A stretch of 64,000 bases of DNA. It comes from Deltaproteobacteria bacterium (GTDB lineage Bacteria > Desulfobacterota > DSM-4660 > Desulfatiglandales > HGW-15). Position numbers and translations under genes: made by a program. The stretch covers positions 1 through 64,000 of the forward strand of contig JAGVAP010000033.1 in the NCBI GenBank assembly GCA_020060215.1, given 5' to 3'. This document shows, piece after piece, positions 1 through 64,000 of the stretch (its first letter is position 1; each line of letters opens with the position of its first letter). The notes under the pieces are model-generated. The model was not told the DNA's origin. It worked only from the letters and a program-made list of their open reading frames with translations, and ran no database searches.

Positions 1-803
1 CCGAAGAGCTCGCTCTCGATCAGCGTCGGCGACAAGGCGGCGCAGTTGACCTTGACGAAGAGCTGATCTTTTCTCGGACTCGAGTTGTGGATGTACCGTG
101 CAACGTGATCCTTCCCGGTGCCGGTCTCTCCTGTGACCAGGACGGAAGTATCGTACCCCGACACCAGGTGCACATCATCCATGAGCTTTTTCATCACAGG
201 GCTTTGAAAGTAGAATTCCCCGTACAGCTTGCCGATCTTTTCCAGGACATACTGCTTTTGCGTCTCGAGTCTCTCGCTCTTTTTCCTCTGCTCGTCGTAG
301 AAGAGCATGTTGTCGACCGCGATCGTAATGGGTGCCGCGACCTCGCCGCAGAAGCCGATCAGTTCATCGATGTTCGAAGGCAGCTCCTTGAAGGCGACGT
401 GGAACGAACCCAGATACTTGTCCCGAATGACCAGTGGAAAGGCCATGGTTGCCTTCAACCCTTCCTTCAACAGCGTGCCGGCGGTGGTCAGCTCAGGATG
501 TTTTGAGAGGTCTCGGATGACGACCGGGGTCTTGGTCTGCATCACCAGGCTCGCAATCGCACCCCTGGACAGCGGCCGGCTTTCATGAGTGATCCCTTCC
601 GGTTTGATTCCCTCTGCAGTCGCGAAATAGGAGAGTGTCTCGGTCTCATGATCGTATAGATTGATGCTGCACCGATCATAGGAAAAGACCTTTTTGATCT
701 CCGTGGCAATGGTCCGGAAGAGGCCTTCCCGGGTATGCTCTTTGATGATGGCATTGCTGATTCTCAACAGGGTCTCATACTTCTTTGCGGGACTCCAAGG
801 CAT
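1..803 (-). CDS. GAF-domain sigma-54 activator (partial)
   Basis: A sigma-54 enhancer-binding protein cut by the left window edge; only the N-terminal 267 or so residues are present. It opens with MPWSPAKKYETLL, followed by a GAF sensor domain at about residues 10-165 and then the start of the AAA+ domain. The Walker A motif GETGTGKD is seen, followed by NCAAL and ESELFG just inside the edge. Proteins of this shape (FhlA, NorR type) sense a small molecule or redox signal through GAF and activate RpoN promoters. The start at 803 has a GGGG stretch upstream on its strand. It diverges from the fumarase/succinate dehydrogenase operon, which makes that operon a possible target, but no sigma-54 promoter was found between them. 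The GAFTGA loop and DNA-binding end are outside the window. Confidence 0.85.
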   Translation of the reverse strand, partial: MPWSPAKKYETLLRISNAIIKEHTREGLFRTIATEIKKVFSYDRCSINLYDHETETLSYFATAEGIKPEGITHESRPLSRGAIASLVMQTKTPVVIRDLSKHPELTTAGTLLKEGLKATMAFPLVIRDKYLGSFHVAFKELPSNIDELIGFCGEVAAPITIAVDNMLFYDEQRKKSERLETQKQYVLEKIGKLYGEFYFQSPVMKKLMDDVHLVSGYDTSVLVTGETGTGKDHVARYIHNSSPRKDQLFVKVNCAALSPTLIESELF

Positions 804-1029
804 AAGATATCCCCAAGCTAAGGGTTGAACACTCCGGCAGAAAGAGATGAGGTCAGGGGATTATCGGAGACTCGAGGATGAAATTCAAGCCCAAAGTTCG
901 GCAGGCCCTCAGGAGTCCCGGCGATTGACGAATTAGTTTTTGAGGGAAAAACAAGCTCCTGCAGTTACTCCGAAGGTGGTATGCATCTTGCTACTTGATG
1001 CTGAAATCAAGCCCCAAAAGGAGCCGGAT

Positions 1030-1911
1030 ATGGGCGGGTACAACGTTCAGATGGTCGAAGAGGTTGCGAAAGAGCTCTACATCAGGGCGCTGAAGAGACT
1101 GCCCCCCGATGTAAAGGAGGCGTTGCACAGGGCATTCGAGCGGGAGACGAACGAGACGGCCCGGCAGATCTTCCGGACCATTCTCGAGAACATCCGCGTG
1201 GCGGAGGAAGAGAGCCTCCTCGTATGCCAGGATACGGGTCTTCCCATCTACTTCGTGACCATCGGGAGCAGGCTCCCGGTAGACGGGGCCGGGGTAGCCA
1301 GGGCCCTGAAAGCGGGCGCCCGGCGGGCCACCCTCGAACATCCTTTCCGCGGCAGTTCCACCCATCCCCTGACCAGGATCAATCCCCAGACCAGCGTCGG
1401 CGACGGCCTGCCCGTGATCCACTGGGAATTCGACGAAGGGGCCGACTTTCTGGACATCCTGATGGTCCCGAAAGGGTCGGGATCGGAGAACATGAGCGCC
1501 GTGAAGATGTTCATCCCGGCGGACGGAGTCCGGGCGGTCAAGAAGTTCGTCCTGGACACGGTCCTGGAATCCGGATCCAAGCCGTGTCCTCCGGGAGTGA
1601 TCGGAGTGGGGGTCGGCGGCACCTCCGACCTGGTCGGCTTTCTTGCGAAGAAGGCCATTGCCCGGCCCGTCGGATCCAGGAATCCGGATCCTCAGGTGGC
1701 ACAAATGGAGGAGGAACTGCTGAATGCGATCAATCAGACCGGGATAGGGCCCATGGGACTCGGCGGGGATACGACCGCCCTGGCCGTCCACATCGAGACC
1801 GCCTATACCCACATCACCCAGAACCCGGTCGCCGTAAACACCCAATGCTGGCCCGCAAGGCGAGCCCGGGCGAGGATATTCGCGGACGGCAGGGTGGAGT
1901 ATGGGTATTGA
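1030..1911 (+). CDS. Class I fumarate hydratase, alpha subunit
   Basis: This is the N-terminal-type subunit (293 aa) of an iron-sulfur class I fumarase or L(+)-tartrate dehydratase, which interconverts fumarate and malate in the cytoplasm. Visible family features are the cluster cysteine in CQDTGLP (residue 66), the CPPGVIGVGVGGTSD stretch, and the C-terminal GIGPMGLGGDTTALAVHIE signature. The frame is open upstream to a TTG at 940, but the ATG at 1030 is preceded by AAAAGGAG at good spacing and gives the usual length. The beta subunit follows after about 100 bp and then succinate dehydrogenase genes. That context makes fumarase much more likely than tartrate dehydratase. Confidence 0.93.
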   Translation: MGGYNVQMVEEVAKELYIRALKRLPPDVKEALHRAFERETNETARQIFRTILENIRVAEEESLLVCQDTGLPIYFVTIGSRLPVDGAGVARALKAGARRATLEHPFRGSSTHPLTRINPQTSVGDGLPVIHWEFDEGADFLDILMVPKGSGSENMSAVKMFIPADGVRAVKKFVLDTVLESGSKPCPPGVIGVGVGGTSDLVGFLAKKAIARPVGSRNPDPQVAQMEEELLNAINQTGIGPMGLGGDTTALAVHIETAYTHITQNPVAVNTQCWPARRARARIFADGRVEYGY

Positions 1912-2010
1912 TTGGAAGTCCGGGAGGCGGAAAGCGGAAGGTCGGCCGGGACAAATCGGCCGTATGAGTCACAGGAGCCGTATGGTCGGCCCGGGCAGAG
2001 GGAGGGATGA

Positions 2011-2598
2011 ATGGCACATCATGAATTGACCACGCCCCTGGCGGAGAAGGACATCAGGAAACTGAGGGTCCGCGACACGGTGATCCTTCAGGGGCATATC
2101 TTCGGGATACGGGATGCCACACAGATTCGGATGTTCGACGGCAGGCAGGAGCCGCCCGTGGATCTCCGAGGCGCTGCCTGCATCCACACGGCGCCGAGCC
2201 TGAGGAAGACCGCCGACGGCTGGGAAAAGATCTGCGTGGGGACGACCACCAGCGCAAGGATGGAGAGATTCACGCCCCCCCTCATCGAGAAGTACGGGGT
2301 CCGGGCGGTCATCGGAAAGGGGGGGCTCCTGGAAGGGAGCCTCGATGCCATGAAGAGACTTGGCGCCTGCTACCTGGCCATTGTGGGCGGCGCCGCGGCG
2401 GTCGAGACCAAGCAGATCGAAGCGGTCGAGAACGTCTACTGGGAGGACCTCCATCCGGAGGCCATCTACAAGTTCCGGGTCAAGGACTTCGGTCCCCTGA
2501 TCGTGGCCATGGACTCCCACGGCAGCCATCTCTACTTTGACGTGAAGGAGGGCGCCATCCGAAAGCTTTCCCAGATCTACCGGAACATAGGCGTTTAG
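2011..2598 (+). CDS. Class I fumarate hydratase, beta subunit
   Basis: The C-terminal-type subunit (195 aa) of the two-subunit class I fumarase. It matches the FumA C-terminal / TtdB fold, with the DLRGAACIHTAPS region, the conserved GKGGL turn and the KIxxVENVYWEDLHPEAIYKFRVKDF end typical of the family. It completes the active site with the alpha subunit encoded just upstream. GGAGGG lies just before the ATG. The stop is one base from the ATG of the flavoprotein gene, so fumarase and succinate dehydrogenase/fumarate reductase are almost certainly cotranscribed. This pairs fumarate hydration directly with succinate oxidation or fumarate reduction. Confidence 0.93.
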   Translation: MAHHELTTPLAEKDIRKLRVRDTVILQGHIFGIRDATQIRMFDGRQEPPVDLRGAACIHTAPSLRKTADGWEKICVGTTTSARMERFTPPLIEKYGVRAVIGKGGLLEGSLDAMKRLGACYLAIVGGAAAVETKQIEAVENVYWEDLHPEAIYKFRVKDFGPLIVAMDSHGSHLYFDVKEGAIRKLSQIYRNIGV

Positions 2599-2599
2599 G

Positions 2600-4321
2600 A
2601 TGGATACCCTGAAGGCAGACCTCTTGATCGTCGGCATGGGCGCTGCGGGGCAGCTTGCGGCCCTTTACGCCCACGATGCCGATCCCGACCTCAAGATCGT
2701 CATCGCCACCAAGGCGCTGAGGGGAAAAGGCGGATGCAGCCGGATGGTGCAGGGCGGCTTCAACGTCGTGCTCAACTCGGCCGATTCCGCTGAAAAGCAT
2801 TTTATGGACACCCTCAAGGGCGGGCAGTACGTCAACGATCAGGAGCTTGTTCGCACCCTGGTCGAGGAGGCGACCCCCACTATCAAGGAGATGGAGAACC
2901 GCTTCGGCTGCTTTTTCGACCGGAACCCCGACGGCACGATCCACCAGAAGCCCTTTGCGGGGCAGTCCTTCGACAGGACGGTCCACAAGGGGGACCTTAC
3001 GGGGATCGAGATCATCAGCCGCTTCACCGAGCAGGTGGCGAGGCGCTCTATCCCGGTGATGGAGGATTGCAGGGCCTTGGATCTCCTGGTGGACGCATCG
3101 GGTCGCGTGGTCACCGGGGCGCTGCTGCTCGACATGAGGAGAGGGGAGTTCATCACGGTCGAGGCCTCCGCCACCCTGGTCGCCACCGGGGGCGGGCCTA
3201 CGAACTACCGTTTTCATGCGCCCGGCCCGGAAAAATCCCTGGACGGGCTGGGGATGCTCTACCGCTCCGGTGTGCGGATGCGGGATATGGAGATGGTCCA
3301 GTTCCACCCCACAGGGCTGATCGTGCCGGGGAGCGTGGTGGCGGGCTCGTTGCTGGAAGAGGGCCTCCGGGGCGCGGGGGCACAACTGTTCAACGGCGAA
3401 GGTGAGCGGTTCATGCTGCGATACGCCCCGAACGTGGCGGAGAGGGCCACCCGGGACGTGGTGAGCCGCTGCATCTATCTCGAGATGATGAACGGGCGCG
3501 CCTGCAGAGAAGGAGGGGTCCATATCCATGCGGCCCATCTCGGAGCCGAGTTCGTGGAGAAGAACTTCCCCGGCATGTGCGAGCGCTGTCGCCAGTTCCA
3601 TTACGATCTGGCCAGGGGACCGGTCCCCGTGTCGCCTTCGGCCCATTACATGATGGGGGGGGCCGTCATCGACAGGGATTGCAGGACCTCCCTCGAACGC
3701 CTCTTCGTGGCGGGGGAGGACAGCGGCGGCGTGCACGGCGGCAACCGCCTGGGGGGCAACGGCATCTGCGATTCATGCGTCTACGGAAGACAGGCGGGCA
3801 GGGCCCTGGCCGCATTTCTCCACAAGGAAAGGGGCCGCCATCCGGAGACGCGCCACGATATGGTCAGGAGTCTGGTGGAGCGCTACAGCGCGCCTTTCGA
3901 AAGGACCTCGGGCAGGTCCCCTTTTGAGCTGCGGGATCGGCTGCGCGAGGCCAACTGGAATCTCGTGGGGGTCGTACGCACGGAAGAGGGCCTCTCGCAG
4001 GCGGTCGATACGATCGAGGAGATCGCCGAAGGAGCACGCGGAGCCAGGCTGTCCGGTGCAAAGGCCCACCACATGCCCTGGAACTACCTGATCGATCTCC
4101 TGAACATGATCGACGTCTCCAGGATCACCGCCATGTCGGCGCGGATGAGAAAGGAATCGCGGGCGGCCCACTACCGGAGCGATTACCCGGAACAGGATGA
4201 CCGGAACTCGCTCTACAACATCATTGTAAAAAGAGGCGAGCAAGGCACCCCCGTGTTCGAGACGCAGCCGGTGGAGTTCAGGTACAAAGGGCTGGAGGAG
4301 TGCCAGAAATACAGGAAGTGA
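2600..4321 (+). CDS. sdhA: Succinate dehydrogenase/fumarate reductase flavoprotein subunit
   Basis: The FAD-binding catalytic subunit (573 aa) of a succinate:quinone oxidoreductase or fumarate reductase. An N-terminal FAD motif (LLIVGMGAAGQLAAL) is followed by the GGCSRMVQGGFN region, where the flavin-binding part lies. HPTG (in MVQFHPTGLI), SAHYMMGG and the FAD-binding LFVAGEDSGGVHGGNRLGGN motif are all present, and a normal C-terminal capping domain follows. The start at 2600 directly follows the fumarase beta stop. The gene overlaps slightly with the region upstream of the membrane subunit. Direction of catalysis (succinate oxidation or fumarate reduction) cannot be read from the sequence. 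The Rieske and cytochrome b genes in the same operon favour an oxidative, quinone-linked role. Confidence 0.95.
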   Translation: MDTLKADLLIVGMGAAGQLAALYAHDADPDLKIVIATKALRGKGGCSRMVQGGFNVVLNSADSAEKHFMDTLKGGQYVNDQELVRTLVEEATPTIKEMENRFGCFFDRNPDGTIHQKPFAGQSFDRTVHKGDLTGIEIISRFTEQVARRSIPVMEDCRALDLLVDASGRVVTGALLLDMRRGEFITVEASATLVATGGGPTNYRFHAPGPEKSLDGLGMLYRSGVRMRDMEMVQFHPTGLIVPGSVVAGSLLEEGLRGAGAQLFNGEGERFMLRYAPNVAERATRDVVSRCIYLEMMNGRACREGGVHIHAAHLGAEFVEKNFPGMCERCRQFHYDLARGPVPVSPSAHYMMGGAVIDRDCRTSLERLFVAGEDSGGVHGGNRLGGNGICDSCVYGRQAGRALAAFLHKERGRHPETRHDMVRSLVERYSAPFERTSGRSPFELRDRLREANWNLVGVVRTEEGLSQAVDTIEEIAEGARGARLSGAKAHHMPWNYLIDLLNMIDVSRITAMSARMRKESRAAHYRSDYPEQDDRNSLYNIIVKRGEQGTPVFETQPVEFRYKGLEECQKYRK

Positions 4322-4350
4322 TCAGTCACCAATCATCCCCCGGAGCGACC

Positions 4351-4692
4351 ATGGAACGAGAGATCAGAATCGAGAACCGTGCTCCCCTTCAGTGGAAGGA
4401 ACTCGACCCGTATAGACGCAGGGGCACGCATGTCGGAATGTGGGCATGGGTGTGGCAGCGCGTTTCGGCGATCGCCATCATCGTCCTTCTCGTCCTGCAC
4501 CTGACGCTGACCTATATCCCGTTCCTGCAGTTTCTCCTGCTGCTGGCGGTGAGCTTTCATGCAACGCTGGGAATCAGGGTGATCCTGCTGGACTTCAACC
4601 TGATCAATGTCAAGTACCAGAAGATGCTGATCTATGGACTGCTCGCCCTTGGGCTGGCCGCCCTGGTCATCATCTGGGAGAGCATCTACTAG
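4351..4692 (+). CDS. Succinate dehydrogenase cytochrome b-like membrane anchor
   Basis: A small membrane protein (113 aa) with three predicted helices: around VSAIAIIVLLVLHLTLTYIP, FLLLLAVSFHATLGIRVILL and the C-terminal IYGLLALGLAALVIIW. Histidines in the first two helices (VLHLT and SFHAT) are candidate heme b ligands. The size and the HATLGIRxxLxD pattern match SdhC/SdhD-type anchors, and the position between flavoprotein and iron-sulfur subunits supports this. The start at 4351 (MEREIRIE) has GGAG five bases upstream; an earlier ATG at 4300 overlaps the flavoprotein and looks less likely. Only one anchor gene is seen, so the enzyme may use a homodimeric or single anchor. Confidence 0.8.
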   Translation: MEREIRIENRAPLQWKELDPYRRRGTHVGMWAWVWQRVSAIAIIVLLVLHLTLTYIPFLQFLLLLAVSFHATLGIRVILLDFNLINVKYQKMLIYGLLALGLAALVIIWESIY

Positions 4693-4787
4693 AGTGTAGT
4701 GCGTCCGACGCTTCTTTGCATTCCCTGACGGGCATCGGCAAAGGGATTTCGGTCGCACGACACCAGGTGAACAGGAGTCGAAACGGT

Positions 4788-6065
4788 ATGTCCGAAAAAT
4801 CCACTCACCGGCGGAGCATCCGAGTCTATCGCTACCATCCGACCAGGGGCGGTGAAGGCCACTACGACCGCTACGAGCTGGATATCGAGAATGAGAACTG
4901 CACGACCATCCTGGACGTCCTTCTCAGGATCCAGAAGGAGCAGGACTCCTCCCTGTCTTTCCGGTACGCGTGCCGGGTCAATATGTGCGGATCCTGCGGT
5001 ATGGTCATCAACGGAAGGGAAGGGCTGGCCTGCAAGACCAACGTATCCGACCTGCCGAGGGATCGAGAGATCACCATACGTCCCTTGAACCACTTCCCCG
5101 TCATCAAGGATCTGGTGGTGGATCTCGAGCCGTTCTTCAGGAAGTTCGAACAGGCCAGGTCTTACTTCGAGCCGAAAGAGCTCGGTCCCGAACCGGCGGT
5201 CATACGTCCCGACTCGAAGGAACGGGAGGCGATCGGCCTCTCGACCGAATGCATTGCGTGCGGCTGCTGCGTATCGAGCTGCACCATGGTGAACTACCAT
5301 GAGGACTACGCAGGGCCTGCGGCACTGAACCGGGCGTTCACGCTGCTCATGGACAGCAGGGACCGTATGCGCCTCCAGCGGATGAGCCAGGTCCTGGACT
5401 CCTGCTATTACTGTAGGACGGAGTTCAACTGCACGGAGGCCTGTCCCAAGAAGATCAGCCCCACCAGGGCCATCAAGTACATACAACGGATCGCCCTAAT
5501 GGAGGTGGGGCGGATCAGGGGGGCGAGACGGATCCCCCCGGCGGAGCAGCCCGCCCTCGAATGCCCCAGCCGACCCGGGCGCGAGGGAGGCCGCGTGCAG
5601 GACATGGCCAGGAGGACCTTTCTCAAGCGGTTGTCCTTCGGGCTGGGCGCTGCGAGCGTTTTCGCCATGGGGGGTGTCCTGGCGCCGGCGTTCGTCGGCC
5701 CTTCCATGCGCCAGACCCCCAGGAGATGGGTTCCGGTGGAAAGGATGGAGAACCTGCCCCCCCACCAGGTGACCACCAACTACCTCCGCTATGAAGTGCA
5801 GGATGGATTCTACAGGCAGCAGATCACCAGGCCGGTGCTGGTGTGGCGCAAACCCGACGTGAACGACATCGTCGTCTATAACGCCACGTGCACCCACCTT
5901 GGATGTACGGTTCATTGGGATCAGGGAAAGGGGCTTTTCGTCTGCGCCTGCCACGGCGGCGCATTCGACATGAACGGCGACGTGAAGACAGGCCCGCCGC
6001 CCCGGCCCCTGGATCGACACCGGTTCAAGGTCGAGGACGGGACCCTGTTCGTGGAGGTGGCATAG
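4788..6065 (+). CDS. SdhB iron-sulfur subunit fused in frame to a TAT-type Rieske protein
   Basis: One uninterrupted frame of 425 residues encodes two proteins that are normally separate. Residues 1-250 are an SdhB/FrdB iron-sulfur subunit, with the plant-type [2Fe-2S] set (CRVNMCGSCG plus a later LAC) and the second set CIACGCCVSSC and CYYCRTEFNCTEACP. Residues 273-425 are a Rieske protein: ARRTFLKRL twin-arginine-like start, hydrophobic stretch, then CTHLGC and CACHGG cluster motifs. No stop lies between them. A GGGAGG at 5585-5590 precedes a GTG at 5595 and an ATG at 5604 (MARRTFLK), so the Rieske part could also be made by internal initiation. A real fusion would need the SdhB domain in the cytoplasm and the Rieske domain outside. 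A lost SdhB stop codon, by mutation or sequencing error, is the main alternative. Confidence 0.85.
   Translation: MSEKSTHRRSIRVYRYHPTRGGEGHYDRYELDIENENCTTILDVLLRIQKEQDSSLSFRYACRVNMCGSCGMVINGREGLACKTNVSDLPRDREITIRPLNHFPVIKDLVVDLEPFFRKFEQARSYFEPKELGPEPAVIRPDSKEREAIGLSTECIACGCCVSSCTMVNYHEDYAGPAALNRAFTLLMDSRDRMRLQRMSQVLDSCYYCRTEFNCTEACPKKISPTRAIKYIQRIALMEVGRIRGARRIPPAEQPALECPSRPGREGGRVQDMARRTFLKRLSFGLGAASVFAMGGVLAPAFVGPSMRQTPRRWVPVERMENLPPHQVTTNYLRYEVQDGFYRQQITRPVLVWRKPDVNDIVVYNATCTHLGCTVHWDQGKGLFVCACHGGAFDMNGDVKTGPPPRPLDRHRFKVEDGTLFVEVA
5585..5606 (+). promoter_or_regulatory. Possible internal ribosome-binding site and start for the Rieske domain
   Basis: GGGAGG at 5585-5590 sits 4 nt before a GTG (5595) and 13 nt before an ATG (5604) that begins the twin-arginine-type signal. 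Initiation here would yield a free Rieske protein of about 154-157 residues from within the SdhB frame. Confidence 0.45.
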
Positions 6066-6066
6066 G

Positions 6067-7500
6067 ATGTCGCGGCTGAAGGAGTTCATCTCGGACCGCA
6101 TCGGCTGGGAGCCCCATCTGAGGCCGTTCCTCTACAAGAGACTGCCTCCCGATCTCGGGTGGCCGGCCACCCTGGGGAGTCTCTGCGCTCTGTTGTTCGC
6201 GATCCAGGCGGTGAGTGGGATCTTCCTAGCCATGTACTACAGCCCCTCGCCGGATTCCGCGTATCAGTCGATCCACTATATCATCCACCATGTGCCCATG
6301 GGCCGCATCCTGCACGGGATCCATCACTGGAGTGCAGGGGCCATGGTCATCGCAGTCTTCCTACACATGGTCTCCGGTTTCTTCTCGGGATCGTTCAGAG
6401 CGCCAAGAGAGCTGACGTGGATCGCGGGCGTCTGCCTGCTCCTGATTACCCTGGGGCTCGGCTTCACCGGCTATCTTCTCCCCTGGGATCAGAAGGCATA
6501 CTGGGCCACCGTGGTCAGCTCCAATATACCGGCGGAGATCCCCATTGTGGGCAGGATCACCGCCAAGATCATGCTCGCGGGAGACAGGGTCTCCGGTTTC
6601 ACCCTGACCCGCTTCTATGCCCTGCACATGCTCGCCCTCCCGGCCGTCCTGATGCTCCTCACCGTCTTTCACGTATACCTCGTGAGGATACATGGAATCG
6701 CGGATCACCCGGTCCCTTACGGTTCAGGCGGAAAGGGAAAAAGGGGGGAAGGGAGACTCTATCGGTTCTTTCCCGAACACCTGGCCAAAAGCGCAGTCGT
6801 CTTTGCAGCGGTCTTTTCGGTGATTTTCCTGCTTTCCATTTTTGCCGAGGTGCCCAGGGAGAAGATCGCCGGCACGGTGGACGAAACCTACCTGCCGAGA
6901 CCCGAGTGGTATTTCATGTGGCTTTTCCAACTGCTCACTTTCTTCTCGGGACAGACCGAGATGATCGGAAGTATCGTGGTGCCTGTGGGGATCGTGTTTA
7001 TCCTGTTCACGTTGCCGTTCTGGACCCTGTCCAACCTGAGGGCGATTGCGGACAGGCCGTTTGGGGCCGCAGCCGGGGTCTCCTGCATTGTGGGCGTTGT
7101 CTTTCTGACCTGGATGGGAATGGCGGGCGCACGTCCCTATGGGGAGACCGCACTCGTGCCCGCAAGGAGCCTGACCCCCTCCGAGGCGAAGGGGCTGTAT
7201 GTCTTCGTCGAACGGGAGTGCGCCTACTGCCATCAGATCCTCGGGAAAGGGGGCAGAAAGGAGGGGCCCGACCTCTCCAACGTGGTCGCGAAAGGGCGGA
7301 CGAAGGAGTGGCTGATGAGGTACATCAAGGAACCAGCAGCCGTCGCGCGCTGGACGACGATGCCCAAGTACGGCCTCTCCGAGGAGGAACTGGACGGGTT
7401 GGCGGACTTCATTCTTTCCCTGGATTTCGAGCGCTTCGAACCCACGGTCGTTCACCGCAAGGATGTCATCGGGGGCGGGGGAGCCACATCGAAGAGATGA
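6067..7500 (+). CDS. Cytochrome b (full-length) with C-terminal heme-c domain
   Basis: The membrane subunit (477 aa) of a quinol-oxidising Rieske/cytochrome b complex. The N-terminal half has cytochrome b helices with paired heme histidines (HGIHHWSAG with FLHMVSG, and FYALHML with VFHVYLVRIHG). The second half contains the Qo-site-type PEWY (in RPEWYFMWLF), so the b6-like and subunit-IV-like parts are in one chain. After the last helix a c-type heme domain follows with one CAYCH motif near residue 385 and a distal MPKYGLS methionine candidate. It starts one base after the Rieske stop, so translation is probably coupled. With the succinate dehydrogenase genes upstream this suggests a complex II plus complex III unit. 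Acceptors of the covalent heme domain are unknown. Confidence 0.92.
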   Translation: MSRLKEFISDRIGWEPHLRPFLYKRLPPDLGWPATLGSLCALLFAIQAVSGIFLAMYYSPSPDSAYQSIHYIIHHVPMGRILHGIHHWSAGAMVIAVFLHMVSGFFSGSFRAPRELTWIAGVCLLLITLGLGFTGYLLPWDQKAYWATVVSSNIPAEIPIVGRITAKIMLAGDRVSGFTLTRFYALHMLALPAVLMLLTVFHVYLVRIHGIADHPVPYGSGGKGKRGEGRLYRFFPEHLAKSAVVFAAVFSVIFLLSIFAEVPREKIAGTVDETYLPRPEWYFMWLFQLLTFFSGQTEMIGSIVVPVGIVFILFTLPFWTLSNLRAIADRPFGAAAGVSCIVGVVFLTWMGMAGARPYGETALVPARSLTPSEAKGLYVFVERECAYCHQILGKGGRKEGPDLSNVVAKGRTKEWLMRYIKEPAAVARWTTMPKYGLSEEELDGLADFILSLDFERFEPTVVHRKDVIGGGGATSKR

Positions 7501-7537
7501 AGACTTGGTCTTGGTCCGGGGTGAAAGAGCATGGTTG

Positions 7538-7692
7538 AAATCCGAATATCGAAATTCGAAACAAGAGGAATTCAAATTCGGATTTTTAAAAGAAGAAAAC
7601 AGACCCAACATGTTGCGGGTAAGTGGTTTTGGTCATTTGAATCTTTGGTCATTTGAAATGGTTTGGGATTTCGTGTTTCGGGTTTCGGATTT
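7538..7692. repeat. MITE-like inverted-repeat element with internal tandem copy
   Basis: The ends are imperfect inverted repeats: AAATCCGAATATCGAAATTC on the left against the complement of GAAACCCGAAACACGAAAT-type sequence on the right, both starting AAATCCGAA. Inside are two copies of TTTGGTCATTTGAA (7628-7641 and 7644-7657). The base composition differs sharply from the flanks. No ORF is carried, so it would be non-autonomous if mobile; mobility is inference only. Confidence 0.5.
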
Positions 7693-7919
7693 GTTAGCAC
7701 CACTCAGCTTGAGCCCCCCTCGGGGGGCCACCTGAGGCCGCGCGCCTGTCCCGGCATAGCCGGGGCTCTGCGACTCCTTGACACCGGAAAGCATTCATTC
7801 GGATGTAGACCGCCGTATCCGGGTGTCCCTCCGTCCGCAAGACCCCTGTCGTTTCTGATAGCCGTGTCCCCGCACCGACCTGGTGCCCATCCGGAAATTG
7901 GGATTCCCCGATGGCGCTT

Positions 7920-7986
7920 TCAGCTGTCAGCGTTCAGCAATCAGCTTGATCTTCTAAAATTCAGGCCATCGGCTGACCGCTGATCG
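7920..7986. repeat. Heptad TCAGC repeat with inverse arm
   Basis: TCAGC recurs exactly every 7 bases four times (7920, 7927, 7934, 7941). About 25 bases later the complementary pattern GGCTGACCGCTGATC appears, so the block can fold into a hairpin. It looks like a dispersed intergenic repeat rather than a coding or promoter element. Confidence 0.55.
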
Positions 7987-8121
7987 CACGAATCCGGAAC
8001 GGGTCATGTCCGGATGAGCACTACATATCCAAGCGAGCGAAGCGGTCGTCCCTCTGCAAATCCCGCTGGCCGAGCGATTGGAATTGTGGTAGAAATATCT
8101 GCAATCTAAGGGGGTGAAAAT

Positions 8122-9402
8122 ATGGAGGAAAAAGTAAAACTGATCGTCGACGGGAAGACCTATGAGTTCCCGCTCCTGGTAGGCAGCGAAGGGGAGAGGG
8201 CGGTGGACATATCCTCCCTGCGCGGCCGGACCGGCCTGATCACCTATGATCCGGGCTATGCGAATACGGGCAGCTGCAAGAGCAGCATCACCTTCATGGA
8301 CGGCGAAAAGGGCATCCTCCGCTACCGGGGGATCCCTGTTGAGCAACTTGCCGAGCATTCAACGTTTGTGGAAACGGCCTATCTGCTCATCAACGGGCAG
8401 TTGCCTGACCGCAGACAGCTGACGCGCTTCTCCGTAATGCTCAACGATCACTCCCTGGTCCACGAGGATATGCGGGAGTTCTTCCAGAATTTCCCCCGCA
8501 GGGCTCACCCGATGGGGATCCTCTCTTCCATGGTGAACGCCCTTCGTTTCTTCTATCCGGAGCTTCCGGACAAGGACGAGGAGATCAACATCACCACCAC
8601 GAGGCTGCTCTCCAAGGTCCGCACCATGGCCGCCATGTCTTACAAGATCTCCAGGGGGCACAGGGTCGTTTACCCGAGGCCGGACCTTCTCTATGCGGCC
8701 AACTTCCTCAACATGATGTTCGATTCCCCCGTGATGCCGTACAGGCTTGACCCTGACATCGTGGATGCGTTGAACGTGTTCTGGATCCTTCACGCGGACC
8801 ACGAGCAGAACAGCTCGACCGCAGCCGTTCGACTGGTGGGGAGCTCGAGAGTGACCCTCTACGCGGCCATTTCCGCGGGCGTCAACGCGCTCTGGGGGCC
8901 GCTGCACGGGGGCGCAAACCAGGCCGTGGTCGAGATGCTCACCCGCATAGAGGCCGAGGGCGGCGATGTGGCGCCTTTCATAGCGAGGGCCAAGGACAAG
9001 AACGATCCATTCAGGCTCATGGGGTTCGGCCACCGGGTCTACAAGACCTATGATCCCAGGGCCAAGATCATGAAGCAGATCTGCGACCGGGTGCTTGCGA
9101 AGCTGAAGGTCAGCGACCCCCTCCTGGACATCGCCATGAGGCTCGAGGCGGTAGCGCTGGAAGACCCCTATTTTATCGACCACTACCTCTATCCGAACGT
9201 CGATTTCTACAGCGGCATCGTACTGAGGGCCATAGGGATCCCCCTGAACATGTTCACGGTGATGTTTGCGATCGGGCGGCTCCCCGGCTGGATCAGCCAG
9301 TGGAAAGAGAGTATAGACGATCCCGAGGGCAGGCTTCACCGGCCCAGGCAGATCTATACCGGTGAAACCCGTCGGGACTATGTCCCCCTCGACGAGAGAT
9401 GA
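8122..9402 (+). CDS. gltA: Citrate synthase
   Basis: A 426-residue type II-like (Si) citrate synthase that condenses acetyl-CoA and oxaloacetate. The family motifs are present: GILRYRGIPVEQLAE near the N-terminus, ILHADHEQNSSTA, the catalytic-site GPLHGGANQAVVEML, and the CoA/active-site MGFGHRVYKTYDPRA. The early part (LTYDPGYANTGSCKSSITFMDG) is normal for hexameric bacterial enzymes. The start follows AAGGGGGTG. It stands after a repeat-rich spacer and just before a DUF6125 gene, close enough to be cotranscribed with it. Together with the fumarase/SDH operon it supplies part of an oxidative or split TCA cycle. Confidence 0.96.
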   Translation: MEEKVKLIVDGKTYEFPLLVGSEGERAVDISSLRGRTGLITYDPGYANTGSCKSSITFMDGEKGILRYRGIPVEQLAEHSTFVETAYLLINGQLPDRRQLTRFSVMLNDHSLVHEDMREFFQNFPRRAHPMGILSSMVNALRFFYPELPDKDEEINITTTRLLSKVRTMAAMSYKISRGHRVVYPRPDLLYAANFLNMMFDSPVMPYRLDPDIVDALNVFWILHADHEQNSSTAAVRLVGSSRVTLYAAISAGVNALWGPLHGGANQAVVEMLTRIEAEGGDVAPFIARAKDKNDPFRLMGFGHRVYKTYDPRAKIMKQICDRVLAKLKVSDPLLDIAMRLEAVALEDPYFIDHYLYPNVDFYSGIVLRAIGIPLNMFTVMFAIGRLPGWISQWKESIDDPEGRLHRPRQIYTGETRRDYVPLDER

Positions 9403-9411
9403 GGAGAGCGT

Positions 9412-9927
9412 ATGGACCTGCGCGTGTTCGAAGAGATGGAGGCCCCGGAGCTCCGAAAGTACGTCGAGTTCCTCCTCTGGCACTACCGGGTGGTGGATGC
9501 GTTCTGGTTTCTGTACGTGTCGGAGCGGTTCGATCAGCCGACGGCCGAGCGCCTGAACGAGCAGGTCTGGGGCCGTGTTGCAGGCATGGCCGCCAAGGAC
9601 CTGGTCCGGCGGTTCGGGATCCGGGACAGGGGGCTGAAGGGGTTTGTCCAGGCACTGAAACTGTTCCCCTGGTGCATCCTCGTGGGCTACCGGATCGAGG
9701 AGAAGCGAGATGAAGTCCTCATCTCCGTTCCCTCCTGCCCTACCCAGGAGGCGCGGCTGCGGAGAGGCCTGGGGGAGTACGTGTGCAAGGACATGCACAG
9801 GAGCGAGTTCCAGGATTTCGCCAGGGCGGTGGATGAGCGCATCCTGGTGGAGTGTCTGTTCGCTCCGCCGGATCCGCATCCCCAGGGCATGTTCTGCAAG
9901 TGGCGGTTCCACATGGCCCCTGCCTGA
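9412..9927 (+). CDS. DUF6125 family protein
   Basis: A 171-residue cytoplasmic protein of unknown function. It shares a C-terminal signature with the gene at 47135-47881: a CPTQ/CRVQ motif, then ARxRxGLxxYxCK, an FAxxxDxRIxxEC stretch, and PPDxHPxxxxCxWRF at the end. Four cysteines and the conserved histidine suggest metal or cofactor binding, but this is inference. GAGGAGAG precedes the ATG at 9412, ten bases after the citrate synthase stop. The present copy has ECLFAPPD where the paralogue has ECIGCPPD, so one cysteine is not conserved. The relation to citrate synthase may be only positional. Confidence 0.8.
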
Positions 9928-10101
9928 ATCAGGTCAAGTTTCAAAGCCGCCCGGCCGATCTAGTGACGTATCGGTCCGGGGCGGACCATGAAATGAGATC
10001 GGGGTTACCGTTCAGAGACTGAGTCATGGTCTTGTTTCTTTGCGCTGTGCTTCCGGGGCGAGATAGAGTTTGCTGATGCCCCAAGTGCCCGTCGGCAGGA
10101 C

Positions 10102-11439
10102 ATGGGAATGGAAAAAGAAGACCCAAAGGCAGAGGTGAAGCGGCTGAAGCAGGAATTCCTGATGATCGAGCGGGCCAACCGGGAAGAAAGGGACTCGCTC
10201 GTGAGGGTCGTCAACGTCCTTGGATCCGCCATGGCGACCCAGCTCGAAGTGACCTCGGAGTGGGATGAGCTGAGGCGGGAGGTCCAGGCCGAGGGGCCGC
10301 TCGCGCTCGACCTGATCGATGAAGGGCTGAAGAAGATCAAGGGGAAGATCCTCGAAAAGGACCGGGCCTCGGAATCCATCTTCAAAGAGGTGGAGAATCT
10401 CAAGGAGAGGTTGGACCAGGCCCGGAGGGCCATCCGCAAGATGGTGCTCTCCCTGATGGAAGACCTGTACCCCCTTACGGGGGAGGTCAAGGAAAAGGCC
10501 CTTTCGGCGGGGGAAGGGTTGAAGGATGAGACTGCAGGCTCTCATGGAGCCGAGGATTTCAGGGATCTGATCAGGTCCGTCCGCGAGAAGATCCAGGAGG
10601 ACTTCAGGTATGTGAACTCCGAGTTCCTCTCTCTCCTGAATCATGTCAAGGAGCTGGAGAAGATACTGGCAAGGGATTTCGGCGGGGAAGAATACGTCAG
10701 GAAGGTGGACTACTTCGAGATGAAGGTGAACGAAGAGGTCGGGCTCATCGTCGACTCCTTCGACCTCTACAGCACGGTTTCCGAGATCAAGAGCGCGGTC
10801 GTGGCCAAGATCGAGAATATCAAGAAGATGGTCCTGGCGAGAAAAGAAGAGGAGATGGAGAGACTCCGTTCCGCCCAGGAGAGCATCCATGGGCTTCAGA
10901 AGAGGATCGTGGAAGCGGAAAAGGCCGCCTCTGAAATGGCGAAGAGGGCCGAGGAATTCCACACGGCCGCCATGAAGGACGGCCTCACGCGGTTGTACAA
11001 CCGGAAGGCCCTGGACCTGAGGCTCAGGAATGCGATCAGGAGTCTCTCCCAAGGCGGTTCTCCTTTCGCCCTCATCCTCTTCGATGTGAACGACTTCAAG
11101 GGCATCAACGACACCTTCGGCCATGTGGCCGGAGACAAGGTCCTCCAGAAGGTCGCCCAGGTCCTGGTCGAGACCTTTCGAAAGGGGGACTTCATCTCCC
11201 GGTTTGGAGGGGATGAGTTCGCCGCTATCATAGATGGTATGAACGAGGAGATGGCGCGGGAGAGGATCTCCGGCTTTCGAGTGAATCTGGGCAAGAGGCG
11301 GTTTACGTCCTACAAGCGGGGAGACATCCGGGTGACCGTCAGTGCGGGGATTTCCGTGGCCGCCCATGGGGATACGCCCGAGTCGGTCCTGGAGCGCGCC
11401 GACAAGGCGATGTATGAGGACAAGAACAAGAAGGAGTAG
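10102..11439 (+). CDS. Diguanylate cyclase with long coiled-coil N-terminus
   Basis: A 445-residue protein with a C-terminal GGDEF domain (about 310-445) that makes cyclic di-GMP. The active-site loop is intact (RFGGDEFA), and an RKGD inhibitory I-site lies exactly five residues before it, so product feedback is expected. The N-terminal 300 residues are highly charged and helical, with long heptad-like stretches around 70-130 and 240-310, and contain no recognised sensor or membrane segment. It probably works in the cytoplasm as a dimer held by coiled coils. The next gene begins inside its 3' end, so the two are likely cotranscribed. Confidence 0.9.
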   Translation: MGMEKEDPKAEVKRLKQEFLMIERANREERDSLVRVVNVLGSAMATQLEVTSEWDELRREVQAEGPLALDLIDEGLKKIKGKILEKDRASESIFKEVENLKERLDQARRAIRKMVLSLMEDLYPLTGEVKEKALSAGEGLKDETAGSHGAEDFRDLIRSVREKIQEDFRYVNSEFLSLLNHVKELEKILARDFGGEEYVRKVDYFEMKVNEEVGLIVDSFDLYSTVSEIKSAVVAKIENIKKMVLARKEEEMERLRSAQESIHGLQKRIVEAEKAASEMAKRAEEFHTAAMKDGLTRLYNRKALDLRLRNAIRSLSQGGSPFALILFDVNDFKGINDTFGHVAGDKVLQKVAQVLVETFRKGDFISRFGGDEFAAIIDGMNEEMARERISGFRVNLGKRRFTSYKRGDIRVTVSAGISVAAHGDTPESVLERADKAMYEDKNKKE

Positions 11440-12208
11440 CCTGAAGAAGAGACTGGAAGCGCTCTTCACAAGATACCACCGCCGCGACCTGGTCTATCCG
11501 GACCCTCTCTTCTTCCTGTACGACTATGCAGACCTGAAGGACCGGGAAGTGGTGGCAATGGTAGCCTCCGCCCTGGCCTACGGGAGGGTCTCTCAGATCA
11601 TGAAGAGCGTCTCCACCGTCCTGGATCGTATGGAGGGCTCCCCTTTTCTCTTTGTGATGAACTCATCGCCCGAGCGGGTCCGGTCGACCTTCGACGGGTT
11701 CCGGCACCGCTTCACGCGGGGGGCGGATCTCTTCCATCTCTTCCAGGGTATCCGAACCGCCGTCGAGAGGTACGGATCCCTCCATCATTGCTTCCTCGCC
11801 GGCCTCAGAGACGGCGATGAATCCGTCCTGCCCGCCCTTTCCAGATTCCTTCACTCTCTCGACCTTCCCGCCGGCGGGTGCCGCAGGGGATTTCTCCCAT
11901 CTCCGGATGAGGGGAGCGCTTGCAAGCGCTGGCATCTCCTCCTGCGGTGGATGGTCAGGGAGGATGAGGTCGATCCCGGGGGGTGGGGAACGGTGGACCG
12001 CTCGAAGCTGGTAGTCCCCCTGGACACGCACATGCACCGGATTGGCCTGTCCCTTGGTTTTACCCGCAGAAAACAGGCAGACGGGAGGACCGCCCTCGAG
12101 ATCACCGACGCCTTTCGCGAAATCACCCCCGAGGACCCGGTCCGCTACGACTTCGTATTGACCCGTTTCGGTATCCGAGGGGACATGGATATGGGGGATC
12201 TCCTCTAG
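11414..12208 (+). CDS. TIGR02757/DUF2400 family protein
   Basis: A conserved protein of about 264 residues matching the TIGR02757 family. Signature regions include FLYDYADLKDREVVAMVASALAYG near the N-terminus, SPFLF and RFTRGADLFHLF in the middle, and SKLVVPLDTHMHRIGLSLG followed by TRRKQADGRTALEIT and PEDPVRYDFVLTRFGI at the end. The family resembles helix-hairpin-helix DNA glycosylase-like folds, but no activity is established. The ATG at 11414 overlaps the end of the diguanylate cyclase gene by 26 bases; a start further downstream is possible because no strong ribosome site is seen. Function is not assigned. Confidence 0.8.
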   Translation: MRTRTRRSSLKKRLEALFTRYHRRDLVYPDPLFFLYDYADLKDREVVAMVASALAYGRVSQIMKSVSTVLDRMEGSPFLFVMNSSPERVRSTFDGFRHRFTRGADLFHLFQGIRTAVERYGSLHHCFLAGLRDGDESVLPALSRFLHSLDLPAGGCRRGFLPSPDEGSACKRWHLLLRWMVREDEVDPGGWGTVDRSKLVVPLDTHMHRIGLSLGFTRRKQADGRTALEITDAFREITPEDPVRYDFVLTRFGIRGDMDMGDLL

Positions 12209-12417
12209 GGCATTTGTTCATTTATGATTTTTATCCCTTGTGCTTTCGCATGTCCGCGTTGAAAATACTTCGAATTATGCCGTCGCGCCCTGGAGACCGG
12301 TGAAAGCCAAGGGCGGATGATTAACATCCGTTCAGACCTCGGCAACGAACGTTCGCCTCGTGTTCAGTACCAGGGCGAAAGCCCCCAAGAGAAAACCTGA
12401 TCCATCTGGAAGCATCT

Positions 12418-13332
12418 ATGAAAATCTTCATGACGGGCGGCACCGGGTTTGTGGGAAGGGCGCTCACCAGGGCGTTTCTCCGGCAGGGGTACGGCGTCAC
12501 GGTACTTACCCGCAGGAAAAATGGGGAAAGCCCCCAAAGCGGCCTCTCTCTTCTCGAGGCCGATCCTACCCGGAGAGGGGAATGGCAGGACAGGGTCCCG
12601 GAGCACGATGTGATCGTCAACCTGGCCGGGGCATCCATTTTCGAGCGCTGGACAGAGAAGAAAAAGCGCCTCATCCGTGAGAGCCGTCTCCTTACAACAA
12701 AGCATCTGGTGGAAGCGCTCTCAGGCGGCAAGGGAGGGGGCATTCGGCTCCTGAGCACCTCGGCGATCGGCTATTACGGAGTCCATGGAGACGAGTCCCT
12801 GGATGAAGAGAGCCCTCCCGGAGAGGGATTCCTGGCCTCACTGAGCAGGGACTGGGAAACGGCGGCGACAGCGGCGGAAGGGCACGGGGCAGGTGTGGTC
12901 ATCCTGCGCTTCGGCGTGGTCCTCGGGAGGGGAGGGGGCGCCTTCAGGGAGATGGTTCCCGTATTCAGAAGGTATATGGGCAGTCCCCTGGGCAGCGGGA
13001 GGCAGTGGTTCTCCTGGATCCACCAAGAGGATCTTGTGAACATCTACCTGCATATCCTGAACGATCGTGCCCTTTCAGGCCCGTTCAACTGCACGGCCCC
13101 CCATCCCGTGACCAATGCGGAAATGACCCGCATCCTGGCGGATGAGATGGGCAAGCCCGCGCTCCTGCCCGCTGTTCCGCAGTTTGTATTGAAAATGATC
13201 CTGGGAGAGTTTGCGTCGGTGGTGGTCAAAGGGCAGAGGGTCCTGCCGAACCGGCTGCTTAAGGCGGGTTTTCAGTTCCGTTTTCCGGAGATCAGAGGGG
13301 CCTTTCGGGACCTCCTGCGCAAGGAGAACTGA
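12418..13332 (+). CDS. TIGR01777 family NAD(P)-binding epimerase-like protein
   Basis: A 304-residue extended short-chain dehydrogenase/reductase of the TIGR01777 (YfcH-like) family. The N-terminal cofactor motif MTGGTGFVGRAL is clear. The family core follows: NLAGASIFERWTEKKKRLIRESR, STSAIGYYG in the catalytic region, FGVVLGRGGGAFREM, and the FSWIHQEDLVNIY block. The C-terminal part (FNCTAPHPVTNAEM onward) contains the substrate-binding domain. Physiological substrate is unknown for most members. The start follows about 200 bases of spacer in which nothing else is evident. Confidence 0.9.
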   Translation: MKIFMTGGTGFVGRALTRAFLRQGYGVTVLTRRKNGESPQSGLSLLEADPTRRGEWQDRVPEHDVIVNLAGASIFERWTEKKKRLIRESRLLTTKHLVEALSGGKGGGIRLLSTSAIGYYGVHGDESLDEESPPGEGFLASLSRDWETAATAAEGHGAGVVILRFGVVLGRGGGAFREMVPVFRRYMGSPLGSGRQWFSWIHQEDLVNIYLHILNDRALSGPFNCTAPHPVTNAEMTRILADEMGKPALLPAVPQFVLKMILGEFASVVVKGQRVLPNRLLKAGFQFRFPEIRGAFRDLLRKEN

Positions 13333-13362
13333 CCCTCGACCTTGACCAAAGACCGGAAGAAC

Positions 13363-13416
13363 AAAAAGGCATTTGTCTTTCCTGCCGGGGAGGGCCGGCA
13401 GTGAAAAACAAATGCC
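13363..13416 (-). terminator. Intrinsic terminator for the minus-strand gene at 13490
   Basis: A long hairpin: GGCATTTGT (13368-13376) pairs with ACAAATGCC (13408-13416), and TGCCGG pairs with CCGGCA inside. On the minus strand the stem is followed by TTTTTG, as expected for a Rho-independent terminator. On the plus strand no T-run follows, so it mainly ends minus-strand transcription, though it may also slow the upstream plus gene. Confidence 0.75.
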
Positions 13417-13489
13417 GTATACGGCGGCACGTAAAAGAGGCCGCACCATTCTTCAAAGAGCTGAAGTGTTACTGCGGTTCAAAGCGTTT

Positions 13490-13873
13490 CTAACGGAAAG
13501 TCGGTTTTCTGGGGATCCGGTAGACGACGTGGATGTCGTCCGTGTTCAGGTCGTAAAACTCGTACCGCTCGATCACCTCGCTGTTGAAAGGCACAAGGCC
13601 GTTCTCTTCCTGATCGGTTGCCGGTGAGACGATCTCCTCCTCTCCGATCTGAACAAAACGCTCATCTTCTGACCATTCTTCTGAGCTGATGCTGTAGGCG
13701 ATCTCGAAATGTCTTTGATCCTCTTCCTCCTTCCCCCCACGCTGCTCGGCCAAGAGCGACTGGTAAAAAAGCCCATCTCCCAGGGTCTCCTCGAGTTTCT
13801 TCCCCTCTTTCCAGCCTCTCAAAGAAATCACTTCACAAGCACCCTTCCCATGCTTCCGTTCGGGTCCTTTCAT
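13490..13873 (-). CDS. Hypothetical protein
   Basis: A 127-residue acidic protein not recognised as any known family. A strong AAGGAGGG ribosome site seven bases before the ATG at 13873 and an intrinsic terminator after the stop support it as a real gene. The sequence has no signal peptide or membrane segment and is rich in glutamate, with a C-terminal stretch ending VYRIPRKPTFR. Its neighbours are an epimerase-like gene (convergent) and a sulfate permease (divergent, across a repeat). Nothing in the sequence points to a role. Confidence 0.65.
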   Translation of the reverse strand: MKGPERKHGKGACEVISLRGWKEGKKLEETLGDGLFYQSLLAEQRGGKEEEDQRHFEIAYSISSEEWSEDERFVQIGEEEIVSPATDQEENGLVPFNSEVIERYEFYDLNTDDIHVVYRIPRKPTFR

Positions 13874-14421
13874 CCGTGCACCCTCCTTATGGTACCACTT
13901 CTTCTCGGCTGCACTTCCTGGCTCATCAAAACCGCCACACTAGGAAAAGAGGACTTCTCGAAAAGTCAGGAGCGAATATAAGCCAGTCTATTTAGTATGT
14001 CAATCTGAAACCGACCACTAAATATAGGGACCGCAGCCAAGATTGATGCTTTCGTAAAAAGCCGTCACCCCGGTGAAAGCCGGAGTACGGACGTCCCGCA
14101 GCAGACTGGAAACAGTGGATCCGGGTTTCCACCGGGATGACGGCACTAAACGTTTTCCGACTATACCAGGGCGTCAGAATCCATCCTGAGAACTATCAGA
14201 TATTGTGTCTTCTAAGATCTTCTTCTTCAATACAAAAATGCCCTTCTCGCCAACCCCTTGGATCATTCGGCTGACGGGGCAAGGGCGTAGCATCTCACAA
14301 AGGCGATGAAAGTCAAGTCCCGAGTGGGTCCTCGCGTCCGAGACGCTTGACCTGGCGCGATAAGCCGGTCTAGATTGAAAAACTCTGATCCTTACCAGTA
14401 AGGGAGCGCCGGGATAAGCCT
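13874..14421. other. Intergenic region with a palindromic repeat
   Basis: About 550 bases without a convincing gene. It contains the inverted repeat at 14061-14143 and, further on, a stretch leading to the SulP start. No riboswitch or clear promoter could be recognised. Confidence 0.6.
14061..14143. repeat. Inverted repeat of the GTCATCCCGG...CCGGGATGAC type
   Basis: The left arm GCCGTCACCCCGGTGAAA (14061-14078) pairs with the right arm TTTCCACCGGGATGACGGC (14125-14143). Elements with a CGTCATTCCCGCGAAAGC-like arm are common dispersed intergenic repeats in bacteria; copy number here is not known. Confidence 0.7.
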
Positions 14422-16230
14422 TTGCACCCAAGGAAAAGCAGGAGAATACCGGGGGTCGTCTTTCCATTCCTCCACCGGCTGCGGGGATACAGGACATCCG
14501 ACCTCCGCGGGGACCTGATCGCGGGATTCACGGTTGCGGTCGTCCTGATTCCGCAATCCATGGCCTATGCCATCCTGGCCGGCCTTCCACCGGTGTACGG
14601 GCTCTATGCATCCGTGTTTACACCGGTCGTCGGCTCCCTCTGGGGGAGCCTGCATCAGCTCTCCACCGGGCCTGTAGCCATCATGAGCCTCCTCGTTCTG
14701 ACGACGCTTTCTCCGTTGGCCGAGCCGGGGAGCGCTCCGTTCATCACGATGTCCTCCCTGCTTGCCCTCATGGTGGGGGTGATCTATTTCGGCATAGGCC
14801 TCCTGAGACTTGGGCTGGTCATGTCTTTTATCTCCCATTCCACGGTGAAGGGGTTCACCTCCGCAGCAGCCCTGATCATCGCCGCTACCCAGATCCCGCA
14901 CCTGCTCGGCCTGGATGTCCCCCGGCAGGAGTACATCTTCCTCATGCTTGTGGATCTGGTGCGGGCCCTTCCCCGGGTTCACCTCCCCACCCTCCTGGTG
15001 GGCCTTTTCGCGTTCGGAATCATCCTCTCCGTCAGGAGATATCGGAGCAGCCTCCCCGCAGCCCTCATTGCCCTGATCATCACGACCGGACTCCTCGTGA
15101 TGTTCGATCTCCACACCAGCGGGATCGCCGTGGTGGGGGAAAGTCCCGGCGGTCTGCCGGTGTTCGCCTCCCCCGTGGTGGATTTCAGGACGGTGAGCGC
15201 ACTGATCGGTCCTGCCTTCGTCATCGCCCTCGTGTGCTTTGCGGAGACCTATTCGGTCGGGAAGGCCGTCAGCGCACAGACCAGGCAGAAGGTCGATGTC
15301 AACCAGGAGTTCATCGGTCAGGGGCTGGCCAACATGACCACCTCCCTGTTCCAGGGATTTCCTGTGGGCGGTTCCTTCTCCCGCACCGCCATCAACTATT
15401 CGGCCGGGGCCAGGACGGGGATCTCCAGCCTCGTGGCCGGGTTGTGCGTGCTCTTTTCCATCCTGTTTCTGACCCCCGTGCTCGCCTACATCCCAAAAGC
15501 GGCCCTGGCGGCCCTGGTGATCAGCGCCGTCATGTCCCTCTTCCATCCAGGGGAGGTGTTCTCCCTCTGGAGGATCAATCGACACGACGGCATCGTCGCA
15601 TTGGCGGTATTCATACTGGCCCTGGTGACCAAGCCAGATTACGCCCTTCTGATCGGGGTCGTGGTCTCCCTGGTCTTCTTTCTCTGGAAGGCGATGCACC
15701 CGCGCATCGTTCGGATCACGAGGGATCCGGAGCTCCAGATGTTCCTGAATGCGGATGTGCACCGAAAACCCGGATGCCCGCAGATCCTGGAGCTGCGCTC
15801 GGACAACTGCATCTTCTTCGGAAACGCGGAGTACACCGTGGAGCAGATGCTAGAGCGCGTGGACAGGGTGGAGACCCCTCTGAAGTTCCTCCTCCTGGAT
15901 TTTGAGTCGATCGGGTTCATCGACGTAAGCGGCGTGGATGAGATGAGGTCGATGATCGATGATCTGAGAAAGCGGGGAATTCAACCGGCATTCATCTACG
16001 TCCATCTCCCGGTGATGCGTGTCCTGCAGAGCACCGGCCTGGTCGATGAGATCGGGAGGGAGTTCTTCTTCGGCACGAGGGGCGAGGCGGTCGGACGGAT
16101 CTTCGAACGGCTGGACCACGCTTACTGCGGAGGAACCTGCCCCCACGTGCTTTTCAGGGAATGCGCCACGGTCAAGCCGGGCGCGGTTGCGACCTCCCCC
16201 GCGACGCGATCCTTCTCCCGTGAAACGTGA
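14422..16230 (+). CDS. SulP family anion permease with STAS domain
   Basis: A 602-residue inner-membrane transporter for sulfate or a related anion such as bicarbonate. The SulP signature region (AVVLIPQSMAYAILAGLPPVYGLYASV) is near the N-terminus, and about twelve membrane segments follow to residue 420. A cytoplasmic STAS domain occupies roughly residues 440-570 (LKFLLLDFESIGFIDVSGVDEM). The C-terminus has extra cysteines (CGGTCPHVLFREC). No in-frame ATG exists before the conserved region, so a TTG start at 14422 is proposed. A purine-rich AAGGGAG lies 14 bases or so upstream. A terminator-like hairpin follows the stop. Substrate cannot be fixed from sequence. Confidence 0.93.
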   Translation: MHPRKSRRIPGVVFPFLHRLRGYRTSDLRGDLIAGFTVAVVLIPQSMAYAILAGLPPVYGLYASVFTPVVGSLWGSLHQLSTGPVAIMSLLVLTTLSPLAEPGSAPFITMSSLLALMVGVIYFGIGLLRLGLVMSFISHSTVKGFTSAAALIIAATQIPHLLGLDVPRQEYIFLMLVDLVRALPRVHLPTLLVGLFAFGIILSVRRYRSSLPAALIALIITTGLLVMFDLHTSGIAVVGESPGGLPVFASPVVDFRTVSALIGPAFVIALVCFAETYSVGKAVSAQTRQKVDVNQEFIGQGLANMTTSLFQGFPVGGSFSRTAINYSAGARTGISSLVAGLCVLFSILFLTPVLAYIPKAALAALVISAVMSLFHPGEVFSLWRINRHDGIVALAVFILALVTKPDYALLIGVVVSLVFFLWKAMHPRIVRITRDPELQMFLNADVHRKPGCPQILELRSDNCIFFGNAEYTVEQMLERVDRVETPLKFLLLDFESIGFIDVSGVDEMRSMIDDLRKRGIQPAFIYVHLPVMRVLQSTGLVDEIGREFFFGTRGEAVGRIFERLDHAYCGGTCPHVLFRECATVKPGAVATSPATRSFSRET

Positions 16231-16255
16231 AAAAGGGGCTTTCGCCCCTTTCTCA
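16227..16255 (+). terminator. Hairpin terminator after the SulP gene
   Basis: GTGAAAAAGGGGC, a TTTC loop and GCCCCTTTCTCAC form a near-perfect hairpin overlapping the stop codon of the permease gene. The tail is weakly T-rich (TTCTGG), so termination is plausible rather than certain. Confidence 0.6.
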
Positions 16256-16323
16256 CTTCTGGCCTCAGCCTACGGCCTGCTGGCGCTACAAGGTTTTCGG
16301 GCCTTCGCCCCCTCTGCCGGATG

Positions 16324-16965
16324 CTATTCCTCGTCGAACCAGGGCTCATTCGCGGGCATCTGGGGCCCATAGAACAACTGAGCACCGTAAGACCGCTCTT
16401 CGTTGCTCCAGCCATAAGGATAAGCGTCGGGTCCGCTATAGACGTAATCCCATCTCTCGGGTGCTCCCAGACGCTGGTCGGTCATCTGACCTCTCCCGTA
16501 GCGCACATCGGCCCCGTAATACGCCCTCCGGTCGCCGGTGGTGCCCCTCGAGTATACATAGGGTCCCGAACCGTAGACATAGAAGTCCCTGGCATTGTCC
16601 AGGTCGCTTCTCGTCCCGTGGTATACCGCAAAGTCCTGGTTGAACCTCAGATCCTGAATGGGAACGGCCACCAGGTCCCCCTCGTAATCCAGCACCACTT
16701 CCCGGACGTTGCCGTTGCGTGAGAGGATCACGTCTTCAATAGAGGCGATCTCCTCCCCGGTCCGGGTCTGGACATCCATACCCAGGAGCTCGTTCACCGC
16801 AAGACCCGCAGGAGCAGCCGTTCTGTCCATGGCCGCGCTCCTATCCATCGTTTTTCCTATGGCTCCGCCCCTCTCCCTGGCGTCCGCACCGGAAGCCGCA
16901 AAGATCATCGCCGCGGCCGAGACTACGGCCAAGGCTTTGGTGGCACTCTTCAAGAGCTCATACAT
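16324..16965 (-). CDS. Exported PRC-barrel domain protein
   Basis: A 213-residue secreted protein. The start MYELLKSATK has AAGGAGG eight bases upstream; an upstream GTG overlaps that site and is rejected. A typical Sec signal peptide (ALAVVSAAAMIFAASGADA) ends near residue 30. The region NELLGMDVQTRTGEEIASIEDVILSRNG to LVAVPIQDLRF (about 58-105) is a PRC-barrel domain. The remainder is tyrosine- and glycine-rich low-complexity sequence (YVYGSGPYVYSRG). Family members of this shape occur in the periplasm or cell surface, but the ligand is unknown. It is transcribed away from the kinase operon side but on the same strand, with its own ribosome site. Confidence 0.75.
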   Translation of the reverse strand: MYELLKSATKALAVVSAAAMIFAASGADARERGGAIGKTMDRSAAMDRTAAPAGLAVNELLGMDVQTRTGEEIASIEDVILSRNGNVREVVLDYEGDLVAVPIQDLRFNQDFAVYHGTRSDLDNARDFYVYGSGPYVYSRGTTGDRRAYYGADVRYGRGQMTDQRLGAPERWDYVYSGPDAYPYGWSNEERSYGAQLFYGPQMPANEPWFDEE

Positions 16966-17083
16966 AACCTGCACCTCCTTGTTTTGATATGTTACAAGTT
17001 AAGGGAGGCACTAATTGCAGTAAATGGGGGCAAAACTGTATTATGGCGGGGAACTTAACGCCATCCACCGGAGATAGGGCCCA

Positions 17084-19504
17084 TCACTCCGCCAATGCCT
17101 GTGACATGGCGACGCTCAGCTCTTCGATGCGGCACGGCTTGATGATGTATCCCTTGATCATGGACTTCACGCCCTCTCCGATCCCGTCCGGACCGCACTC
17201 CTCGTAGCCCGATACGATCAGGATCCTGGCATTCGGGTCCATTTGCAGGATCTCCCGGATGCAGGTGATGCCGTCGATCATGGGCATGTTTCTGTCCATC
17301 AGGACAAGATCGGGGGAGAGGCCGGCGTACTCCTTCAAGGCATCGACCGGATTGCTGAACGGGAGACTTCGATAAGCCAGTTGATCGACCATCGCGACCA
17401 GGGCCTGGAGGGCCGGGTCCTCATCGTCCACGATCATGACCTTCTGCCCTTTGCCCGGGATGATCCGCTTCTCCAGATCCGGCTTGGGCAACTTCTCCAC
17501 CTGGAGCGCGGGCAGATAGATCTTGAAGGTCGTACCGGTCTCCGGCTCCGAGAACACCCGGATGACGCCCTTGTGGTCCTCCACGATACCGTGGGTCGTG
17601 GAGAGCCCGAGACCCGTCCCCTTGCCCACCTCCTTGAGGGTGAAGAACGGATCGAAGATCTTCCCAAGCACCTCCTGTTCCATGCCTATGCCCGTGTCCG
17701 AGACGCTCACCACCAGCTGGTCTCCCTCTCTTCCGGCCGTGATTGTCAGCTTCCCGCCCGTGGGCATGGCATCCTTCGCGTTGTCAAAGAGATTCAGGAG
17801 GGCCTGGCTCAGGAGCGAGTGATTTCCCCTCGTCATCAACCCTTCTTCCACCTGGGATACGATCTCGATGTTCTTGTCGAATACCTTCTGCACAATGGAG
17901 CAGGCGCTCCACACCACATCCGCCAGATCCAGGTCGGTGAATTCGTACTTCCCTCCCCTTCTCGAAAAGTGGAGCAGGTTGTTGATGAGGTCGACCCCCC
18001 GTTCAACGGACTCATAGATGCTTCGGGCCATGTCCTTGAATTCGGGATCGTCGACGTGGGTCATCTCCAGGTACTCCGTGTTCCCCGAGATGGCCTGGAG
18101 GATGTTCCTGAAGTTGTGCGCGGTCCCGCTTGCAAAGGCCCCTATGGATTCCATCTTTTGAGAGACAAAAAGCTGCCGCTGCAGGGCCTTTTGCTCTTCC
18201 TCGGCCTTTCGCTTCTCGGTGACATCCTCAAAGATGGTCACCATCTCGTCGGAGGGCAGCCGATACACATAGTATTCCCGCTGCCAGAGCAGCCGCTGGT
18301 CTTCCATGAGAGAGAGCGACGAACGCTCCGGGATCCCGGTTTTCAGGACCTTGACCAGCACGTCCAGGAGGCCTGTCTTTCCGATCTCCGGGAAGACCTT
18401 GCGGATGCTCTTGCCGATCGCCCGCTTCTTGTCCGGGATCCGCTCGAGGGTCTGGAGGGCCTTGTTCAGGTCGAGGACGATGAAATCCCTGCCGCGGTCT
18501 ACCGGGCGATAAACCGCCACCCCGTTGCTCATGTTGTCGAAGATCTCTTTGAACCTGGTCTCGCTCTCCTTGAGCTTCTCCTGCGTCTGCTCCAGGCTTC
18601 TGGTCCTCTCCTGAACCAGCTTTTCCATCCTGGAGTAGAGCAGGGCGTTTTCGATGGCCACCGCCGCAGGACCGCTCAGCGCCGAAAGGAGCGAGAGGTC
18701 CTCCTTGCGGAACCCGAACGGTTTGTTCACGGAATCGACGTAGAGGACTCCGCGGATCTGGGACTTGCTGATGAGGGGCACACACATGACCGACCTCACC
18801 CGCATCATCTCCATGCTTTCCGAGCGGTCGGACTCCTTCTCGGTCTGCGTATCGGACATGATGACGGCCTTGCGTTCGCTGATGGCCTTCTCCACAATGC
18901 TTCTGCTGTACATCCTCGAGGTCCTGTCGCCTCGATCGGAGACCCTCGAGATCACATCCAGGATCTGCCCGGAATCGCTGTCCACGAGAATGATCACGCC
19001 CCGGTCGATCCTCTTGAGGAGTTCGAAGATGTAGTCGAGGATCTTTTCCATGGTCTCGTTGATGTTCAGGGAGCGCATGAGGACATTGGAGATCTTGTAG
19101 ATGAGGTCCAGGTTCCTCGGAGAGGTCATCGGACGCCTGAAGACCCCTGTCTCCTTGAACCCTTCGGACAGGTTAATGGAGTCGTCCTCGAACAGGACGT
19201 CCCACTGCGCGGGCTCACCGAGGCAGATGACGACGCTGCCGACCGCCACCGGCACCTTCTCCTGCACCTCGACGGCCCGCCCCGGTTCGATCGGTCTGTT
19301 ATCGACGAATGTCCCATTGCGGCTGTTCAGGTCTTCGAAGAAATACTTCCCTTCCCGGTGCGTGATCTTGAGGTGTTTCCGGGAGACGGACTTGTCCTGA
19401 ATGTGGATTTGGTTTTGAGGGGATCGGCCCAGGTAGGCCACTTCTCCGTCGAGGGGGAAAGCCTTCCCTTTGTTCGGGCCGCTGATCACGTAGAGCATGG
19501 TCAT
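17084..19504 (-). CDS. FHA-GAF-PAS hybrid sensor histidine kinase
   Basis: An 806-residue cytoplasmic hybrid kinase. Domains in order: FHA (about 1-100, with GRS, SRKHLKI and NSRNGTFVD motifs, binding phosphothreonine), GAF (about 135-300), coiled coil, PAS (about 320-440), histidine phosphotransfer region (H-box GTAHNFRNIL), ATPase domain (NLFDNAKDAM, DTGIGM, GKGTGLGLSTTHG), and a C-terminal receiver (MIVDDEDPALQ, phospho-aspartate in LVLMDRNMP). FHA at the N-terminus suggests input from a Ser/Thr kinase. The start overlaps the stop of the upstream response regulator in an ATGA, so translation is coupled. It is the last gene of a four-gene minus-strand operon. Confidence 0.93.
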   Translation of the reverse strand: MTMLYVISGPNKGKAFPLDGEVAYLGRSPQNQIHIQDKSVSRKHLKITHREGKYFFEDLNSRNGTFVDNRPIEPGRAVEVQEKVPVAVGSVVICLGEPAQWDVLFEDDSINLSEGFKETGVFRRPMTSPRNLDLIYKISNVLMRSLNINETMEKILDYIFELLKRIDRGVIILVDSDSGQILDVISRVSDRGDRTSRMYSRSIVEKAISERKAVIMSDTQTEKESDRSESMEMMRVRSVMCVPLISKSQIRGVLYVDSVNKPFGFRKEDLSLLSALSGPAAVAIENALLYSRMEKLVQERTRSLEQTQEKLKESETRFKEIFDNMSNGVAVYRPVDRGRDFIVLDLNKALQTLERIPDKKRAIGKSIRKVFPEIGKTGLLDVLVKVLKTGIPERSSLSLMEDQRLLWQREYYVYRLPSDEMVTIFEDVTEKRKAEEEQKALQRQLFVSQKMESIGAFASGTAHNFRNILQAISGNTEYLEMTHVDDPEFKDMARSIYESVERGVDLINNLLHFSRRGGKYEFTDLDLADVVWSACSIVQKVFDKNIEIVSQVEEGLMTRGNHSLLSQALLNLFDNAKDAMPTGGKLTITAGREGDQLVVSVSDTGIGMEQEVLGKIFDPFFTLKEVGKGTGLGLSTTHGIVEDHKGVIRVFSEPETGTTFKIYLPALQVEKLPKPDLEKRIIPGKGQKVMIVDDEDPALQALVAMVDQLAYRSLPFSNPVDALKEYAGLSPDLVLMDRNMPMIDGITCIREILQMDPNARILIVSGYEECGPDGIGEGVKSMIKGYIIKPCRIEELSVAMSQALAE

Positions 19505-19926
19505 GGCTTCCCCCTTTCCTCCGCCGGTCCAATGAGACCGGCGATATGGGTCATCAGGTAGGACATCCTCACGGGCTTCGCCAGCACCAGATCCGCCTTC
19601 CTTTCCAGGGCGGCCGCCTCAGGCTCCTTGCCGTACCCGGTCATGGCGATGACCGGAACGCCGGGCCTGTTCTGCTTGATGGCGGTCACCACCCCCACCC
19701 CGCTGATGTAGGGCATCACCACATCGGTGATGACGAGGTCATACTCCCCTTCCTGAAGCTTCCTCAAGGCCTCCAGCCCGTCCACGGCTTCGACGGCTTC
19801 ATAGCCTGCGGCCTTGATATGCTTGACCATCATCGAAAGCACGTTTTGGTCATCTTCAACGATCAGAATACATTTCCTGGCGCCCCTGGTCTCTTGCGGC
19901 ATCGGTGTCGGGTCCCCGCCCTTCAT
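19501..19926 (-). CDS. Single-domain response regulator
   Basis: A 141-residue stand-alone receiver of the CheY/Spo0F type. The acidic pair VEDD, the phospho-acceptor in LVITDVVMP, the conserved MTGYG region and the lysine in LAKPV are all present. There is no output domain, so it likely works by phospho-relay or protein binding with the adjacent hybrid kinase, whose start overlaps its stop. It also overlaps the preceding coiled-coil protein by four bases (ATGA). An alternative start is the ATG at 19902. Confidence 0.9.
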   Translation of the reverse strand: MKGGDPTPMPQETRGARKCILIVEDDQNVLSMMVKHIKAAGYEAVEAVDGLEALRKLQEGEYDLVITDVVMPYISGVGVVTAIKQNRPGVPVIAMTGYGKEPEAAALERKADLVLAKPVRMSYLMTHIAGLIGPAEERGKP

Positions 19927-21065
19927 TGTGCATTCTCGATGTAAGCGAGATCTCTCTCCTGGCTGTTCTTGGTGCCGACGGCAATGATCCTGATCCTGTT
20001 GTCCTTGTGGTCTGTCTGGAAGTAAAGTCTCCCGGAGTAAGAGAATTCCGCTTCCAGGACGTCCACCTTGCCCCCCCTTCCGAAGACCTTCCTCCGCACG
20101 TTCACGCCGGACTCATGGCCGTTCAACTTGTGAACGAGTTCCTCGGCCTTGAGCTGCTGTTCGTCGGTCAGAGAAAGCAGACCGTCAATAGCCCTATCGG
20201 TAAAGAGGACGTTTTTGTAAAGCACCCTCAGCCTTTTCTGGGCGGCCTCCGCCCGCCGCCGCATCTTTGGGTGATGAATCCTTTCCTTTACCCGGTCCAG
20301 CTCCTGGCGAAGGCGGTGGACCTCGGACTCGAGCCTCTCCTCGACCTGCTTTCGGCCGACGAGGCCCGCTTCCTGTTTTTCGATCTCATCGAGGAGTCCG
20401 TCTACATCACAGGAAAGAATCTGTTTTTCCTTTTGAAGTTCCTCAATCCGTCTCCTGTAATCCGTCTCCCGGACCTCCAGCTCCTGCAGCTTCTGATCCG
20501 TTCCGAGGAGCCTGGATGAAAGTCTTTCCACGGTCTCCTTCCATGCGGCATCCTTTTCTTCGCTGTCACGGACCCGGGCCTTGACCGCCCTGGTCAGGAT
20601 CCATGCGGAAATAGATACATAGAACAGCAAAATGATATTGGCAAGCCAGCTGTTATGCCGGATGTGGAGATTCACCGCGGCCGTGATGCCCTCGTTCAAC
20701 ACCTGGAAGTTCTCGGAGGCGATCTCCGTAAAGTCCACATCGAAACGATCCGACAGGCTGCCGGGCAGGTTACTTCCGGACGGATACAGGATTCTGTCCT
20801 TCTTTGTCTTGACCAGGATGGTCATCTCCAGGCCGAGCCTGGTCCAGAGATTTCGGCCCAGGTATTCGCGGATATTCCTGTTGACCTCATCCTTGACCGT
20901 GTAGTGGCCCCTGTAGAGCGCATCCGGGTTCCGCAGGATGACCTTGTCCAGCGCGGCTATCTCTCTCTCCTGCAGGGCCAGTCCCAGTCCTTGCAGTGTC
21001 AATGCATAGCATATCGGAGGGAAAAAGATGCAGAGAAACATGGCTCTGAAGGGAAACCGTTTCAT
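19923..21065 (-). CDS. Membrane coiled-coil protein with RelE-like C-terminal region
   Basis: A protein of about 380 residues not assigned to a known family. The N-terminus has a membrane segment (FRAMFLCIFFPPICYALTL), then a likely extracytoplasmic sensor-like region, a second membrane segment near residue 150 (LANIILLFYVSISAWIL), and a long coiled coil (about 165-285). The last 85 residues (FTDRAIDGLLSLTDEQQLKAEEL to the end, with FSYSGRLYF) resemble the RelE/ParE/HigB fold in layout. Topology suggests a receptor feeding the response regulator and hybrid kinase downstream, with which it is coupled by ATGA. A GTG start at 21101 would add 12 residues; neither start has a clear ribosome site. 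Confidence 0.7.
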   Translation of the reverse strand: MKRFPFRAMFLCIFFPPICYALTLQGLGLALQEREIAALDKVILRNPDALYRGHYTVKDEVNRNIREYLGRNLWTRLGLEMTILVKTKKDRILYPSGSNLPGSLSDRFDVDFTEIASENFQVLNEGITAAVNLHIRHNSWLANIILLFYVSISAWILTRAVKARVRDSEEKDAAWKETVERLSSRLLGTDQKLQELEVRETDYRRRIEELQKEKQILSCDVDGLLDEIEKQEAGLVGRKQVEERLESEVHRLRQELDRVKERIHHPKMRRRAEAAQKRLRVLYKNVLFTDRAIDGLLSLTDEQQLKAEELVHKLNGHESGVNVRRKVFGRGGKVDVLEAEFSYSGRLYFQTDHKDNRIRIIAVGTKNSQERDLAYIENAQ

Positions 21066-21144
21066 GGATTCAGGAGGCCGCCGGAAGATCGGCCAATGCA
21101 CAGGATGGAACGTTTGCGTAGCAGGGGCGTCTTCCCCGATGTCT

Positions 21145-23460
21145 TCAGCTCTTTGCCTTTATTTCCTCCAGCAGAATGCGGGCCTGCTCGGCACCCTTGA
21201 AATCCCGGTCGATGGAGAGCGCTCTTTCCAGCGAATCCACGGCCCTGTCCGGCTGTTGGTTCTTGTGGTAGGCCATTCCCAGGTGATAATGGATCAGGGC
21301 ATTCCCGGCATCCATCCGAGCGGCGTCCTGTAACTCCGATATGGCGCTCAGGTAGCTTCCTTTCAGGTAGTAGATCCATCCCAGCGTGTCCATGACGGCC
21401 GGATTCTTGGGCATCTTCTGTTTGGCCGACTGCGCGAGCCCCAGGGCTTCGTCGATATTGCCGCCTGCCTCGACCAGTGTCCAGGCCAGGTTGTTGGCTG
21501 CAGGGGCGAATTCTCTGTTGAGGGACAGCGCATTTCGATAGGAGGTCTCCGCCTGTTTCAGGTCCCCCAATTCATGATGAATCGTCGCGAGGACCATGTG
21601 CCCCGCGATGTACTTGGGGTCCTTCGTGATGATGCTCTCGTAATGAACTCTGGCCTGCTCGAGCCTCTTTTCGAGGATATGGACCTGGGCGATGGCCTCG
21701 TAGGCGCCCAGGATCTCCGGATCCTTCTCAAGGGCCTTCTCAAGGAGATGCAGGGCCTTCTCCCTCTCTCCTCGGGCCAGGTGGATCCTTCCTTCCATGT
21801 ACTCGATATAGGCGAGGAGCTGTGGCTTGTCTCCGATCCTGTTCCTCTGCGTGTCGCAGAGGCTCAGGGCTTCTTCGTACTTCTTCTGCTGCACGTAGAT
21901 CCCCGTAAGGAGTCCTTGGGCATCGATCAGTTCGGGGTTGAGATCGAGGGCCTTCCGCAGGTTCTCTTCGGCCTCGGGGAATCTTCCCGCTGTGGCGTAA
22001 AAGGCCCCCAGGCGCAAAAAGGAGCCGGGTTCGTTCGGGTGGAGCTCCACCACCCTCTTGAACGTCTCCTCGGCAGCCCGGAGATTGTTTTCCAGCACCT
22101 TCAGATTCCCCTGCAGGGAGATCACCCGCATGTCCGTGGGTGCGAGTTTCAGGGCGAATTCGATCTGCTGCCGGGCCAGATCCTTGTTCCGATCCCGCAG
22201 GTAGTTTTCGGCAAGGATCAGCCGGGCGTCCAGGAGTCTGGGATTCAGTTCAACCGCCTTCAGCAAGTCCGGTTCGGCCAGCCTGGTCTCGCCTTTGCCG
22301 ATGAGGGCCAGGGCACGGTAGTAATAGGCGGCCTCGCTCCTGGGTCTGTCCCTGACGACCAGATCGAACTTCTCGACCGCCCGGGGGAAGTCCCGGCCTG
22401 TGAGGTGCAATTTCCCCTTGAGAAAGTTTGCCCCGACATGCCCTTTGTCCTTATCCAGCACCTGGTCGATGATCGTTCCGGCCTCGTCGTAACGCCTGAA
22501 GTCAAAGTGGAGCTGGGCGATGGTCGTCATCACCTCGAGATCGCCTTTCCGGATCTCCAGCGCCCTGCTCATGGCTGCCAGCGCCCTCTCATACAGGCCT
22601 CTGCGCGCATAAAAACCGCCCAGACTCATCAGGGGGGAGACGTCCTCCTTTGGGGAGGAATCGACGCAAGACCGGTATGTCTTTTCGGCCTTCTCCCACT
22701 GCCCGGTGGACTCGTAGAAGAGCGCCAGGATCTGGAGATTGGAATAGTTCTCCCCCCCGGCCTGGATCATCTTCTTCAGGGTCTCTTCGGCCTTTACGGT
22801 ATCCCCTTTCAGGGTATAGAGACGGGACAGCTCCACATACGCCGTGTTCGATTTCGGGTTCAGTGAAATCGCTTCCATATACGCCTTTTCGGCGCCTTCG
22901 TGCTCCGACTTCATGAGGAGGAGCCGACCCAGCGTGAGATGGACATTGAAGTCCCCGGGGTTGAGGAGTTGAGCCTTCCTCAATGTCTCCAGGGCCCCAT
23001 CAACATCCTTTTCCTGCACCTGAATGGAGGACAGGAGGCCGAGGGCCTCCGCATCATCGGGCTGGGCCTCCAGGACCAGCTCGGCCTTTTCCCTCGCCTC
23101 GGCGGGCCTTCTGGCCAGGAGAAGGATCTGGCCGATCTTCAGCTGCGCCTTCATGTTCTCGGGGTTGATGGAGGCGGCCTTCAAAAATGCCTGGAGGGCG
23201 TCATGCCCTTGCTTCAGCTTCAGGTACGTCTCCCCGAGTTCATGGTAAGCCCTGTCGTCTTCGGGGTCGAGCTGAACCACGTTCTTGAGCTCGATCACGG
23301 CCTTCTGAAATTCGCTTTTATCGATGTATTGGCGAGCGTTTTCGAGATGTCTGGTCTTCTTGTCTTCCTTGCTCGTGCAGCCGCAGGGGAGAGTCACCAG
23401 GAAGAAAAAAGAAAGGATGGCGAGCGATGCAGCAGAGAAGCTTACAGGGGTACCTTTCAT
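21145..23460 (-). CDS. TPR-repeat envelope protein (PrsT-like)
   Basis: A 771-residue protein with an N-terminal signal (FSAASLAILSFFFLVTLPCGC) whose cysteine-containing end suggests a lipoprotein, although the box is not canonical. The rest is roughly 20 tetratricopeptide repeats, each with the alternate small/large pattern (for example AYHELGETYLKLKQGHDAL). This layout is known from TPR proteins in exopolysaccharide/exosortase loci, but none of those genes are here. The frame is open 64 codons further upstream; the start at 23460 is chosen because AAAGGAGA precedes it and the signal peptide follows at once. It is the first gene of the sensor operon. Confidence 0.85.
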   Translation of the reverse strand: MKGTPVSFSAASLAILSFFFLVTLPCGCTSKEDKKTRHLENARQYIDKSEFQKAVIELKNVVQLDPEDDRAYHELGETYLKLKQGHDALQAFLKAASINPENMKAQLKIGQILLLARRPAEAREKAELVLEAQPDDAEALGLLSSIQVQEKDVDGALETLRKAQLLNPGDFNVHLTLGRLLLMKSEHEGAEKAYMEAISLNPKSNTAYVELSRLYTLKGDTVKAEETLKKMIQAGGENYSNLQILALFYESTGQWEKAEKTYRSCVDSSPKEDVSPLMSLGGFYARRGLYERALAAMSRALEIRKGDLEVMTTIAQLHFDFRRYDEAGTIIDQVLDKDKGHVGANFLKGKLHLTGRDFPRAVEKFDLVVRDRPRSEAAYYYRALALIGKGETRLAEPDLLKAVELNPRLLDARLILAENYLRDRNKDLARQQIEFALKLAPTDMRVISLQGNLKVLENNLRAAEETFKRVVELHPNEPGSFLRLGAFYATAGRFPEAEENLRKALDLNPELIDAQGLLTGIYVQQKKYEEALSLCDTQRNRIGDKPQLLAYIEYMEGRIHLARGEREKALHLLEKALEKDPEILGAYEAIAQVHILEKRLEQARVHYESIITKDPKYIAGHMVLATIHHELGDLKQAETSYRNALSLNREFAPAANNLAWTLVEAGGNIDEALGLAQSAKQKMPKNPAVMDTLGWIYYLKGSYLSAISELQDAARMDAGNALIHYHLGMAYHKNQQPDRAVDSLERALSIDRDFKGAEQARILLEEIKAKS

Positions 23461-23654
23461 TCCGATTCTCCTTTGAGAGACGGACTGAGTGGCTAAGAGC
23501 ACACCATAGCCACAAAGGAGGTATGTGTCAAACCAAGGATAGGCGACAAACCGATTCCCGGTGTTTCGGCGGGGACTTGTCGGTTGTGCGAGGACTGTCG
23601 TCTGTGCTACAAGGAATGTTTTCCGTCCGTGCAAACAGTCGTTGGGAGCCATTC

Positions 23655-24821
23655 ATGGAAAAACTTCCAATATTTCTTATCTTTCTGGGCCATGTCTGGG
23701 TGGATGCCTCCCAGGGCATTCTCCCTGTGGTCCTGGTGAAACTGAAAGAGACCTTTTCCCTGACCTACCTGCAGGTGGGTGTAGTCATCTCGGTCCTGAA
23801 TTTCACCTCTTCGATGATTCAACCCCTCGCCGGGTACATTGCCGACCGTTTTCGGCTGGGCTGGTTCATACCCTACGGGATCATGTGGACGGCCTTGTGC
23901 ATGGGTCTTTTGGGATGGGCCACGAATTACCCGATCCTCCTGGTCCTGGTAGGCCTGGCGGGGATCGGAACGGCCGCCTTTCACCCGCGGGCCATGATGA
24001 CCGTCTCCCTGCTGAGCGGCGCGAGGAAGGGTTTCGGAACAGCCATATTCTCGACCGGCGGGAACCTGGGATTTGCCATCGGGCCCATCATCGGCAGCTA
24101 CCTGGTCCTGGGGCTGGGGTTGCGGGCAACCGCCGGCTTGATCGTTCCCGGGTTGATGATCGCCTTCACCATGCTTTTCTACCGGGGGAGCATCCTGGGT
24201 AAGGATGCGGCGACGGCGATTCGGGGCGCCGCAAACCGGGAAGAAAGCCTCATCCCCTGGACCCCCCTTGTTCTGCTCTGCATGATCGTGGCCCTTCGTG
24301 CATGGGTCTACATGAGCACTTCCGCCTACCTTCCTCTTTTTCTGGAGGGTAAGGGGGTGGAACTCTGGAGTGCGAGCCTGCTCCTGACCGTTTTCCTGGG
24401 CGGGGGGGCTGTGGCGGGCCTGTATGGCGGGCATCTCTCGGATCGGCTGGGCAGGAAGAGCGTGATCATCGCCAGCATGCTTCTCTACCCTGTTTTCGCC
24501 TCCCTGATGATGCTCGCCAAAGGACCGTGGCTGTGGCTGCTCACCGCATTGTCCGGGGCAAGCCTTCTGGCCTCGTTTTCGGTCACCGTCGTGCTCGCCC
24601 AGGAGCTGCTGCCACGGAACCTGGGGCTTGCCTCCGGGCTCATCCTCGGGCTCGGCTTCGGGACCGGCGGCCTGGGAGTATCCCTGTCCGGGTGGATCGC
24701 GGACCAGATCGGTCTTCACCAGACCATGTGGATCCTGGCGATCGTCCCCCTCTGCGCAGCCCTCGTGGCCGCCATGATCAGGCCCCCTCTCCCTCGCCCC
24801 CTTGCGCCGCGGCCGGCGTAA
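23655..24821 (+). CDS. MFS transporter, fosmidomycin-resistance (Fsr) type
   Basis: A 388-residue major facilitator with about 11-12 membrane helices. It has features of the Fsr-like group: FLIFLGHVWVDASQGILPVVLVKLKE at the N-terminus, GLAGIGTAAFHPRAM in the central part of the first half, and the GGHLSDRLGRKSVI loop in the second half. Efflux of a small anionic or antibiotic-like compound is expected from the family; the substrate is unknown. GGGAG precedes ATG 23655. A longer frame with an ATG at 23523 would add a non-membrane extension and is less likely. It diverges from the TPR operon. Confidence 0.88.
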   Translation: MEKLPIFLIFLGHVWVDASQGILPVVLVKLKETFSLTYLQVGVVISVLNFTSSMIQPLAGYIADRFRLGWFIPYGIMWTALCMGLLGWATNYPILLVLVGLAGIGTAAFHPRAMMTVSLLSGARKGFGTAIFSTGGNLGFAIGPIIGSYLVLGLGLRATAGLIVPGLMIAFTMLFYRGSILGKDAATAIRGAANREESLIPWTPLVLLCMIVALRAWVYMSTSAYLPLFLEGKGVELWSASLLLTVFLGGGAVAGLYGGHLSDRLGRKSVIIASMLLYPVFASLMMLAKGPWLWLLTALSGASLLASFSVTVVLAQELLPRNLGLASGLILGLGFGTGGLGVSLSGWIADQIGLHQTMWILAIVPLCAALVAAMIRPPLPRPLAPRPA

Positions 24822-25102
24822 CGGGACTGCGGCATGGACAAACTCGTTTGTCCGTGTCCCTGATGCGCCGGATGGCGGCATGGACAAACGGGTTCGACCG
24901 CAAAGATACTCCCAAAGATCACCGGACATACAGGATCCACCCCGTGCATTGTCCTGCCCGTGATGATTACCCGTTTCACATGGACCAGGCAGGAGCGGGG
25001 ATGAAGATGGACAGATACCGGAGGACACAGCCGGACTTGGTCCTCGCCGGCGAAGGGAATGCTGTTGCCCCGCAGCCGGGGTGGGGATTAAGGAGATGTG
25101 TC

Positions 25103-25333
25103 GTGATCTTCATCAGAAGAGATGGGCTGATGCTCGGGGCTTCAACGGAATTATCCCGAACGGCCTATGAACTATGGGCTGACGAATGGACTCACGTGAT
25201 CGTGATCACCCCTGAGGAAGATGAGGTCCAGATGACCATCCGGCAGTTCCGTCGACTGGTCGAGGATCTGCCGCCTTTGACAAGAATCAGATTCGCTCAC
25301 TGGCCGGGGGCCCATGGATGCCTTCAGAACTAG
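25103..25333 (+). CDS. Small hypothetical protein
   Basis: A 76-residue protein with no recognised family. AAGGAG lies seven bases before a GTG start at 25103; an upstream ATG at 25003, with AGGAG before it, would extend it by 33 residues. The sequence is mixed alpha/beta and soluble-looking (VIFIRRDGLML, THVIVITPEEDEVQMTIRQFRRLV). Support is the ribosome site and plausible amino acid use, so it is a tentative gene. It lies between the Fsr-like gene and a sigma-54-regulated locus. Confidence 0.45.
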   Translation: MIFIRRDGLMLGASTELSRTAYELWADEWTHVIVITPEEDEVQMTIRQFRRLVEDLPPLTRIRFAHWPGAHGCLQN

Positions 25334-25416
25334 GGTGGATGCCGTAGCAGCCTGACTCCCCGGCTTCAGATCATCTCCGCCAGACCATCGATCTCTCCCG
25401 TAGATCTTCCGAAGTT

Positions 25417-25461
25417 TTGCAGAAATGCAGAATAGGGTGGCCCTTTGATTGCAACTATGCA
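25417..25461 (+). promoter_or_regulatory. Paired upstream activator sites TTGCA-N3-ATGCA
   Basis: Two copies of the same palindromic core, TTGCAGAAATGCA (25417-25429) and TTGCAACTATGCA (25449-25461), are 32 bases apart centre to centre, three helical turns. The nearer one is about 95 bases from the -12 element of the sigma-54 promoter at 25536, in the usual range for enhancer sites. They would be expected to bind a sigma-54 activator, most simply the one encoded at 25964. Confidence 0.65.
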
Positions 25462-25535
25462 ATTAAGGGCGGGTACGCGCATCTCCGTGAGCGGGTTATG
25501 TTACCGATTAAAAAAGCGTTTTTGATTTCGGTCGA

Positions 25536-25551
25536 TTGGCACATGCTTTGC
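25536..25551 (+). promoter_or_regulatory. Sigma-54 promoter
   Basis: TTGGCACATGCTTTGC matches the TGGCAC-N5-TTGC consensus with the GG and GC ten bases apart. It lies about 135 bases before the MoaD-like start, and the twin palindromes lie upstream. Confidence 0.85.
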
Positions 25552-25685
25552 GGGGCAAGCATTGGAGAGCATATCGCGTCTGGCCCTGGTTGAAGGGGAG
25601 CGTTCAGAGGCTGCTCTCCCGGAGAGGAACAGGGTATCGCCGGGATCTCTCTGGGCGGAGAAGGGTGAGAGAAAGGAGATCTGCC

Positions 25686-25967
25686 ATGAAGATCCGTCTC
25701 AGGATCGAAGGATTGCCCCAGCTCTACAAGATCCTGAACAAGAAGAAGGATCTCGAGTTTGAATTTCCGGGTCGGACCATCCGGGACTTTGTTGCCGGTC
25801 TGGCAAGGAAATACGGCCGGGGGGTGGATCAGGCCCTGCTGGACCAGCAGGGGGCGATCGACATGGGTTTGCGCGTCGCTGTCAATTTTTCCATTCTTTC
25901 CTACGAAAATCGAATGGACACCCCGCTGAATGAGGGGGACACCATCCATTTGATGACCGTTGGGTGA
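25686..25967 (+). CDS. MoaD/ThiS-like ubiquitin-fold protein
   Basis: A 93-residue beta-grasp protein. It has the MoaD/ThiS pattern: an N-terminal MKIRLRIEG strand, a helix (TIRDFVAGLARKYG), and the final PLNEGDTIHLMTVG. Family members carry sulfur as a C-terminal thiocarboxylate on a Gly-Gly end; here only one glycine ends the chain (VG), so classical thiocarboxylation is in doubt. AAAGGAG is present before the ATG. The gene is driven by a sigma-54 promoter with paired upstream sites, and the next gene (a sigma-54 activator) begins in its last codon. Partners such as MoaE or aldehyde oxidoreductase are not in the window. Confidence 0.75.
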   Translation: MKIRLRIEGLPQLYKILNKKKDLEFEFPGRTIRDFVAGLARKYGRGVDQALLDQQGAIDMGLRVAVNFSILSYENRMDTPLNEGDTIHLMTVG

Positions 25968-27421
25968 GCTTAGGACACGCAGTCCGGGCGACTGCAAGAC
26001 TCCTCAACGCCTCCATCATGTCCGGCTTGGTCCCGTTGAAGAAGATGGAAGAGAAAAAGCGTCATCAGATTCCCAACCAGGTGACCGAGGTCATCCTTGA
26101 GAGCATCTCGGACGGCGTATTCACGGTAGATCATGAGTGGCGCATCACGTCCTTCAACCGCGCCGCCGAGAAGATCACGGGGGTTCCGAGGGATCAGGCG
26201 ATCGGGAACTATTGCTGGGAGATCCTGCGCTCCAATATGTGCGAAAAGGACTGCGCCCTCCGGCGCACCATGAAGCACGGAAAATCGCTGATCGACACTT
26301 CGACCCATATCATTGTAAAGGAGGGCCGCCGCATTCCCGTGGTGGTCTCCACCTCCCTGCTCAAGGGCATGGACGGCATGGTCCTGGGGGGAGTCGAGAC
26401 CTTTCGCGATATGAGCCTGGTGGAGGAACTCCGAAAGGAGCTGGAGAGCAGGTTTCAGGTGGGCGACATCATCAGCCGGAATCCGGCCATGCACATGATC
26501 TTCAGGATCCTCCCCCAGGTGGCGGAGAGCGAGAGCACGGTCCTGATTCAGGGTGAAACCGGCACCGGCAAGGAACTCCTGGCCAGGGCCATTCACGATC
26601 TGAGTCCCAGGCGGGACCGACCCTTTGTCGCGGTCAACTGCGGCGCATTCCCCGATTCCCTGCTGGAGGCAGAGCTTTTCGGCTACAAGAAAGGCGCTTT
26701 CACCAATGCAACCAGGGACAAGCCAGGGTATTTCGCCGCCGCGGAAGGCGGGACCGTCCTTCTCGATGAAATCGGGGACCTCACCCCCGCTTTTCAGGTG
26801 CGGCTGCTCCGGGTTCTGCAGGACCGCACCTATCAGCCCCTCGGCGCCACGGAACCGGAGAAGGCGAATGTGCGTGTCATCGCCGCCACAAACCGATCCC
26901 TGACCGAACTGGTGGAGAAGAAGCTTTTCCGACAGGATCTCTTCTACCGGGTGAATGTGGTTCGGCTGGACCTCCCCCCTTTGCGGCAACGCAAGGAGGA
27001 CATTCCGATGCTTGTGAAACACTTCATCGGACGGCTCAATCGGCTGCAGGGCAAGGCCGTATCGGGCATCAGCCAGGAGGCCCTTTCGCTCCTCATGCTC
27101 CATGACTTCCCCGGAAACATACGGGAGCTGGAAAATATCATCGAGCACGCGTTCGTCTTATGCCCGGATGGCCGGATCGAACTCCAGTGTCTGCCGGAAG
27201 GGTCGAAGAGTGCGGCGGCGGCAGAGCCTGCGGGCGGGAGGATGGATACCGCCCTCCAGTCCACGGAGATCCGGGTCATTCAGGAGGCCCTTGAGCGAAA
27301 CCATTACAATCGGCTCGTCACCGCCCGTGAACTCGGGATGCATAAGAGCACCCTCTTCAGGAAGATCAAGCGCTTCAGGATGGAACTCCCTTACAGCCGC
27401 GGCAGGGCCCGGGAGGGCTAG
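25964..27421 (+). CDS. PAS-domain sigma-54 activator with GAFTNA loop
   Basis: A 485-residue enhancer-binding protein: PAS domain (about 40-150), AAA+ domain (about 165-395) and a C-terminal Fis-type helix-turn-helix (NRLVTARELGMHKSTLFRKIK). Walker A GETGTGKE and Walker B LLDEIGD are present. The sigma-54-contacting loop reads ELFGYKKGAFTNA rather than GAFTGA, so Gly is replaced by Asn at the fifth position. A GTG start overlaps the MoaD-like stop; starts at 26018 or 26045 are also possible. The PAS domain carries a CxxxxC pair (MCEKDC) in its middle, so redox or metal sensing is conceivable. It probably controls the promoter at 25536 through the TTGCA sites. Confidence 0.9.
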   Translation: MSLGHAVRATARLLNASIMSGLVPLKKMEEKKRHQIPNQVTEVILESISDGVFTVDHEWRITSFNRAAEKITGVPRDQAIGNYCWEILRSNMCEKDCALRRTMKHGKSLIDTSTHIIVKEGRRIPVVVSTSLLKGMDGMVLGGVETFRDMSLVEELRKELESRFQVGDIISRNPAMHMIFRILPQVAESESTVLIQGETGTGKELLARAIHDLSPRRDRPFVAVNCGAFPDSLLEAELFGYKKGAFTNATRDKPGYFAAAEGGTVLLDEIGDLTPAFQVRLLRVLQDRTYQPLGATEPEKANVRVIAATNRSLTELVEKKLFRQDLFYRVNVVRLDLPPLRQRKEDIPMLVKHFIGRLNRLQGKAVSGISQEALSLLMLHDFPGNIRELENIIEHAFVLCPDGRIELQCLPEGSKSAAAAEPAGGRMDTALQSTEIRVIQEALERNHYNRLVTARELGMHKSTLFRKIKRFRMELPYSRGRAREG

Positions 27422-27507
27422 TGTGGGTGCGTCCAAGGCTTCTCTACAATTCGTGACGGGCTGACCATGGGCATGGGATGCCGATGGTGGAAATGAAAGG
27501 AGGACAT

Positions 27508-27858
27508 ATGGCGAACTTTCTTTTTGTACTGGGCAAGGGCGACAACGAGGCGGCGACGAGATGCCTTCAATTCGCCAAGATCTCACACTCCAAGGGCCAC
27601 CATGTCCATGTCTTCCTCGTCGACGACGGCGTCACCTGGGCGGACAAGACCCGCGACCTCGGCAACAGGACGATCACCGGTGACTGCCCCGGCGACTATC
27701 TGCCCTACCTGGTCGAAAAGGAAGTACCGATCGGGGTCTGAATTCCCTGCGCCAAGGCTCGTCAGGTGGACGAGTCCAGGTTCTACCCAAACATGGCGCT
27801 TGACGGCGCGCCGCATCTGATCGATCTTGCCGCCGAAGCCAAGGTCTTCCATTTCTAG
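27508..27858 (+). CDS. DsrE-family selenoprotein (UGA at codon 78)
   Basis: A DsrE/DsrF-like protein of 116 residues if the TGA at 27739-27741 is read as selenocysteine. Before it the frame encodes MANFLFVLGKGDNEAATRC and the family core (HVFLVDDGVTWADKTRDL). After it the same frame continues IPCAKARQVDES to a TAG at 27858, giving the normal family length and a U-x-x-C pair in place of the usual cysteine pair. A stem-loop starts 14 nt after the TGA with GGU in its loop. AAAGGAGG precedes the ATG. A C-terminally truncated 77-residue product is the alternative if Sec is not inserted. DsrE-like Sec proteins are known; the redox partner here is unknown. Confidence 0.85.
27756..27776 (+). promoter_or_regulatory. 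Predicted bacterial SECIS stem-loop (dsrE-like)
   Basis: GGCTCGTC pairs with GACGAGTC (one G-U pair) around the loop AGGTG. The loop begins 22 nt after the UGA. The GGU in the loop sits at +24 to +26, the same place as in the two hdrA genes below. Confidence 0.75.
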
Positions 27859-27866
27859 TCGGGAGG

Positions 27867-27900
27867 AAATGGGGGAGTTGCGTCCCCGCGATTCCCCCGC
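27867..27900 (+). terminator. Possible terminator after the DsrE-like gene
   Basis: GGGGGA and TCCCCC flank an inner GCG/CGC pairing, forming a hairpin just past the stop of the DsrE-like gene. There is no T-run, so it may be a weak terminator or only a structured spacer. Confidence 0.35.
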
Positions 27901-28022
27901 CTCAGAGGATCGCGAACATGCGACCCTCATTCCGTCCGCCGCTCCCCGACTGCAGTTTCAACCCGGCCTCAACCCACCTACAATACACAAGATTCCCGGT
28001 TCTCGCCCCAGTTCACGATAAT

Positions 28023-28038
28023 CGGCACAGGGATTGCT
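28023..28038 (+). promoter_or_regulatory. Sigma-54 promoter for the NifX/Mrp cluster
   Basis: CGGCACAGGGATTGCT has the GG-N10-GC layout and matches CGGCAC-N5-TTGCT. Its first position is C instead of T. It lies 42 bases before the NifX-like start, with a ribosome site between, and is nearly identical to the promoter found before cooS. Confidence 0.75.
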
Positions 28039-28079
28039 GAAGGGGTTGGTAGGAAACGATTGGGCCGAGAAGGATGGTC

Positions 28080-28397
28080 ATGAGGGTGGCGATTACGATC
28101 TGGGAGAACCGGGTCTCTCCGGTCGCAGATTCCGCCGAAGAGATGCTCTTGCTGGAGGTGGCGGGTGGAACCGTCGTCCGTCGGAGGCATGAGCGCTTCG
28201 ATGACGACTCTCCTTTTCATCGGGCCGGGAAACTGGCCGAGCTTTCCGTCAACACGTTCATCTGCGGGGCCATAAGCGACTTTTACAGCGGCCTTATCGA
28301 AGGCTACGGCATAAGGTTGATTCCTTTTGCCCAGGGTCATGTGGACGAGGTGCTGGACGGTTTCCTGAAAAACGGACGTGTGGATCCGAGGATATGA
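28080..28397 (+). CDS. Dinitrogenase iron-molybdenum cofactor biosynthesis (NifX/NifB-like) protein
   Basis: A 105-residue stand-alone member of the NifX/NifY/VnfX domain family. It opens MRVAITIWENRVSPVADSAEEMLL and shows the VNTFICGAISDFYSGLIEGYGIRLIPFAQGHVDEVL region, where the family binds its metal cofactor. Whether it serves nitrogenase cannot be told; no nif structural genes are in the window and such single-domain proteins are common in anaerobes. GAGAAGGA is six bases before ATG 28080; an ATG at 28074 is also in frame. It overlaps the next gene by four bases. Confidence 0.85.
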   Translation: MRVAITIWENRVSPVADSAEEMLLLEVAGGTVVRRRHERFDDDSPFHRAGKLAELSVNTFICGAISDFYSGLIEGYGIRLIPFAQGHVDEVLDGFLKNGRVDPRI

Positions 28398-29332
28398 TGC
28401 GATATCGATACCTGTTCGGACCGGTACCCTCCCGCAGACTGGGGCGGTCCCTGGGCGTGGATTTGACCCCTTTTAAGACGTGCAGCCAGGACTGCGTCTT
28501 CTGCCAGCTCGGACGGACCACGAACAAGACGCTCGACCGCGACGAATATGTCCCGACGGAGAGGGTCATCGAAGAGCTGGACGAATGGTTGAAAATGGGC
28601 GGGACGGCGGAACATATCACCCTTTCGGGTTCCGGAGAGCCCACGCTTCACTCGCGGTTCGGCCAAGTGCTTTTGCACATACGGGCCCATTGCGCGATCC
28701 CCGCCGTCCTCCTGACCAATGGATCCCTGCTCGACCTTCCTGAGGTGCGGGAAGGGGCCGCCTTCGCCGACATCGTGAAGGTGTCCCTCAGCGCATGGGA
28801 CCAACCATCCTACGGCTGGGTGAACCGGCCTCACGAGGGTATCGACTTCAACCGCTTCATTGAAGGGGTGATGGAGTTCCGAGGCGCGTTCAGAGGACGG
28901 ATGTGGATCGAAGTGTTCCTTGTCGCGGGTATGAACACGCTGCCTTCCGATGTGGCCAGGATTGCGGCGCTGGCGGATCTGCTCCGACCGGATCGGATCC
29001 ATCTGAATACGGCCTGCCGCCCGCCGGCAGAGGATTTTACGGCACCCCTTCCCAGAGAGAGGATGGAGTCCCTGTGCCATCTGTTTCAACCCCGGGCCGA
29101 ATGCATCGCAGAGTACAAAGCGGTCGGCGGTCGCGACATGCAGGCGGATCAGGACGCGATCTTTTCCATGCTGAGAAGGCGGCCCTGCACCAGCGGGGAG
29201 ATTGCCGGCGCTTTCGCCATGCACAGCAACGAGGTCTCCAAATACCTGGGGCGCCTCTTGCGGGAAGGCCGGATCCGCGCCGAACGCACCGGCCACTCCC
29301 TGTACTACCGGGCCGTATCGGAAAAAGGATAA
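28394..29332 (+). CDS. Radical SAM protein with C-terminal winged helix
   Basis: A 312-residue radical SAM protein. The cluster motif CSQDCVFC (CxxxCxxC) is near the N-terminus, after RYLFGPVPSRRLGRSLGVDLTPFKT. The SAM-binding GSGEPTLH follows, and the barrel continues to about residue 235. The C-terminal 70 residues look like a winged helix (AGAFAMHSNEVSKYLGRLLREGRI). Members of this subgroup often sit beside Mrp/NifX genes and their reaction is not established. It overlaps the upstream gene by ATGA and belongs to the same transcription unit. Confidence 0.88.
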   Translation: MMRYRYLFGPVPSRRLGRSLGVDLTPFKTCSQDCVFCQLGRTTNKTLDRDEYVPTERVIEELDEWLKMGGTAEHITLSGSGEPTLHSRFGQVLLHIRAHCAIPAVLLTNGSLLDLPEVREGAAFADIVKVSLSAWDQPSYGWVNRPHEGIDFNRFIEGVMEFRGAFRGRMWIEVFLVAGMNTLPSDVARIAALADLLRPDRIHLNTACRPPAEDFTAPLPRERMESLCHLFQPRAECIAEYKAVGGRDMQADQDAIFSMLRRRPCTSGEIAGAFAMHSNEVSKYLGRLLREGRIRAERTGHSLYYRAVSEKG

Positions 29333-29335
29333 ACG

Positions 29336-30604
29336 ATGCACGAGAAGGAGCGTATCGATATGGGAAAAAAGATGGACGCGATGAGTCAGGATGAGAAGCA
29401 CAAGATCCAGGACGCGGAGATCAGGGATACCCTGAGCCATATCGACCACAAGATCCTGGTGATGAGCGGAAAGGGTGGTGTGGGCAAGAGCACGGTGGCC
29501 GCCTATCTGGCGGTGATCCTCTCCGGGCGGGGACTGAAGGTCGGCCTGATGGACATCGACCTCCACGGCCCGAGCATACCGAGGCTGCTGGGATTGAAAG
29601 GATCGATCCAGCCGTCCTTTCACGCGGAAAAGGCGATACCTGTTCACTTCTCCCCAAATCTCCAGGTCATATCCATCGAGTCCCTCCTCGGAGAGAACAA
29701 GGACGTGGCGACCATATGGAGGGGACCGCTCAAGATCGGGGTGATCCGACAGTTCATCTCCGACATGGAGTGGCCGGCCCTGGACTATCTCGTCGTCGAC
29801 TCGCCTCCGGGGACGGGCGATGAACCGCTGACGGTGGCCCAAACGATCCCGGATGCGGAAGCGCTCATCGTGACCACGCCGCAGGAGATATCTCTGGCCG
29901 ACGTCCGAAAATCCATTCACTTCTGCCGCCAGGTCCACATGAAGATCCTCGGGATCGTGGAGAACATGAGCGGGATGCTCTGCCCGCACTGCGGAAAAGA
30001 GATCGACCTCTTCGGGACGAGGGGAGGCGAATTCCTCGCCCGCAGGGAGAACCTGGCATTCCTGGGGAAGCTGCCGCTGGAGCCCGAAGTCGTCAGGCGG
30101 GGAGACTCAGGGAGCGTGAGCGGCCTGGGCGGTGACGGGTCCCCGTTCACCAGGGCCTTCAACACCATGGCCGACAAGGTGATCGATCTCACCAGAGAAC
30201 GGTCCGTCCTGCGTGAACGAAGGGCCGCTTCGGCGGCAGCAGAACTCCCGAAAACGGGCGATGGGAACAGGGTCGTCTTTGCGGTGCCCTTGGCCGAAGG
30301 CAAGCTCTGCTCACACTTCGGCCATTGTGAGCAGTTCGCCCTGGTCGAGACGGAGGGAGGCAGGATCAGGGGCAAGGTGATGCATACCCCTCCGCCCCAT
30401 GAGCCCGGGCTGCTGCCGAAATGGCTGCATGAACTGGGCGCCCAGGTGATCATCGCCGGCGGAATGGGCAGCAGGGCGCAGCAGCTCTTCGTGGAAAACG
30501 GGATCAAGGTGGTCACCGGTGCACCCATGGATCCACCCGAAGCCCTGGTCAACCAGTACCTCGCAGGGATTCTCGTGACAGGGGCGAACGTGTGTGACCA
30601 CTGA
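29336..30604 (+). CDS. Mrp/NBP35-type ATPase fused to a NifX-like domain
   Basis: A 422-residue fusion. The N-terminal 290 residues are an Mrp/ApbC/NBP35 ATPase: deviant Walker A GKGGVGKST, DIDLHGPSIPRL, DSPPGTGDEPLT, and the CPHC pair. This family carries or loads iron-sulfur clusters. The C-terminal 115 residues (VVFAVPLAEGKLCSHFGHCEQFALVE onward) are a NifX/NifB-type domain with the SHFGHC metal-binding motif. A second start at 29360 (MGKKMD) has a stronger AAGGAG and may be the true one. The gene is cotranscribed with NifX-like and radical SAM genes, making cluster or metallocofactor delivery the likely role. Confidence 0.92.
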   Translation: MHEKERIDMGKKMDAMSQDEKHKIQDAEIRDTLSHIDHKILVMSGKGGVGKSTVAAYLAVILSGRGLKVGLMDIDLHGPSIPRLLGLKGSIQPSFHAEKAIPVHFSPNLQVISIESLLGENKDVATIWRGPLKIGVIRQFISDMEWPALDYLVVDSPPGTGDEPLTVAQTIPDAEALIVTTPQEISLADVRKSIHFCRQVHMKILGIVENMSGMLCPHCGKEIDLFGTRGGEFLARRENLAFLGKLPLEPEVVRRGDSGSVSGLGGDGSPFTRAFNTMADKVIDLTRERSVLRERRAASAAAELPKTGDGNRVVFAVPLAEGKLCSHFGHCEQFALVETEGGRIRGKVMHTPPPHEPGLLPKWLHELGAQVIIAGGMGSRAQQLFVENGIKVVTGAPMDPPEALVNQYLAGILVTGANVCDH

Positions 30605-30628
30605 CGTCTCGTATGAAGCTTCATCACC

Positions 30629-30698
30629 TGCAGGAGCAAGCCCCTGGTCGCGACTCATTCGGCTTTGGGAAGATCGCAAGCGGGAGCTTGCTCCTACA
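30629..30698. repeat. REP-like inverted repeat (AGGAGCAAGC...GCTTGCTCCT)
   Basis: TGCAGGAGCAAGC (30629-30641) and GCTTGCTCCTACA (30686-30698) are inverted with one mismatch. Such arms are typical of REP palindromes. The element lies between the Mrp and NifU-like genes, so it may act as an intercistronic mRNA structure. Confidence 0.6.
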
Positions 30699-30807
30699 AC
30701 AGAAGACCACGAACCGCAAGAAGCTTCCGGTCGATCAGACCGGCCGCATCAGCTGCAAGCGGCCGGGCTGAACAGCGAGACTGCAGAGAGGGGGTGCGGG
30801 AGAACCG

Positions 30808-31254
30808 ATGGCCGAGGATTTCGACGAGTTTACCAGGGCCCTGCAGAGCCGGATATTTGACGAGACGAAAAAGGCGTACGGCGAAGTCGCTTTCGAGAGA
30901 TGGCTGAAGCCCCTTTACATGGGCGGCATGCGGGACCCGGACGGGCACGGCCGCCTCACCGGGACATGCGGCGATCGGATGGAGATATTCCTGAGATTCG
31001 AGGACGGCAAGGTCAAGGAAGCGACCTTTCAGACCGACGGATGCGGGTCCAGCATGATCTGCGGTTCCTACGCAGCGGAGCTGGCCCATGGGAGGACTCC
31101 GGAAGAGATTACGGACATCACGGGCGAATTGATCCTGGGGATCCTCGGGGGCCTGCCCGAGGAGGACCGGCACTGCGCGTTTCTCGCGAGTCAGACGCTG
31201 CAGGAGGCCCTTGAAGACCATATGAAGAAACAGCGCAGGCAAGAAAGCAGGTGA
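30808..31254 (+). CDS. NifU/IscU-like iron-sulfur scaffold
   Basis: A 148-residue protein related to the N-terminal NifU/IscU scaffold. It has the three cysteines of that fold in context: LTGTCGDRMEI, FQTDGCGSSMICGSYAAELAHG, and EDRHCAFLASQTLQEAL. An additional cysteine sits near the second. It lacks the C-terminal Nfu part, so it is a short scaffold. A purine-rich GGGAG is found ten bases before the ATG. It follows the Mrp-NifX fusion by about 200 bases including a REP-like repeat and leads into two small cysteine-containing genes. Confidence 0.85.
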   Translation: MAEDFDEFTRALQSRIFDETKKAYGEVAFERWLKPLYMGGMRDPDGHGRLTGTCGDRMEIFLRFEDGKVKEATFQTDGCGSSMICGSYAAELAHGRTPEEITDITGELILGILGGLPEEDRHCAFLASQTLQEALEDHMKKQRRQESR

Positions 31255-31257
31255 GCG

Positions 31258-31485
31258 ATGCCAAGAGGAGACGGAACCGGCCCCAGGGGCCAGGGGCCCG
31301 GAACGGGCAGGGGGATGGGAAGGGGCGGCGGAGGCGGGGGCAAAGGGCAGGGGGGCGGATTCGGCGCAGGCCCCGGGGGCTACTGCGTCTGCCCGAGCTG
31401 CGGTGAAAAGGCCGCCCATCAGATGGGGAGTCCCTGCTATCAGCAGAGTTGCCCCAAGTGCGGAGCAACCATGACGCGGGGCTAG
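31258..31485 (+). CDS. Glycine-rich zinc-ribbon small protein
   Basis: A 75-residue protein beginning MPRGDGTGPRGQGPGTGRG and ending in a cysteine-rich module with CVCPSCG and CYQQSCPKCG. Two CxxC pairs suggest a zinc ribbon or iron-binding site. Such GTGPxGxGP proteins accompany NifX/Mrp and DUF134 genes in anaerobes. It starts three bases after the NifU-like stop. Confidence 0.75.
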   Translation: MPRGDGTGPRGQGPGTGRGMGRGGGGGGKGQGGGFGAGPGGYCVCPSCGEKAAHQMGSPCYQQSCPKCGATMTRG

Positions 31486-31538
31486 TGCATCGCGCTCGAG
31501 GTGCGCGCTTGAAAGCGCAAGCAGAAAAAGAGTGGACC

Positions 31539-31769
31539 ATGAAAGCGGAAAGGCGTCCCAGGGACCGGAAGGGAAAGAGGAATCCATTTTGCCCCCACTA
31601 TGCGGTCTGCCTGGACGAGGCGGCGAAGAAGCAGTGGCTGCATCTGGACTGCTCGGGGTGCGATTACCGGTCGAGGCGGGATCTCAGTCCCGACATTGCG
31701 GAATACGCGGGCAGCGATCCCTTCCCGAACTATACGTTGCCCTATGGTATGGATGCCCGATGGGGGTAA
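31539..31769 (+). CDS. Small cysteine-containing hypothetical protein
   Basis: A 76-residue protein with a CPHYAVC and CSGC pair in the middle (residues 18-45), likely a metal-binding module. The ATG at 31539 follows AAAAAGAGTGG. It ends the NifX/Mrp cluster, and the next gene converges from the other strand. Function is not recognised. Confidence 0.6.
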   Translation: MKAERRPRDRKGKRNPFCPHYAVCLDEAAKKQWLHLDCSGCDYRSRRDLSPDIAEYAGSDPFPNYTLPYGMDARWG

Positions 31770-31784
31770 CCGAGCCTCAGATCC

Positions 31785-32375
31785 TCACCCGCCCGGTTCT
31801 CCCCCGTGGCCCGGTCGAGGCGGACGCGGCCTTTGGGTCGCATAAGCCATGAACTCGGAGCAGTAAGGGCAGAGGGAGAGGTTTGTCTCGTCCAGATCGG
31901 AGAGGTTCCCGGAGTAATGCATGAGACAGCGTTTGTCCAAGCAGTGGCCCAAATTGAAGAGATGGCCCAGCTCGTGAACGGCTACCTTGAGGAGCCTCTC
32001 GACCACCTGATCGGGAGAGGCCTGAACCCTGTCGTCTGTCCCATGGAGCCTGTAGAGGGAGGCAAGGGCGAACCTTCCCCCCTCTTGGGCCTCTCCCAGC
32101 ACATGGGTGAAAATGGGGATGAAGAGGTCAACGTTCAGAACGCCGATCACCTTATCGAAACGCTCGTCCAAGGGGGTGGAGGCACATGCCTTGAGGATCG
32201 CGGCCGCATTGTACTGCCCCCGTTTCCGGTCAAAGGCAAAGGCGGGATTCGGGAGGGCGGGGATGATCTCCGCCTCGAGCTCCAGGCGGGTACGGATGAA
32301 GGCGGCGACACCCCGAAGTGCCGCTTGAGGCACATCGCCGAAGGGGACCACACCGATGAGCGGATGTCTGGTCAT
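31785..32375 (-). CDS. Archaemetzincin-type zinc metalloprotease
   Basis: A 196-residue member of the archaemetzincin (AMZ) family. The active-site HELGHLFNLGHC (HExxHxxGxxHC) is present, and the CxxxxC plus CPYC set that holds the second, structural zinc follows (LDKRCLMHYSG, SLCPYC). N-terminal sequence (IGVVPFGDVPQ) is normal for the family. It is last in a long minus-strand run behind a response regulator. No signal peptide is seen, so it would be cytoplasmic. Cleaved targets are unknown. Confidence 0.9.
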   Translation of the reverse strand: MTRHPLIGVVPFGDVPQAALRGVAAFIRTRLELEAEIIPALPNPAFAFDRKRGQYNAAAILKACASTPLDERFDKVIGVLNVDLFIPIFTHVLGEAQEGGRFALASLYRLHGTDDRVQASPDQVVERLLKVAVHELGHLFNLGHCLDKRCLMHYSGNLSDLDETNLSLCPYCSEFMAYATQRPRPPRPGHGGEPGG

Positions 32376-32385
32376 CGGGGGATGG

Positions 32386-33735
32386 TCAGGCGGGCCTTCT
32401 CAGCTGGAGCCGATTGATCATCTTGTGCAGACTCACCCGGTTGATTCCCAGGATCCTGGCGGATTCCGTAATGTTCCATCGCTGCTCTTCAAGGACCTCC
32501 TGGATGTAGCTCTTTTCCACCTCCCGGAGACTCCGCCCCCTGCTCTTGAATTCCGCGGGCGGGGGGTTCACAAAGGAGAAGTCCGCGATCTCCAGGGTCC
32601 GGGATTTTGAGAGCACCACCGCCCGCTCGATGGCGTTCTCGAGCTCCCGCACATTCCCGGGCCAGTCGTAGCGCATGAGGAAATCGATCGCCTCGGGTGT
32701 GACCTGGTCCACCTGCTTCTTGGTCTCCCTGCTGTACTTGCTCAGGAAGTGGTCGACCATCAGCGGAATGTCCTCCTTCCTTTTTCGCAGGGGAGGGATG
32801 TGGATGGTAATGACATTGATGCGATACAGGAAGTCCGCCCTGAACCGGCCTTCTCCAACCTCCTGCAGGAGGTCCCGCCTGGTGGAGGAGAGCAGCCTGA
32901 AGTCCACATCGATCGGTTCCCGATCCCCAACCCTCGTGATCTTTCTCTCCTCCAGGACCCGCAGAAGATCGACCTGCATCTTGGGGCTGATCTCCCCGAT
33001 CTCGTCCAGGAACAAGGTCCCTCCGGAAGCGACCTCGATAAACCCCTTGCGTGCCTGGGTGGCGCCTGTGAAGGCGCCCTTCTCATGACCGAAGAGCTCC
33101 GTCTCCAGGAGGGTATCGGGAAGGGCCCCGCAGTTCATGGCGATAAAGGGGCCCTTGGATCGAAGACTCTTGGCGTGAATCGCCTTGGCCACCAGTTCCT
33201 TGCCGGTCCCCGTCTCTCCTGAGATCAGCACCGAGGAGTCGCTTCGGGCCACCTCGGGGATGAGGTCGAACATCTGCCGCATGGCCGGGGATTGGCCGAT
33301 GATGTTGTCGAACCGCGTGATATCCTCCAGCAGGCCTTTGACGTACAGGTACTTCGACACCAGCTTCCGGTGATGGGCCACCTTTTCCAGCACCAGGGAG
33401 AGTTGATCGGGCTTGAAGGGCTTCAGGAGGTAGTCGCTCGCCCCCAGCTTCATCGCCGCGACGGAGGACTCGATGGAGCCGTATGCGGTCATGATGATGA
33501 CCGTGGTCCCGGGATAGCTTTCTTTGACCCGCCTCAGCACCTCCAGGCCGTCCATACGGGGCATCTTCATATCCAGGAAGAGGACCTCAAAGGGCCTCTC
33601 CTTCAAGAGCTCCAGGGCCCCCGGACCGGACGATGCCGCTTCCACGACATGGCCGGCCTTCTTGAACCAGTGGAACAGGGACTCACGGACGATCAGCTCG
33701 TCATCGACGATCATAATCCGCAATCGCTCATCCAT
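32386..33735 (-). CDS. NtrC-type sigma-54 response regulator
   Basis: A 449-residue response regulator: receiver (MIVDDELIVRES, phospho-Asp in VLFLDMKMP, KPF), AAA+ domain with GETGTGKE, an intact FGHEKGAFTGA loop and LFLDEIGE, and a C-terminal Fis-type helix-turn-helix (NITESARILGINRVSLHKMI). GGAGGGGG lies just before the ATG at 33735, which overlaps the end of the kinase gene (CATGGATGA). It is the partner of the kinase upstream. As the Hdr operon begins from a sigma-54 promoter at 44199, autoregulation of that operon by this protein is a reasonable prediction. Confidence 0.94.
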   Translation of the reverse strand: MDERLRIMIVDDELIVRESLFHWFKKAGHVVEAASSGPGALELLKERPFEVLFLDMKMPRMDGLEVLRRVKESYPGTTVIIMTAYGSIESSVAAMKLGASDYLLKPFKPDQLSLVLEKVAHHRKLVSKYLYVKGLLEDITRFDNIIGQSPAMRQMFDLIPEVARSDSSVLISGETGTGKELVAKAIHAKSLRSKGPFIAMNCGALPDTLLETELFGHEKGAFTGATQARKGFIEVASGGTLFLDEIGEISPKMQVDLLRVLEERKITRVGDREPIDVDFRLLSSTRRDLLQEVGEGRFRADFLYRINVITIHIPPLRKRKEDIPLMVDHFLSKYSRETKKQVDQVTPEAIDFLMRYDWPGNVRELENAIERAVVLSKSRTLEIADFSFVNPPPAEFKSRGRSLREVEKSYIQEVLEEQRWNITESARILGINRVSLHKMINRLQLRRPA

Positions 33736-35293
33736 GGTCCCCCTCCGCACCCTGACCGGCCAATGGAAATCGCAGGGAGAAGGTGGTCCCCTCTCCCTCC
33801 GTGCTCTGAACCTCGATCCGGCCGCCGTGATTCTTTACGACCCCATAGACGATGGAGAGCCCCAGGCCGGTGCCTTCTCCTTCTTCTTTGGTCGTGAAAA
33901 AGGGATCGAAGATCTTCTGGCGGTATGCTTCGGGGATCCCGCAGCCCGTATCGGCAACCGTGATCAATGCCTCTTTGCGGGCGGTATCGGCCCTCAGGAC
34001 CAGGCTCAAGGTTCCCCCTCTCGGCATGGCATCGACGGCGTTGAAGATCAGGTTCAGAAAACACTGTTGCAGCTGATTGACATCCCCTCTGATCATCAGG
34101 GGTTCTTCCGGGAAGTCGATCACCTGACGGATGTCCTGCAGGTCCAATCGATGGCGCGTCAGGGAGAGGACCGCGACGCACACGTCCTTGAGGCTCACAT
34201 CCTTCTCCTCCAGCGCAGACTCCCTGGCAAAGGAGAGGAGGCCGGAGATGATGGCGCCGCACCGCTCGAGTTCGCCGGACATGAGATCGAGATAATGCCT
34301 GAATGCGCCCAGATCGTCGGTCGAAGGGCTGCCCTGACGCAAGATGGACTGCATGAGACTGCAGAAGGTCAACATTCCATGGATCGGGTTGTTGATCTCG
34401 TGGACGCAGCTGGCGGAGAGCTTGCCGAGGGAGATCAACCGATCCTCCTGAACCACCCTGTTCAAATCGGTCTTCAGCTGCCTGACCCTCAGTTCCCAGC
34501 GGGTCGAGAGTTCATCGGTGATGTCTCTCCAGATCTCGATCACCCGTACGATCTCCCCCTCTGAATTGATCCGTACGGGGAACGTCTCTAGGTCACAGTA
34601 GTTCGTCCTCCCTCCATCCATGATATGTTCATGGATCGCATGGGCCGAGTGCCCGGTCCTCAGGGTCTCGACCATGGGACATCCCATCTCCGGCATCCAT
34701 TCCGAGCAGGGTGAGCTAAGGCCATGGGTGATTTCGTAGCAGTGACGGCCGATCACCTGCTCCCTCGGTTTGTTGACCGCCCTCAGGTAACCCTCGTTGG
34801 CCTCCAGGATGCTGAAATCCTGGTTCAGGACGACAATGCGTTCGTTGGACTGCTGGAGGAGAAACTCCCAGACCGCCTTCTCGAGCGTCACCTCCTTTTC
34901 CCTCGAACCCAGTTCCTGTTCGGACATCAAGAAGGCCTGGAACCATGCCAGCAGCAGGTGATCGATCACCCAGATGCCGCCTGGCCTCATCTGGAGCAGC
35001 TGCGAGAGCACATCCCGCCGGCGAGTCAGCTCGAGGACGCCGTCCAGATCGGCGATCTTGAAGATCTCGCTGCAGTCACGCGTGATCGGCAGGCCCATCT
35101 CCCGGGCGAGCTGCATCCCCTCGGCCTGGGGATCGATGTCGCAGACCGCCACGATATGGATATCCAGGTGGGGCAGCTCCACTTTCCGGAGAAACTCGAG
35201 AAAGGACCTGCAGGTCTCCCCGCCCCCTACGATGGCCAGATTCAGCCTCCGCTTCTGCGGGTCCTGAGACAGTCTTCCAAGGTCTTCTTCCAT
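33728..35293 (-). CDS. Sensor histidine kinase with N-terminal Rossmann-like domain and PAS
   Basis: A 521-residue cytoplasmic kinase. Residues 1-120 look like a nucleotide-binding Rossmann domain ([19 protein letters not shown], then [14 protein letters not shown]), followed by a PAS domain (about 145-265) with cysteines at SSPCSEW and MGCPMVE, a HisKA domain (H-box [16 protein letters not shown]) and an ATPase domain ([31 protein letters not shown]). A GGG-type N-terminus may sense NAD(H) or another dinucleotide, but this is inference. It overlaps the response regulator gene. The start has AAAGGGG upstream. It follows the hdrA gene by 85 bases on the same strand. Confidence 0.9.
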
Positions 35294-35377
35294 TAACCCC
35301 TTTCGAGCAAGACCCGGAGGTCCGTGGGTTCACTGGAGAGGAGAACAGCGTGATCCATGGACATTACGAAAACTCTC

Positions 35378-38300
35378 TCACATCTGATCGATCATGGCAA
35401 GTATCTGGGCATCGTCAAACCCCCTCAGCCGCACGGCACCGCTGCGGCAGGAGGCGGTGCACAGGCCGCATCCCTTGCACAATGCCGGATTGATCTCCAT
35501 CGCGCCGCTTTCCTTGTCCATGGCCGCACCGAAGGGGCACACCTCCATGCAGGTAGCGCACCGGCTGCAGAGGGCGGGATCGATCTCGGCGACCATGCCG
35601 CCCGCACGGATAGTGCCCGCGGCCAGGAAGCCCGCCGCGCGCCCTGCCGCGGCCAAAGCCTGCGAGATGCTTTCCTCCAGAGGCTTGGGGTGATGGGCCA
35701 GGCCGCAGAGGAACACCCCTTCGGCTGCGAAATCCACCGGCCGCAGCTTGACATGGGCTTCCGCAAAAAAGCCGTCCTCCTCCAGCGGGATCTTGAAGAA
35801 CCCGGCGGTGGCCCGGCCCTCTGCAGGGATGATACCGGTCGCCAGGACGAGCATATCTGCCTGGATGTGGATGGTTCTCTCCAGGACGGGGTCCAGGACC
35901 CCTATCTCGATCGTGTCTCCCTGCGCCGGTCGGACACGCGGTTTGTGCTGCACATCGTAGCGGATGAACAGGATCCCCTCTTTCCGGGCCCGGGTGTAGA
36001 GGTCCTCTTTCTCTCCATAGGTCCTCATGTCCCTGTACAGGACGGATATCCGCATCCCGGGATTGCGCCGGCGCAGCTCCAGGGCCGATTCCAGCGTGTG
36101 GGAGCAGCAGACCTTGCTGCAATAGGGCCGATCGGGCTCCCGCGAGCCCACGCATTGAATGAAAACCGCGGAGCCTGCCCTTTCGAGCATTTGGTCATGA
36201 TCCAGGAACCTCCGGTCCAGCTCCAGATGGGTCATGACCCGGGAATGGGTCCCATAGAGGTACTCCTTTGGTCTGTGCTCCCCTCCGCCGGTGGCGATGA
36301 CGGCGACCCCGTGCTTGAGGAGGACCTCACCGCGCCTGCCTCTGCGTGTGAGGGTGGAGACGAAGTTTCCCACGAACCCTTCGACCTTCGAGAGCTCGGT
36401 GGAGCGGTAAACGGCGATCAAGGGATCGGAATCCACCTCGCGGATGAGGTCGGACAGGTACTCCTGCACGGACACTCCTCGCCAGGGAGAAAACAGATGC
36501 CTGGCCGCGCCGCCAAGCTCCTCTTCCCGCTCCACCAGATGGACCCGGTAGCCCTGGTCCGCCAGGTTTTTGGCCGCCACCATGCCCGAGACGCCGCCGC
36601 CCAGGACAAGGGCCTCGGGAAACACCTCCAATGACTGCTCCCGGAGCGGCGACAGGAGAGCGGCCCTCGCAACCGCCATCCTTACCAGGTCCATGGCCTT
36701 TTCGGTGGCCGCGCCCGGGTCCCTGCCGTGGACCCACGAGGCCTGATTGCGGATGTTGGTCATCTCGAAGAGGTACTTGTTCAATCCGGCGTTGAGCAGG
36801 GTCTCCTGGAAGAGGGGCTCGTGGGTCTTCGGCGTGCAGGCGGCCACCACCACGCGGTTGATCCCTTCCTCCCGGATGATCCGCGACATCTTGATCTGGG
36901 TGTCCTGCGAGCAGGTGTAGAGATTGTCCTCTGCGTAGACCACGTGGGGGAGCGTTGTGGCATAGTCCCGAACGGCCGGCACATCAACCACGCCCCCGAT
37001 GTTGATCCCGCACCGGCACACAAAGACACCGATGCGGGGAGGTTCCCCCCTCACGTCCACCTCCGGGACCCCTTCAGGGGTCTGGGTTTTCGACCCCCTG
37101 CTCTCTTTCAGGAAACCGCTCGATGCGGCGGCCGCCGCAGAGGCCTCCATCACGGACTGGGGAATGTCCTTGGGGCCCTGGAAGGATCCACACACGTAGA
37201 TCCCGGTCCTGGAGGTGGAGACCGGATGGAAACGGCCGGTCCTGGCGAAACCATACCGGTCCAGCTCCACCCCCAGCCTCCGGGCAAGCTCCGCCTGCTC
37301 TTTGCCGGGTTCGAACCCCACGGAGAGGACCACCATGTCAAAGATCTCGTCCACAAAACCGCCCGCCTCGTTCGCATAGCGGATCTTGAGATCCCCCTCT
37401 CCGCACGGCTCCACGGTGTGGATGCGGGAGCGAATGAAACGAATATCGAGCTCCTCTTCCGCACGCCGGGCATACTGCTCGAACCCCTTGCCGCAGGTGC
37501 GCATGTCCGTGTAGAAGATGGCCGCGTCCAGAGTCGAGTGGCTATGGGACTTGGCGACCATGGCCTGCTTGACGGCGTAGGTGCAGCAGACGGTAGAGCA
37601 ATAGGGGTGCCCGGCCCCATCGCGGGTCCTCGATCCTACGCACTGCACCCAGGCGATCCGCCGCGGCTCCTCACGGTCATAGGGCCGCATCAGATGGCCC
37701 TTGAACGGGCCGGAACCGCTGAGCACCCTCTCAAACTCCAGGCTGGTGACCACATCGGGAGACTCGCGGTAGCCGTACCGCTCGAGCCCGGATGGGTCAA
37801 ATACGTCGCTGCCGGCCGCGACGATGACTGCGCCCACCTCCAGCGAACCCTCCCGGGGCCGGTCGCCGTACCGGACAGCCTCCGCCATGCACACCTTTTC
37901 ACAGAGGCCGCACCCGATGCAGGCATCCCGATCGATCACGTACGAGAGAGGCACCGCCTGCGCATACGTGATGTGGGTGGCCGACCTCAGGGCGAGGCCC
38001 CCGTTGAACCGGTCGACGGCGGTGACCGGACAGACGGTGCTGCATTGACCGCAACCGGTGCACTTCAACGGATCGATGTATCTCGGAAGGGTACGCAGCG
38101 CCACACGAAAGCGGCCCGGCTCCCCATCGAGGCCGATCACTTCCGTATCCGTGACCACGACGATATTGCGATGCCGGCCGACCTCGACCAGTTTCGGCGA
38201 GATGATTCACATCGCGCAGTCGTTGGTCGGAAAGGTCTTGTCCAGCCGGGACATGAGCCCGCCGATGGCAGGAGATCGGTCGACCAGGTAGACATAGAAT

Positions 38301-38398
38301 CCCAGGCCGGCAAGATCCAGGGCCGCCTGCATCCCGGCGATCCCCGCACCGACCACCATCAGCGCGCCCGTTTTTTCGCCCTTGTTGGACATGTTCAT
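35378..38398 (-). CDS. hdrA: Tandem HdrA-like selenoprotein (UGA at codon 64)
   Basis: A 1006-residue HdrA if TGA at 38209-38207 encodes Sec. Residues 1-63 hold the FAD motif ([13 protein letters not shown]) and end TNDCAM; then Sec and [10 protein letters not shown] follow, where cysteine is usual. Next come a two-cluster ferredoxin part ([23 protein letters not shown]), an HdrA cluster motif (CVGSR, then YCSTVCC), then a complete second HdrA: CRCGINIG domain, second FAD motif ([16 protein letters not shown]), second CVGSR/YCSKVCC motif and two more ferredoxin sets ([23 protein letters not shown]). A family member is usually around 650 residues. Start at 38398 has GGGGAGAG upstream; the ATG two codons later is an alternative. 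It works with MvhD-like electron carriers in the cytoplasm. Confidence 0.88.
38174..38191 (-). promoter_or_regulatory. Predicted SECIS stem-loop (hdrA at 35378)
   Basis: On the minus strand CTGGTC pairs with GGCCGG (with two G-U pairs) around the loop GAGGTC. The stem starts 15 nt past the UGA and GGU sits at +24 to +26. Confidence 0.7.
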
Positions 38399-38439
38399 TT
38401 TTCTCTCCCCGGACGTTCGCCCGAATGGACCCGCGTGCA

Positions 38440-39198
38440 TCAGCCCTCGCACCGTATAAACCTGGGCGTCGTCCCCTGGTAGGATTGAACCTCCGCCTCC
38501 CGGCGCCTTTCCAGTTCGCCCAAGCGCAGGGAGACGGTATGGACGGGCAGTCCGGTCGAGAAGGCAATCTCTCTGACCGACAAAGGGGCTTCCCGGATGG
38601 CCTCCGAGATCAGTCCCTCCACATAAGCCTCCTCCGCGGCCCGCTCCAGAAGCTTCCCGTAATCTTCTTCACGGACCCTTTCCCCATACACGTTGCCGTT
38701 GCGGGTCAGCGGAAGCGCTATTCCCATGAGCCAGCGCAGCCGCTGCGAGGTGAGGGCCTTTTCCGCGGCCGCCAGCTCTATCCCGTTCGCGGCGGGGTCG
38801 AAAGGCCCCAATTCCTGGATCCGTTCGCTGAACGCGGTCACATACTCCGCAAAGAGCCGGCCTTCGGCCGCACTCACCCAGCGAAGACAGAGACGGTCGC
38901 GGCCGATGCCGGAGCGTTCCAGCAGGTTTGCAACGACCTCCATCTCCTTCGCCACATGGACATTACCGTACAGGTAATGGCATTCTCCCATGTGTCACCC
39001 GGAGACGAAGATGCCGTCGAAACCGTTTCGCAAGCCGTTGATCACGAAGGCGGGGTCCACCCGGCCCGAGCACATGGTCCTGATCACCCGGATGGCCGGT
39101 GGGTATTGGATCCTGGAAACACCCGCCAGATCCGCGCCTGCGTACGCGCACCAGTTGCAGAGAAAGGCCAGGATCTTCGGTTCGAATGGCTCATTCAT
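38440..39198 (-). CDS. MvhD/FlpD-like selenoprotein (UGA at codon 68)
   Basis: A 252-residue iron-sulfur delta subunit of the MvhD/HdrA partner family when TGA at 38997-38995 is read as Sec. The first part has the family motif ([15 protein letters not shown], then TMCSGRVDP). It then runs into [16 protein letters not shown], where homologues have GCHxGDCHY. The rest ([20 protein letters not shown]) is MvhD-like and ends with a helix-turn-helix-like tail ([33 protein letters not shown]). The start at 39198 has AAAGGA upstream. The cluster it holds passes electrons to HdrA. The 42-base gap to the hdrA gene places both in one operon. Confidence 0.88.
38954..38993 (-). promoter_or_regulatory. Predicted SECIS stem-loop (mvhD-like)
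   Basis: CATTACC pairs with GGTAATG around TGTAC, and ACATGG pairs with CCATGT outside it. The apical loop covers +23 to +27 from the UGA, the same position as in the other three Sec genes, although it lacks the GGU. Confidence 0.65.
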
Positions 39199-39275
39199 GG
39201 GATTGTCCTTTGTCTAGTTTGCCCGTGGTGGTGCGCTGTCCGTGGTCCGTTTCGTCTTTGGATTCGGCGTTGGAA

Positions 39276-39296
39276 GTTCGATGTTCGACGTTCGTC
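39276..39296. repeat. Heptad GTTCGAY direct repeats
   Basis: GTTCGAT, GTTCGAC and GTTCGTC follow each other without spacing in the 104-base gap between the HdrA-GcvH fusion and the mvhD-like gene. The period of seven resembles the TCAGC repeats at 7920. Confidence 0.5.
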
Positions 39297-39302
39297 TCTT
39301 GG

Positions 39303-42300
39303 TCAAAGGAAAAACGTCTCCAACAGCCGATCCCACCCGACTTCGGGAAAACTGCCGAAGAGATCGGGGACGGCTTCTCCTCCGGTCGCGGCAAGACGTT
39401 CGTACTCTTTACCGAGGAGCTGGAGGAGTTTCTGCGTCTCCCCCTCCATCCACCGCAGCCCTTGCTCGCCGGACAGGAGGCGACGGAGATCCCGATCGAG
39501 CAGGAGAGGCTCCAGGATGATGAGCCATCCCCGGCCATAAGGATCCTCGGAAACGATCTCCGGTTGGGCCAGGATGCTCCGGTTCACTTCGAAGACCCTT
39601 CCCGTCACGGGTGCAACGAGATCCGCCTCGTGTCCTCCCCTGGCATAGACCCAGCCCCTTCGGCCTTCATGCAGGAGGGCGCCTGTGGGTGGTACCCTCA
39701 GGGTCTCCGGACGGCCGAGCACCTTGGTGGTGAAATCGTCCACCCCGATCTTCAGCCTCCCTCCCCGCTCGACCGATACCCAGCTGTGACCGGAGTGGAA
39801 ATAACAGTCGCCGGCCATGCGATACCCCATGACGGAAGTGACCCTCCCGGCCCCGGAACGGCGGCGTCTCTTGAGATCCATGGCGTCTTCGCCCCCGGCG
39901 TGGATGGCCGCCAGGATCTCCCGGTCGCGGAAGCCCTTCATGTCGATCGCCTTCCGCGGACAAACGGCCGCACAGAGCCCGCAACCCTTGCAGAGTGCGG
40001 GGAGGCTTTCCGCGCTGCACCCCCTGCCGTCCGACTTCACCAGCCTCATGGCGCCGAAGGCACAGGAGGCCTCGCAAAGGCCGCACCCGATGCAGCGCTT
40101 CTCGTCGACGACCGAGATCATGGGTTCGATCTCCACGTGCCGTTGCGTGAGCACCATCGAGGCCCGCATCGCCGCCGCCTGTGCCTGGGCGATCGATTCA
40201 TCGATGGGTTTGGGGTAGTGGGCCAGGCCGCAGACGAAGACCCCCTCTGTCGAGCCATCCACCGGCCGCAGTTTGGCGTGGGCTTCCATGAAAAAGCCCT
40301 CCTGGTTCAACGGCACCTTGAAGAGCCTGGCTACGGGTCCATGATCGGCGGGCACGATGGCCGTGAGGAGGTTCACGTAATCGACATCGACGCTGACCTG
40401 CATGCCCAGGACCGGGTCCCTGGCCGTGATGCGCACCTTCTCCCTCCCGCCGGAGAGGACCATTTGGAGCGAGGGCTTCTCCCGGGGGGAGTACCGTACG
40501 AAGGTGATGCCGAGTTCGCGAGCCCGCCGGTAGAGCCGCTCACGCCGGCCGTAGCTTCTCATGTCGCGATAGAATATGAAGACGTCCAGCCCTGGACGGC
40601 GCTCCTTCAGGGAAACGGCCTTCATGAGGGAGGCGGTGCAGCAGACGCGCGAGCAGTACGATCTCTCCCCTTCGCGCGACCCCACACAGAGAATGAAGGC
40701 CACCGCGTCGGACTGATTGAGCCGTTCCGGTTCCGCTTCGAAGAGTCTTTCCAGTTCGTGCCAGCGCGTTACCCTTTCCGTCTGCCCGTAGAGGTATTCC
40801 TCCGTCTCGAGGGGGCGCCCCCCTGTGGCGAGGATCGTCACCCCGTGGGAGAGCTCCCGGACTCGTTCATGGCTCTCCACCGTGGTGGTGAAGTTCCCGA
40901 CGAAGCCCTTCACGTCCTTGACGCGAGTGGAGAGGAAGAGTTCGATGTTCCGATGTCTCCGGACCTGGTCCGTCAACCGGGCGAGGTAACCCTTCACATC
41001 CTCACCGGTCCATGTCCGTGAGAGGTTCACGGCATATCCGCCCAGGCGGGCATCCTGTTCGACGAGGTAGGTCCTGAATCCCTGATCTGCGAGGTTGAGC
41101 GCAACGTTCAATCCGGCGACCCCCCCGCCGATCACCAGGGCCGAGGGGTGGACCTTCAACCGGAGCGGGGAAAGGGGCTCTGAAAGGCAGGCTTTGGAAA
41201 CGGCCATCCGCACAAGGTCCTTGGCCTTCTGCGTCGCCTCCCGGGGGGCATCCTTGTGGACCCAGGCGACCTGGTCGCGGATATTCGCGAACTCGAAGAG
41301 ATGGCGGTTGAGGCCGGCTTCCTCCAGGGTCTCCTGGAACAAGGACTCATGCGTCCTGGGGGAACAAGCGGCGATCACGATGCGATTAAGCCGCTGCGCC
41401 CTCACGGCATCCCTGATCAGCTGCTGGGTGTCCTCGCTGCAGGTGAACCTGTTGTCGGCTGCATAGACCACTCCCGGGAGCGTCCGGGCATAATCCCTCA
41501 CCGCCTTCACATCGACGACGGTTCCGATGTTTACACCGCAGTGGCAGACCAATACTCCGACGCGGGGGTCCTCCCCGTCGACGCATCTCTCCTCCGGACA
41601 GCGCTTCCGACGAGCTCCCCGGTTTGGGGCATCCCTGAGCAGGGCCGCACACTGGCTTGCCGCCGCGGACGCTTCCGTAATGGACTGGGGGATGTCTTTC
41701 GGTCCCGAAAAGCCCCCGCAGACGAAGATCCCGGGCCTCGAGGTGCGGGTCGGGGCCGTGCAGCCGGTCTGTGCAAAGCGGTCCGGATCGAGGGCGAGTC
41801 CCATCTTCTCCGCAAGCTTGACCGTATCTTCCGACACTTCGAGGCCGAGCGAGAGCACGACCATGTCGAAGAGCTCCCATCGCGGCCGGCCCTCCCCGTC
41901 CACATAGGCGAGTTTGAGCGCATCTTCGTTCGGGCCGGAGGGCTCCACAGTGTGGACGCGCGATCGGATGAGGCGGATCCCGGCATCCTTTTCCCCACGT
42001 GCGCAGTACGGTTCGAACTCCTTCCCATGGGTGCGGAGGTCCATGAAGAAGATCGCCGCATCCAGATTCGGGGCGTGCTCCTTCGCCACGATCGCCTCCT
42101 TGATCGCGGCCATGCAGCACACGGAAGAACAGTAGGGGTGGTTCCCGTCCCTGGACCCCACGCACTGGAGAAAGGCGATCTTCCGCGGCTCTTGTTGGTC
42201 CGAGGGCCGTCTCAGGTGACCCTGATAGGGTCCCGTCGAGCTGAGGATCCGCTCGAATTCAAGACTCGTCACCACGTTCTGAAGTCTCTTGTATCCGTAC

Positions 42301-42920
42301 CCCCCGGCCGCCCGGGCATCCACCGGCCGCAGCCCAGGGGCGAGGAGAATCGCCCCCACGTCGATTTCGTACCGCTTCTCCTGCTGGGAAAAATCGATGG
42401 CCTGGCTCGGACAGACCTTCTCGCATGCGCGGCACTTTCCCTTCGTCAAGTAGAGGCAGTGATCCGGGTCGATCAGGTACTTGAGGGGCACGGCCTGCGG
42501 ATACCGGACATGGGCGGACGTTCTCTTGCCGAGCCCCTGGTTGTAATCATCCTCCACGCGGCTCGGGCATTTCTCTGCGCAGAGGCCGCAGGCGATACAT
42601 CTGCCGGGGTCGACATAGCGCGGCAGCTCCCTGATCTCGACAGTGAAATCTCCTTCAGCACCGCCGACGGACTCCACCTCCGCCAACGTGTGGAGGAGGA
42701 TATTGCGGTTCCGGCCGACCTCGACCAGTTTGGGCGAGAGGATTCACATGGCGCAATCATTCGTGGGAAAGGTCTTGTCCAGGCCGCTCATCATGCCACC
42801 GATGGCGGAATCCTTCTCAACCAGATGCACCTGGAAACCAGAACCGGCCAGATCCAGGGATGCCTGGATACCGGCAATTCCTCCGCCCACCACCATGACC
42901 GATCCTGCGCTATCCTTCAT
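39303..42920 (-). CDS. hdrA: Tandem HdrA-like selenoprotein fused to a GcvH-like domain (UGA at codon 59)
   Basis: A 1205-residue fusion when TGA at 42746-42744 is Sec. The beginning is [19 protein letters not shown], then [20 protein letters not shown], a ferredoxin part ([22 protein letters not shown]), CVGSR/YCSSVCC, the CHCGVNIG domain, a second FAD motif ([16 protein letters not shown]), CVGSR/YCSRVCC and ferredoxin sets ([23 protein letters not shown]). From about residue 1015 a GcvH-like domain follows ([39 protein letters not shown]). The position of the lipoyl-lysine (ESVKA in E. coli GcvH) reads ARGGH here, so it is not lipoylated. The start at 42920 overlaps the end of the GcvH-like gene. 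Two stems suggest Sec insertion but the ribosome site is weak. Confidence 0.87.
42711..42728 (-). promoter_or_regulatory. Predicted SECIS stem-loop (hdrA-gcvH)
   Basis: CTGGTC and GGCCGG pair around GAGGTC, identical to the loop in the other hdrA gene and at the same +22 to +27 place after the UGA. The bases between UGA and stem differ slightly, so the loop is conserved beyond what the flanking codons require. Confidence 0.7.
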
Positions 42921-44076
42921 GGTTGTCCCAAGCTCCTCGCTTCACCTTCGTCCGAAGAATCTTCTGCACGAGCCCGTCCCAGTCCGCGCCGGGCAGGCTG
43001 CCGAACAGGTCTTCCGCCGGTTCTCCCCCGGTGGCGGCCAACCGCTCGTACTCGGGGCCGAGGGAGTCGAGCAGAAGGCGATTTTCATTTTCCATCCACG
43101 CGAGGCTTTCCTCCCCGTAGTAAAGGGGTTTCAGCTCCTGTCTGAGGAAGGACGGCTCGATCAACATCATCCATCCGTGGAAGTAGGGATCCTTGTGACA
43201 GGCGGAGGGATCTTCCAGGACCTTTGCATTGACCGCCACCACCTTCCCGGTCAGGGGGGACTGCACCGGCGCCCGGTGCCCGTTCCGGGCGATCACAAAC
43301 CCCACCTCGGACTGCCTCACGGAGTCTCCCTCCGCCGGCAGCAAGAGCGCCCTCGGTTCCCCGAACACCTTTGCCGCAAAGTCGTCCATCCCGATGCGGA
43401 CATGGCCGCCCCGCTCCATGTGAGCCCACGCATGCCCAAGGTGGTAGTAAAAATCCCCCGCTACCTTGAAGCCGGAGGCGAGCGTCACCCGGGGATGGGT
43501 CAAGGGTTCGTACCCCGACCCGGCCGCCTGCTCGCTGTATACGGGACAGCGAAAGCACTCATAGTGCCCCGGACAGTTCAGGGGCCCGCCTCTTTTCGCC
43601 ATCGAGGCATAGACGCACGGTCCCGGGACCGTTTCGAACTCACGACTGATCCGGGCCGCCCAGCCGCCCACCGCACCCTTTCTCCCGGGGCGCACCTCTT
43701 CTCCCATGGCCCGGCGCATGTTCATGTCGAACTCGCAGTGATCGCAGTCGCTGTCGTTGTCGCACAACTTGAAATTGATGATGCCGGCCTTCATCCAGAT
43801 GCACTCTTCCCTGGCCGAGGGGGGAACGGGCGGATGTTTCTTCAGGACCTCGTACGGTGCGAACACGATCCCGTCATGATGCAAATAATCCACGTATTGG
43901 GTGCCGGTCGCTCTGACCACCTCTTCGTAATCAAACGGTTGATCGACCGAGATGGTGCTCCTCCCCGACTGCAGGAAGATGTTTTGGGGCCCTTTTGGAG
44001 AGGAATCCCTCGCCCCGTTTTCAGGGGCCGGCCCCTTCCCCCTGTTCCTCAGCCTGACCACGGGTTTTTTCTTCAT
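42910..44076 (-). CDS. GcvH-like protein with Cys-rich N-terminus, no lipoyl-lysine
   Basis: A 388-residue protein opening the Hdr operon. The N-terminal half has a cysteine-rich stretch ([25 protein letters not shown], and [13 protein letters not shown] further on), so it probably binds iron-sulfur clusters or zinc. The C-terminal 190 residues are GcvH-like ([39 protein letters not shown]) and match the end of the next protein. The lipoyl site reads ARNGH instead of the ESVKA pattern, so lysine is absent again. AGGGAGG precedes ATG 44076, 112 bases or so after a sigma-54 transcription start. Its last bases overlap the hdrA start. No glycine cleavage P- or T-proteins are near. Confidence 0.8.
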
Positions 44077-44198
44077 GACCGAAACCTCCCTTTCTCCATG
44101 CGACGTTCACGCTCCCCCCTTTTATCCCGGGGCATCTGATTGCGCTCTTTCAGGATGATTGGGGAAGAGGAGGCAAACAGATTTCATCCTTCCGCCAG

Positions 44199-44214
44199 TG
44201 CAACGAGGATGCCA
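44199..44214 (-). promoter_or_regulatory. Sigma-54 promoter of the Hdr operon
   Basis: On the minus strand TGGCATCCTCGTTGCA matches TGGCA(C/T)-N5-TTGCA with GG and GC ten bases apart. A start near 44188 would give a leader of about 112 bases to the GcvH-like ATG. Confidence 0.8.
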
Positions 44215-44393
44215 GGGAAGGGGGAGGATTGAAACAATTCAGTAACCGCTTGGTGCTTCCCGTAATTTCCGGCGGCGGCGAAGATCCGCGTTGTCCCCGC
44301 GGGTGGCACGCCTGAAATCTTTGGCTACATCGCCGATGGGGTCGACCGGGAAAACCGGGCGGATTGCAAAAGAAATGAACCACCTGGCGGCGT

Positions 44394-44577
44394 GTAGCCT
44401 TGCGCTACGCGGATGTAGCCCGGGTGCATCGCGGGAGGGAAAAGCCGCGCCCCTGTCTGGGCGCGGATGCGTTGCATCACCCGCCGTTCGTCCGGAATCA
44501 CAAAACGGCCACGTCATCGCATGAAGGCCGCGGCCCAGGGGAGCGCCTTTGCACCCATGGGTAGCATCGGCGCTACC
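44394..44577. promoter_or_regulatory. Two GTAGC...GCTAC palindromes, candidate activator sites
   Basis: GTAGC-CTTGC-GCTAC (44394-44408) and GGTAGC-ATCGGC-GCTACC (44560-44577) share both arms. The right one is about 100 bases from the cooS promoter and the left about 180 bases from the Hdr promoter, within usual ranges for enhancer sites. Binding by the NtrC-type regulator is a guess. Confidence 0.4.
44421..44483. repeat. Composite REP-like hairpin
   Basis: CGGGTGCATCGC pairs loosely with GCGTTGCATCACCCG, and inside CCGCGCCC pairs perfectly with GGGCGCGG around a CTGTCT loop. It resembles dispersed palindromic repeats with ATGTAGCCCGGGTGC-like sequence. Confidence 0.5.
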
Positions 44578-44674
44578 AGTGCCGGGCTCTTTGTCCCGGG
44601 CCGGAATTCTTGCCACTTTCCTAAGTTCCGTTGATTTCATCGTTTCCGCCCCTGCCCCGATTGGGACCTGAGCC

Positions 44675-44690
44675 CGGCACGGAGATTGCT
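44675..44690 (+). promoter_or_regulatory. Sigma-54 promoter of cooS
   Basis: CGGCACGGAGATTGCT has GG and GC ten bases apart and matches TGGCACG-N4-TTGCT apart from its first base. It lies 42 bases before the cooS ATG, the same spacing as the promoter at 28023 to its gene. Confidence 0.8.
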
Positions 44691-44732
44691 GGTGCCAGCT
44701 TGCAAGGACGGCTCAAGAAGAGGAGGAGCGAG

Positions 44733-46784
44733 ATGATGACGGAAGAAGTCAAAGGGAAAGCGGCCGAGCCCAAAGAGAAGGTGAAAAGGTCGGCAAAGCC
44801 GGGCGAATTGACCGCGGACGCGGCCAGCGCGATGATGATCGAACGATCGCGGGGGATGGGAGTGGAGACCATCTTCGACCGCGCCGCTTCCATGAAGCCG
44901 TGCAACATCGGCGTTCAGGGGACCTGCTGCAAGAACTGTTCACAGGGACCCTGCAGGCTTCCGCTGACCAAGGAGGTTGAGCAGGGAGGGGAAGACACAC
45001 GCAAAGGGCTCTGCGGGGCGACCGCCAGTACCATTGCGGCAAGGAACTTCGCCCGCATGGTCGCGGGTGGCGCCGCAGCACACTCGGACCACGGAAGGGG
45101 AGTTGCGGAGACCTTTCTGGCCGCAGCTCGGAAAGAGACGCACGACTACCGGATCAAGGACACGAAGAAGCTCCTGGAGATCGCGCCGGATTTCGGTGTA
45201 GGGATCACGGTGGAGGGAGAAGGCGGCGAAGTGCTTCAGCGCGATATCGATGAGATCGCGGTGGAAGTGGGGGAAAAGGCCCTGGCCCAATGGGGGCAGC
45301 AGGACGGCGAGGTTTGCACCGCCCGGAGGGCGCCCAAGCCCCTTTACGAGAACTGGAAAAGGCTCAGCGTGGTTCCGAGGGGGATCGACCGCGAAATCGT
45401 CGAGATCATGCACCGGACCCATATCGGCGTGGATCAGGACTACGAGAACATTGTTTCGCAGTGCACGAGGGCGGCAATCGCGGACGGCTGGGGAGGCTCC
45501 ATGATCGCAACGGATCTGCAGGATGTCCTTTTCGGCTGCCCCTATCCGATCAAGAGCTCCGCCAACCTGGGCGTGCTCAAGGAAGACCATGTCAATCTCG
45601 TCATCCACGGGCATGAGCCGCTCCTGAGCGAGATGATCGTCACCGCCGCGGAAATGGAGGAGATGGTCGAGTATGCAAAACAAAAAGGGGCCAAAGGCAT
45701 TCAGCTCAGCGGCATCTGCTGCACGGCCAACGAGATCCTGATGAGGCACGGCGTTCCTCTGGCCGGCAATTTCCTGCAGCAGGAACTTGCCATCGTGACC
45801 GGGGCGGTCGATGCCATGGTGGTCGACGTGCAGTGCATCATGGAGAACATCGCGAATGTGGCCGAGTGCTTTCATACCCAGGTCATCACCACAAACCCCA
45901 AGGCCAGGATCGCCTCCGGGCATACCATTCATATCGAGTTCGACGAGCACACCGCCTTCGAGGATGCCAAGAGGATCGTAAGGACCGCGATCGACAATTT
46001 CCCTCACCGAAACAAGGAGGTCATCATCCCGAAGTCGATCTCCCCCCTCATCGCAGGGTTCAGTTATGAGGCGATCAACTATCACCTGGGCGGCACCTTC
46101 CGCGGATCCTATACCCCGCTGAACGACAACATCATCAACGGCCGGATCCGGGGCATCGGCGGCGTGGTCGGATGCAACAACGCCCGCACCATGCATGACG
46201 ACGGCCATCTGACCGTCGTGAAGGAATTGATCAAGAATGACGTCATTGTGCTTACCACGGGGTGCAACGCCATCGCCTGCGCAAAGGCCGGTCTTCTCAC
46301 CCCCGAATCGGCCGGTGTCTTTTGCGGGCCGGGCCTGGCCGAGGTGTGTGAAACCGTGGGAATCCCTCCGGTGCTCCACATGGGATCGTGCGTGGACAAC
46401 AGCCGGATCCTCATGGCGGCGACCGAGGTGGTCAAGGCAGGAGGGCTCGGGAGGACCATCGCCGATCTTCCCGCGGCCGGGTCGGCGCCTGAGTGGATGA
46501 GCGAGAAGGCGATCAGCATCGGCCACTACTTCGTCGTATCGGGTGTTTACACCGTATTCGGCGTAACGCTGCCGGTAAGCGGCTCGCCCGTGTTTGAAGA
46601 TTACCTCTACAACAAGCTCGAGGGGATTTATGGCGGCATGTGGGACCTGGAGGCGGATCCGGTGAAGCATGCGCAGAAGATGATCTCCCATATCAACGAA
46701 AAGCGCAAGGCCCTGGGGCTCGACAGGACGCGCGAGAGGGTGCTCATGGATATGGCCGCCCGGCAGAAGCTGGAGGCTGCATAA
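44733..46784 (+). CDS. cooS: Anaerobic carbon-monoxide dehydrogenase catalytic subunit
   Basis: A 683-residue Ni-Fe CO dehydrogenase that interconverts CO and CO2. Cluster motifs are clear: the B- and D-cluster region CNIGVQGTCCKNCSQGPC and a following GLCGAT, then the C-cluster region (ICCTANEIL, GCNNAR, TTGCNAIACAK, GSCVDNSRI). GGAGGAG precedes the ATG. No cooF, cooC or acetyl-CoA synthase gene is adjacent, so this is a monofunctional CooS. The natural electron partner may be the Hdr/MvhD operon across the divergent sigma-54 control region, or the ferredoxin subunit encoded downstream. Confidence 0.96.
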   Translation: MMTEEVKGKAAEPKEKVKRSAKPGELTADAASAMMIERSRGMGVETIFDRAASMKPCNIGVQGTCCKNCSQGPCRLPLTKEVEQGGEDTRKGLCGATASTIAARNFARMVAGGAAAHSDHGRGVAETFLAAARKETHDYRIKDTKKLLEIAPDFGVGITVEGEGGEVLQRDIDEIAVEVGEKALAQWGQQDGEVCTARRAPKPLYENWKRLSVVPRGIDREIVEIMHRTHIGVDQDYENIVSQCTRAAIADGWGGSMIATDLQDVLFGCPYPIKSSANLGVLKEDHVNLVIHGHEPLLSEMIVTAAEMEEMVEYAKQKGAKGIQLSGICCTANEILMRHGVPLAGNFLQQELAIVTGAVDAMVVDVQCIMENIANVAECFHTQVITTNPKARIASGHTIHIEFDEHTAFEDAKRIVRTAIDNFPHRNKEVIIPKSISPLIAGFSYEAINYHLGGTFRGSYTPLNDNIINGRIRGIGGVVGCNNARTMHDDGHLTVVKELIKNDVIVLTTGCNAIACAKAGLLTPESAGVFCGPGLAEVCETVGIPPVLHMGSCVDNSRILMAATEVVKAGGLGRTIADLPAAGSAPEWMSEKAISIGHYFVVSGVYTVFGVTLPVSGSPVFEDYLYNKLEGIYGGMWDLEADPVKHAQKMISHINEKRKALGLDRTRERVLMDMAARQKLEAA

Positions 46785-47134
46785 TCCGGGAAAACCTTTC
46801 CAGGAGACCGCCGAGAGGACCGACGAGGAAGGAAAAAGCTGCAAATTTCAACAAGACTATGGCCGAGCAGGCCCGGCAGGGAGTATACTCCGGGATTCTG
46901 AGGGGGCTGATACGCCCCGGAGCCGGGTCGAACGGGGGCTGAAGGTCGGCGCCATCGATCCACGCGGTGACCGGTCCTATGTCGATACCATGCGCGAGAA
47001 GGCGCGTGCCACCATCGGATCGGCTCCGGAGGGGATCTGCCGAAGGTGGAATCGCCGAGCGTTCACGAGAGCGAGATCCAGCGCGAAGGGGTGCCGTAAG
47101 CATTCGACAAACCAACGGGAAGGAGAGGGGACAA
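46785..47134. other. Spacer after cooS
   Basis: About 350 bases with no supported gene. A GC-rich hairpin (CTCCGGG, then GGGGC-TGATA-CGCCCC, then CCCCGGAG) lies near 46890-46922 and might end the cooS transcript. Confidence 0.55.
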
Positions 47135-47881
47135 TTGCGCCGAGAGATTCAATCCCAGGAGGATCTGAACCACGAGGAAACCGCTCGCCTGGTGATCGAT
47201 TACATTCACCGAATGGTGATGCATCACGCCATGTGGTACGCGGAGATTCGGCATCAGCTGGGCAGGGACAGGGCGGAAGAGATACTCACGAAGGCCTACG
47301 AGCGGGGGTACGGGATCCAGATGAAGCGACTCGCCGACACACTGGGATTCAAGATGAAGGGAGACATTCCCCAGCCTCTGCTCGACCTGTCCAAGGATGC
47401 GTTGAACACCCTCAAGGAGAATATCGCCCTCAACTGGATCGCCAACGACGGCGTGTGGTTTCAGGCTGTGGAATTCGGCAGGAACATGATCGATGCCAAG
47501 CGGTGCAACGATTCCTGCTGGGCCCACTTCTCCCCCTTTGAGGCGTGGAGCATCCGGCGGTTCCTCGATCTGCCGCCCAGCCCCGGCCTGGAGGGGCTCA
47601 AGAAGGCCCTGGGCTTTCGCCTTTATGCCACGGTCAACGTCCAGTCCGCTGTGGAGGAGTCTCCCAAAAGTTTCGTCTTCCAGATGAACGACTGCCGCGT
47701 GCAATCGGCCAGAAAGCGAAAGGGCCTGGAAGACTATCCCTGCAAATCCGTCGGGATGGTCGAGTATCCCTATTTTGCGGAATCCATCGATCCGAGGATC
47801 AAGACCGAGTGCATCGGCTGTCCCCCCGACGCGCACCCGAACGAGTGGTACTGCGCCTGGAGGTTCAGTATCGATGAATGA
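47135..47881 (+). CDS. DUF6125 family protein
   Basis: A 248-residue protein sharing a C-terminal domain with the gene at 9412: CRVQSARKRKGL, YPCK, DPRIKTECIGCPPDAHP and WRF. The N-terminal half is helical and contains HEETARLVIDYIHRMVMHHAMWY, probably absent or shorter in the other copy. Cysteines and histidines in the shared part suggest a metal site. A TTG start at 47135 is chosen because AAGGAGAGGGG precedes it and no ATG lies nearby in frame. It stands between cooS and the molybdoenzyme, so a redox link is possible but not shown. Confidence 0.8.
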   Translation: MRREIQSQEDLNHEETARLVIDYIHRMVMHHAMWYAEIRHQLGRDRAEEILTKAYERGYGIQMKRLADTLGFKMKGDIPQPLLDLSKDALNTLKENIALNWIANDGVWFQAVEFGRNMIDAKRCNDSCWAHFSPFEAWSIRRFLDLPPSPGLEGLKKALGFRLYATVNVQSAVEESPKSFVFQMNDCRVQSARKRKGLEDYPCKSVGMVEYPYFAESIDPRIKTECIGCPPDAHPNEWYCAWRFSIDE

Positions 47882-48343
47882 GGATGATGCATGTCCGAGT
47901 TGAGGACAGCAAGACGAAGGTAGTTCTCTCCCTTGTAAGGTGCCTTCATCCGGTTTCATGCAAGCAAGGATGAAGACGATACCCGGCACGGAGATGAGAA
48001 GGGTTTCACATCCTCAAACGCGCTGCTTTGATGTCATGGGACACGAAGTGTCCAAGAACCCCCTGATCCAATCGCTTTTCCTGGGCCACTCCGGATCCGG
48101 AAGCGCCATTGTCTCCCCTCATGACCACCCGTATGTCAACCTCCCGTTTACAGACCCTGCCCACTTGACCTTGTATCTTCCTTGATCGAAGAACGAAAAC
48201 AACTTGATACGCGACCTTGTGCCCGTGAAGGACCTGGCACGAAGTTTGATCTTCACGTAAGCGTGTGCACACGCCAACGAGGAGGCTTTGCATGCGGCAT
48301 TCATCCCATGATCATGGCCTCCAAAACGCGGGAGGTGAGTCCT
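47882..48343. other. Intergenic region before the molybdoenzyme
   Basis: About 460 bases. It has a sigma-54-like site at 48235-48250. The short frames in it show no ribosome site or family pattern, and no other structure stands out. Confidence 0.5.
48235..48250 (+). promoter_or_regulatory. Weak sigma-54-like promoter
   Basis: TGGCACGAAGTTTGAT fits TGGCACG-N4-TTG but ends GA where the -12 GC is expected. It is about 100 bases before the molybdoenzyme ATG. The missing C makes it uncertain. Confidence 0.3.
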
Positions 48344-50923
48344 ATGAGCGGGAAAACGGAAATGACCAGAAGGCGTTTCCTCCAGGTCGCGGGCGTCTCC
48401 GGCATCGCCTTGGCGGGGACAGGTTTTCCTTTCAGAAACCTGCGCTCCGCCTCGGCATTCGGCCAACACGCGCAGGAACAGTTGCCCTTTCGGGTCACGA
48501 GGAAGGTCCCACAGGTCTGCGCCAGGGCGTGCGAGGCGGACTGCGCCTATTATGTGGTGGTGGGCCAGGATCCAGCCACGGGACTGGAAAGGGCGATCAC
48601 CCTTGAAGGCAGGCCCGAGGACCCTGTATCCAAGGGAAAATTCTGCATCAAAGGAATGGGTTTCGTGGATTCCATGTACGATCCCGACCGTCTCATGGTG
48701 GCGCTGAAGAGGACGAAACCCAGGAAAGGGACGGATCACGATCCGGGGTGGGTCGCAGTGAAGACGGATGACGCGGTAAACGAGATCATCACAGCACTCA
48801 GGAAGTTCAAGCCGGAGGAGATTCTGATGTGCTCCCCCGGGGACCCCTATACCAACAAGCTCGCCCGATCCCTCGGTGTCATCCGAAGCGACCAGAGGAC
48901 GGAGTGTTTCGGGACCCACTACTATATCAACTGCCTGACCCTTACCAATCCCCCGAACAAGTACTACTCCAGCACCTATACCCCCTCCCATCATGTGGCG
49001 GGATACGATTTTGACAAGGCGAAATACCAGGTGTGGTTCGGTTTCGACTCCCTGTCCAAGGGAGGTAAGGGCGGAATGCTCGCCCATTGGGCGGAAGGCA
49101 AAAAGAACGGTTGCAAGATCGTCATGTTCAACCCTTTGCGGACGCCCATGGCCGACGCGTATGCCTCGGAGCACTATTCCATCAAGCCCGGGACGGACCT
49201 CGCGCTCGCCCTGGCCATGATCCATGTGATCGTGTCCGAGAAGAAGTACAACGCCGGATTTCTGAAGAAGTACAGCGATGCGCCGGCCCTGGTAGACATG
49301 AACACCCGAACGGCCGTCAAGAACAAGGAAGGTTCCATGATGGCCTGGTGCAGCGCCCACAAGGCTGCAGAGCCTATGGACACGTGCCACGAACCGGTGG
49401 TGGGAGGAGGCCCTTACAAGATCATCGTCGACGGGACCCAGGTCCAAGCAAAACCGGTTCTTCAACTTCTCGAAGAAGGTGTGAAGAGCAATACGGCGGC
49501 GTGGGCGGCCGGCATCACAGACGTGGACGAGGCCGTGATCAGCAGGGTCTCGCGCGAGTTTGCCGCAGCGGCCCCTTTTGCCTTTGTTCCGACCTACAAG
49601 CGCGACCCGGCCGGGCCCAATTACGCGAACAGCTGGCGGCTTCGCCATGCCATCAGCGTTCTCAACACACTGAGCGGCGCCATCGATCACGAGGGGGGCG
49701 TGATCCTTCTTCACGGCGTAAAGATCCCCTGGTTGGAGGACCTTGCAAAACCCGCGAAACCTTACCCTGAGCTTCCCAAGGAGCCGGTGGACTTCCGTAA
49801 CCAGTTTCCCGTCACCGACGATATCTACCGGAACAAGGACTTCTCGGCGCCGGGTCACTACGGCATGGTGGGTTACGGAATGTACAAGACCAGCACCACC
49901 AAGGCGGTCTTCTTCAGAAATCCGTACCGGGGGCTTTATGCCATGATCCAGCCCCAGATGGTGGAGGCCGCCCTGGAAAAAATGGAACTGGTGGTGGACT
50001 GGAACCTCTACCTGGACGACCTGGGGTACTGGTGTGATTACGTGTTGCCGGCCCCCCATCAGTTCGAAGAAGGCAAGTTCGATATCCGTCTCTATTTCCC
50101 CAAGTGGCCCTGTTACGTGGGCGGTGCGCCGGTCCAGAAGAGTCCCGGCGACCAGATCGGGTGGGGCAGCCTGGCGGTGAAAATCGGCATGGCCCTGGCG
50201 CCGGAGTATTGGACCACGGATGGGAGCGCCGACCCCGCGAAGCGGGTTCCCCTCAACATGAGCGACGTGGCCGTCAAGGAGGCCGGGATTGCGGCAAATA
50301 CCGCAGAATTCATTCAGAAGGGAGCTTTCTGGATCGACAAGAAGAACTACGACAACTACCAGACCATTCAGGACATCGGCTATGGGAGGCCGAAAGGCAG
50401 GGTCAGAATGTTCGTCGATGAGTTCACGAAAGTTCACTTCGATCCACTCCCTGCATGGGCCCCACGGTGGCACGAACCCAAAGGCGAGTACAAGTTCTCC
50501 CTCCTTCTGACGAGGGCGCCCTGGATCATGCATGCCGATCCCAACTTCATCAACAACCCGGTGCTCCGGAAGTTTACGGAGAAAAACTTCATGGACTGCG
50601 TGTGGATTCATCCGGACGCAGCCGCAGATATCGGCATCAAGGAAGGGGATATGGTCGTTCTCGAAAACAACCCCGAGTACATGAAGGATCTGCCGAGGCC
50701 GGTGAAGGCCAAGGCCCATCTTACCAGCCGGGTGACCCGAACGGACTGCGTCCTGGCCTTTCACGGCATCGGTCACAGGGCCAAAAATCTCAAGGTTGCG
50801 GGAAACTGGGGTTACCGCGACGGCGACCTCGTGCCGCAGAAGGATCCCCAACTCGTGAAGAAGCACGATCCTACGGGTATGGGGTGGGTGGAGGACGTCC
50901 ACGTCCGCATCCGAAAAGCCTAA
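48344..50923 (+). CDS. TAT-exported molybdopterin oxidoreductase catalytic subunit
   Basis: An 859-residue DMSO-reductase-family enzyme with bis-MGD cofactor. A twin-arginine signal opens it (TRRRFLQVAGVSGIALAG), so it should act outside the cytoplasmic membrane. An N-terminal [4Fe-4S] set CARACEADC with a later FCIKG follows; then the Mo-ligand region (probably around RTECFGTHYY) and a C-terminal bis-MGD domain (FHGIGHRAKNLKVAGNWG). The start has GGGAGGTGAG upstream. It groups by layout with PsrA/PhsA/TtrA-type subunits, but substrate (sulfur, tetrathionate, arsenate or other) cannot be fixed. A ferredoxin subunit and a TorD-like chaperone follow. No membrane anchor gene is seen. Confidence 0.92.
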   Translation: MSGKTEMTRRRFLQVAGVSGIALAGTGFPFRNLRSASAFGQHAQEQLPFRVTRKVPQVCARACEADCAYYVVVGQDPATGLERAITLEGRPEDPVSKGKFCIKGMGFVDSMYDPDRLMVALKRTKPRKGTDHDPGWVAVKTDDAVNEIITALRKFKPEEILMCSPGDPYTNKLARSLGVIRSDQRTECFGTHYYINCLTLTNPPNKYYSSTYTPSHHVAGYDFDKAKYQVWFGFDSLSKGGKGGMLAHWAEGKKNGCKIVMFNPLRTPMADAYASEHYSIKPGTDLALALAMIHVIVSEKKYNAGFLKKYSDAPALVDMNTRTAVKNKEGSMMAWCSAHKAAEPMDTCHEPVVGGGPYKIIVDGTQVQAKPVLQLLEEGVKSNTAAWAAGITDVDEAVISRVSREFAAAAPFAFVPTYKRDPAGPNYANSWRLRHAISVLNTLSGAIDHEGGVILLHGVKIPWLEDLAKPAKPYPELPKEPVDFRNQFPVTDDIYRNKDFSAPGHYGMVGYGMYKTSTTKAVFFRNPYRGLYAMIQPQMVEAALEKMELVVDWNLYLDDLGYWCDYVLPAPHQFEEGKFDIRLYFPKWPCYVGGAPVQKSPGDQIGWGSLAVKIGMALAPEYWTTDGSADPAKRVPLNMSDVAVKEAGIAANTAEFIQKGAFWIDKKNYDNYQTIQDIGYGRPKGRVRMFVDEFTKVHFDPLPAWAPRWHEPKGEYKFSLLLTRAPWIMHADPNFINNPVLRKFTEKNFMDCVWIHPDAAADIGIKEGDMVVLENNPEYMKDLPRPVKAKAHLTSRVTRTDCVLAFHGIGHRAKNLKVAGNWGYRDGDLVPQKDPQLVKKHDPTGMGWVEDVHVRIRKA

Positions 50924-50938
50924 GGGAGGTGACAGACC

Positions 50939-51628
50939 ATGAATGAATACGCCATTCTGCTAGACAGCACGTACTGCACCGGCTGCAACAGCTGCGCCTA
51001 CAGGTGTATACAGGAGTTCAGGGAGCACGACCAGGCCGCAAAGGGGCTTTTCCGGACCTTCGTGACCACCAACGACGGAGGTCTCCACCACAAGCGGTGC
51101 ATGCATTGCCTGGATCCGGAATGCGTGAAGAACTGCCCGGTGGAGGCATTGACCAAGTCCGATTACGGAGCGGTCCTCTACAATGCCAAGACCTGCATCG
51201 GCTGCAAGACGTGCGCCGAGGTATGTCCCTTTGATATCCCCCAGTTCGAGGAGACATCCGAGAAGATCGTCAGGTGCAACCTGTGCGCCCACCGGATCGG
51301 AAACGGCAAGCAGCCGGCCTGCGTAGAGGTCTGTCCCACCGGTGCCTTGCAGTTCGGGGAATATCTTTCCATCGTGGAAAGGGCGAAGTCTCTCTCCAGG
51401 AAGCACCGGTTGCACCTCTACGGACTGGAGGAGGCCGGCGGCACCCATCTCATCGTTGTCACCAAAGACGCCCCGGCACTCGCCGGCTATCCCACTGTAT
51501 CCAACGCGAGCGGGAGTGCTTCGGGTAAGGCGCTTCCGGCGCTGGCTGCATTAGCGGTCGGTGGCATCCAGAAATGGAGCGAACGAAAATCTCTCGTTCA
51601 GGCTGAAGGCCGGGCAAACGATCATTGA
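50939..51628 (+). CDS. Four-cluster ferredoxin subunit of the molybdoenzyme
   Basis: A 229-residue electron-transfer subunit like PsrB/DmsB. Cysteine groups CTGCNSCAYRC, CMHCLDPECVKNCP, CIGCKTCAEVCP and CNLCAHRIGNGKQPACVEVCP give four [4Fe-4S] clusters. After the last cluster about 80 residues follow, with a short hydrophobic part (ALPALAALAVGG) that might anchor it weakly. GGGAGGTGACAG precedes the ATG, 15 bases after the catalytic subunit. It lacks its own signal and would be carried through the TAT system with the catalytic subunit. Confidence 0.94.
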   Translation: MNEYAILLDSTYCTGCNSCAYRCIQEFREHDQAAKGLFRTFVTTNDGGLHHKRCMHCLDPECVKNCPVEALTKSDYGAVLYNAKTCIGCKTCAEVCPFDIPQFEETSEKIVRCNLCAHRIGNGKQPACVEVCPTGALQFGEYLSIVERAKSLSRKHRLHLYGLEEAGGTHLIVVTKDAPALAGYPTVSNASGSASGKALPALAALAVGGIQKWSERKSLVQAEGRANDH

Positions 51629-51633
51629 GCCGC

Positions 51634-51675
51634 CTTACGGCCGGAGGAGGGCAGGCTGCATCCTCCGGCCGTAAG
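51634..51675. promoter_or_regulatory. 15-bp perfect intercistronic hairpin
   Basis: CTTACGGCCGGAGGA (51634-51648) and TCCTCCGGCCGTAAG (51661-51675) are perfectly complementary with a 12-base loop. It begins five bases after the ferredoxin stop and is followed by no T-run. It could protect the upstream mRNA or slow transcription into the chaperone gene. Confidence 0.7.
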
Positions 51676-51696
51676 CCAACCACATGGTGAACGCCA

Positions 51697-52344
51697 ATGA
51701 AAACGATAGAGGACAGACTGAGAATCGTGGAAGGGAAGAGCGCTCTTTTCTCCCTGCTGTCACAGGCCCTGAATTATCCCGACGGGGATCTGGAGGAAAA
51801 GGTTTCAAGCGGCGGTTTCGGCCAGGGCCTTGCCGATGCCCTACGGCCTTTTTGCACGAACGGGCTCCTCCAGGAGTTGGAGAGCCTGAGGGATCTCGGC
51901 CCCGGCGGACCGCCCGAGGACAGGGAAGAAAGGCTTAATCGATGGGAAAGGGACTACACCTGGATGTGCTTTGCCTCCAAGCCGCGCCTCGTCCACCTCT
52001 TTGAATCCGTGTACCGGGAAGGAAAACTTCTCCAGGAATCGACCTTCGAGATCGCCAGGCTCTACTACGAGGCCGGCCTGAGAATCGAGGAAGGCTTCCA
52101 ACTCCCGCCCGACCACATCGCCGTGGAACTCGAGTGCATGGCCTATCTCCTGTACCAGGAGGCAGAGGCCCTGAGACACGGGGACAGGGACAAAGGCCGC
52201 TGTGCCCGGCGACTCCAGGAGGGCTTGCTCGAAAAGCATCTCCGACCATTCGGTCTCTCATTTTCCGAAAGGATGGAGAAACACGCAAAGAGCGATTTCT
52301 ATCGGATGATGGCCAGGGTCCTGAGGGAGACGCTCAAAGAGTAG
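51697..52344 (+). CDS. TorD/DmsD-like molybdoenzyme chaperone
   Basis: A 215-residue all-helical chaperone of the TorD/DmsD/NarJ group. Family-type features are ALFSLLSQALNYPDGDL at the start, ERDYTWMCFASKPRLVHLFESVYREG in the centre, and LPPDHIAVELECMAYLLYQEAEAL (the LPPDHI-ELEFM pattern). It helps fold and proofread TAT export of the molybdoenzyme. It follows the large hairpin by 21 bases. It ends eight bases from the convergent metallo-hydrolase. Confidence 0.9.
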   Translation: MKTIEDRLRIVEGKSALFSLLSQALNYPDGDLEEKVSSGGFGQGLADALRPFCTNGLLQELESLRDLGPGGPPEDREERLNRWERDYTWMCFASKPRLVHLFESVYREGKLLQESTFEIARLYYEAGLRIEEGFQLPPDHIAVELECMAYLLYQEAEALRHGDRDKGRCARRLQEGLLEKHLRPFGLSFSERMEKHAKSDFYRMMARVLRETLKE

Positions 52345-52352
52345 CAGGTACC

Positions 52353-53309
52353 TCACTCGTTCGAGAGCGTGAGGCTGCAGCCCACGCTGTTGAGCACGCA
52401 GGCGGAGCGAAACGTCTCGTGAAAACGATGGACGGCATTCCAACCCGTGCAGTGCATCGGCACCAGGACCTTGGGCCCCAGCGCCTTGAGTGCCTCGATC
52501 GTCTCCCCGATGATCGGCTCGAAGAGAGGGCCTCCAAGATGGAATCCTCCCACGACCGAGTGGACGGTCTGGGCGCCGGTGAGCTTCTTGCCGTAAAGCA
52601 CGGTGTTGACGATCCCTGCATGACTGCACCCGCCGACGACCACCAGGCCGCCGCCTTTCAAACAGGCGAATAAGGCCTGATCGTCCAGCATCGGGTCCTT
52701 CTCCAGGTTCCCGCCTCTTTCCACCAGCGCGTGGGGCATCCCCTTTTCAAAGGATGTGGTTCGCTCCACCTCGCCGCTCACCAGGATCATATCGTCGCAG
52801 ATCAGGGTGGGCCCCGCGGTCTCCCTGATCAGGCCCCCCCGTTTTTCGATCTCCCCGCGTCTGAGAATGGCGGGAAAGCGATCTCTGGTCCCGTCCTTGC
52901 GGGTCACGTAACGGGGCGAGGTGAAGGCATGCGGATGGACCAGCACGGGCATGGGCTTGACCATCTTCTCCAGCAGCACGTAAAGGGACCCGAGGTGATC
53001 CATGTGGCCGTGGCTGAGCGCGACGGCCTCGATCCCATTCAGGTCCACGCCCAGGTGCTCGATATTGTGGGGGACCCCGATGGCGCTGTAACCCGTATCG
53101 AAAAGGACCGCATGCCTTTGGTCCCCTTCGCAGGCGGTTACCAGGAGAGAAAGGCCGTGTTCTGCGACGAGGGTGTCACGGAAAACCTCTCCGCCTCCGG
53201 AATGATCCGCTCGTCGGACGACCTTCGAGTTGCGGAGGAGGACATCCGCGTAATTGTCCATGAGCGTCAGCACCTCGATGCGGTCCACCGGTTTCAAGAC
53301 CCCGTTCAT
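52353..53309 (-). CDS. MBL-fold metallo-hydrolase
   Basis: A 318-residue metallo-beta-lactamase-fold protein with the LSHGHMDHLG metal-binding motif near residue 100, a FDTGYSAIG active-site region and GGCSHAGIVNTV and FHLGG later on. The closest general type is the pterin-metabolism/DHPR-synthase-like group, but no substrate is given by sequence. AAAGGAGGAGG stands just before ATG 53309; five codons upstream is another start. It faces the TorD-like gene and shares a strand with the GlcD-like gene next to it. Confidence 0.85.
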   Translation of the reverse strand: MNGVLKPVDRIEVLTLMDNYADVLLRNSKVVRRADHSGGGEVFRDTLVAEHGLSLLVTACEGDQRHAVLFDTGYSAIGVPHNIEHLGVDLNGIEAVALSHGHMDHLGSLYVLLEKMVKPMPVLVHPHAFTSPRYVTRKDGTRDRFPAILRRGEIEKRGGLIRETAGPTLICDDMILVSGEVERTTSFEKGMPHALVERGGNLEKDPMLDDQALFACLKGGGLVVVGGCSHAGIVNTVLYGKKLTGAQTVHSVVGGFHLGGPLFEPIIGETIEALKALGPKVLVPMHCTGWNAVHRFHETFRSACVLNSVGCSLTLSNE

Positions 53310-53429
53310 ACCTCCTCCTTTCATTGAACTTCATCCAAACCGGACAGGATAACAGGATCATCAGGATTTCGGGATGAAGAACTGAAGCTCATCCCCGTAG
53401 GATTATCCTGATGCCCGTGCGAGGGGACC

Positions 53430-54803
53430 TCATTCACCGCGGTCCCAGTTCCCGGGGTTCATGATCCCGTTGGGGTCGAGAGACCTCTTGATCCTTTCGA
53501 TGAGTCTGGCCGTGGCGGGATCCATTCGCTCGAGGGCGAGCCTCTGCGCGGCCACCTCCCCTTTCCAAACGATCCCCCCGAGTTCGTACGTCAGACGGTT
53601 CGACTCTTCCAGGGCCTTTCTCGTCCTTTCCATCTCCGCCTCATCGGACCTGTTGAACGAGTAATTGAAACCGAACATGACGCTGTTCCCCAGGAGGACC
53701 TGGTGGACATAGGAGCACATCATGCCGTACCTGCGGAAGATCTCGATCCCTTTCGCCCAGGCTTCAGGGACCTTGCTGACGGGAAGGATGGCGCCCGTGT
53801 ATTCGAAGCCGCCGCCCTTCCGGAAATCCGCGGCCAAGGCGGCCAAGGGCGGCACGTCCAGGAACCGTTTTCGGAGGGCCGGATGAAGATCCTCGACATA
53901 GACCACCCGGCCTCCCCCTTTGAACTCCTTGAAAAGCCGCCGGTAGGCCGTCTTCTTGAGGTCGATCTCTTCCTTGAAATGGCCGGACAGGATCAGCACA
54001 TAGAAGATGTGGTTCAGCCACTCCGGCTTTTCCTGGCTGATGATGAAGAAGTCCTCCAGGAGGTCGAGGTAAGTGGCTTCGAATATCGCCTGGGTCATGA
54101 GGTGAACGTCGTCGCTCTGGAAAACGATCACCTCACGGAACGCCGGCTTGGGGTAGAGTTTGATGGCGAGCTTGGTGACCACCCCCGTGGTTCCCAGCCA
54201 GCCGATGAAGAGCCCCGGCAGATCCGGAAGCGGTCCCTTGGTGAACCAGTAGGGGCTTACCGAGCCCGAACCGATCCTGCAGACGTCGCCGTTGGGGAGC
54301 ACAACCTCCATGCCGTTGACCATGTCCGAATTCAGGCCGTACCTGGGGGAGATGTGGCCGTGCCCCTGAATCAGTACATTTCCCACCACGGTCACCGTCG
54401 GAGGGGCCTCGGGGATCGAGTGCTGGAGCCGGGGATGGTTCTTCTGCAGGTACGACCGGAGTCCGCCCTGGGACACGCCCGCCTCGATCAGGGCGTAGCG
54501 ATTGGGTTCGTCCACTTCGATGATCCTGTCCATCCTTTTCATGTCCAGGACCATCCCGCCCCTGTTCGGGACGGTCAGGGCCGAAAGGGTGAAGCCGCCT
54601 CCCATGGGCGTGATGGGAACTCTCGCTTGGTTGGCGAGAAGAACGAGGCTCCGGATTTCCTCCACGGTCTCGGGCATGACCACATAGTCCGCGCGCCGCG
54701 GATGCTGGGCCCCCGAATCGCGCGAGTACAGGAAAACCTCCTCGGGGCTGTTCGACACCCTGTCCTTTCCCACGATGCGGATCAATGAGCTCAGAAGGTC
54801 CAT
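53430..54803 (-). CDS. GlcD-like FAD-linked dehydrogenase
   Basis: A 457-residue flavoprotein of the VAO/GlcD family. The FAD-binding PCMH domain is clear (VMPETVEEIRSLVLLANQARVPITPMGGGF, GNVLIQGHGHIS, GLFIGWLGTTGVVTKLAIKLYP) and the chain ends with LDPNGIMNPGNW, typical of these enzymes. It probably oxidises a 2-hydroxyacid or related alcohol. It is similar along its whole length to the protein at 56046. It is divergent from the HdrD-like protein at 55013, so the two sides could form a single regulon. Confidence 0.9.
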   Translation of the reverse strand: MDLLSSLIRIVGKDRVSNSPEEVFLYSRDSGAQHPRRADYVVMPETVEEIRSLVLLANQARVPITPMGGGFTLSALTVPNRGGMVLDMKRMDRIIEVDEPNRYALIEAGVSQGGLRSYLQKNHPRLQHSIPEAPPTVTVVGNVLIQGHGHISPRYGLNSDMVNGMEVVLPNGDVCRIGSGSVSPYWFTKGPLPDLPGLFIGWLGTTGVVTKLAIKLYPKPAFREVIVFQSDDVHLMTQAIFEATYLDLLEDFFIISQEKPEWLNHIFYVLILSGHFKEEIDLKKTAYRRLFKEFKGGGRVVYVEDLHPALRKRFLDVPPLAALAADFRKGGGFEYTGAILPVSKVPEAWAKGIEIFRRYGMMCSYVHQVLLGNSVMFGFNYSFNRSDEAEMERTRKALEESNRLTYELGGIVWKGEVAAQRLALERMDPATARLIERIKRSLDPNGIMNPGNWDRGE

Positions 54804-54884
54804 GTCGCCACCCCGTCCTTGTTTTCCCTTCCTTTTCTCTTATGCCGCCGCATCCGCGATGTCAACCCTGATCGAACCGCGACC

Positions 54885-54913
54885 TTGACTCCCGGAAGGT
54901 GCGGGGGTATCCT
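54885..54913 (+). promoter_or_regulatory. Sigma-70-type promoter
   Basis: TTGACT (54885-54890) and TATCCT (54908-54913) are 17 bases apart, about 100 bases before the HdrD-like gene at 55013. Confidence 0.45.
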
Positions 54914-55012
54914 GGGCATCCGTGGCCGGGCTTCGAAGAACCAGGATCCACCCGCCCCGCCCGCAGCGGCGACCTCCTTCATCTATCGTCAACAAACAAG
55001 GTGGGAGGAGAT

Positions 55013-56041
55013 ATGTACCAGCTCAATTTCGATGCCCGTCTGTGCAGGACCTGCCCGACCGGTGACTGTCTCGCCAAATGTCAATATCTCCATGTAAAGA
55101 GGGAAAAGGCAAGGGAGGAGATGGTCCGGATCAGCGAAGGAAAGGACTCCTTCGTTCTTCGGGACTGCGTCACCTGCTATGCCTGCGAGGAGTACTGCAG
55201 GAGAGGGAACCACCCTTTCTACCTGATCACCGAGCGGAGGCAGGAGAAGGCCATCCCCGTCGCCCCGAGGGCTGTTTCCCGGCAGTGGATCAACATCGGA
55301 GAGCCTCAGGGGAAGTTCAGGGCGGGGAGGCCCCAGGAAAGGGTCTTGTCCTTGGGTTTCATGCCCGAGTACCTGAGCTCGGTCAGGGGGAAGCTGTTCG
55401 AAGATCTCCTGCCGTCCCGTGTGTTCGGGCAGGAGTTTTTCTGCAATGTGGTCTATCTTCATTTCGCGGACACGGCGATCATCCAAGAGAGGCTACCCCG
55501 TGTGATCGACCGTTTCCGGAACCAGAACGCGCGCGAAGTGGTATTCCTGCACGACGAATGCTACGGCGCCTTTTCCTCCCTCGCCCCCGCCTATGGTATG
55601 GAGGTCCCTTTCAAACCCATCCATTATTTCGAGCACCTGGTGGAGCAACTCCACCGACTGCGGCAAGACATCCGGCCGTTGAGACTCAGGGCCGCCTACC
55701 AGAGACCCTGCTCTGCGAGGCTGTGCCCGGACCAGCATCCCCGGGTCCGCGAGATCATGGATCTCATCGGGGTCGATCTGGTCGACAGGGAATACCAGGA
55801 CGAGAACGCGATTTGCTGCGGCGGCATCTTCAGCCTTTGTTTCGGCTACGATCTCGCCCATGACGTGCAGGAGAGGAATCTGGCGGACATGGCGAAGCAC
55901 GGCGCCGAAGTCTGCGTCTTCAACTGCCCCGCCTGCCAGAACACCCTCGGCGCCAGGGTCGCCAAGCGCTCCATCCGGCCGGTCCATATGATCGACCTCT
56001 GCCGCATGGCCATCGGCGAGATACCCCCCATGGAGGGATGA
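55013..56041 (+). CDS. HdrD/GlcF-like iron-sulfur protein
   Basis: A 342-residue protein with an N-terminal cysteine part (CRTCPTGDCLAKC and CVTCYACEEYC, somewhat atypical for a ferredoxin) and a C-terminal pair of CCG-type domains with CCGG (in AICCGGIFS) and CPAC (FNCPACQNT). This is the layout of HdrD/GlcF/LutA-like electron acceptors. GGGAGGAG precedes the ATG. It stands first in a plus-strand operon with a GlcD-like protein, another HdrD-like protein and a flavodoxin-ferredoxin. It should take electrons from the GlcD-like flavin. Confidence 0.85.
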   Translation: MYQLNFDARLCRTCPTGDCLAKCQYLHVKREKAREEMVRISEGKDSFVLRDCVTCYACEEYCRRGNHPFYLITERRQEKAIPVAPRAVSRQWINIGEPQGKFRAGRPQERVLSLGFMPEYLSSVRGKLFEDLLPSRVFGQEFFCNVVYLHFADTAIIQERLPRVIDRFRNQNAREVVFLHDECYGAFSSLAPAYGMEVPFKPIHYFEHLVEQLHRLRQDIRPLRLRAAYQRPCSARLCPDQHPRVREIMDLIGVDLVDREYQDENAICCGGIFSLCFGYDLAHDVQERNLADMAKHGAEVCVFNCPACQNTLGARVAKRSIRPVHMIDLCRMAIGEIPPMEG

Positions 56042-56045
56042 GCTC

Positions 56046-57431
56046 ATGAGCGAAATCCTGCAGGCGCTGGCCGACGCGGTCGGAAGAGAGTATGTGTCCG
56101 ATCGGCCCGAAGAGATGTATTTCTATGCCCGCGATCCCGGGCTCATGCCCCCTCATCGGCCGGACTGCGTGGTGGTCCCCCGGAGCGTCGAGGAGATCCA
56201 GGCGATCGTGAAGGTGGCCCGGCGGGAAAGGATCCCCATCGTCCCCATGGGCGCCGGCATGGCCCTGACCTGCCTGGTGATCCCCCTCAAAGGGGGGATC
56301 GTCCTGGACATGAAGAGGATGAACAGGATCCTCGAAGTCCATGAAAGGGCGCGATACGCCCTTGTGGAAGGGGGGACGTCCCAGGGTTTCCTCAAGTCGT
56401 ATCTCGAGGAGCACCACCCCAGGCTGCGCCACAGCATTCCGGATTCGCCCGCCACGGCCACCATCGCCGCAAACGTGATGATCCACGGCCAGGGGAGGCT
56501 CACGCAGCAGTACGGCTTCAATTCCGACATGGTCTCAGGACTGGAGGTGGTCCTGGCCTCCGGGGAAGTCTGCAGGATCGGATCCTGCTCCGTTTCCCCG
56601 GACTGGTTCTCCAAAGGTCCCCCGCTCCCCGACCTGTCCGGGCTCTTCCTCGGGTGGTTCGGCGCGACAGGCATCGTCACCAAGGTCGCCGTGAAGCTCT
56701 ATCCGAGGAAGAAAATGAGGGACGTGGAGATCTTCCTGACCGACCGGGAAGACCTGGTGCCTGCCATGATCTATGAGCTGACCCACACGGAGATGGTGGA
56801 AGACATCAATGTCTTTTCCCAGCCCCGGCCCCTGATCTTCCGGGGCAACCACCACATCGCGCTCTTCATCACGGGCGACACGGACGAGGAGCTGGAGTTC
56901 AAGCGAAAGATCGTCTGGCACGCGCTCGACCCCTTCATCAAGAGCAAGGACGGCGGGTTCATGGGTATTCCCCCGGTGATGAAGCCGACCCTCCTCGACA
57001 TGCCTCAACGAAGCGTTTGCAGGTTTGCGGACGTGAAGAGGGGAGGGGGCTTCGAGTATTCCGGACCCATCATTCTGGTGGAGAGATATCCGGAGTGCGC
57101 ACGCAAGATCGCGGAGCTGGCCGCCCGACACGATCTGGGCTACTCGGGAATGGCCAGGATCATCGGAAGGGGCCATGCCATGATGTACGGTTTTGCCTTC
57201 ACCTTCAATCGGGCCGACGCCGACATGATGGCCCGGACCCGGGAGGCGCTGCAGGAGGTCAGCCGGTTCGCCCTGGAGCTCGGCGGCGTGTTCTGGAAGC
57301 CCACGGTCGAGGAACAGCGTATGGCGCTCGCGAGGATGGACCCGAACACCCGGGCCCTGATGAGGATGATCAAGCGGAATCTGGATCCCCACGGCATCAT
57401 GAACCCCGGGAACTGGGAGGTCGCCGAATGA
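56046..57431 (+). CDS. GlcD-like FAD-linked dehydrogenase (second copy)
   Basis: A 461-residue flavoprotein, full-length homologue of the gene at 53430. Same landmarks: RPDCVVVPRSVEEIQAIV, MGAGMALTCLVIPLKGGIVLD, GLFLGWFGATGIVTKVAVKLYP and LDPHGIMNPGNW. It starts just after the HdrD-like gene and its stop overlaps the next ATG (ATGA), a sure sign of coupling to the second HdrD-like protein. It probably oxidises a hydroxyacid and passes electrons to the iron-sulfur partner. Substrate is unknown. Confidence 0.92.
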   Translation: MSEILQALADAVGREYVSDRPEEMYFYARDPGLMPPHRPDCVVVPRSVEEIQAIVKVARRERIPIVPMGAGMALTCLVIPLKGGIVLDMKRMNRILEVHERARYALVEGGTSQGFLKSYLEEHHPRLRHSIPDSPATATIAANVMIHGQGRLTQQYGFNSDMVSGLEVVLASGEVCRIGSCSVSPDWFSKGPPLPDLSGLFLGWFGATGIVTKVAVKLYPRKKMRDVEIFLTDREDLVPAMIYELTHTEMVEDINVFSQPRPLIFRGNHHIALFITGDTDEELEFKRKIVWHALDPFIKSKDGGFMGIPPVMKPTLLDMPQRSVCRFADVKRGGGFEYSGPIILVERYPECARKIAELAARHDLGYSGMARIIGRGHAMMYGFAFTFNRADADMMARTREALQEVSRFALELGGVFWKPTVEEQRMALARMDPNTRALMRMIKRNLDPHGIMNPGNWEVAE

Positions 57432-58582
57432 AGTACGAAGAGATCGTCCACAGGTGTTTTCGATGCGGTTACTGCAAGTTCACCGAGGACTACCACGAGT
57501 TCAACTGCCCGAGCTACCGCAAGTTCCGCTTTGAGACGTTCTCCCCCGGGGGCAGGATGTGGCTCATCCGGGCGTGGCTCCAGAATGAGATCGGAACGAG
57601 TGACCGGCTCCAGCAGATCCTCTTCTCCTGTGCGACGTGCGCCAACTGCGTCGAACATTGCGTCTTCACCTTCAAGGATGACCTGGTGAACATCTTTGTC
57701 GCCGCCAGGGAGAGGCTCGTCGACGAGGGGAGGGTCCCCCCCACGGTCAGGGACTATCTGAAAAACATCCGCATCAGCGGCAACCCGTACAAGGAGCCTG
57801 CCGCGGAGAGAGGGAAATGGGCGGAGTCCTCTTCCGTCGAACCCTTTGGGGGGCAGGAGTATCTCTTCTATATCGGATGCGTGGGCGCCTACGACGAAAG
57901 GGCGAGGAGGATCGCCCGTGCCGTCGGGGATCTCTTCCTCGGGGCAGGTCTTTCCTTCGGCATTCTCGGGGAAAAAGAGCAGTGCGACGGGAACGAGGTG
58001 AAGGCTTTGGGAGAGTCGGGTCTGTTTCGCCACCTGGCCGAGCAGAACATTGACCAGTTCAAGGAGATCGGCGTGAGAAAGGTGATTACCCTCGATCCGC
58101 ACGGTTTCAATGCCTTCAGGAAGGACTACAAGGATCTCGGCGCGACATTCGAAGTCTCCCATTATTCCCAGGTGCTCGCCCACCTGATCCGGTCCGGAAA
58201 AATCTCCATGAAACCGCTCGAGACCCGTGTCACCTTTCACGACCCCTGCTACCTGGGAAGGCACAACGGCATCTATGATGCCCCTCGGGATGTCCTGGGG
58301 TCGATTCCCGGCATGGAGCTCGTTGAGTTGCAGCAGAACCGGGCGAACGCGCTGTGCTGCGGCGGCGGGGGCGGGAATTTCTTCACCGACGTCCTGGGCG
58401 GAGGGGAGGACAGCCCGAGCCGCATCAGGGTTCGGCAGGCCCGGCAGACCGGGGCCGAGGTGATCGCCGTTTCATGCCCCCAGTGCGCCAGGATGCTCGA
58501 CGATGCCGTGAAGGCGGAGGACCTGGGCGGGCGGTTGGAGGTCCTGGATATCTCGGAGATCGTCAAGCGGGCCTTGGCATGA
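57428..58582 (+). CDS. HdrD/GlcF-like iron-sulfur protein (second copy)
   Basis: A 384-residue protein: N-terminal cluster part (CFRCGYCKFTEDYHEFNCP and CATCANCVEHC) and two CCG-type domains (GCVGAY, then DPCYLGRHNGIYD, NALCCGGGGGNF and SCPQCARML). Compared with the copy at 55013 the CCGGGGG motif is more canonical. It overlaps the GlcD-like gene by four bases. The pair fits the FAD dehydrogenase/HdrD-like modules used by anaerobes for lactate or glycolate-type oxidation, but the true substrate is not known. Confidence 0.92.
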   Translation: MKYEEIVHRCFRCGYCKFTEDYHEFNCPSYRKFRFETFSPGGRMWLIRAWLQNEIGTSDRLQQILFSCATCANCVEHCVFTFKDDLVNIFVAARERLVDEGRVPPTVRDYLKNIRISGNPYKEPAAERGKWAESSSVEPFGGQEYLFYIGCVGAYDERARRIARAVGDLFLGAGLSFGILGEKEQCDGNEVKALGESGLFRHLAEQNIDQFKEIGVRKVITLDPHGFNAFRKDYKDLGATFEVSHYSQVLAHLIRSGKISMKPLETRVTFHDPCYLGRHNGIYDAPRDVLGSIPGMELVELQQNRANALCCGGGGGNFFTDVLGGGEDSPSRIRVRQARQTGAEVIAVSCPQCARMLDDAVKAEDLGGRLEVLDISEIVKRALA

Positions 58583-58679
58583 TGAAGACCGGCACCCCGG
58601 TCTCTCGGTATGCGGCGGACTCGATGAAGAGGGATCAGGACCTGTTTGGCAGGAACCTATCGATGGAGCGTTGAATCTG

Positions 58680-59498
58680 ATGAAGAGAAGAATCAAAGCA
58701 CTGTACTTCAGCCCGACGGGAACGACGAAGAGAGTCGTCACCGGAATAGCGGACAAAATCTCGGAGTATATGGCCGGAACAATAGAAACTGAAAATATGG
58801 ATTTTACCCTGCCGCAGGCTCGAAGGGAGGCGGTTTCCTTTGCGGAAGAAGACTTTGTAGTGGTTGGTGTCCCGGTCTATGCAGGCCGCGTGCCCAACGT
58901 GTTGTTGAAATACCTGAACACCATTGCCGGAAACGGGGCATGGGCGGTGGCCGTCGTGGTCTATGGAAACAGAGATTACGACGACGCATTGATCGAACTG
59001 CAGGACATTCTGGAAGCGGGCGGCTTCAAGGTCGTTGCCGGAGGGGCGTTCATCGGCGAGCACTCCTTCTCCAAAACCCTTGGCCGAAACAGGCCTGACG
59101 AACGGGACATGGCCGTCGCCGGTGATTTTGCCGGGCGGATATACAGAAAACTCGATGGGTCGGGCGAGCCGCCAGCGGTCGCTGTAAAGGGAAACAGGCC
59201 CTACCGCGAATATTACAGACCCAAGAACCGGGGAGGCGTGACCGTCGATATTCGCAAGGTCACCCCGAAAACCGGCAGTGACTGTATCGACTGCAAGCTC
59301 TGCGCCGATATTTGCCCGATGGGATCCATCGATGCCGGGGATGTGGCCAAGATGAACGGGATCTGCATCAAGTGTTGCGCCTGTATCAAGAGCTGCCCGG
59401 TTGGAGCGAAATATTTCGATGATGAAAATTATCTGTGGCATAAGCGGGAGCTGGAAATCAAGTTTGCGGAAAGGCGGGAACCGGAGGTTTTTGTGTAG
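58680..59498 (+). CDS. EFR1-type flavodoxin-ferredoxin fusion
   Basis: A 272-residue protein: N-terminal flavodoxin-like domain (LYFSPTGTTKRVV, then VGVPVYAGRVPN) and C-terminal two-cluster ferredoxin (CIDCKLCADICP, CIKCCACIKSCP). It likely moves electrons between the HdrD-like proteins and other carriers. The ATG at 58680 has GGAG at a somewhat long distance; a TTG at 58671 is the alternative. It ends the operon, and a poly-C hairpin follows. Confidence 0.88.
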   Translation: MKRRIKALYFSPTGTTKRVVTGIADKISEYMAGTIETENMDFTLPQARREAVSFAEEDFVVVGVPVYAGRVPNVLLKYLNTIAGNGAWAVAVVVYGNRDYDDALIELQDILEAGGFKVVAGGAFIGEHSFSKTLGRNRPDERDMAVAGDFAGRIYRKLDGSGEPPAVAVKGNRPYREYYRPKNRGGVTVDIRKVTPKTGSDCIDCKLCADICPMGSIDAGDVAKMNGICIKCCACIKSCPVGAKYFDDENYLWHKRELEIKFAERREPEVFV

Positions 59499-59520
59499 CG
59501 TCTCTTCTAAGAAGGGTTGA

Positions 59521-59558
59521 GCCTCCCCCCCCCCCCCCCGGAAACCCGGGGGAGAGGC
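59521..59558. terminator. Poly-C hairpin between convergent genes
   Basis: A run of 15 C (59525-59539), then GGAAACCCGGGGGAGAGGC, can form a GCCTC...GAGGC-type stem in several registers. It lies between the flavodoxin-ferredoxin gene and the DUF5320 gene, so it may end both transcripts. The homopolymer length may vary or carry sequencing error. Confidence 0.5.
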
Positions 59559-59586
59559 AGGCTGGAGGCGAGCTTTCCATGCAGGC

Positions 59587-59985
59587 TCAGGGTTGCGAAG
59601 ATCTGGATTCAAGTTCTTCGATGCGCTTGTTGATGCCCTCGAGATCGCTCTTGACGGCATCCGCCTCGTTCCTCAGCATCTGGAGCTCGTCTTCTGCGCG
59701 CATCCCGTACGGATTGCCGTAAAGGGGTCCGTAGGACGGGCCGGAAGCGGCGCTCCATGCAGGAGAAGAGGCTCGCCATCCGAACCCTCTGCCGTATCCA
59801 CGACCCCAGCCAAGGCCTGGACCCAGTCCTCGTCGAAAACCGCGGCCACGGCCGTACCCGCGACCGTAACCAAGACCTCGGCCGTATGCCGGGCCATAAC
59901 CCGCATAGGCGGGGTTGCAGTACCCGCGCCCTCCGCCGGTCATCGGGCCGCCACCCATTGGACCTGTTCCATCAAATCCTGGCAT
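59587..59985 (-). CDS. DUF5320 Gly-rich protein
   Basis: A 132-residue protein with the DUF5320 pattern: MPGFDGTGPMGGGPMTGGGRG at the N-terminus, a GYGRG-rich centre, and a C-terminal coiled-coil (DELQMLRNEADAVKSDLEGINKRIEELE). AAAGGAGGTG lies seven bases before the ATG. The frame is open 41 codons more upstream into DUF134, but that part is not a likely protein. Its partner is the DUF134 gene just upstream. Function is unknown. Confidence 0.8.
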   Translation of the reverse strand: MPGFDGTGPMGGGPMTGGGRGYCNPAYAGYGPAYGRGLGYGRGYGRGRGFRRGLGPGLGWGRGYGRGFGWRASSPAWSAASGPSYGPLYGNPYGMRAEDELQMLRNEADAVKSDLEGINKRIEELESRSSQP

Positions 59986-60004
59986 GTCCAACACCTCCTT
60001 TGCT

Positions 60005-60343
60005 CTAAAATCCGCCGCGCCATCCTCGGCGGTGACGTCCTCCTCCACGGGGGGGCATCTCAAAATGGCCGCCCTCGATCCTGAGGACCTTGCCCGTAAC
60101 CAGGGCATCCGCCACGACCGCCCTCGCCTCCGAGAGGATCCTTCCGAAGGTCTGACGGGAGACGTTCATCATGTTGGCGGCCGTCTCATGGTCCATTCCC
60201 TGGAGATCGCAAAGCCTGATCGCCTCCAGGCCCTCGAGGGGAAGAAACGTTTCTTCCCTTCCCCAGGGGGGGATCTGATCCGGAACGAAGGCGCCGACAA
60301 TCGGACGTCCCTGTACCCATCGGAGTTTTCTCGGCCTCGGCAT
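60005..60343 (-). CDS. DUF134 family DNA-binding protein
   Basis: A 112-residue regulator with a helix-turn-helix of the sigma-70 region 4 type (LEAIRLCDLQGMDHETAANMMNVSRQTFGRIL). It begins MPRPRKLRW, as other DUF134 members, and has GGAGGG before the ATG at 60343. Two related palindromes lie upstream of its start, probably its own binding sites. DUF134 and DUF5320 genes occur together with NifX/Mrp clusters in anaerobes, and a cluster of that type lies at 28080-31769. Confidence 0.85.
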   Translation of the reverse strand: MPRPRKLRWVQGRPIVGAFVPDQIPPWGREETFLPLEGLEAIRLCDLQGMDHETAANMMNVSRQTFGRILSEARAVVADALVTGKVLRIEGGHFEMPPRGGGRHRRGWRGGF

Positions 60344-60357
60344 GATCCCTCCAGTTA

Positions 60358-60426
60358 TGAGCATTTGCTCAAAATATAACCTTCATGCTTACGCCTGTCA
60401 ATAGTCATTTTGAGCTTATGCTCAAA
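60358..60426. promoter_or_regulatory. Twin operators TGAGC-N4-GCTCA of the DUF134 gene
   Basis: TGAGCATTTGCTCA (60358-60371) and TTTGAGCTTATGCTCAAA (60409-60426) have the same arms; their centres are 53 bases apart, five helical turns. They are 15 and 66 bases before the DUF134 ATG, so autoregulation is likely. Confidence 0.7.
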
Positions 60427-61025
60427 TACTTTCAGGTCGCGGGAAATCCTCCGGCCGAAGCCGGAGAGGAAGTTGCGCCGTCGCGATTTCCCGGCCAGGA
60501 ATGATCGCGCGGATGCGACTCTGCGCCTCCTTTGTGTCCATTGCATTTTTCCCCTGTCAGCCCCAAGCCGTTAAACATGCTGTCATTAGGAATCTTGGGC
60601 GTTGTTTTCGTTCGAAACGGCACATGGATTGCTCCGATCCTTCATGGCGAGCCACTCCTCTGCGTCGCCACCCCTTTGGGGGGCGACTGGGATTTTCGAA
60701 GGATGGTGGGATTATGGTCACTGCGCATTCCTTGCCTCGGAAGCACGGGGAAAGATTCTACGCGAGTACCGACGGAGGCGACGCCCGAAACCTTTCCTGG
60801 CGCTGGTCAAGCAGGCCCAGGAATAGATGGGAATCGAAATCTTTTCCCTCAGGCCGTCCCAATGCTCCACCCATCCTACGGGGCCTATGATGCATACCCC
60901 TACCCCTCATCCTTACCCTGGGATATATCTCCGCTTCGGAGGGCCGCGGGTGTATTATCCTGCTTCTGGAGAGGAACACGGCCGTTTTCTTTCTGTGAAC
61001 GCCTTACCGCAAAAGGAGGCTCCCT
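60427..61025. other. Intergenic region with hairpin, no convincing gene
   Basis: About 600 bases. Near the left end CGGGAAATC (about 60440) and GATTTCCCG (about 60484-60492) pair around an inner CTCCGGC/GCCGGAG stem. The rest has several short frames, none with a family pattern; a small one at 60602-60826 ends in an arginine-rich tail and is not accepted. Confidence 0.5.
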
Positions 61026-61802
61026 ATGGCTTACGAGTTCATCGCGATGGAACGCAAGGACCGCGTGGGGATCATCACCCTGAATCGGCCCGGGCAGTAC
61101 AACACCTTCAACTCGGGCCTTGCGCAGGAGTTGTGCAGGGGATTACTGGAGCTGGAGATGGACGGGAGTATCCGGGTCGTCGTCATCAGGGGCTCGGGAA
61201 AGACGTTCTGCACGGGCATTGACATTTCCGAATTCCACGGCAAGACCCTCCGGGAGTACCGCGAATGGGTGGGGCTCATGGAGCGCATGATCCATATCAT
61301 CGCCTACATGAAGAAACCGGTGATCGCCTCGGCGCATGGGTATGCCGTTGCCAACGGCGCAGGCCTCATTGCGGCCTGCGACCTTGCCGTCGTCGCGGAA
61401 GGGACCAAAATCGGAGCGACAGCCATCAACGTAGGGCTCTTCTGCATGGGCCCGGCCGTGCCGCTAGCCAGATCTCTTGGCCGAAAACGATGCCTGGAAA
61501 TGCTCATGACCGGAGAGATGATCGATGCCGCAACCGCGGAAAAGTGGGGCCTGGTCAACAAGGTGGTGCCTGCCGAAAGACTCGAGGAAGAGACCATGGC
61601 CCTCGCGAGAAAGCTGGCGGAAAAAAGCCCGATCGCCCTCCAGATGGGGAAAGAGGCCTTCTACGGCATGTCCGACATGGAGTATGGAAAGGCCCTTGCA
61701 TACTCGAACGAGCTGTTCGCAGCCTTGAGTGTTACCGAGGACGCGAAAGAGGGAGTCGACGCATTTCTGCACAAACGAAAACCTGAATGGAAAGGAAGGT
61801 GA
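61026..61802 (+). CDS. Enoyl-CoA hydratase/isomerase family protein
   Basis: A 258-residue crotonase-fold protein. The oxyanion-hole region is present (GKTFCTGIDISEF and SAHGYAVANGAGLIAACDLAVVAE), along with EKWGLVNKVVPAE. The second glutamate of classical hydratases, which would lie in GLFCMGPAVPL, is not obvious, so it may be an isomerase, dehalogenase or other crotonase-like enzyme. AAAAGGAGG precedes the ATG. It stands alone on the plus strand, with a convergent FAD protein next. Confidence 0.9.
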   Translation: MAYEFIAMERKDRVGIITLNRPGQYNTFNSGLAQELCRGLLELEMDGSIRVVVIRGSGKTFCTGIDISEFHGKTLREYREWVGLMERMIHIIAYMKKPVIASAHGYAVANGAGLIAACDLAVVAEGTKIGATAINVGLFCMGPAVPLARSLGRKRCLEMLMTGEMIDAATAEKWGLVNKVVPAERLEEETMALARKLAEKSPIALQMGKEAFYGMSDMEYGKALAYSNELFAALSVTEDAKEGVDAFLHKRKPEWKGR

Positions 61803-61861
61803 GCCCCGCCTGGGACCGGCTGACGCGTTTGGGTGGGGTTGACCGTGGCCGCCCTGGTGGA

Positions 61862-63226
61862 TTATCCAATCTCCCGTTCCAGTTCGGAGCATTGACCGGC
61901 GATGGCCCTTGCAGCCAGGACGCCGCTCGCCGACGCCTGGAGCAGGCCTCGGCTGACGCCGGCCCCGTCCCCCACGGCAAAGAGGTTCTTCACCGCGGTT
62001 TCCATCTGCGGACTCACCTCGATGCGGTTGGAGTAGAACTTCACCTCCACTCCGTAGAGAAGGGTGTGCCGGGAATTGACTCCCGGTGCGAACTTCTCCA
62101 GGGCCTGGAGCATCTCGATGATGCTCAGCAGGTGCCTGTAGGGAAAGACGAAGCTGAGGTCGCCCGGAGTGGCGCTCTGCAGCGTGGGCCGGGTGAGACA
62201 TCTCGCGATCCGCGCGGGATTGCTGCGCCTGCCCGCCAGGAGATCTCCGAGCCTTTGGACAATCGGACCGCCGCCCAGCAGGTTGGCAAGGTGCGCGATG
62301 TGGCGGCCATACGTGATAGGGTCGTCGAAGGGCTCTGTAAAGGCGCTGCTTACCAGGATGGCAAAGTTGGTGTTCTCACTTTTTTGGGCCGCATAGCTGT
62401 GCCCGTTCACGGTGGTAATTCCGGCATTAGCCTCCGTCACCACCTCGCCGTAGGGGTTCATGCAGAAGGTTCGCACCCTTTCGTCGAAGGTCTTTGAATA
62501 ATGGATGAGCTTTAGTTCATAGGCGCTTTCCGTGACCTCCTGGAGGACGACCGCCGGCAACTCCACCCGCACCCCGATATCCACGGACGTTGCCCTGGTC
62601 TTGAGTCCCAGCGATGCGGCCTGTCCCTTCATCCATCTCGCTCCCGATCGTCCCGGGGCCGCAATCACGTAATGACTATCGACGACGGAGCCGTCCGTGA
62701 GCGTGACGCCGAGGATCCGACCGCCCCTCGCCCTGAGCTCCTTGGCCCTGCACCCGGTGCGGATCTCTACACGACCGTGGAGGGAGCTTTGAAACCTCTC
62801 GAGTACCGTCCTGCAGTTCTCGGTCCCGATGTGGCGAATACGACTGGGCACGAACTCCAGATCCGCCATTCTCGCCCGCGCGGCGAGTTCATCCTGGACG
62901 GTCGTCCTTTCCCCAAAGATCCTCTCCGGAGCCCCGTGAGCGGCGTAGACCCCATCCGCGGCCTCGAGCAGTCGGACGAGCGATTGCTCGTCCAGGTACT
63001 CCGAAAGCACACCGCCCACCTGGGTCGAGAGGGTCAGCTTGCCGTCGCTGTATGCGCCTGCGCCACCCCAGCCGCAAAGCCTGTCCTCGACCGCTTCATG
63101 GCTTCGTTGGTCGAGGCCTTTCCCCTGCTCGAGCAGCAGAACGGGGCCGATCCCCAGATCCGCCAGGGTCAGGGCCGCAAAGATCCCCGCCGGTCCTGCG
63201 CCCACGATCACGACTTTATAATCCAT
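61862..63226 (-). CDS. NAD(P)/FAD-dependent oxidoreductase (COG2509-like)
   Basis: A 454-residue flavoprotein with the N-terminal FAD motif VVIVGAGPAGIFAALTLADLG, a CGWGGAGAYSDGKLTLS stretch typical of the COG2509 group, and a C-terminal FAD closure (NLFAVGDGAGVSRGLLQASASG). No membrane segment is visible. The physiological role of the group is not established; relation to tetrapyrrole or quinone reduction is speculative. It is 37 bases downstream of a CDF-NifX gene on the same strand, so they are probably cotranscribed. Confidence 0.85.
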   Translation of the reverse strand: MDYKVVIVGAGPAGIFAALTLADLGIGPVLLLEQGKGLDQRSHEAVEDRLCGWGGAGAYSDGKLTLSTQVGGVLSEYLDEQSLVRLLEAADGVYAAHGAPERIFGERTTVQDELAARARMADLEFVPSRIRHIGTENCRTVLERFQSSLHGRVEIRTGCRAKELRARGGRILGVTLTDGSVVDSHYVIAAPGRSGARWMKGQAASLGLKTRATSVDIGVRVELPAVVLQEVTESAYELKLIHYSKTFDERVRTFCMNPYGEVVTEANAGITTVNGHSYAAQKSENTNFAILVSSAFTEPFDDPITYGRHIAHLANLLGGGPIVQRLGDLLAGRRSNPARIARCLTRPTLQSATPGDLSFVFPYRHLLSIIEMLQALEKFAPGVNSRHTLLYGVEVKFYSNRIEVSPQMETAVKNLFAVGDGAGVSRGLLQASASGVLAARAIAGQCSELEREIG

Positions 63227-63263
63227 TTTTCGTCCCTTTTCGCTGCGATTCCATCCACTGTCT

Positions 63264-64000
63264 CTAGAGGCTATCCATGATTTTCCTCACCTCGCGCGCC
63301 GAGGTCAGAACGGTAGTTATCCCCGCGTTCCCGAACACATAACCGGGGCCTTTCCGGGAGAGATCCTCCCGGATGAAGACCCGGTCCACCTTGTGCTGGA
63401 CCAGCCACTCCGCGACGCGAATGCCCTTCGCCTCCTGCACGTCCTTGTGGGGGTTTTCGACAATCTCCTCCTTCTCGACCCCGCGGTCGGAGAGGCGGAC
63501 CGTGATCAGCGCAAAATAGGGTGAATCCCCGAAGTGGCTGCTGATCAGACCCGCAGGATCGGCGAGTGGAACCGCCACGCGCAGGTGGGTTCGGGGCTGC
63601 GGCTCATAATGGATCAGGACCCGTTCCACGTGGGGGATTTCCTTCCGGATAGCCGTTTCGAGCTCCTCACTGATCTGGTGGGCCCGCTGGAGATCTTCTG
63701 TTCTCAGTACGATGCTGGTCTGCATAAAGCGAAAGCGGCCGGCATTGCGGCCCACGAGCGAGTTCACCCTCACGAGCATGGGGTGCGTCTCCAGGATCCG
63801 CCTTACGTGGTCGAGGGTTTCGAAATCCATGGATGCGTCCAGGAGCACCCGCATTCCGTCTGCAAGGAGCTCCCACCCTGCCCAGGCGATGAAGATGAGG
63901 ACCACCCCGGCTGCAACCTGGTCCACGGAGACGCCGAGCACGGACAGCTCCCACTTGAAGTACGCCGGCAGCACAGCCGCGAGAACCACCAGGGAAGAGA
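63264..64000 (-). CDS. CDF cation efflux protein fused to a NifX-like domain (partial)
   Basis: The C-terminal 245 residues of a protein continuing past the right edge. Its first visible part is membrane helix (VAAGVVLIFIAWAGWELLADGMRVLLDASMDFETLDHV), as in cation diffusion facilitators, followed by the CDF cytoplasmic domain (VNSLVGRNAGRFRFMQTSIVLR). The last 105 residues (LRVAVPLADPAGLISSHFGDSPYFAL onward) are a NifX/NifB-like domain with the SHFGD metal-binding motif. This suggests coupling of metal efflux with sensing by the NifX fold. The N-terminal membrane half is outside the window. Confidence 0.9.
   Translation of the reverse strand, partial: SSLVVLAAVLPAYFKWELSVLGVSVDQVAAGVVLIFIAWAGWELLADGMRVLLDASMDFETLDHVRRILETHPMLVRVNSLVGRNAGRFRFMQTSIVLRTEDLQRAHQISEELETAIRKEIPHVERVLIHYEPQPRTHLRVAVPLADPAGLISSHFGDSPYFALITVRLSDRGVEKEEIVENPHKDVQEAKGIRVAEWLVQHKVDRVFIREDLSRKGPGYVFGNAGITTVLTSAREVRKIMDSL

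Follow-up and report, generated by a model that had tools for sequence, protein, structure and literature searches.

Does the intergenic stretch between an Hdr operon and a CO dehydrogenase gene (cooS) place both under one sigma-54-dependent switch? A first-pass annotation of the 64,000-nucleotide stretch of deltaproteobacterial DNA analysed here (the window) had proposed back-to-back promoters that couple CO oxidation with flavin-based electron transfer. Hdr complexes that bifurcate electrons have a central role in the energy saving of sulfate reducers, and the literature surveyed says little about how their transcription is controlled. The locus offers a concrete, testable circuit, with a promoter, enhancer-like sites, a regulator and a kinase with a likely ligand (Table 1).

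Table 1. Genes and candidate control elements around the intergenic stretch, in window coordinates.
Feature	Position	Strand	Remarks
M54 peptidase	31785..32375	-	Final gene of the conserved module
NtrC-type response regulator	32386..33750	-	Receiver, sigma-54 AAA+, Fis-type HTH INRVSLHKMINR
Histidine kinase	33728..35293	-	Rossmann-like domain, PAS, HisKA, HATPase
Second HdrA (HdrA2 type)	35378..38398	-	Sec candidate TGA 38207-38209
FlpD/MvhD-type protein	38440..39198	-	Sec candidate TGA 38995-38997
HdrA with C-terminal GcvH-like domain	39303..42920	-	Sec candidate TGA 42744-42746
gcvH-like protein	42910..44076	-	Eight invariant Cys N-terminally; GcvH-like part without lipoyl Lys
Predicted Hdr operon sigma-54 promoter element TGGCATCCTCGTTGCA	44199..44214	-	11/11; like elements before relatives' gcvH-like genes
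UAS2 candidate of Hdr promoter GTAGCCAAAGATTTC	44314..44328	-	Begins 114 bp upstream of element
UAS1 candidate of Hdr promoter, palindrome GTAGC-N5-GCTAC	44394..44408	-	Begins at -194, 80 bp from UAS2
UAS0-like site GTAGC-N6-GCATC	44415..44430	-	22 bp beyond UAS1; poor score in N5 matrix
Weak candidate, palindrome GATGC-N3-GCATC	44466..44478	+	Centre 203 bp upstream of cooS element; pattern loosened post hoc
Candidate cooS activator site, palindrome GTAGC-N6-GCTAC	44561..44576	+	Centre 106.5 bp upstream of element
cooS sigma-54-like element CGGCACGGAGATTGCT	44675..44690	+	10/11
cooS/acsA-type anaerobic CO dehydrogenase catalytic subunit	44733..46784	+

What had been said of the operon's products was largely confirmed. 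Three TGA codons that lie in frame in HdrA/FlpD contexts (NDCAM-TGA twice, VSG-TGA-HMGEC once) indicate selenoproteins; they stand at what we take to be known Sec places of these proteins, and the three remain candidates. The GcvH-like domains had been called unlipoylated, and both are without a lysine at the lipoyl place, where they read ARNGHRAP and ARGGHEAD. In a profile alignment to 1onl, the lipoyl-accepting Lys of VESVKTA stands opposite the Gly of RNGH; none of 30 aligned relatives has Lys in this column, and three (P0003, P0019, P0040) have one two residues on. In the gcvH-like protein, the eight Cys of the N-terminal half are invariant in 30/30 sequences, which points to a likely metal or Fe-S site. 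This family, with eight Cys and no lipoyl lysine, is found in more than one phylum, and several relatives have it in tandem copies. The operon was also said to end with a kinase and an NtrC-type regulator; both are present, but they are not last, as the M54 peptidase gene follows 10 bp on.

Sigma-54 elements were scored by the positions matched out of 11 against TGGCAYNNNNNTTGCW, with GG and GC obligatory. The two outward-facing elements of the proposal, one on each strand, are both in place and carry GG and GC in consensus context. The Hdr-side element is the sole 11/11 match in the window, against 0.09 expected from order-1 shuffles of the 64 kb on both strands, and similar elements are found in relatives. 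At 10/11 or better, eight sites were observed versus 1.73 expected from the same kind of shuffles, and the Hdr and cooS elements are two of these eight. Shuffling the intergenic sequence 2000 times never produced an outward pair in which each element lay no more than 250 bp from its end of the sequence. A gap of 42 bp separates the cooS element from the start codon. A plain consensus count with up to two mismatches gave 23 sites in the window versus 21.6 expected, which is indistinguishable from noise, and it was set aside as evidence for promoters. Rfam gave no match in the window at gathering scores.

Relatives of the Hdr side were sought through the gcvH-like gene. The loci compared are the best 80 of 193 GTDB relatives, a set that leaves out the closest ones (55-61% identity). 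An M54 gene lies within 800 bp of the regulator in 50 of the 80, and among those 50 a gcvH-like gene is found within 3.5 kb of M54 in 47 and the kinase no more than 800 bp from the regulator in 43. Five of the 50 M54-regulator pairs (L062, L064, L065, L069, L077) are outside Desulfobacterota, judged by record title. Elements of at least 10/11 precede 47 of 76 first gcvH-like genes in loci L001-L063 (29 are 11/11; the other 29 genes have none) and 28 of 29 in loci L081-L110, two sets that overlap in genomes (e.g. L015/L089, L006/L084, L010/L086, L017/L093, L055/L085). Control neighbours in L001-L063 gave no such element in 143 cases (M54 0/46, response regulator 0/45, kinase 0/35, HdrA2 0/17). 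In four loci (L001, L005, L010, L055), a short match to the receiver domain of the regulator lies between HdrA-like matches, which suggests a receiver protein inside these Hdr clusters.

Loci with a window-like regulator have GTAGCC-AAAA-GC[AT][AT]C-like sites upstream of the element, typically in pairs near -205/-125 (80 bp) or -225/-125 (100 bp), and six relatives have an extra site 22 bp farther out than that near -205. Pairs at 80 or 100 bp were found in 19 of 27 regions of a subgroup picked after the first scan (0.0 expected from shuffles) versus 0 of 46 others. The regulator of most subgroup members is 61-73% identical to that of the window; it is missing from the stretch examined in L008, L012, L063 and L071 and in the short stretches L089 and L081, of which L089 is from the same genome as L015, where the regulator is present. 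The site matrix was seeded with 11 subgroup sites, so that subgroup scores are partly circular, and the window was left out of its building. With this matrix, the window's two best Hdr-side sites are at -194, which is the first of the palindromes, and at -114, where GTAGCCAAAGATTTC, absent from the first-pass annotation, is the second best intergenic site. A pair of this kind was seen in 0 of 5000 shuffles, and a single site scoring at least 10 in 129 of 5000. The two sites score 10.1 and 8.9, compared with up to 24 in relatives, and the window has at least 10 further places with a score of 8.9 or higher.

The operon is complete from the gcvH-like gene to M54 in genomes G042 and G043, and in G001 it reaches the regulator, inside which the locus ends. 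All three have rpoN, and the element (10/11 in G042 and G043, 11/11 in G001) and sites are present. The exact site motif occurs four times in these genomes, in every case at the Hdr-operon promoter; a tolerance of one mismatch gives 19 matches versus 26 for a reversed control and no genome-wide enrichment, and since the pattern was drawn from these very sites, only the exact matches are informative. G037 (L148) has a 10/11 element and one UAS2-like site about 0.9 kb before an HdrA frame; this gap makes the link to HdrA uncertain, and the case was left out of the counts. Searches of 85 genomes of one order, 395 of the phylum (E <= 1e-75), 389 of another class (with P0004, E <= 1e-100), plasmids and viral contigs gave no gcvH-like match above 47% identity. 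That the Hdr operon is under sigma-54 control is well supported, because the promoter and the enhancer-like pair recur together with the regulator subgroup.

The operon's own two-component system probably acts as the controller. The regulator has a receiver, a sigma-54 AAA+ domain and a Fis-type HTH. Its recognition helix reads NRVSLH in the window, and NRVTLH is found in 25 of 26 listed regulators at 61% or more identity to it and in none of 32 below; that NRVTLH is common to the subgroup ties the regulator to the site. The conserved site pair and the common recognition helix are compatible with a cognate activator at the Hdr promoter, as far as sequence comparison goes. The kinase begins with a Rossmann fold that has a Gly-rich loop and an acid after strand 2, presumably the NAD(H)-binding residues, and the glycine-rich motif is retained in 18 of 20 aligned kinases. 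Because of this domain, the input may be a dinucleotide rather than CO. A role of CO as the inducer is unsupported: nothing found points to CO, and the kinase carries a PAS domain beside the Rossmann-like one.

The two GTAGC palindromes reported between the promoters are there. They are the only exact GTAGC-N4..7-GCTAC matches in the window (44394 and 44561; 0.01 expected), and the loosened pattern GWWGC-N3..7-GCWWC, chosen post hoc, occurs at 10 places, four of them in the intergenic stretch. The centre of the cooS palindrome lies 106.5 bp from its element, versus 107 bp for UAS2 on the Hdr side; its spacer has six bases versus five in relatives' sites. The palindromes might be REP-like repeats or terminator hairpins rather than operators. 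They are GC-rich and palindromic, GTAGC-bearing repeats exist in other bacteria, and terminator-like hairpins number 5 in 43500-45500 versus 2.7 expected, one of them overlapping 44567-44585. Against this, the window holds just the two exact copies, none of the first 80 gcvH-like loci has one (sites in relatives mostly end in GCAAC or GCATC), and eight related genomes have GTAGC-N5/6-GCTAC at nine places, 0 to 2 per genome, a number too low for a repeat family in them. The distances of sites to the sigma-54 element are also conserved in relatives. A repeat or hairpin origin, set aside on these counts, is very improbable. Six of the nine places (five N6, one N5) were examined as further targets of the regulator and rejected, as none has a sigma-54 element close by; the one 10/11 element found among them, in L176, is more than 2 kb off.

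Support for control is weaker for cooS, which has to be considered on its own. Its product has the C-cluster His/Cys ligands and Lys and the B and D cluster Cys of a Ni-CODH in an alignment to 6t7j, where the assignment of individual residues to particular metal ligands is our assumption, and it scores above the TIGR01702 cut-off. The adjacent acsB, acsC or acsD of a CODH/ACS operon are missing, and its neighbours are the Hdr operon and a DUF6125 gene. Downstream, at 46967-52344 (+), are genes for the DUF6125 protein and a molybdopterin oxidoreductase (its best NCBIfam match, PhsA, falls far under cut-off), together with a 4Fe-4S protein and a NarJ-like chaperone; neither the DUF6125 protein nor the oxidoreductase was matched in 30 cooS loci, in which up to 1.5 kb beyond cooS was covered. 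For comparison we used the best-scoring 30 of 83 cooS matches with up to 300 bp upstream of each; neighbours were inspected in the first 30 cooS loci only, and the search of 395 phylum genomes was also run with a CooS relative. In 18 of these 30 relatives the upstream gene has an RIHKR-like end, identified as AcsD in one (L145); three others have a different gene end, which we also take to be AcsD, and the remaining ends are different or were missed by the script. In G069, cooS lies between genes scoring as acsD and acsB. In G043, an acsB-type gene follows it and the gcvH-like locus is 1.9 Mb away. The window's cooS is up to 87% identical to relatives' cooS. Since cooS lies elsewhere in relatives, with acs genes in the two annotated, the window's gene looks, from the comparison, like a CODH/ACS-type enzyme that was moved, or copied, beside the Hdr operon, and the pairing seems to have been added locally in this organism.

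Conservation of gene order, put forward with the first-pass annotation as a check, holds for the Hdr module, which recurs, but not for cooS: no CooS match is found in the flanks of any of the 80 gcvH-like loci, many of which end at contig ends. Likewise, no sigma-54 element of even 9/11 lies just upstream of cooS in the 30 relatives examined. Support for the coupled CO-oxidation/Hdr circuit is partial: the element and palindrome on the cooS side are credible within the window, but neither the pairing nor the element turned up in the relatives compared. It could be that the regulator acts on the Hdr promoter alone, with the cooS element a product of chance or the site of another activator, and with cooS brought near by rearrangement. 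The element is only 10/11, a grade that with better ones is expected 1.73 times per window; its CGGCAC start is shared by two other 10/11 sites of the window (28023-28038 and 60618-60633, both +), and the window has a second sigma-54 activator gene at 25964-27421. The six-base spacer and the absence of the pairing from the other loci compared point the same way. Yet arithmetic from the shuffle count gives only about 0.002 elements of at least 10/11 for the cooS strand over the 150 bp that precede the gene, and the palindrome, one of two in 64 kb, stands at a distance equal to that of UAS2. We consider control of the Hdr promoter alone unlikely, though a serious candidate. That the neighbourhood is a misassembly joined within the intergenic stretch is very unlikely. 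No other genome examined has the arrangement, and at 44500 the tetranucleotide difference between the two sides has rank 90 among 96 junctions; in 1 kb steps, however, this difference peaks at 43000, inside the Hdr operon, and that between the whole left and whole right sides (0.094) is not high among seven splits, which makes a false join improbable. GTAGC-type sites are, moreover, present towards both genes.

We return to shared control, and regard it as fairly probable that the intergenic stretch serves as a divergent control region dependent on sigma-54. The NtrC-type regulator, itself a product of the Hdr operon, would be phosphorylated by the adjacent kinase, bind the GTAGC-type enhancer sites and contact RpoN polymerase at TGGCATCCTCGTTGCA. 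Activation there would switch on the genes for the gcvH-like protein, HdrA-GcvH, FlpD, HdrA, kinase, regulator and M54, and the regulator gene, lying within its own target operon, would close a positive feedback loop. Transcription starts are predicted at about 44188 (minus) and 44701 (plus). On the other side, cooS has the second sigma-54-like element and its own GTAGC palindrome at equal distance, which suggests that one regulator probably drives both; shared control of cooS is likely and apparently specific to this organism. The kinase would most likely be a cytosolic sensor whose Rossmann-like domain reads a dinucleotide (NAD(H)-like) and whose PAS domain adds a second input, and CO itself is not a likely signal. 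The comparison supports the Hdr promoter, the enhancer-like pair and the regulator subgroup, and from sequence alone we infer the regulator-site pairing, the direction of regulation, the co-control of cooS and the signal.

Several known systems resemble parts of this arrangement. CooA and RcoM are CO-binding haem activators that, like the proposed circuit, give CO dehydrogenase genes dedicated transcriptional control, but the window has sigma-54 with a Rossmann/PAS kinase in their place. In sHdr-LbpA systems, GcvH-like proteins are encoded with Hdr-like proteins; LbpA is lipoylated, unlike the two lysine-free domains of the window. In Desulfovibrio vulgaris, the majority of NtrC-type/sigma-54 regulators act on one to four operons, with half-site enhancer motifs, and the regulator gene often adjoins the target promoter (PMC4641369). 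A dedicated regulator of the Hdr operon would fit this range, although that paper's main text does not mention Hdr, heterodisulfide, CODH, carbon monoxide or glycine cleavage (PMC4641369). Desulfobacterium autotrophicum, a sulfate reducer, has a Sec-containing HdrA gene adjoining mvhD, as the window has a Sec candidate in HdrA and an mvhD-type neighbour, but no GcvH-like gene, sigma-54 control of Hdr or glycine cleavage is mentioned in the portion of the source available (PMC2702500). Syntrophic sulfate reducers have Hdr genes adjoining Wood-Ljungdahl carbon-fixation genes; their clusters are metF-HdrABC and other HdrABC types, and GcvH, CO dehydrogenase, FlpD and sigma54 are not mentioned in the accessible part of that report (PMC10553843). 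No description of the gcvH-like/kinase/regulator/M54 module or its motif was found in the open-licence literature, searched by titles and abstract starts; what is new, as far as that literature goes, is the gcvH-like/Hdr/M54 module and its promoter layout.

The M54-regulator pair is found again and again in Desulfobacterota together with a gcvH-like gene, and a CO dehydrogenase gene seems here to have been brought under it. A wider reading, which we offer tentatively and hold to be rather doubtful, is that of a widespread redox-to-transcription module, in which an NAD(H)-reading soluble kinase, a dedicated NtrC-type regulator, an M54 protease and one sigma-54 promoter with a paired enhancer govern an unlipoylated Cys-rich GcvH-like protein and GcvH-HdrA bifurcation, and which in this lineage has captured the CO dehydrogenase of the Wood-Ljungdahl pathway. 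If this were true, low-potential electron supply and flavin-based bifurcation would rise and fall together. Elsewhere in the window, the element at 28023 precedes a radical-SAM / NBP35-NifX / NifU-like cluster, and the second sigma-54 activator gene (PAS + AAA+, plus strand) has 10/11 elements upstream at 25438 and 25537.
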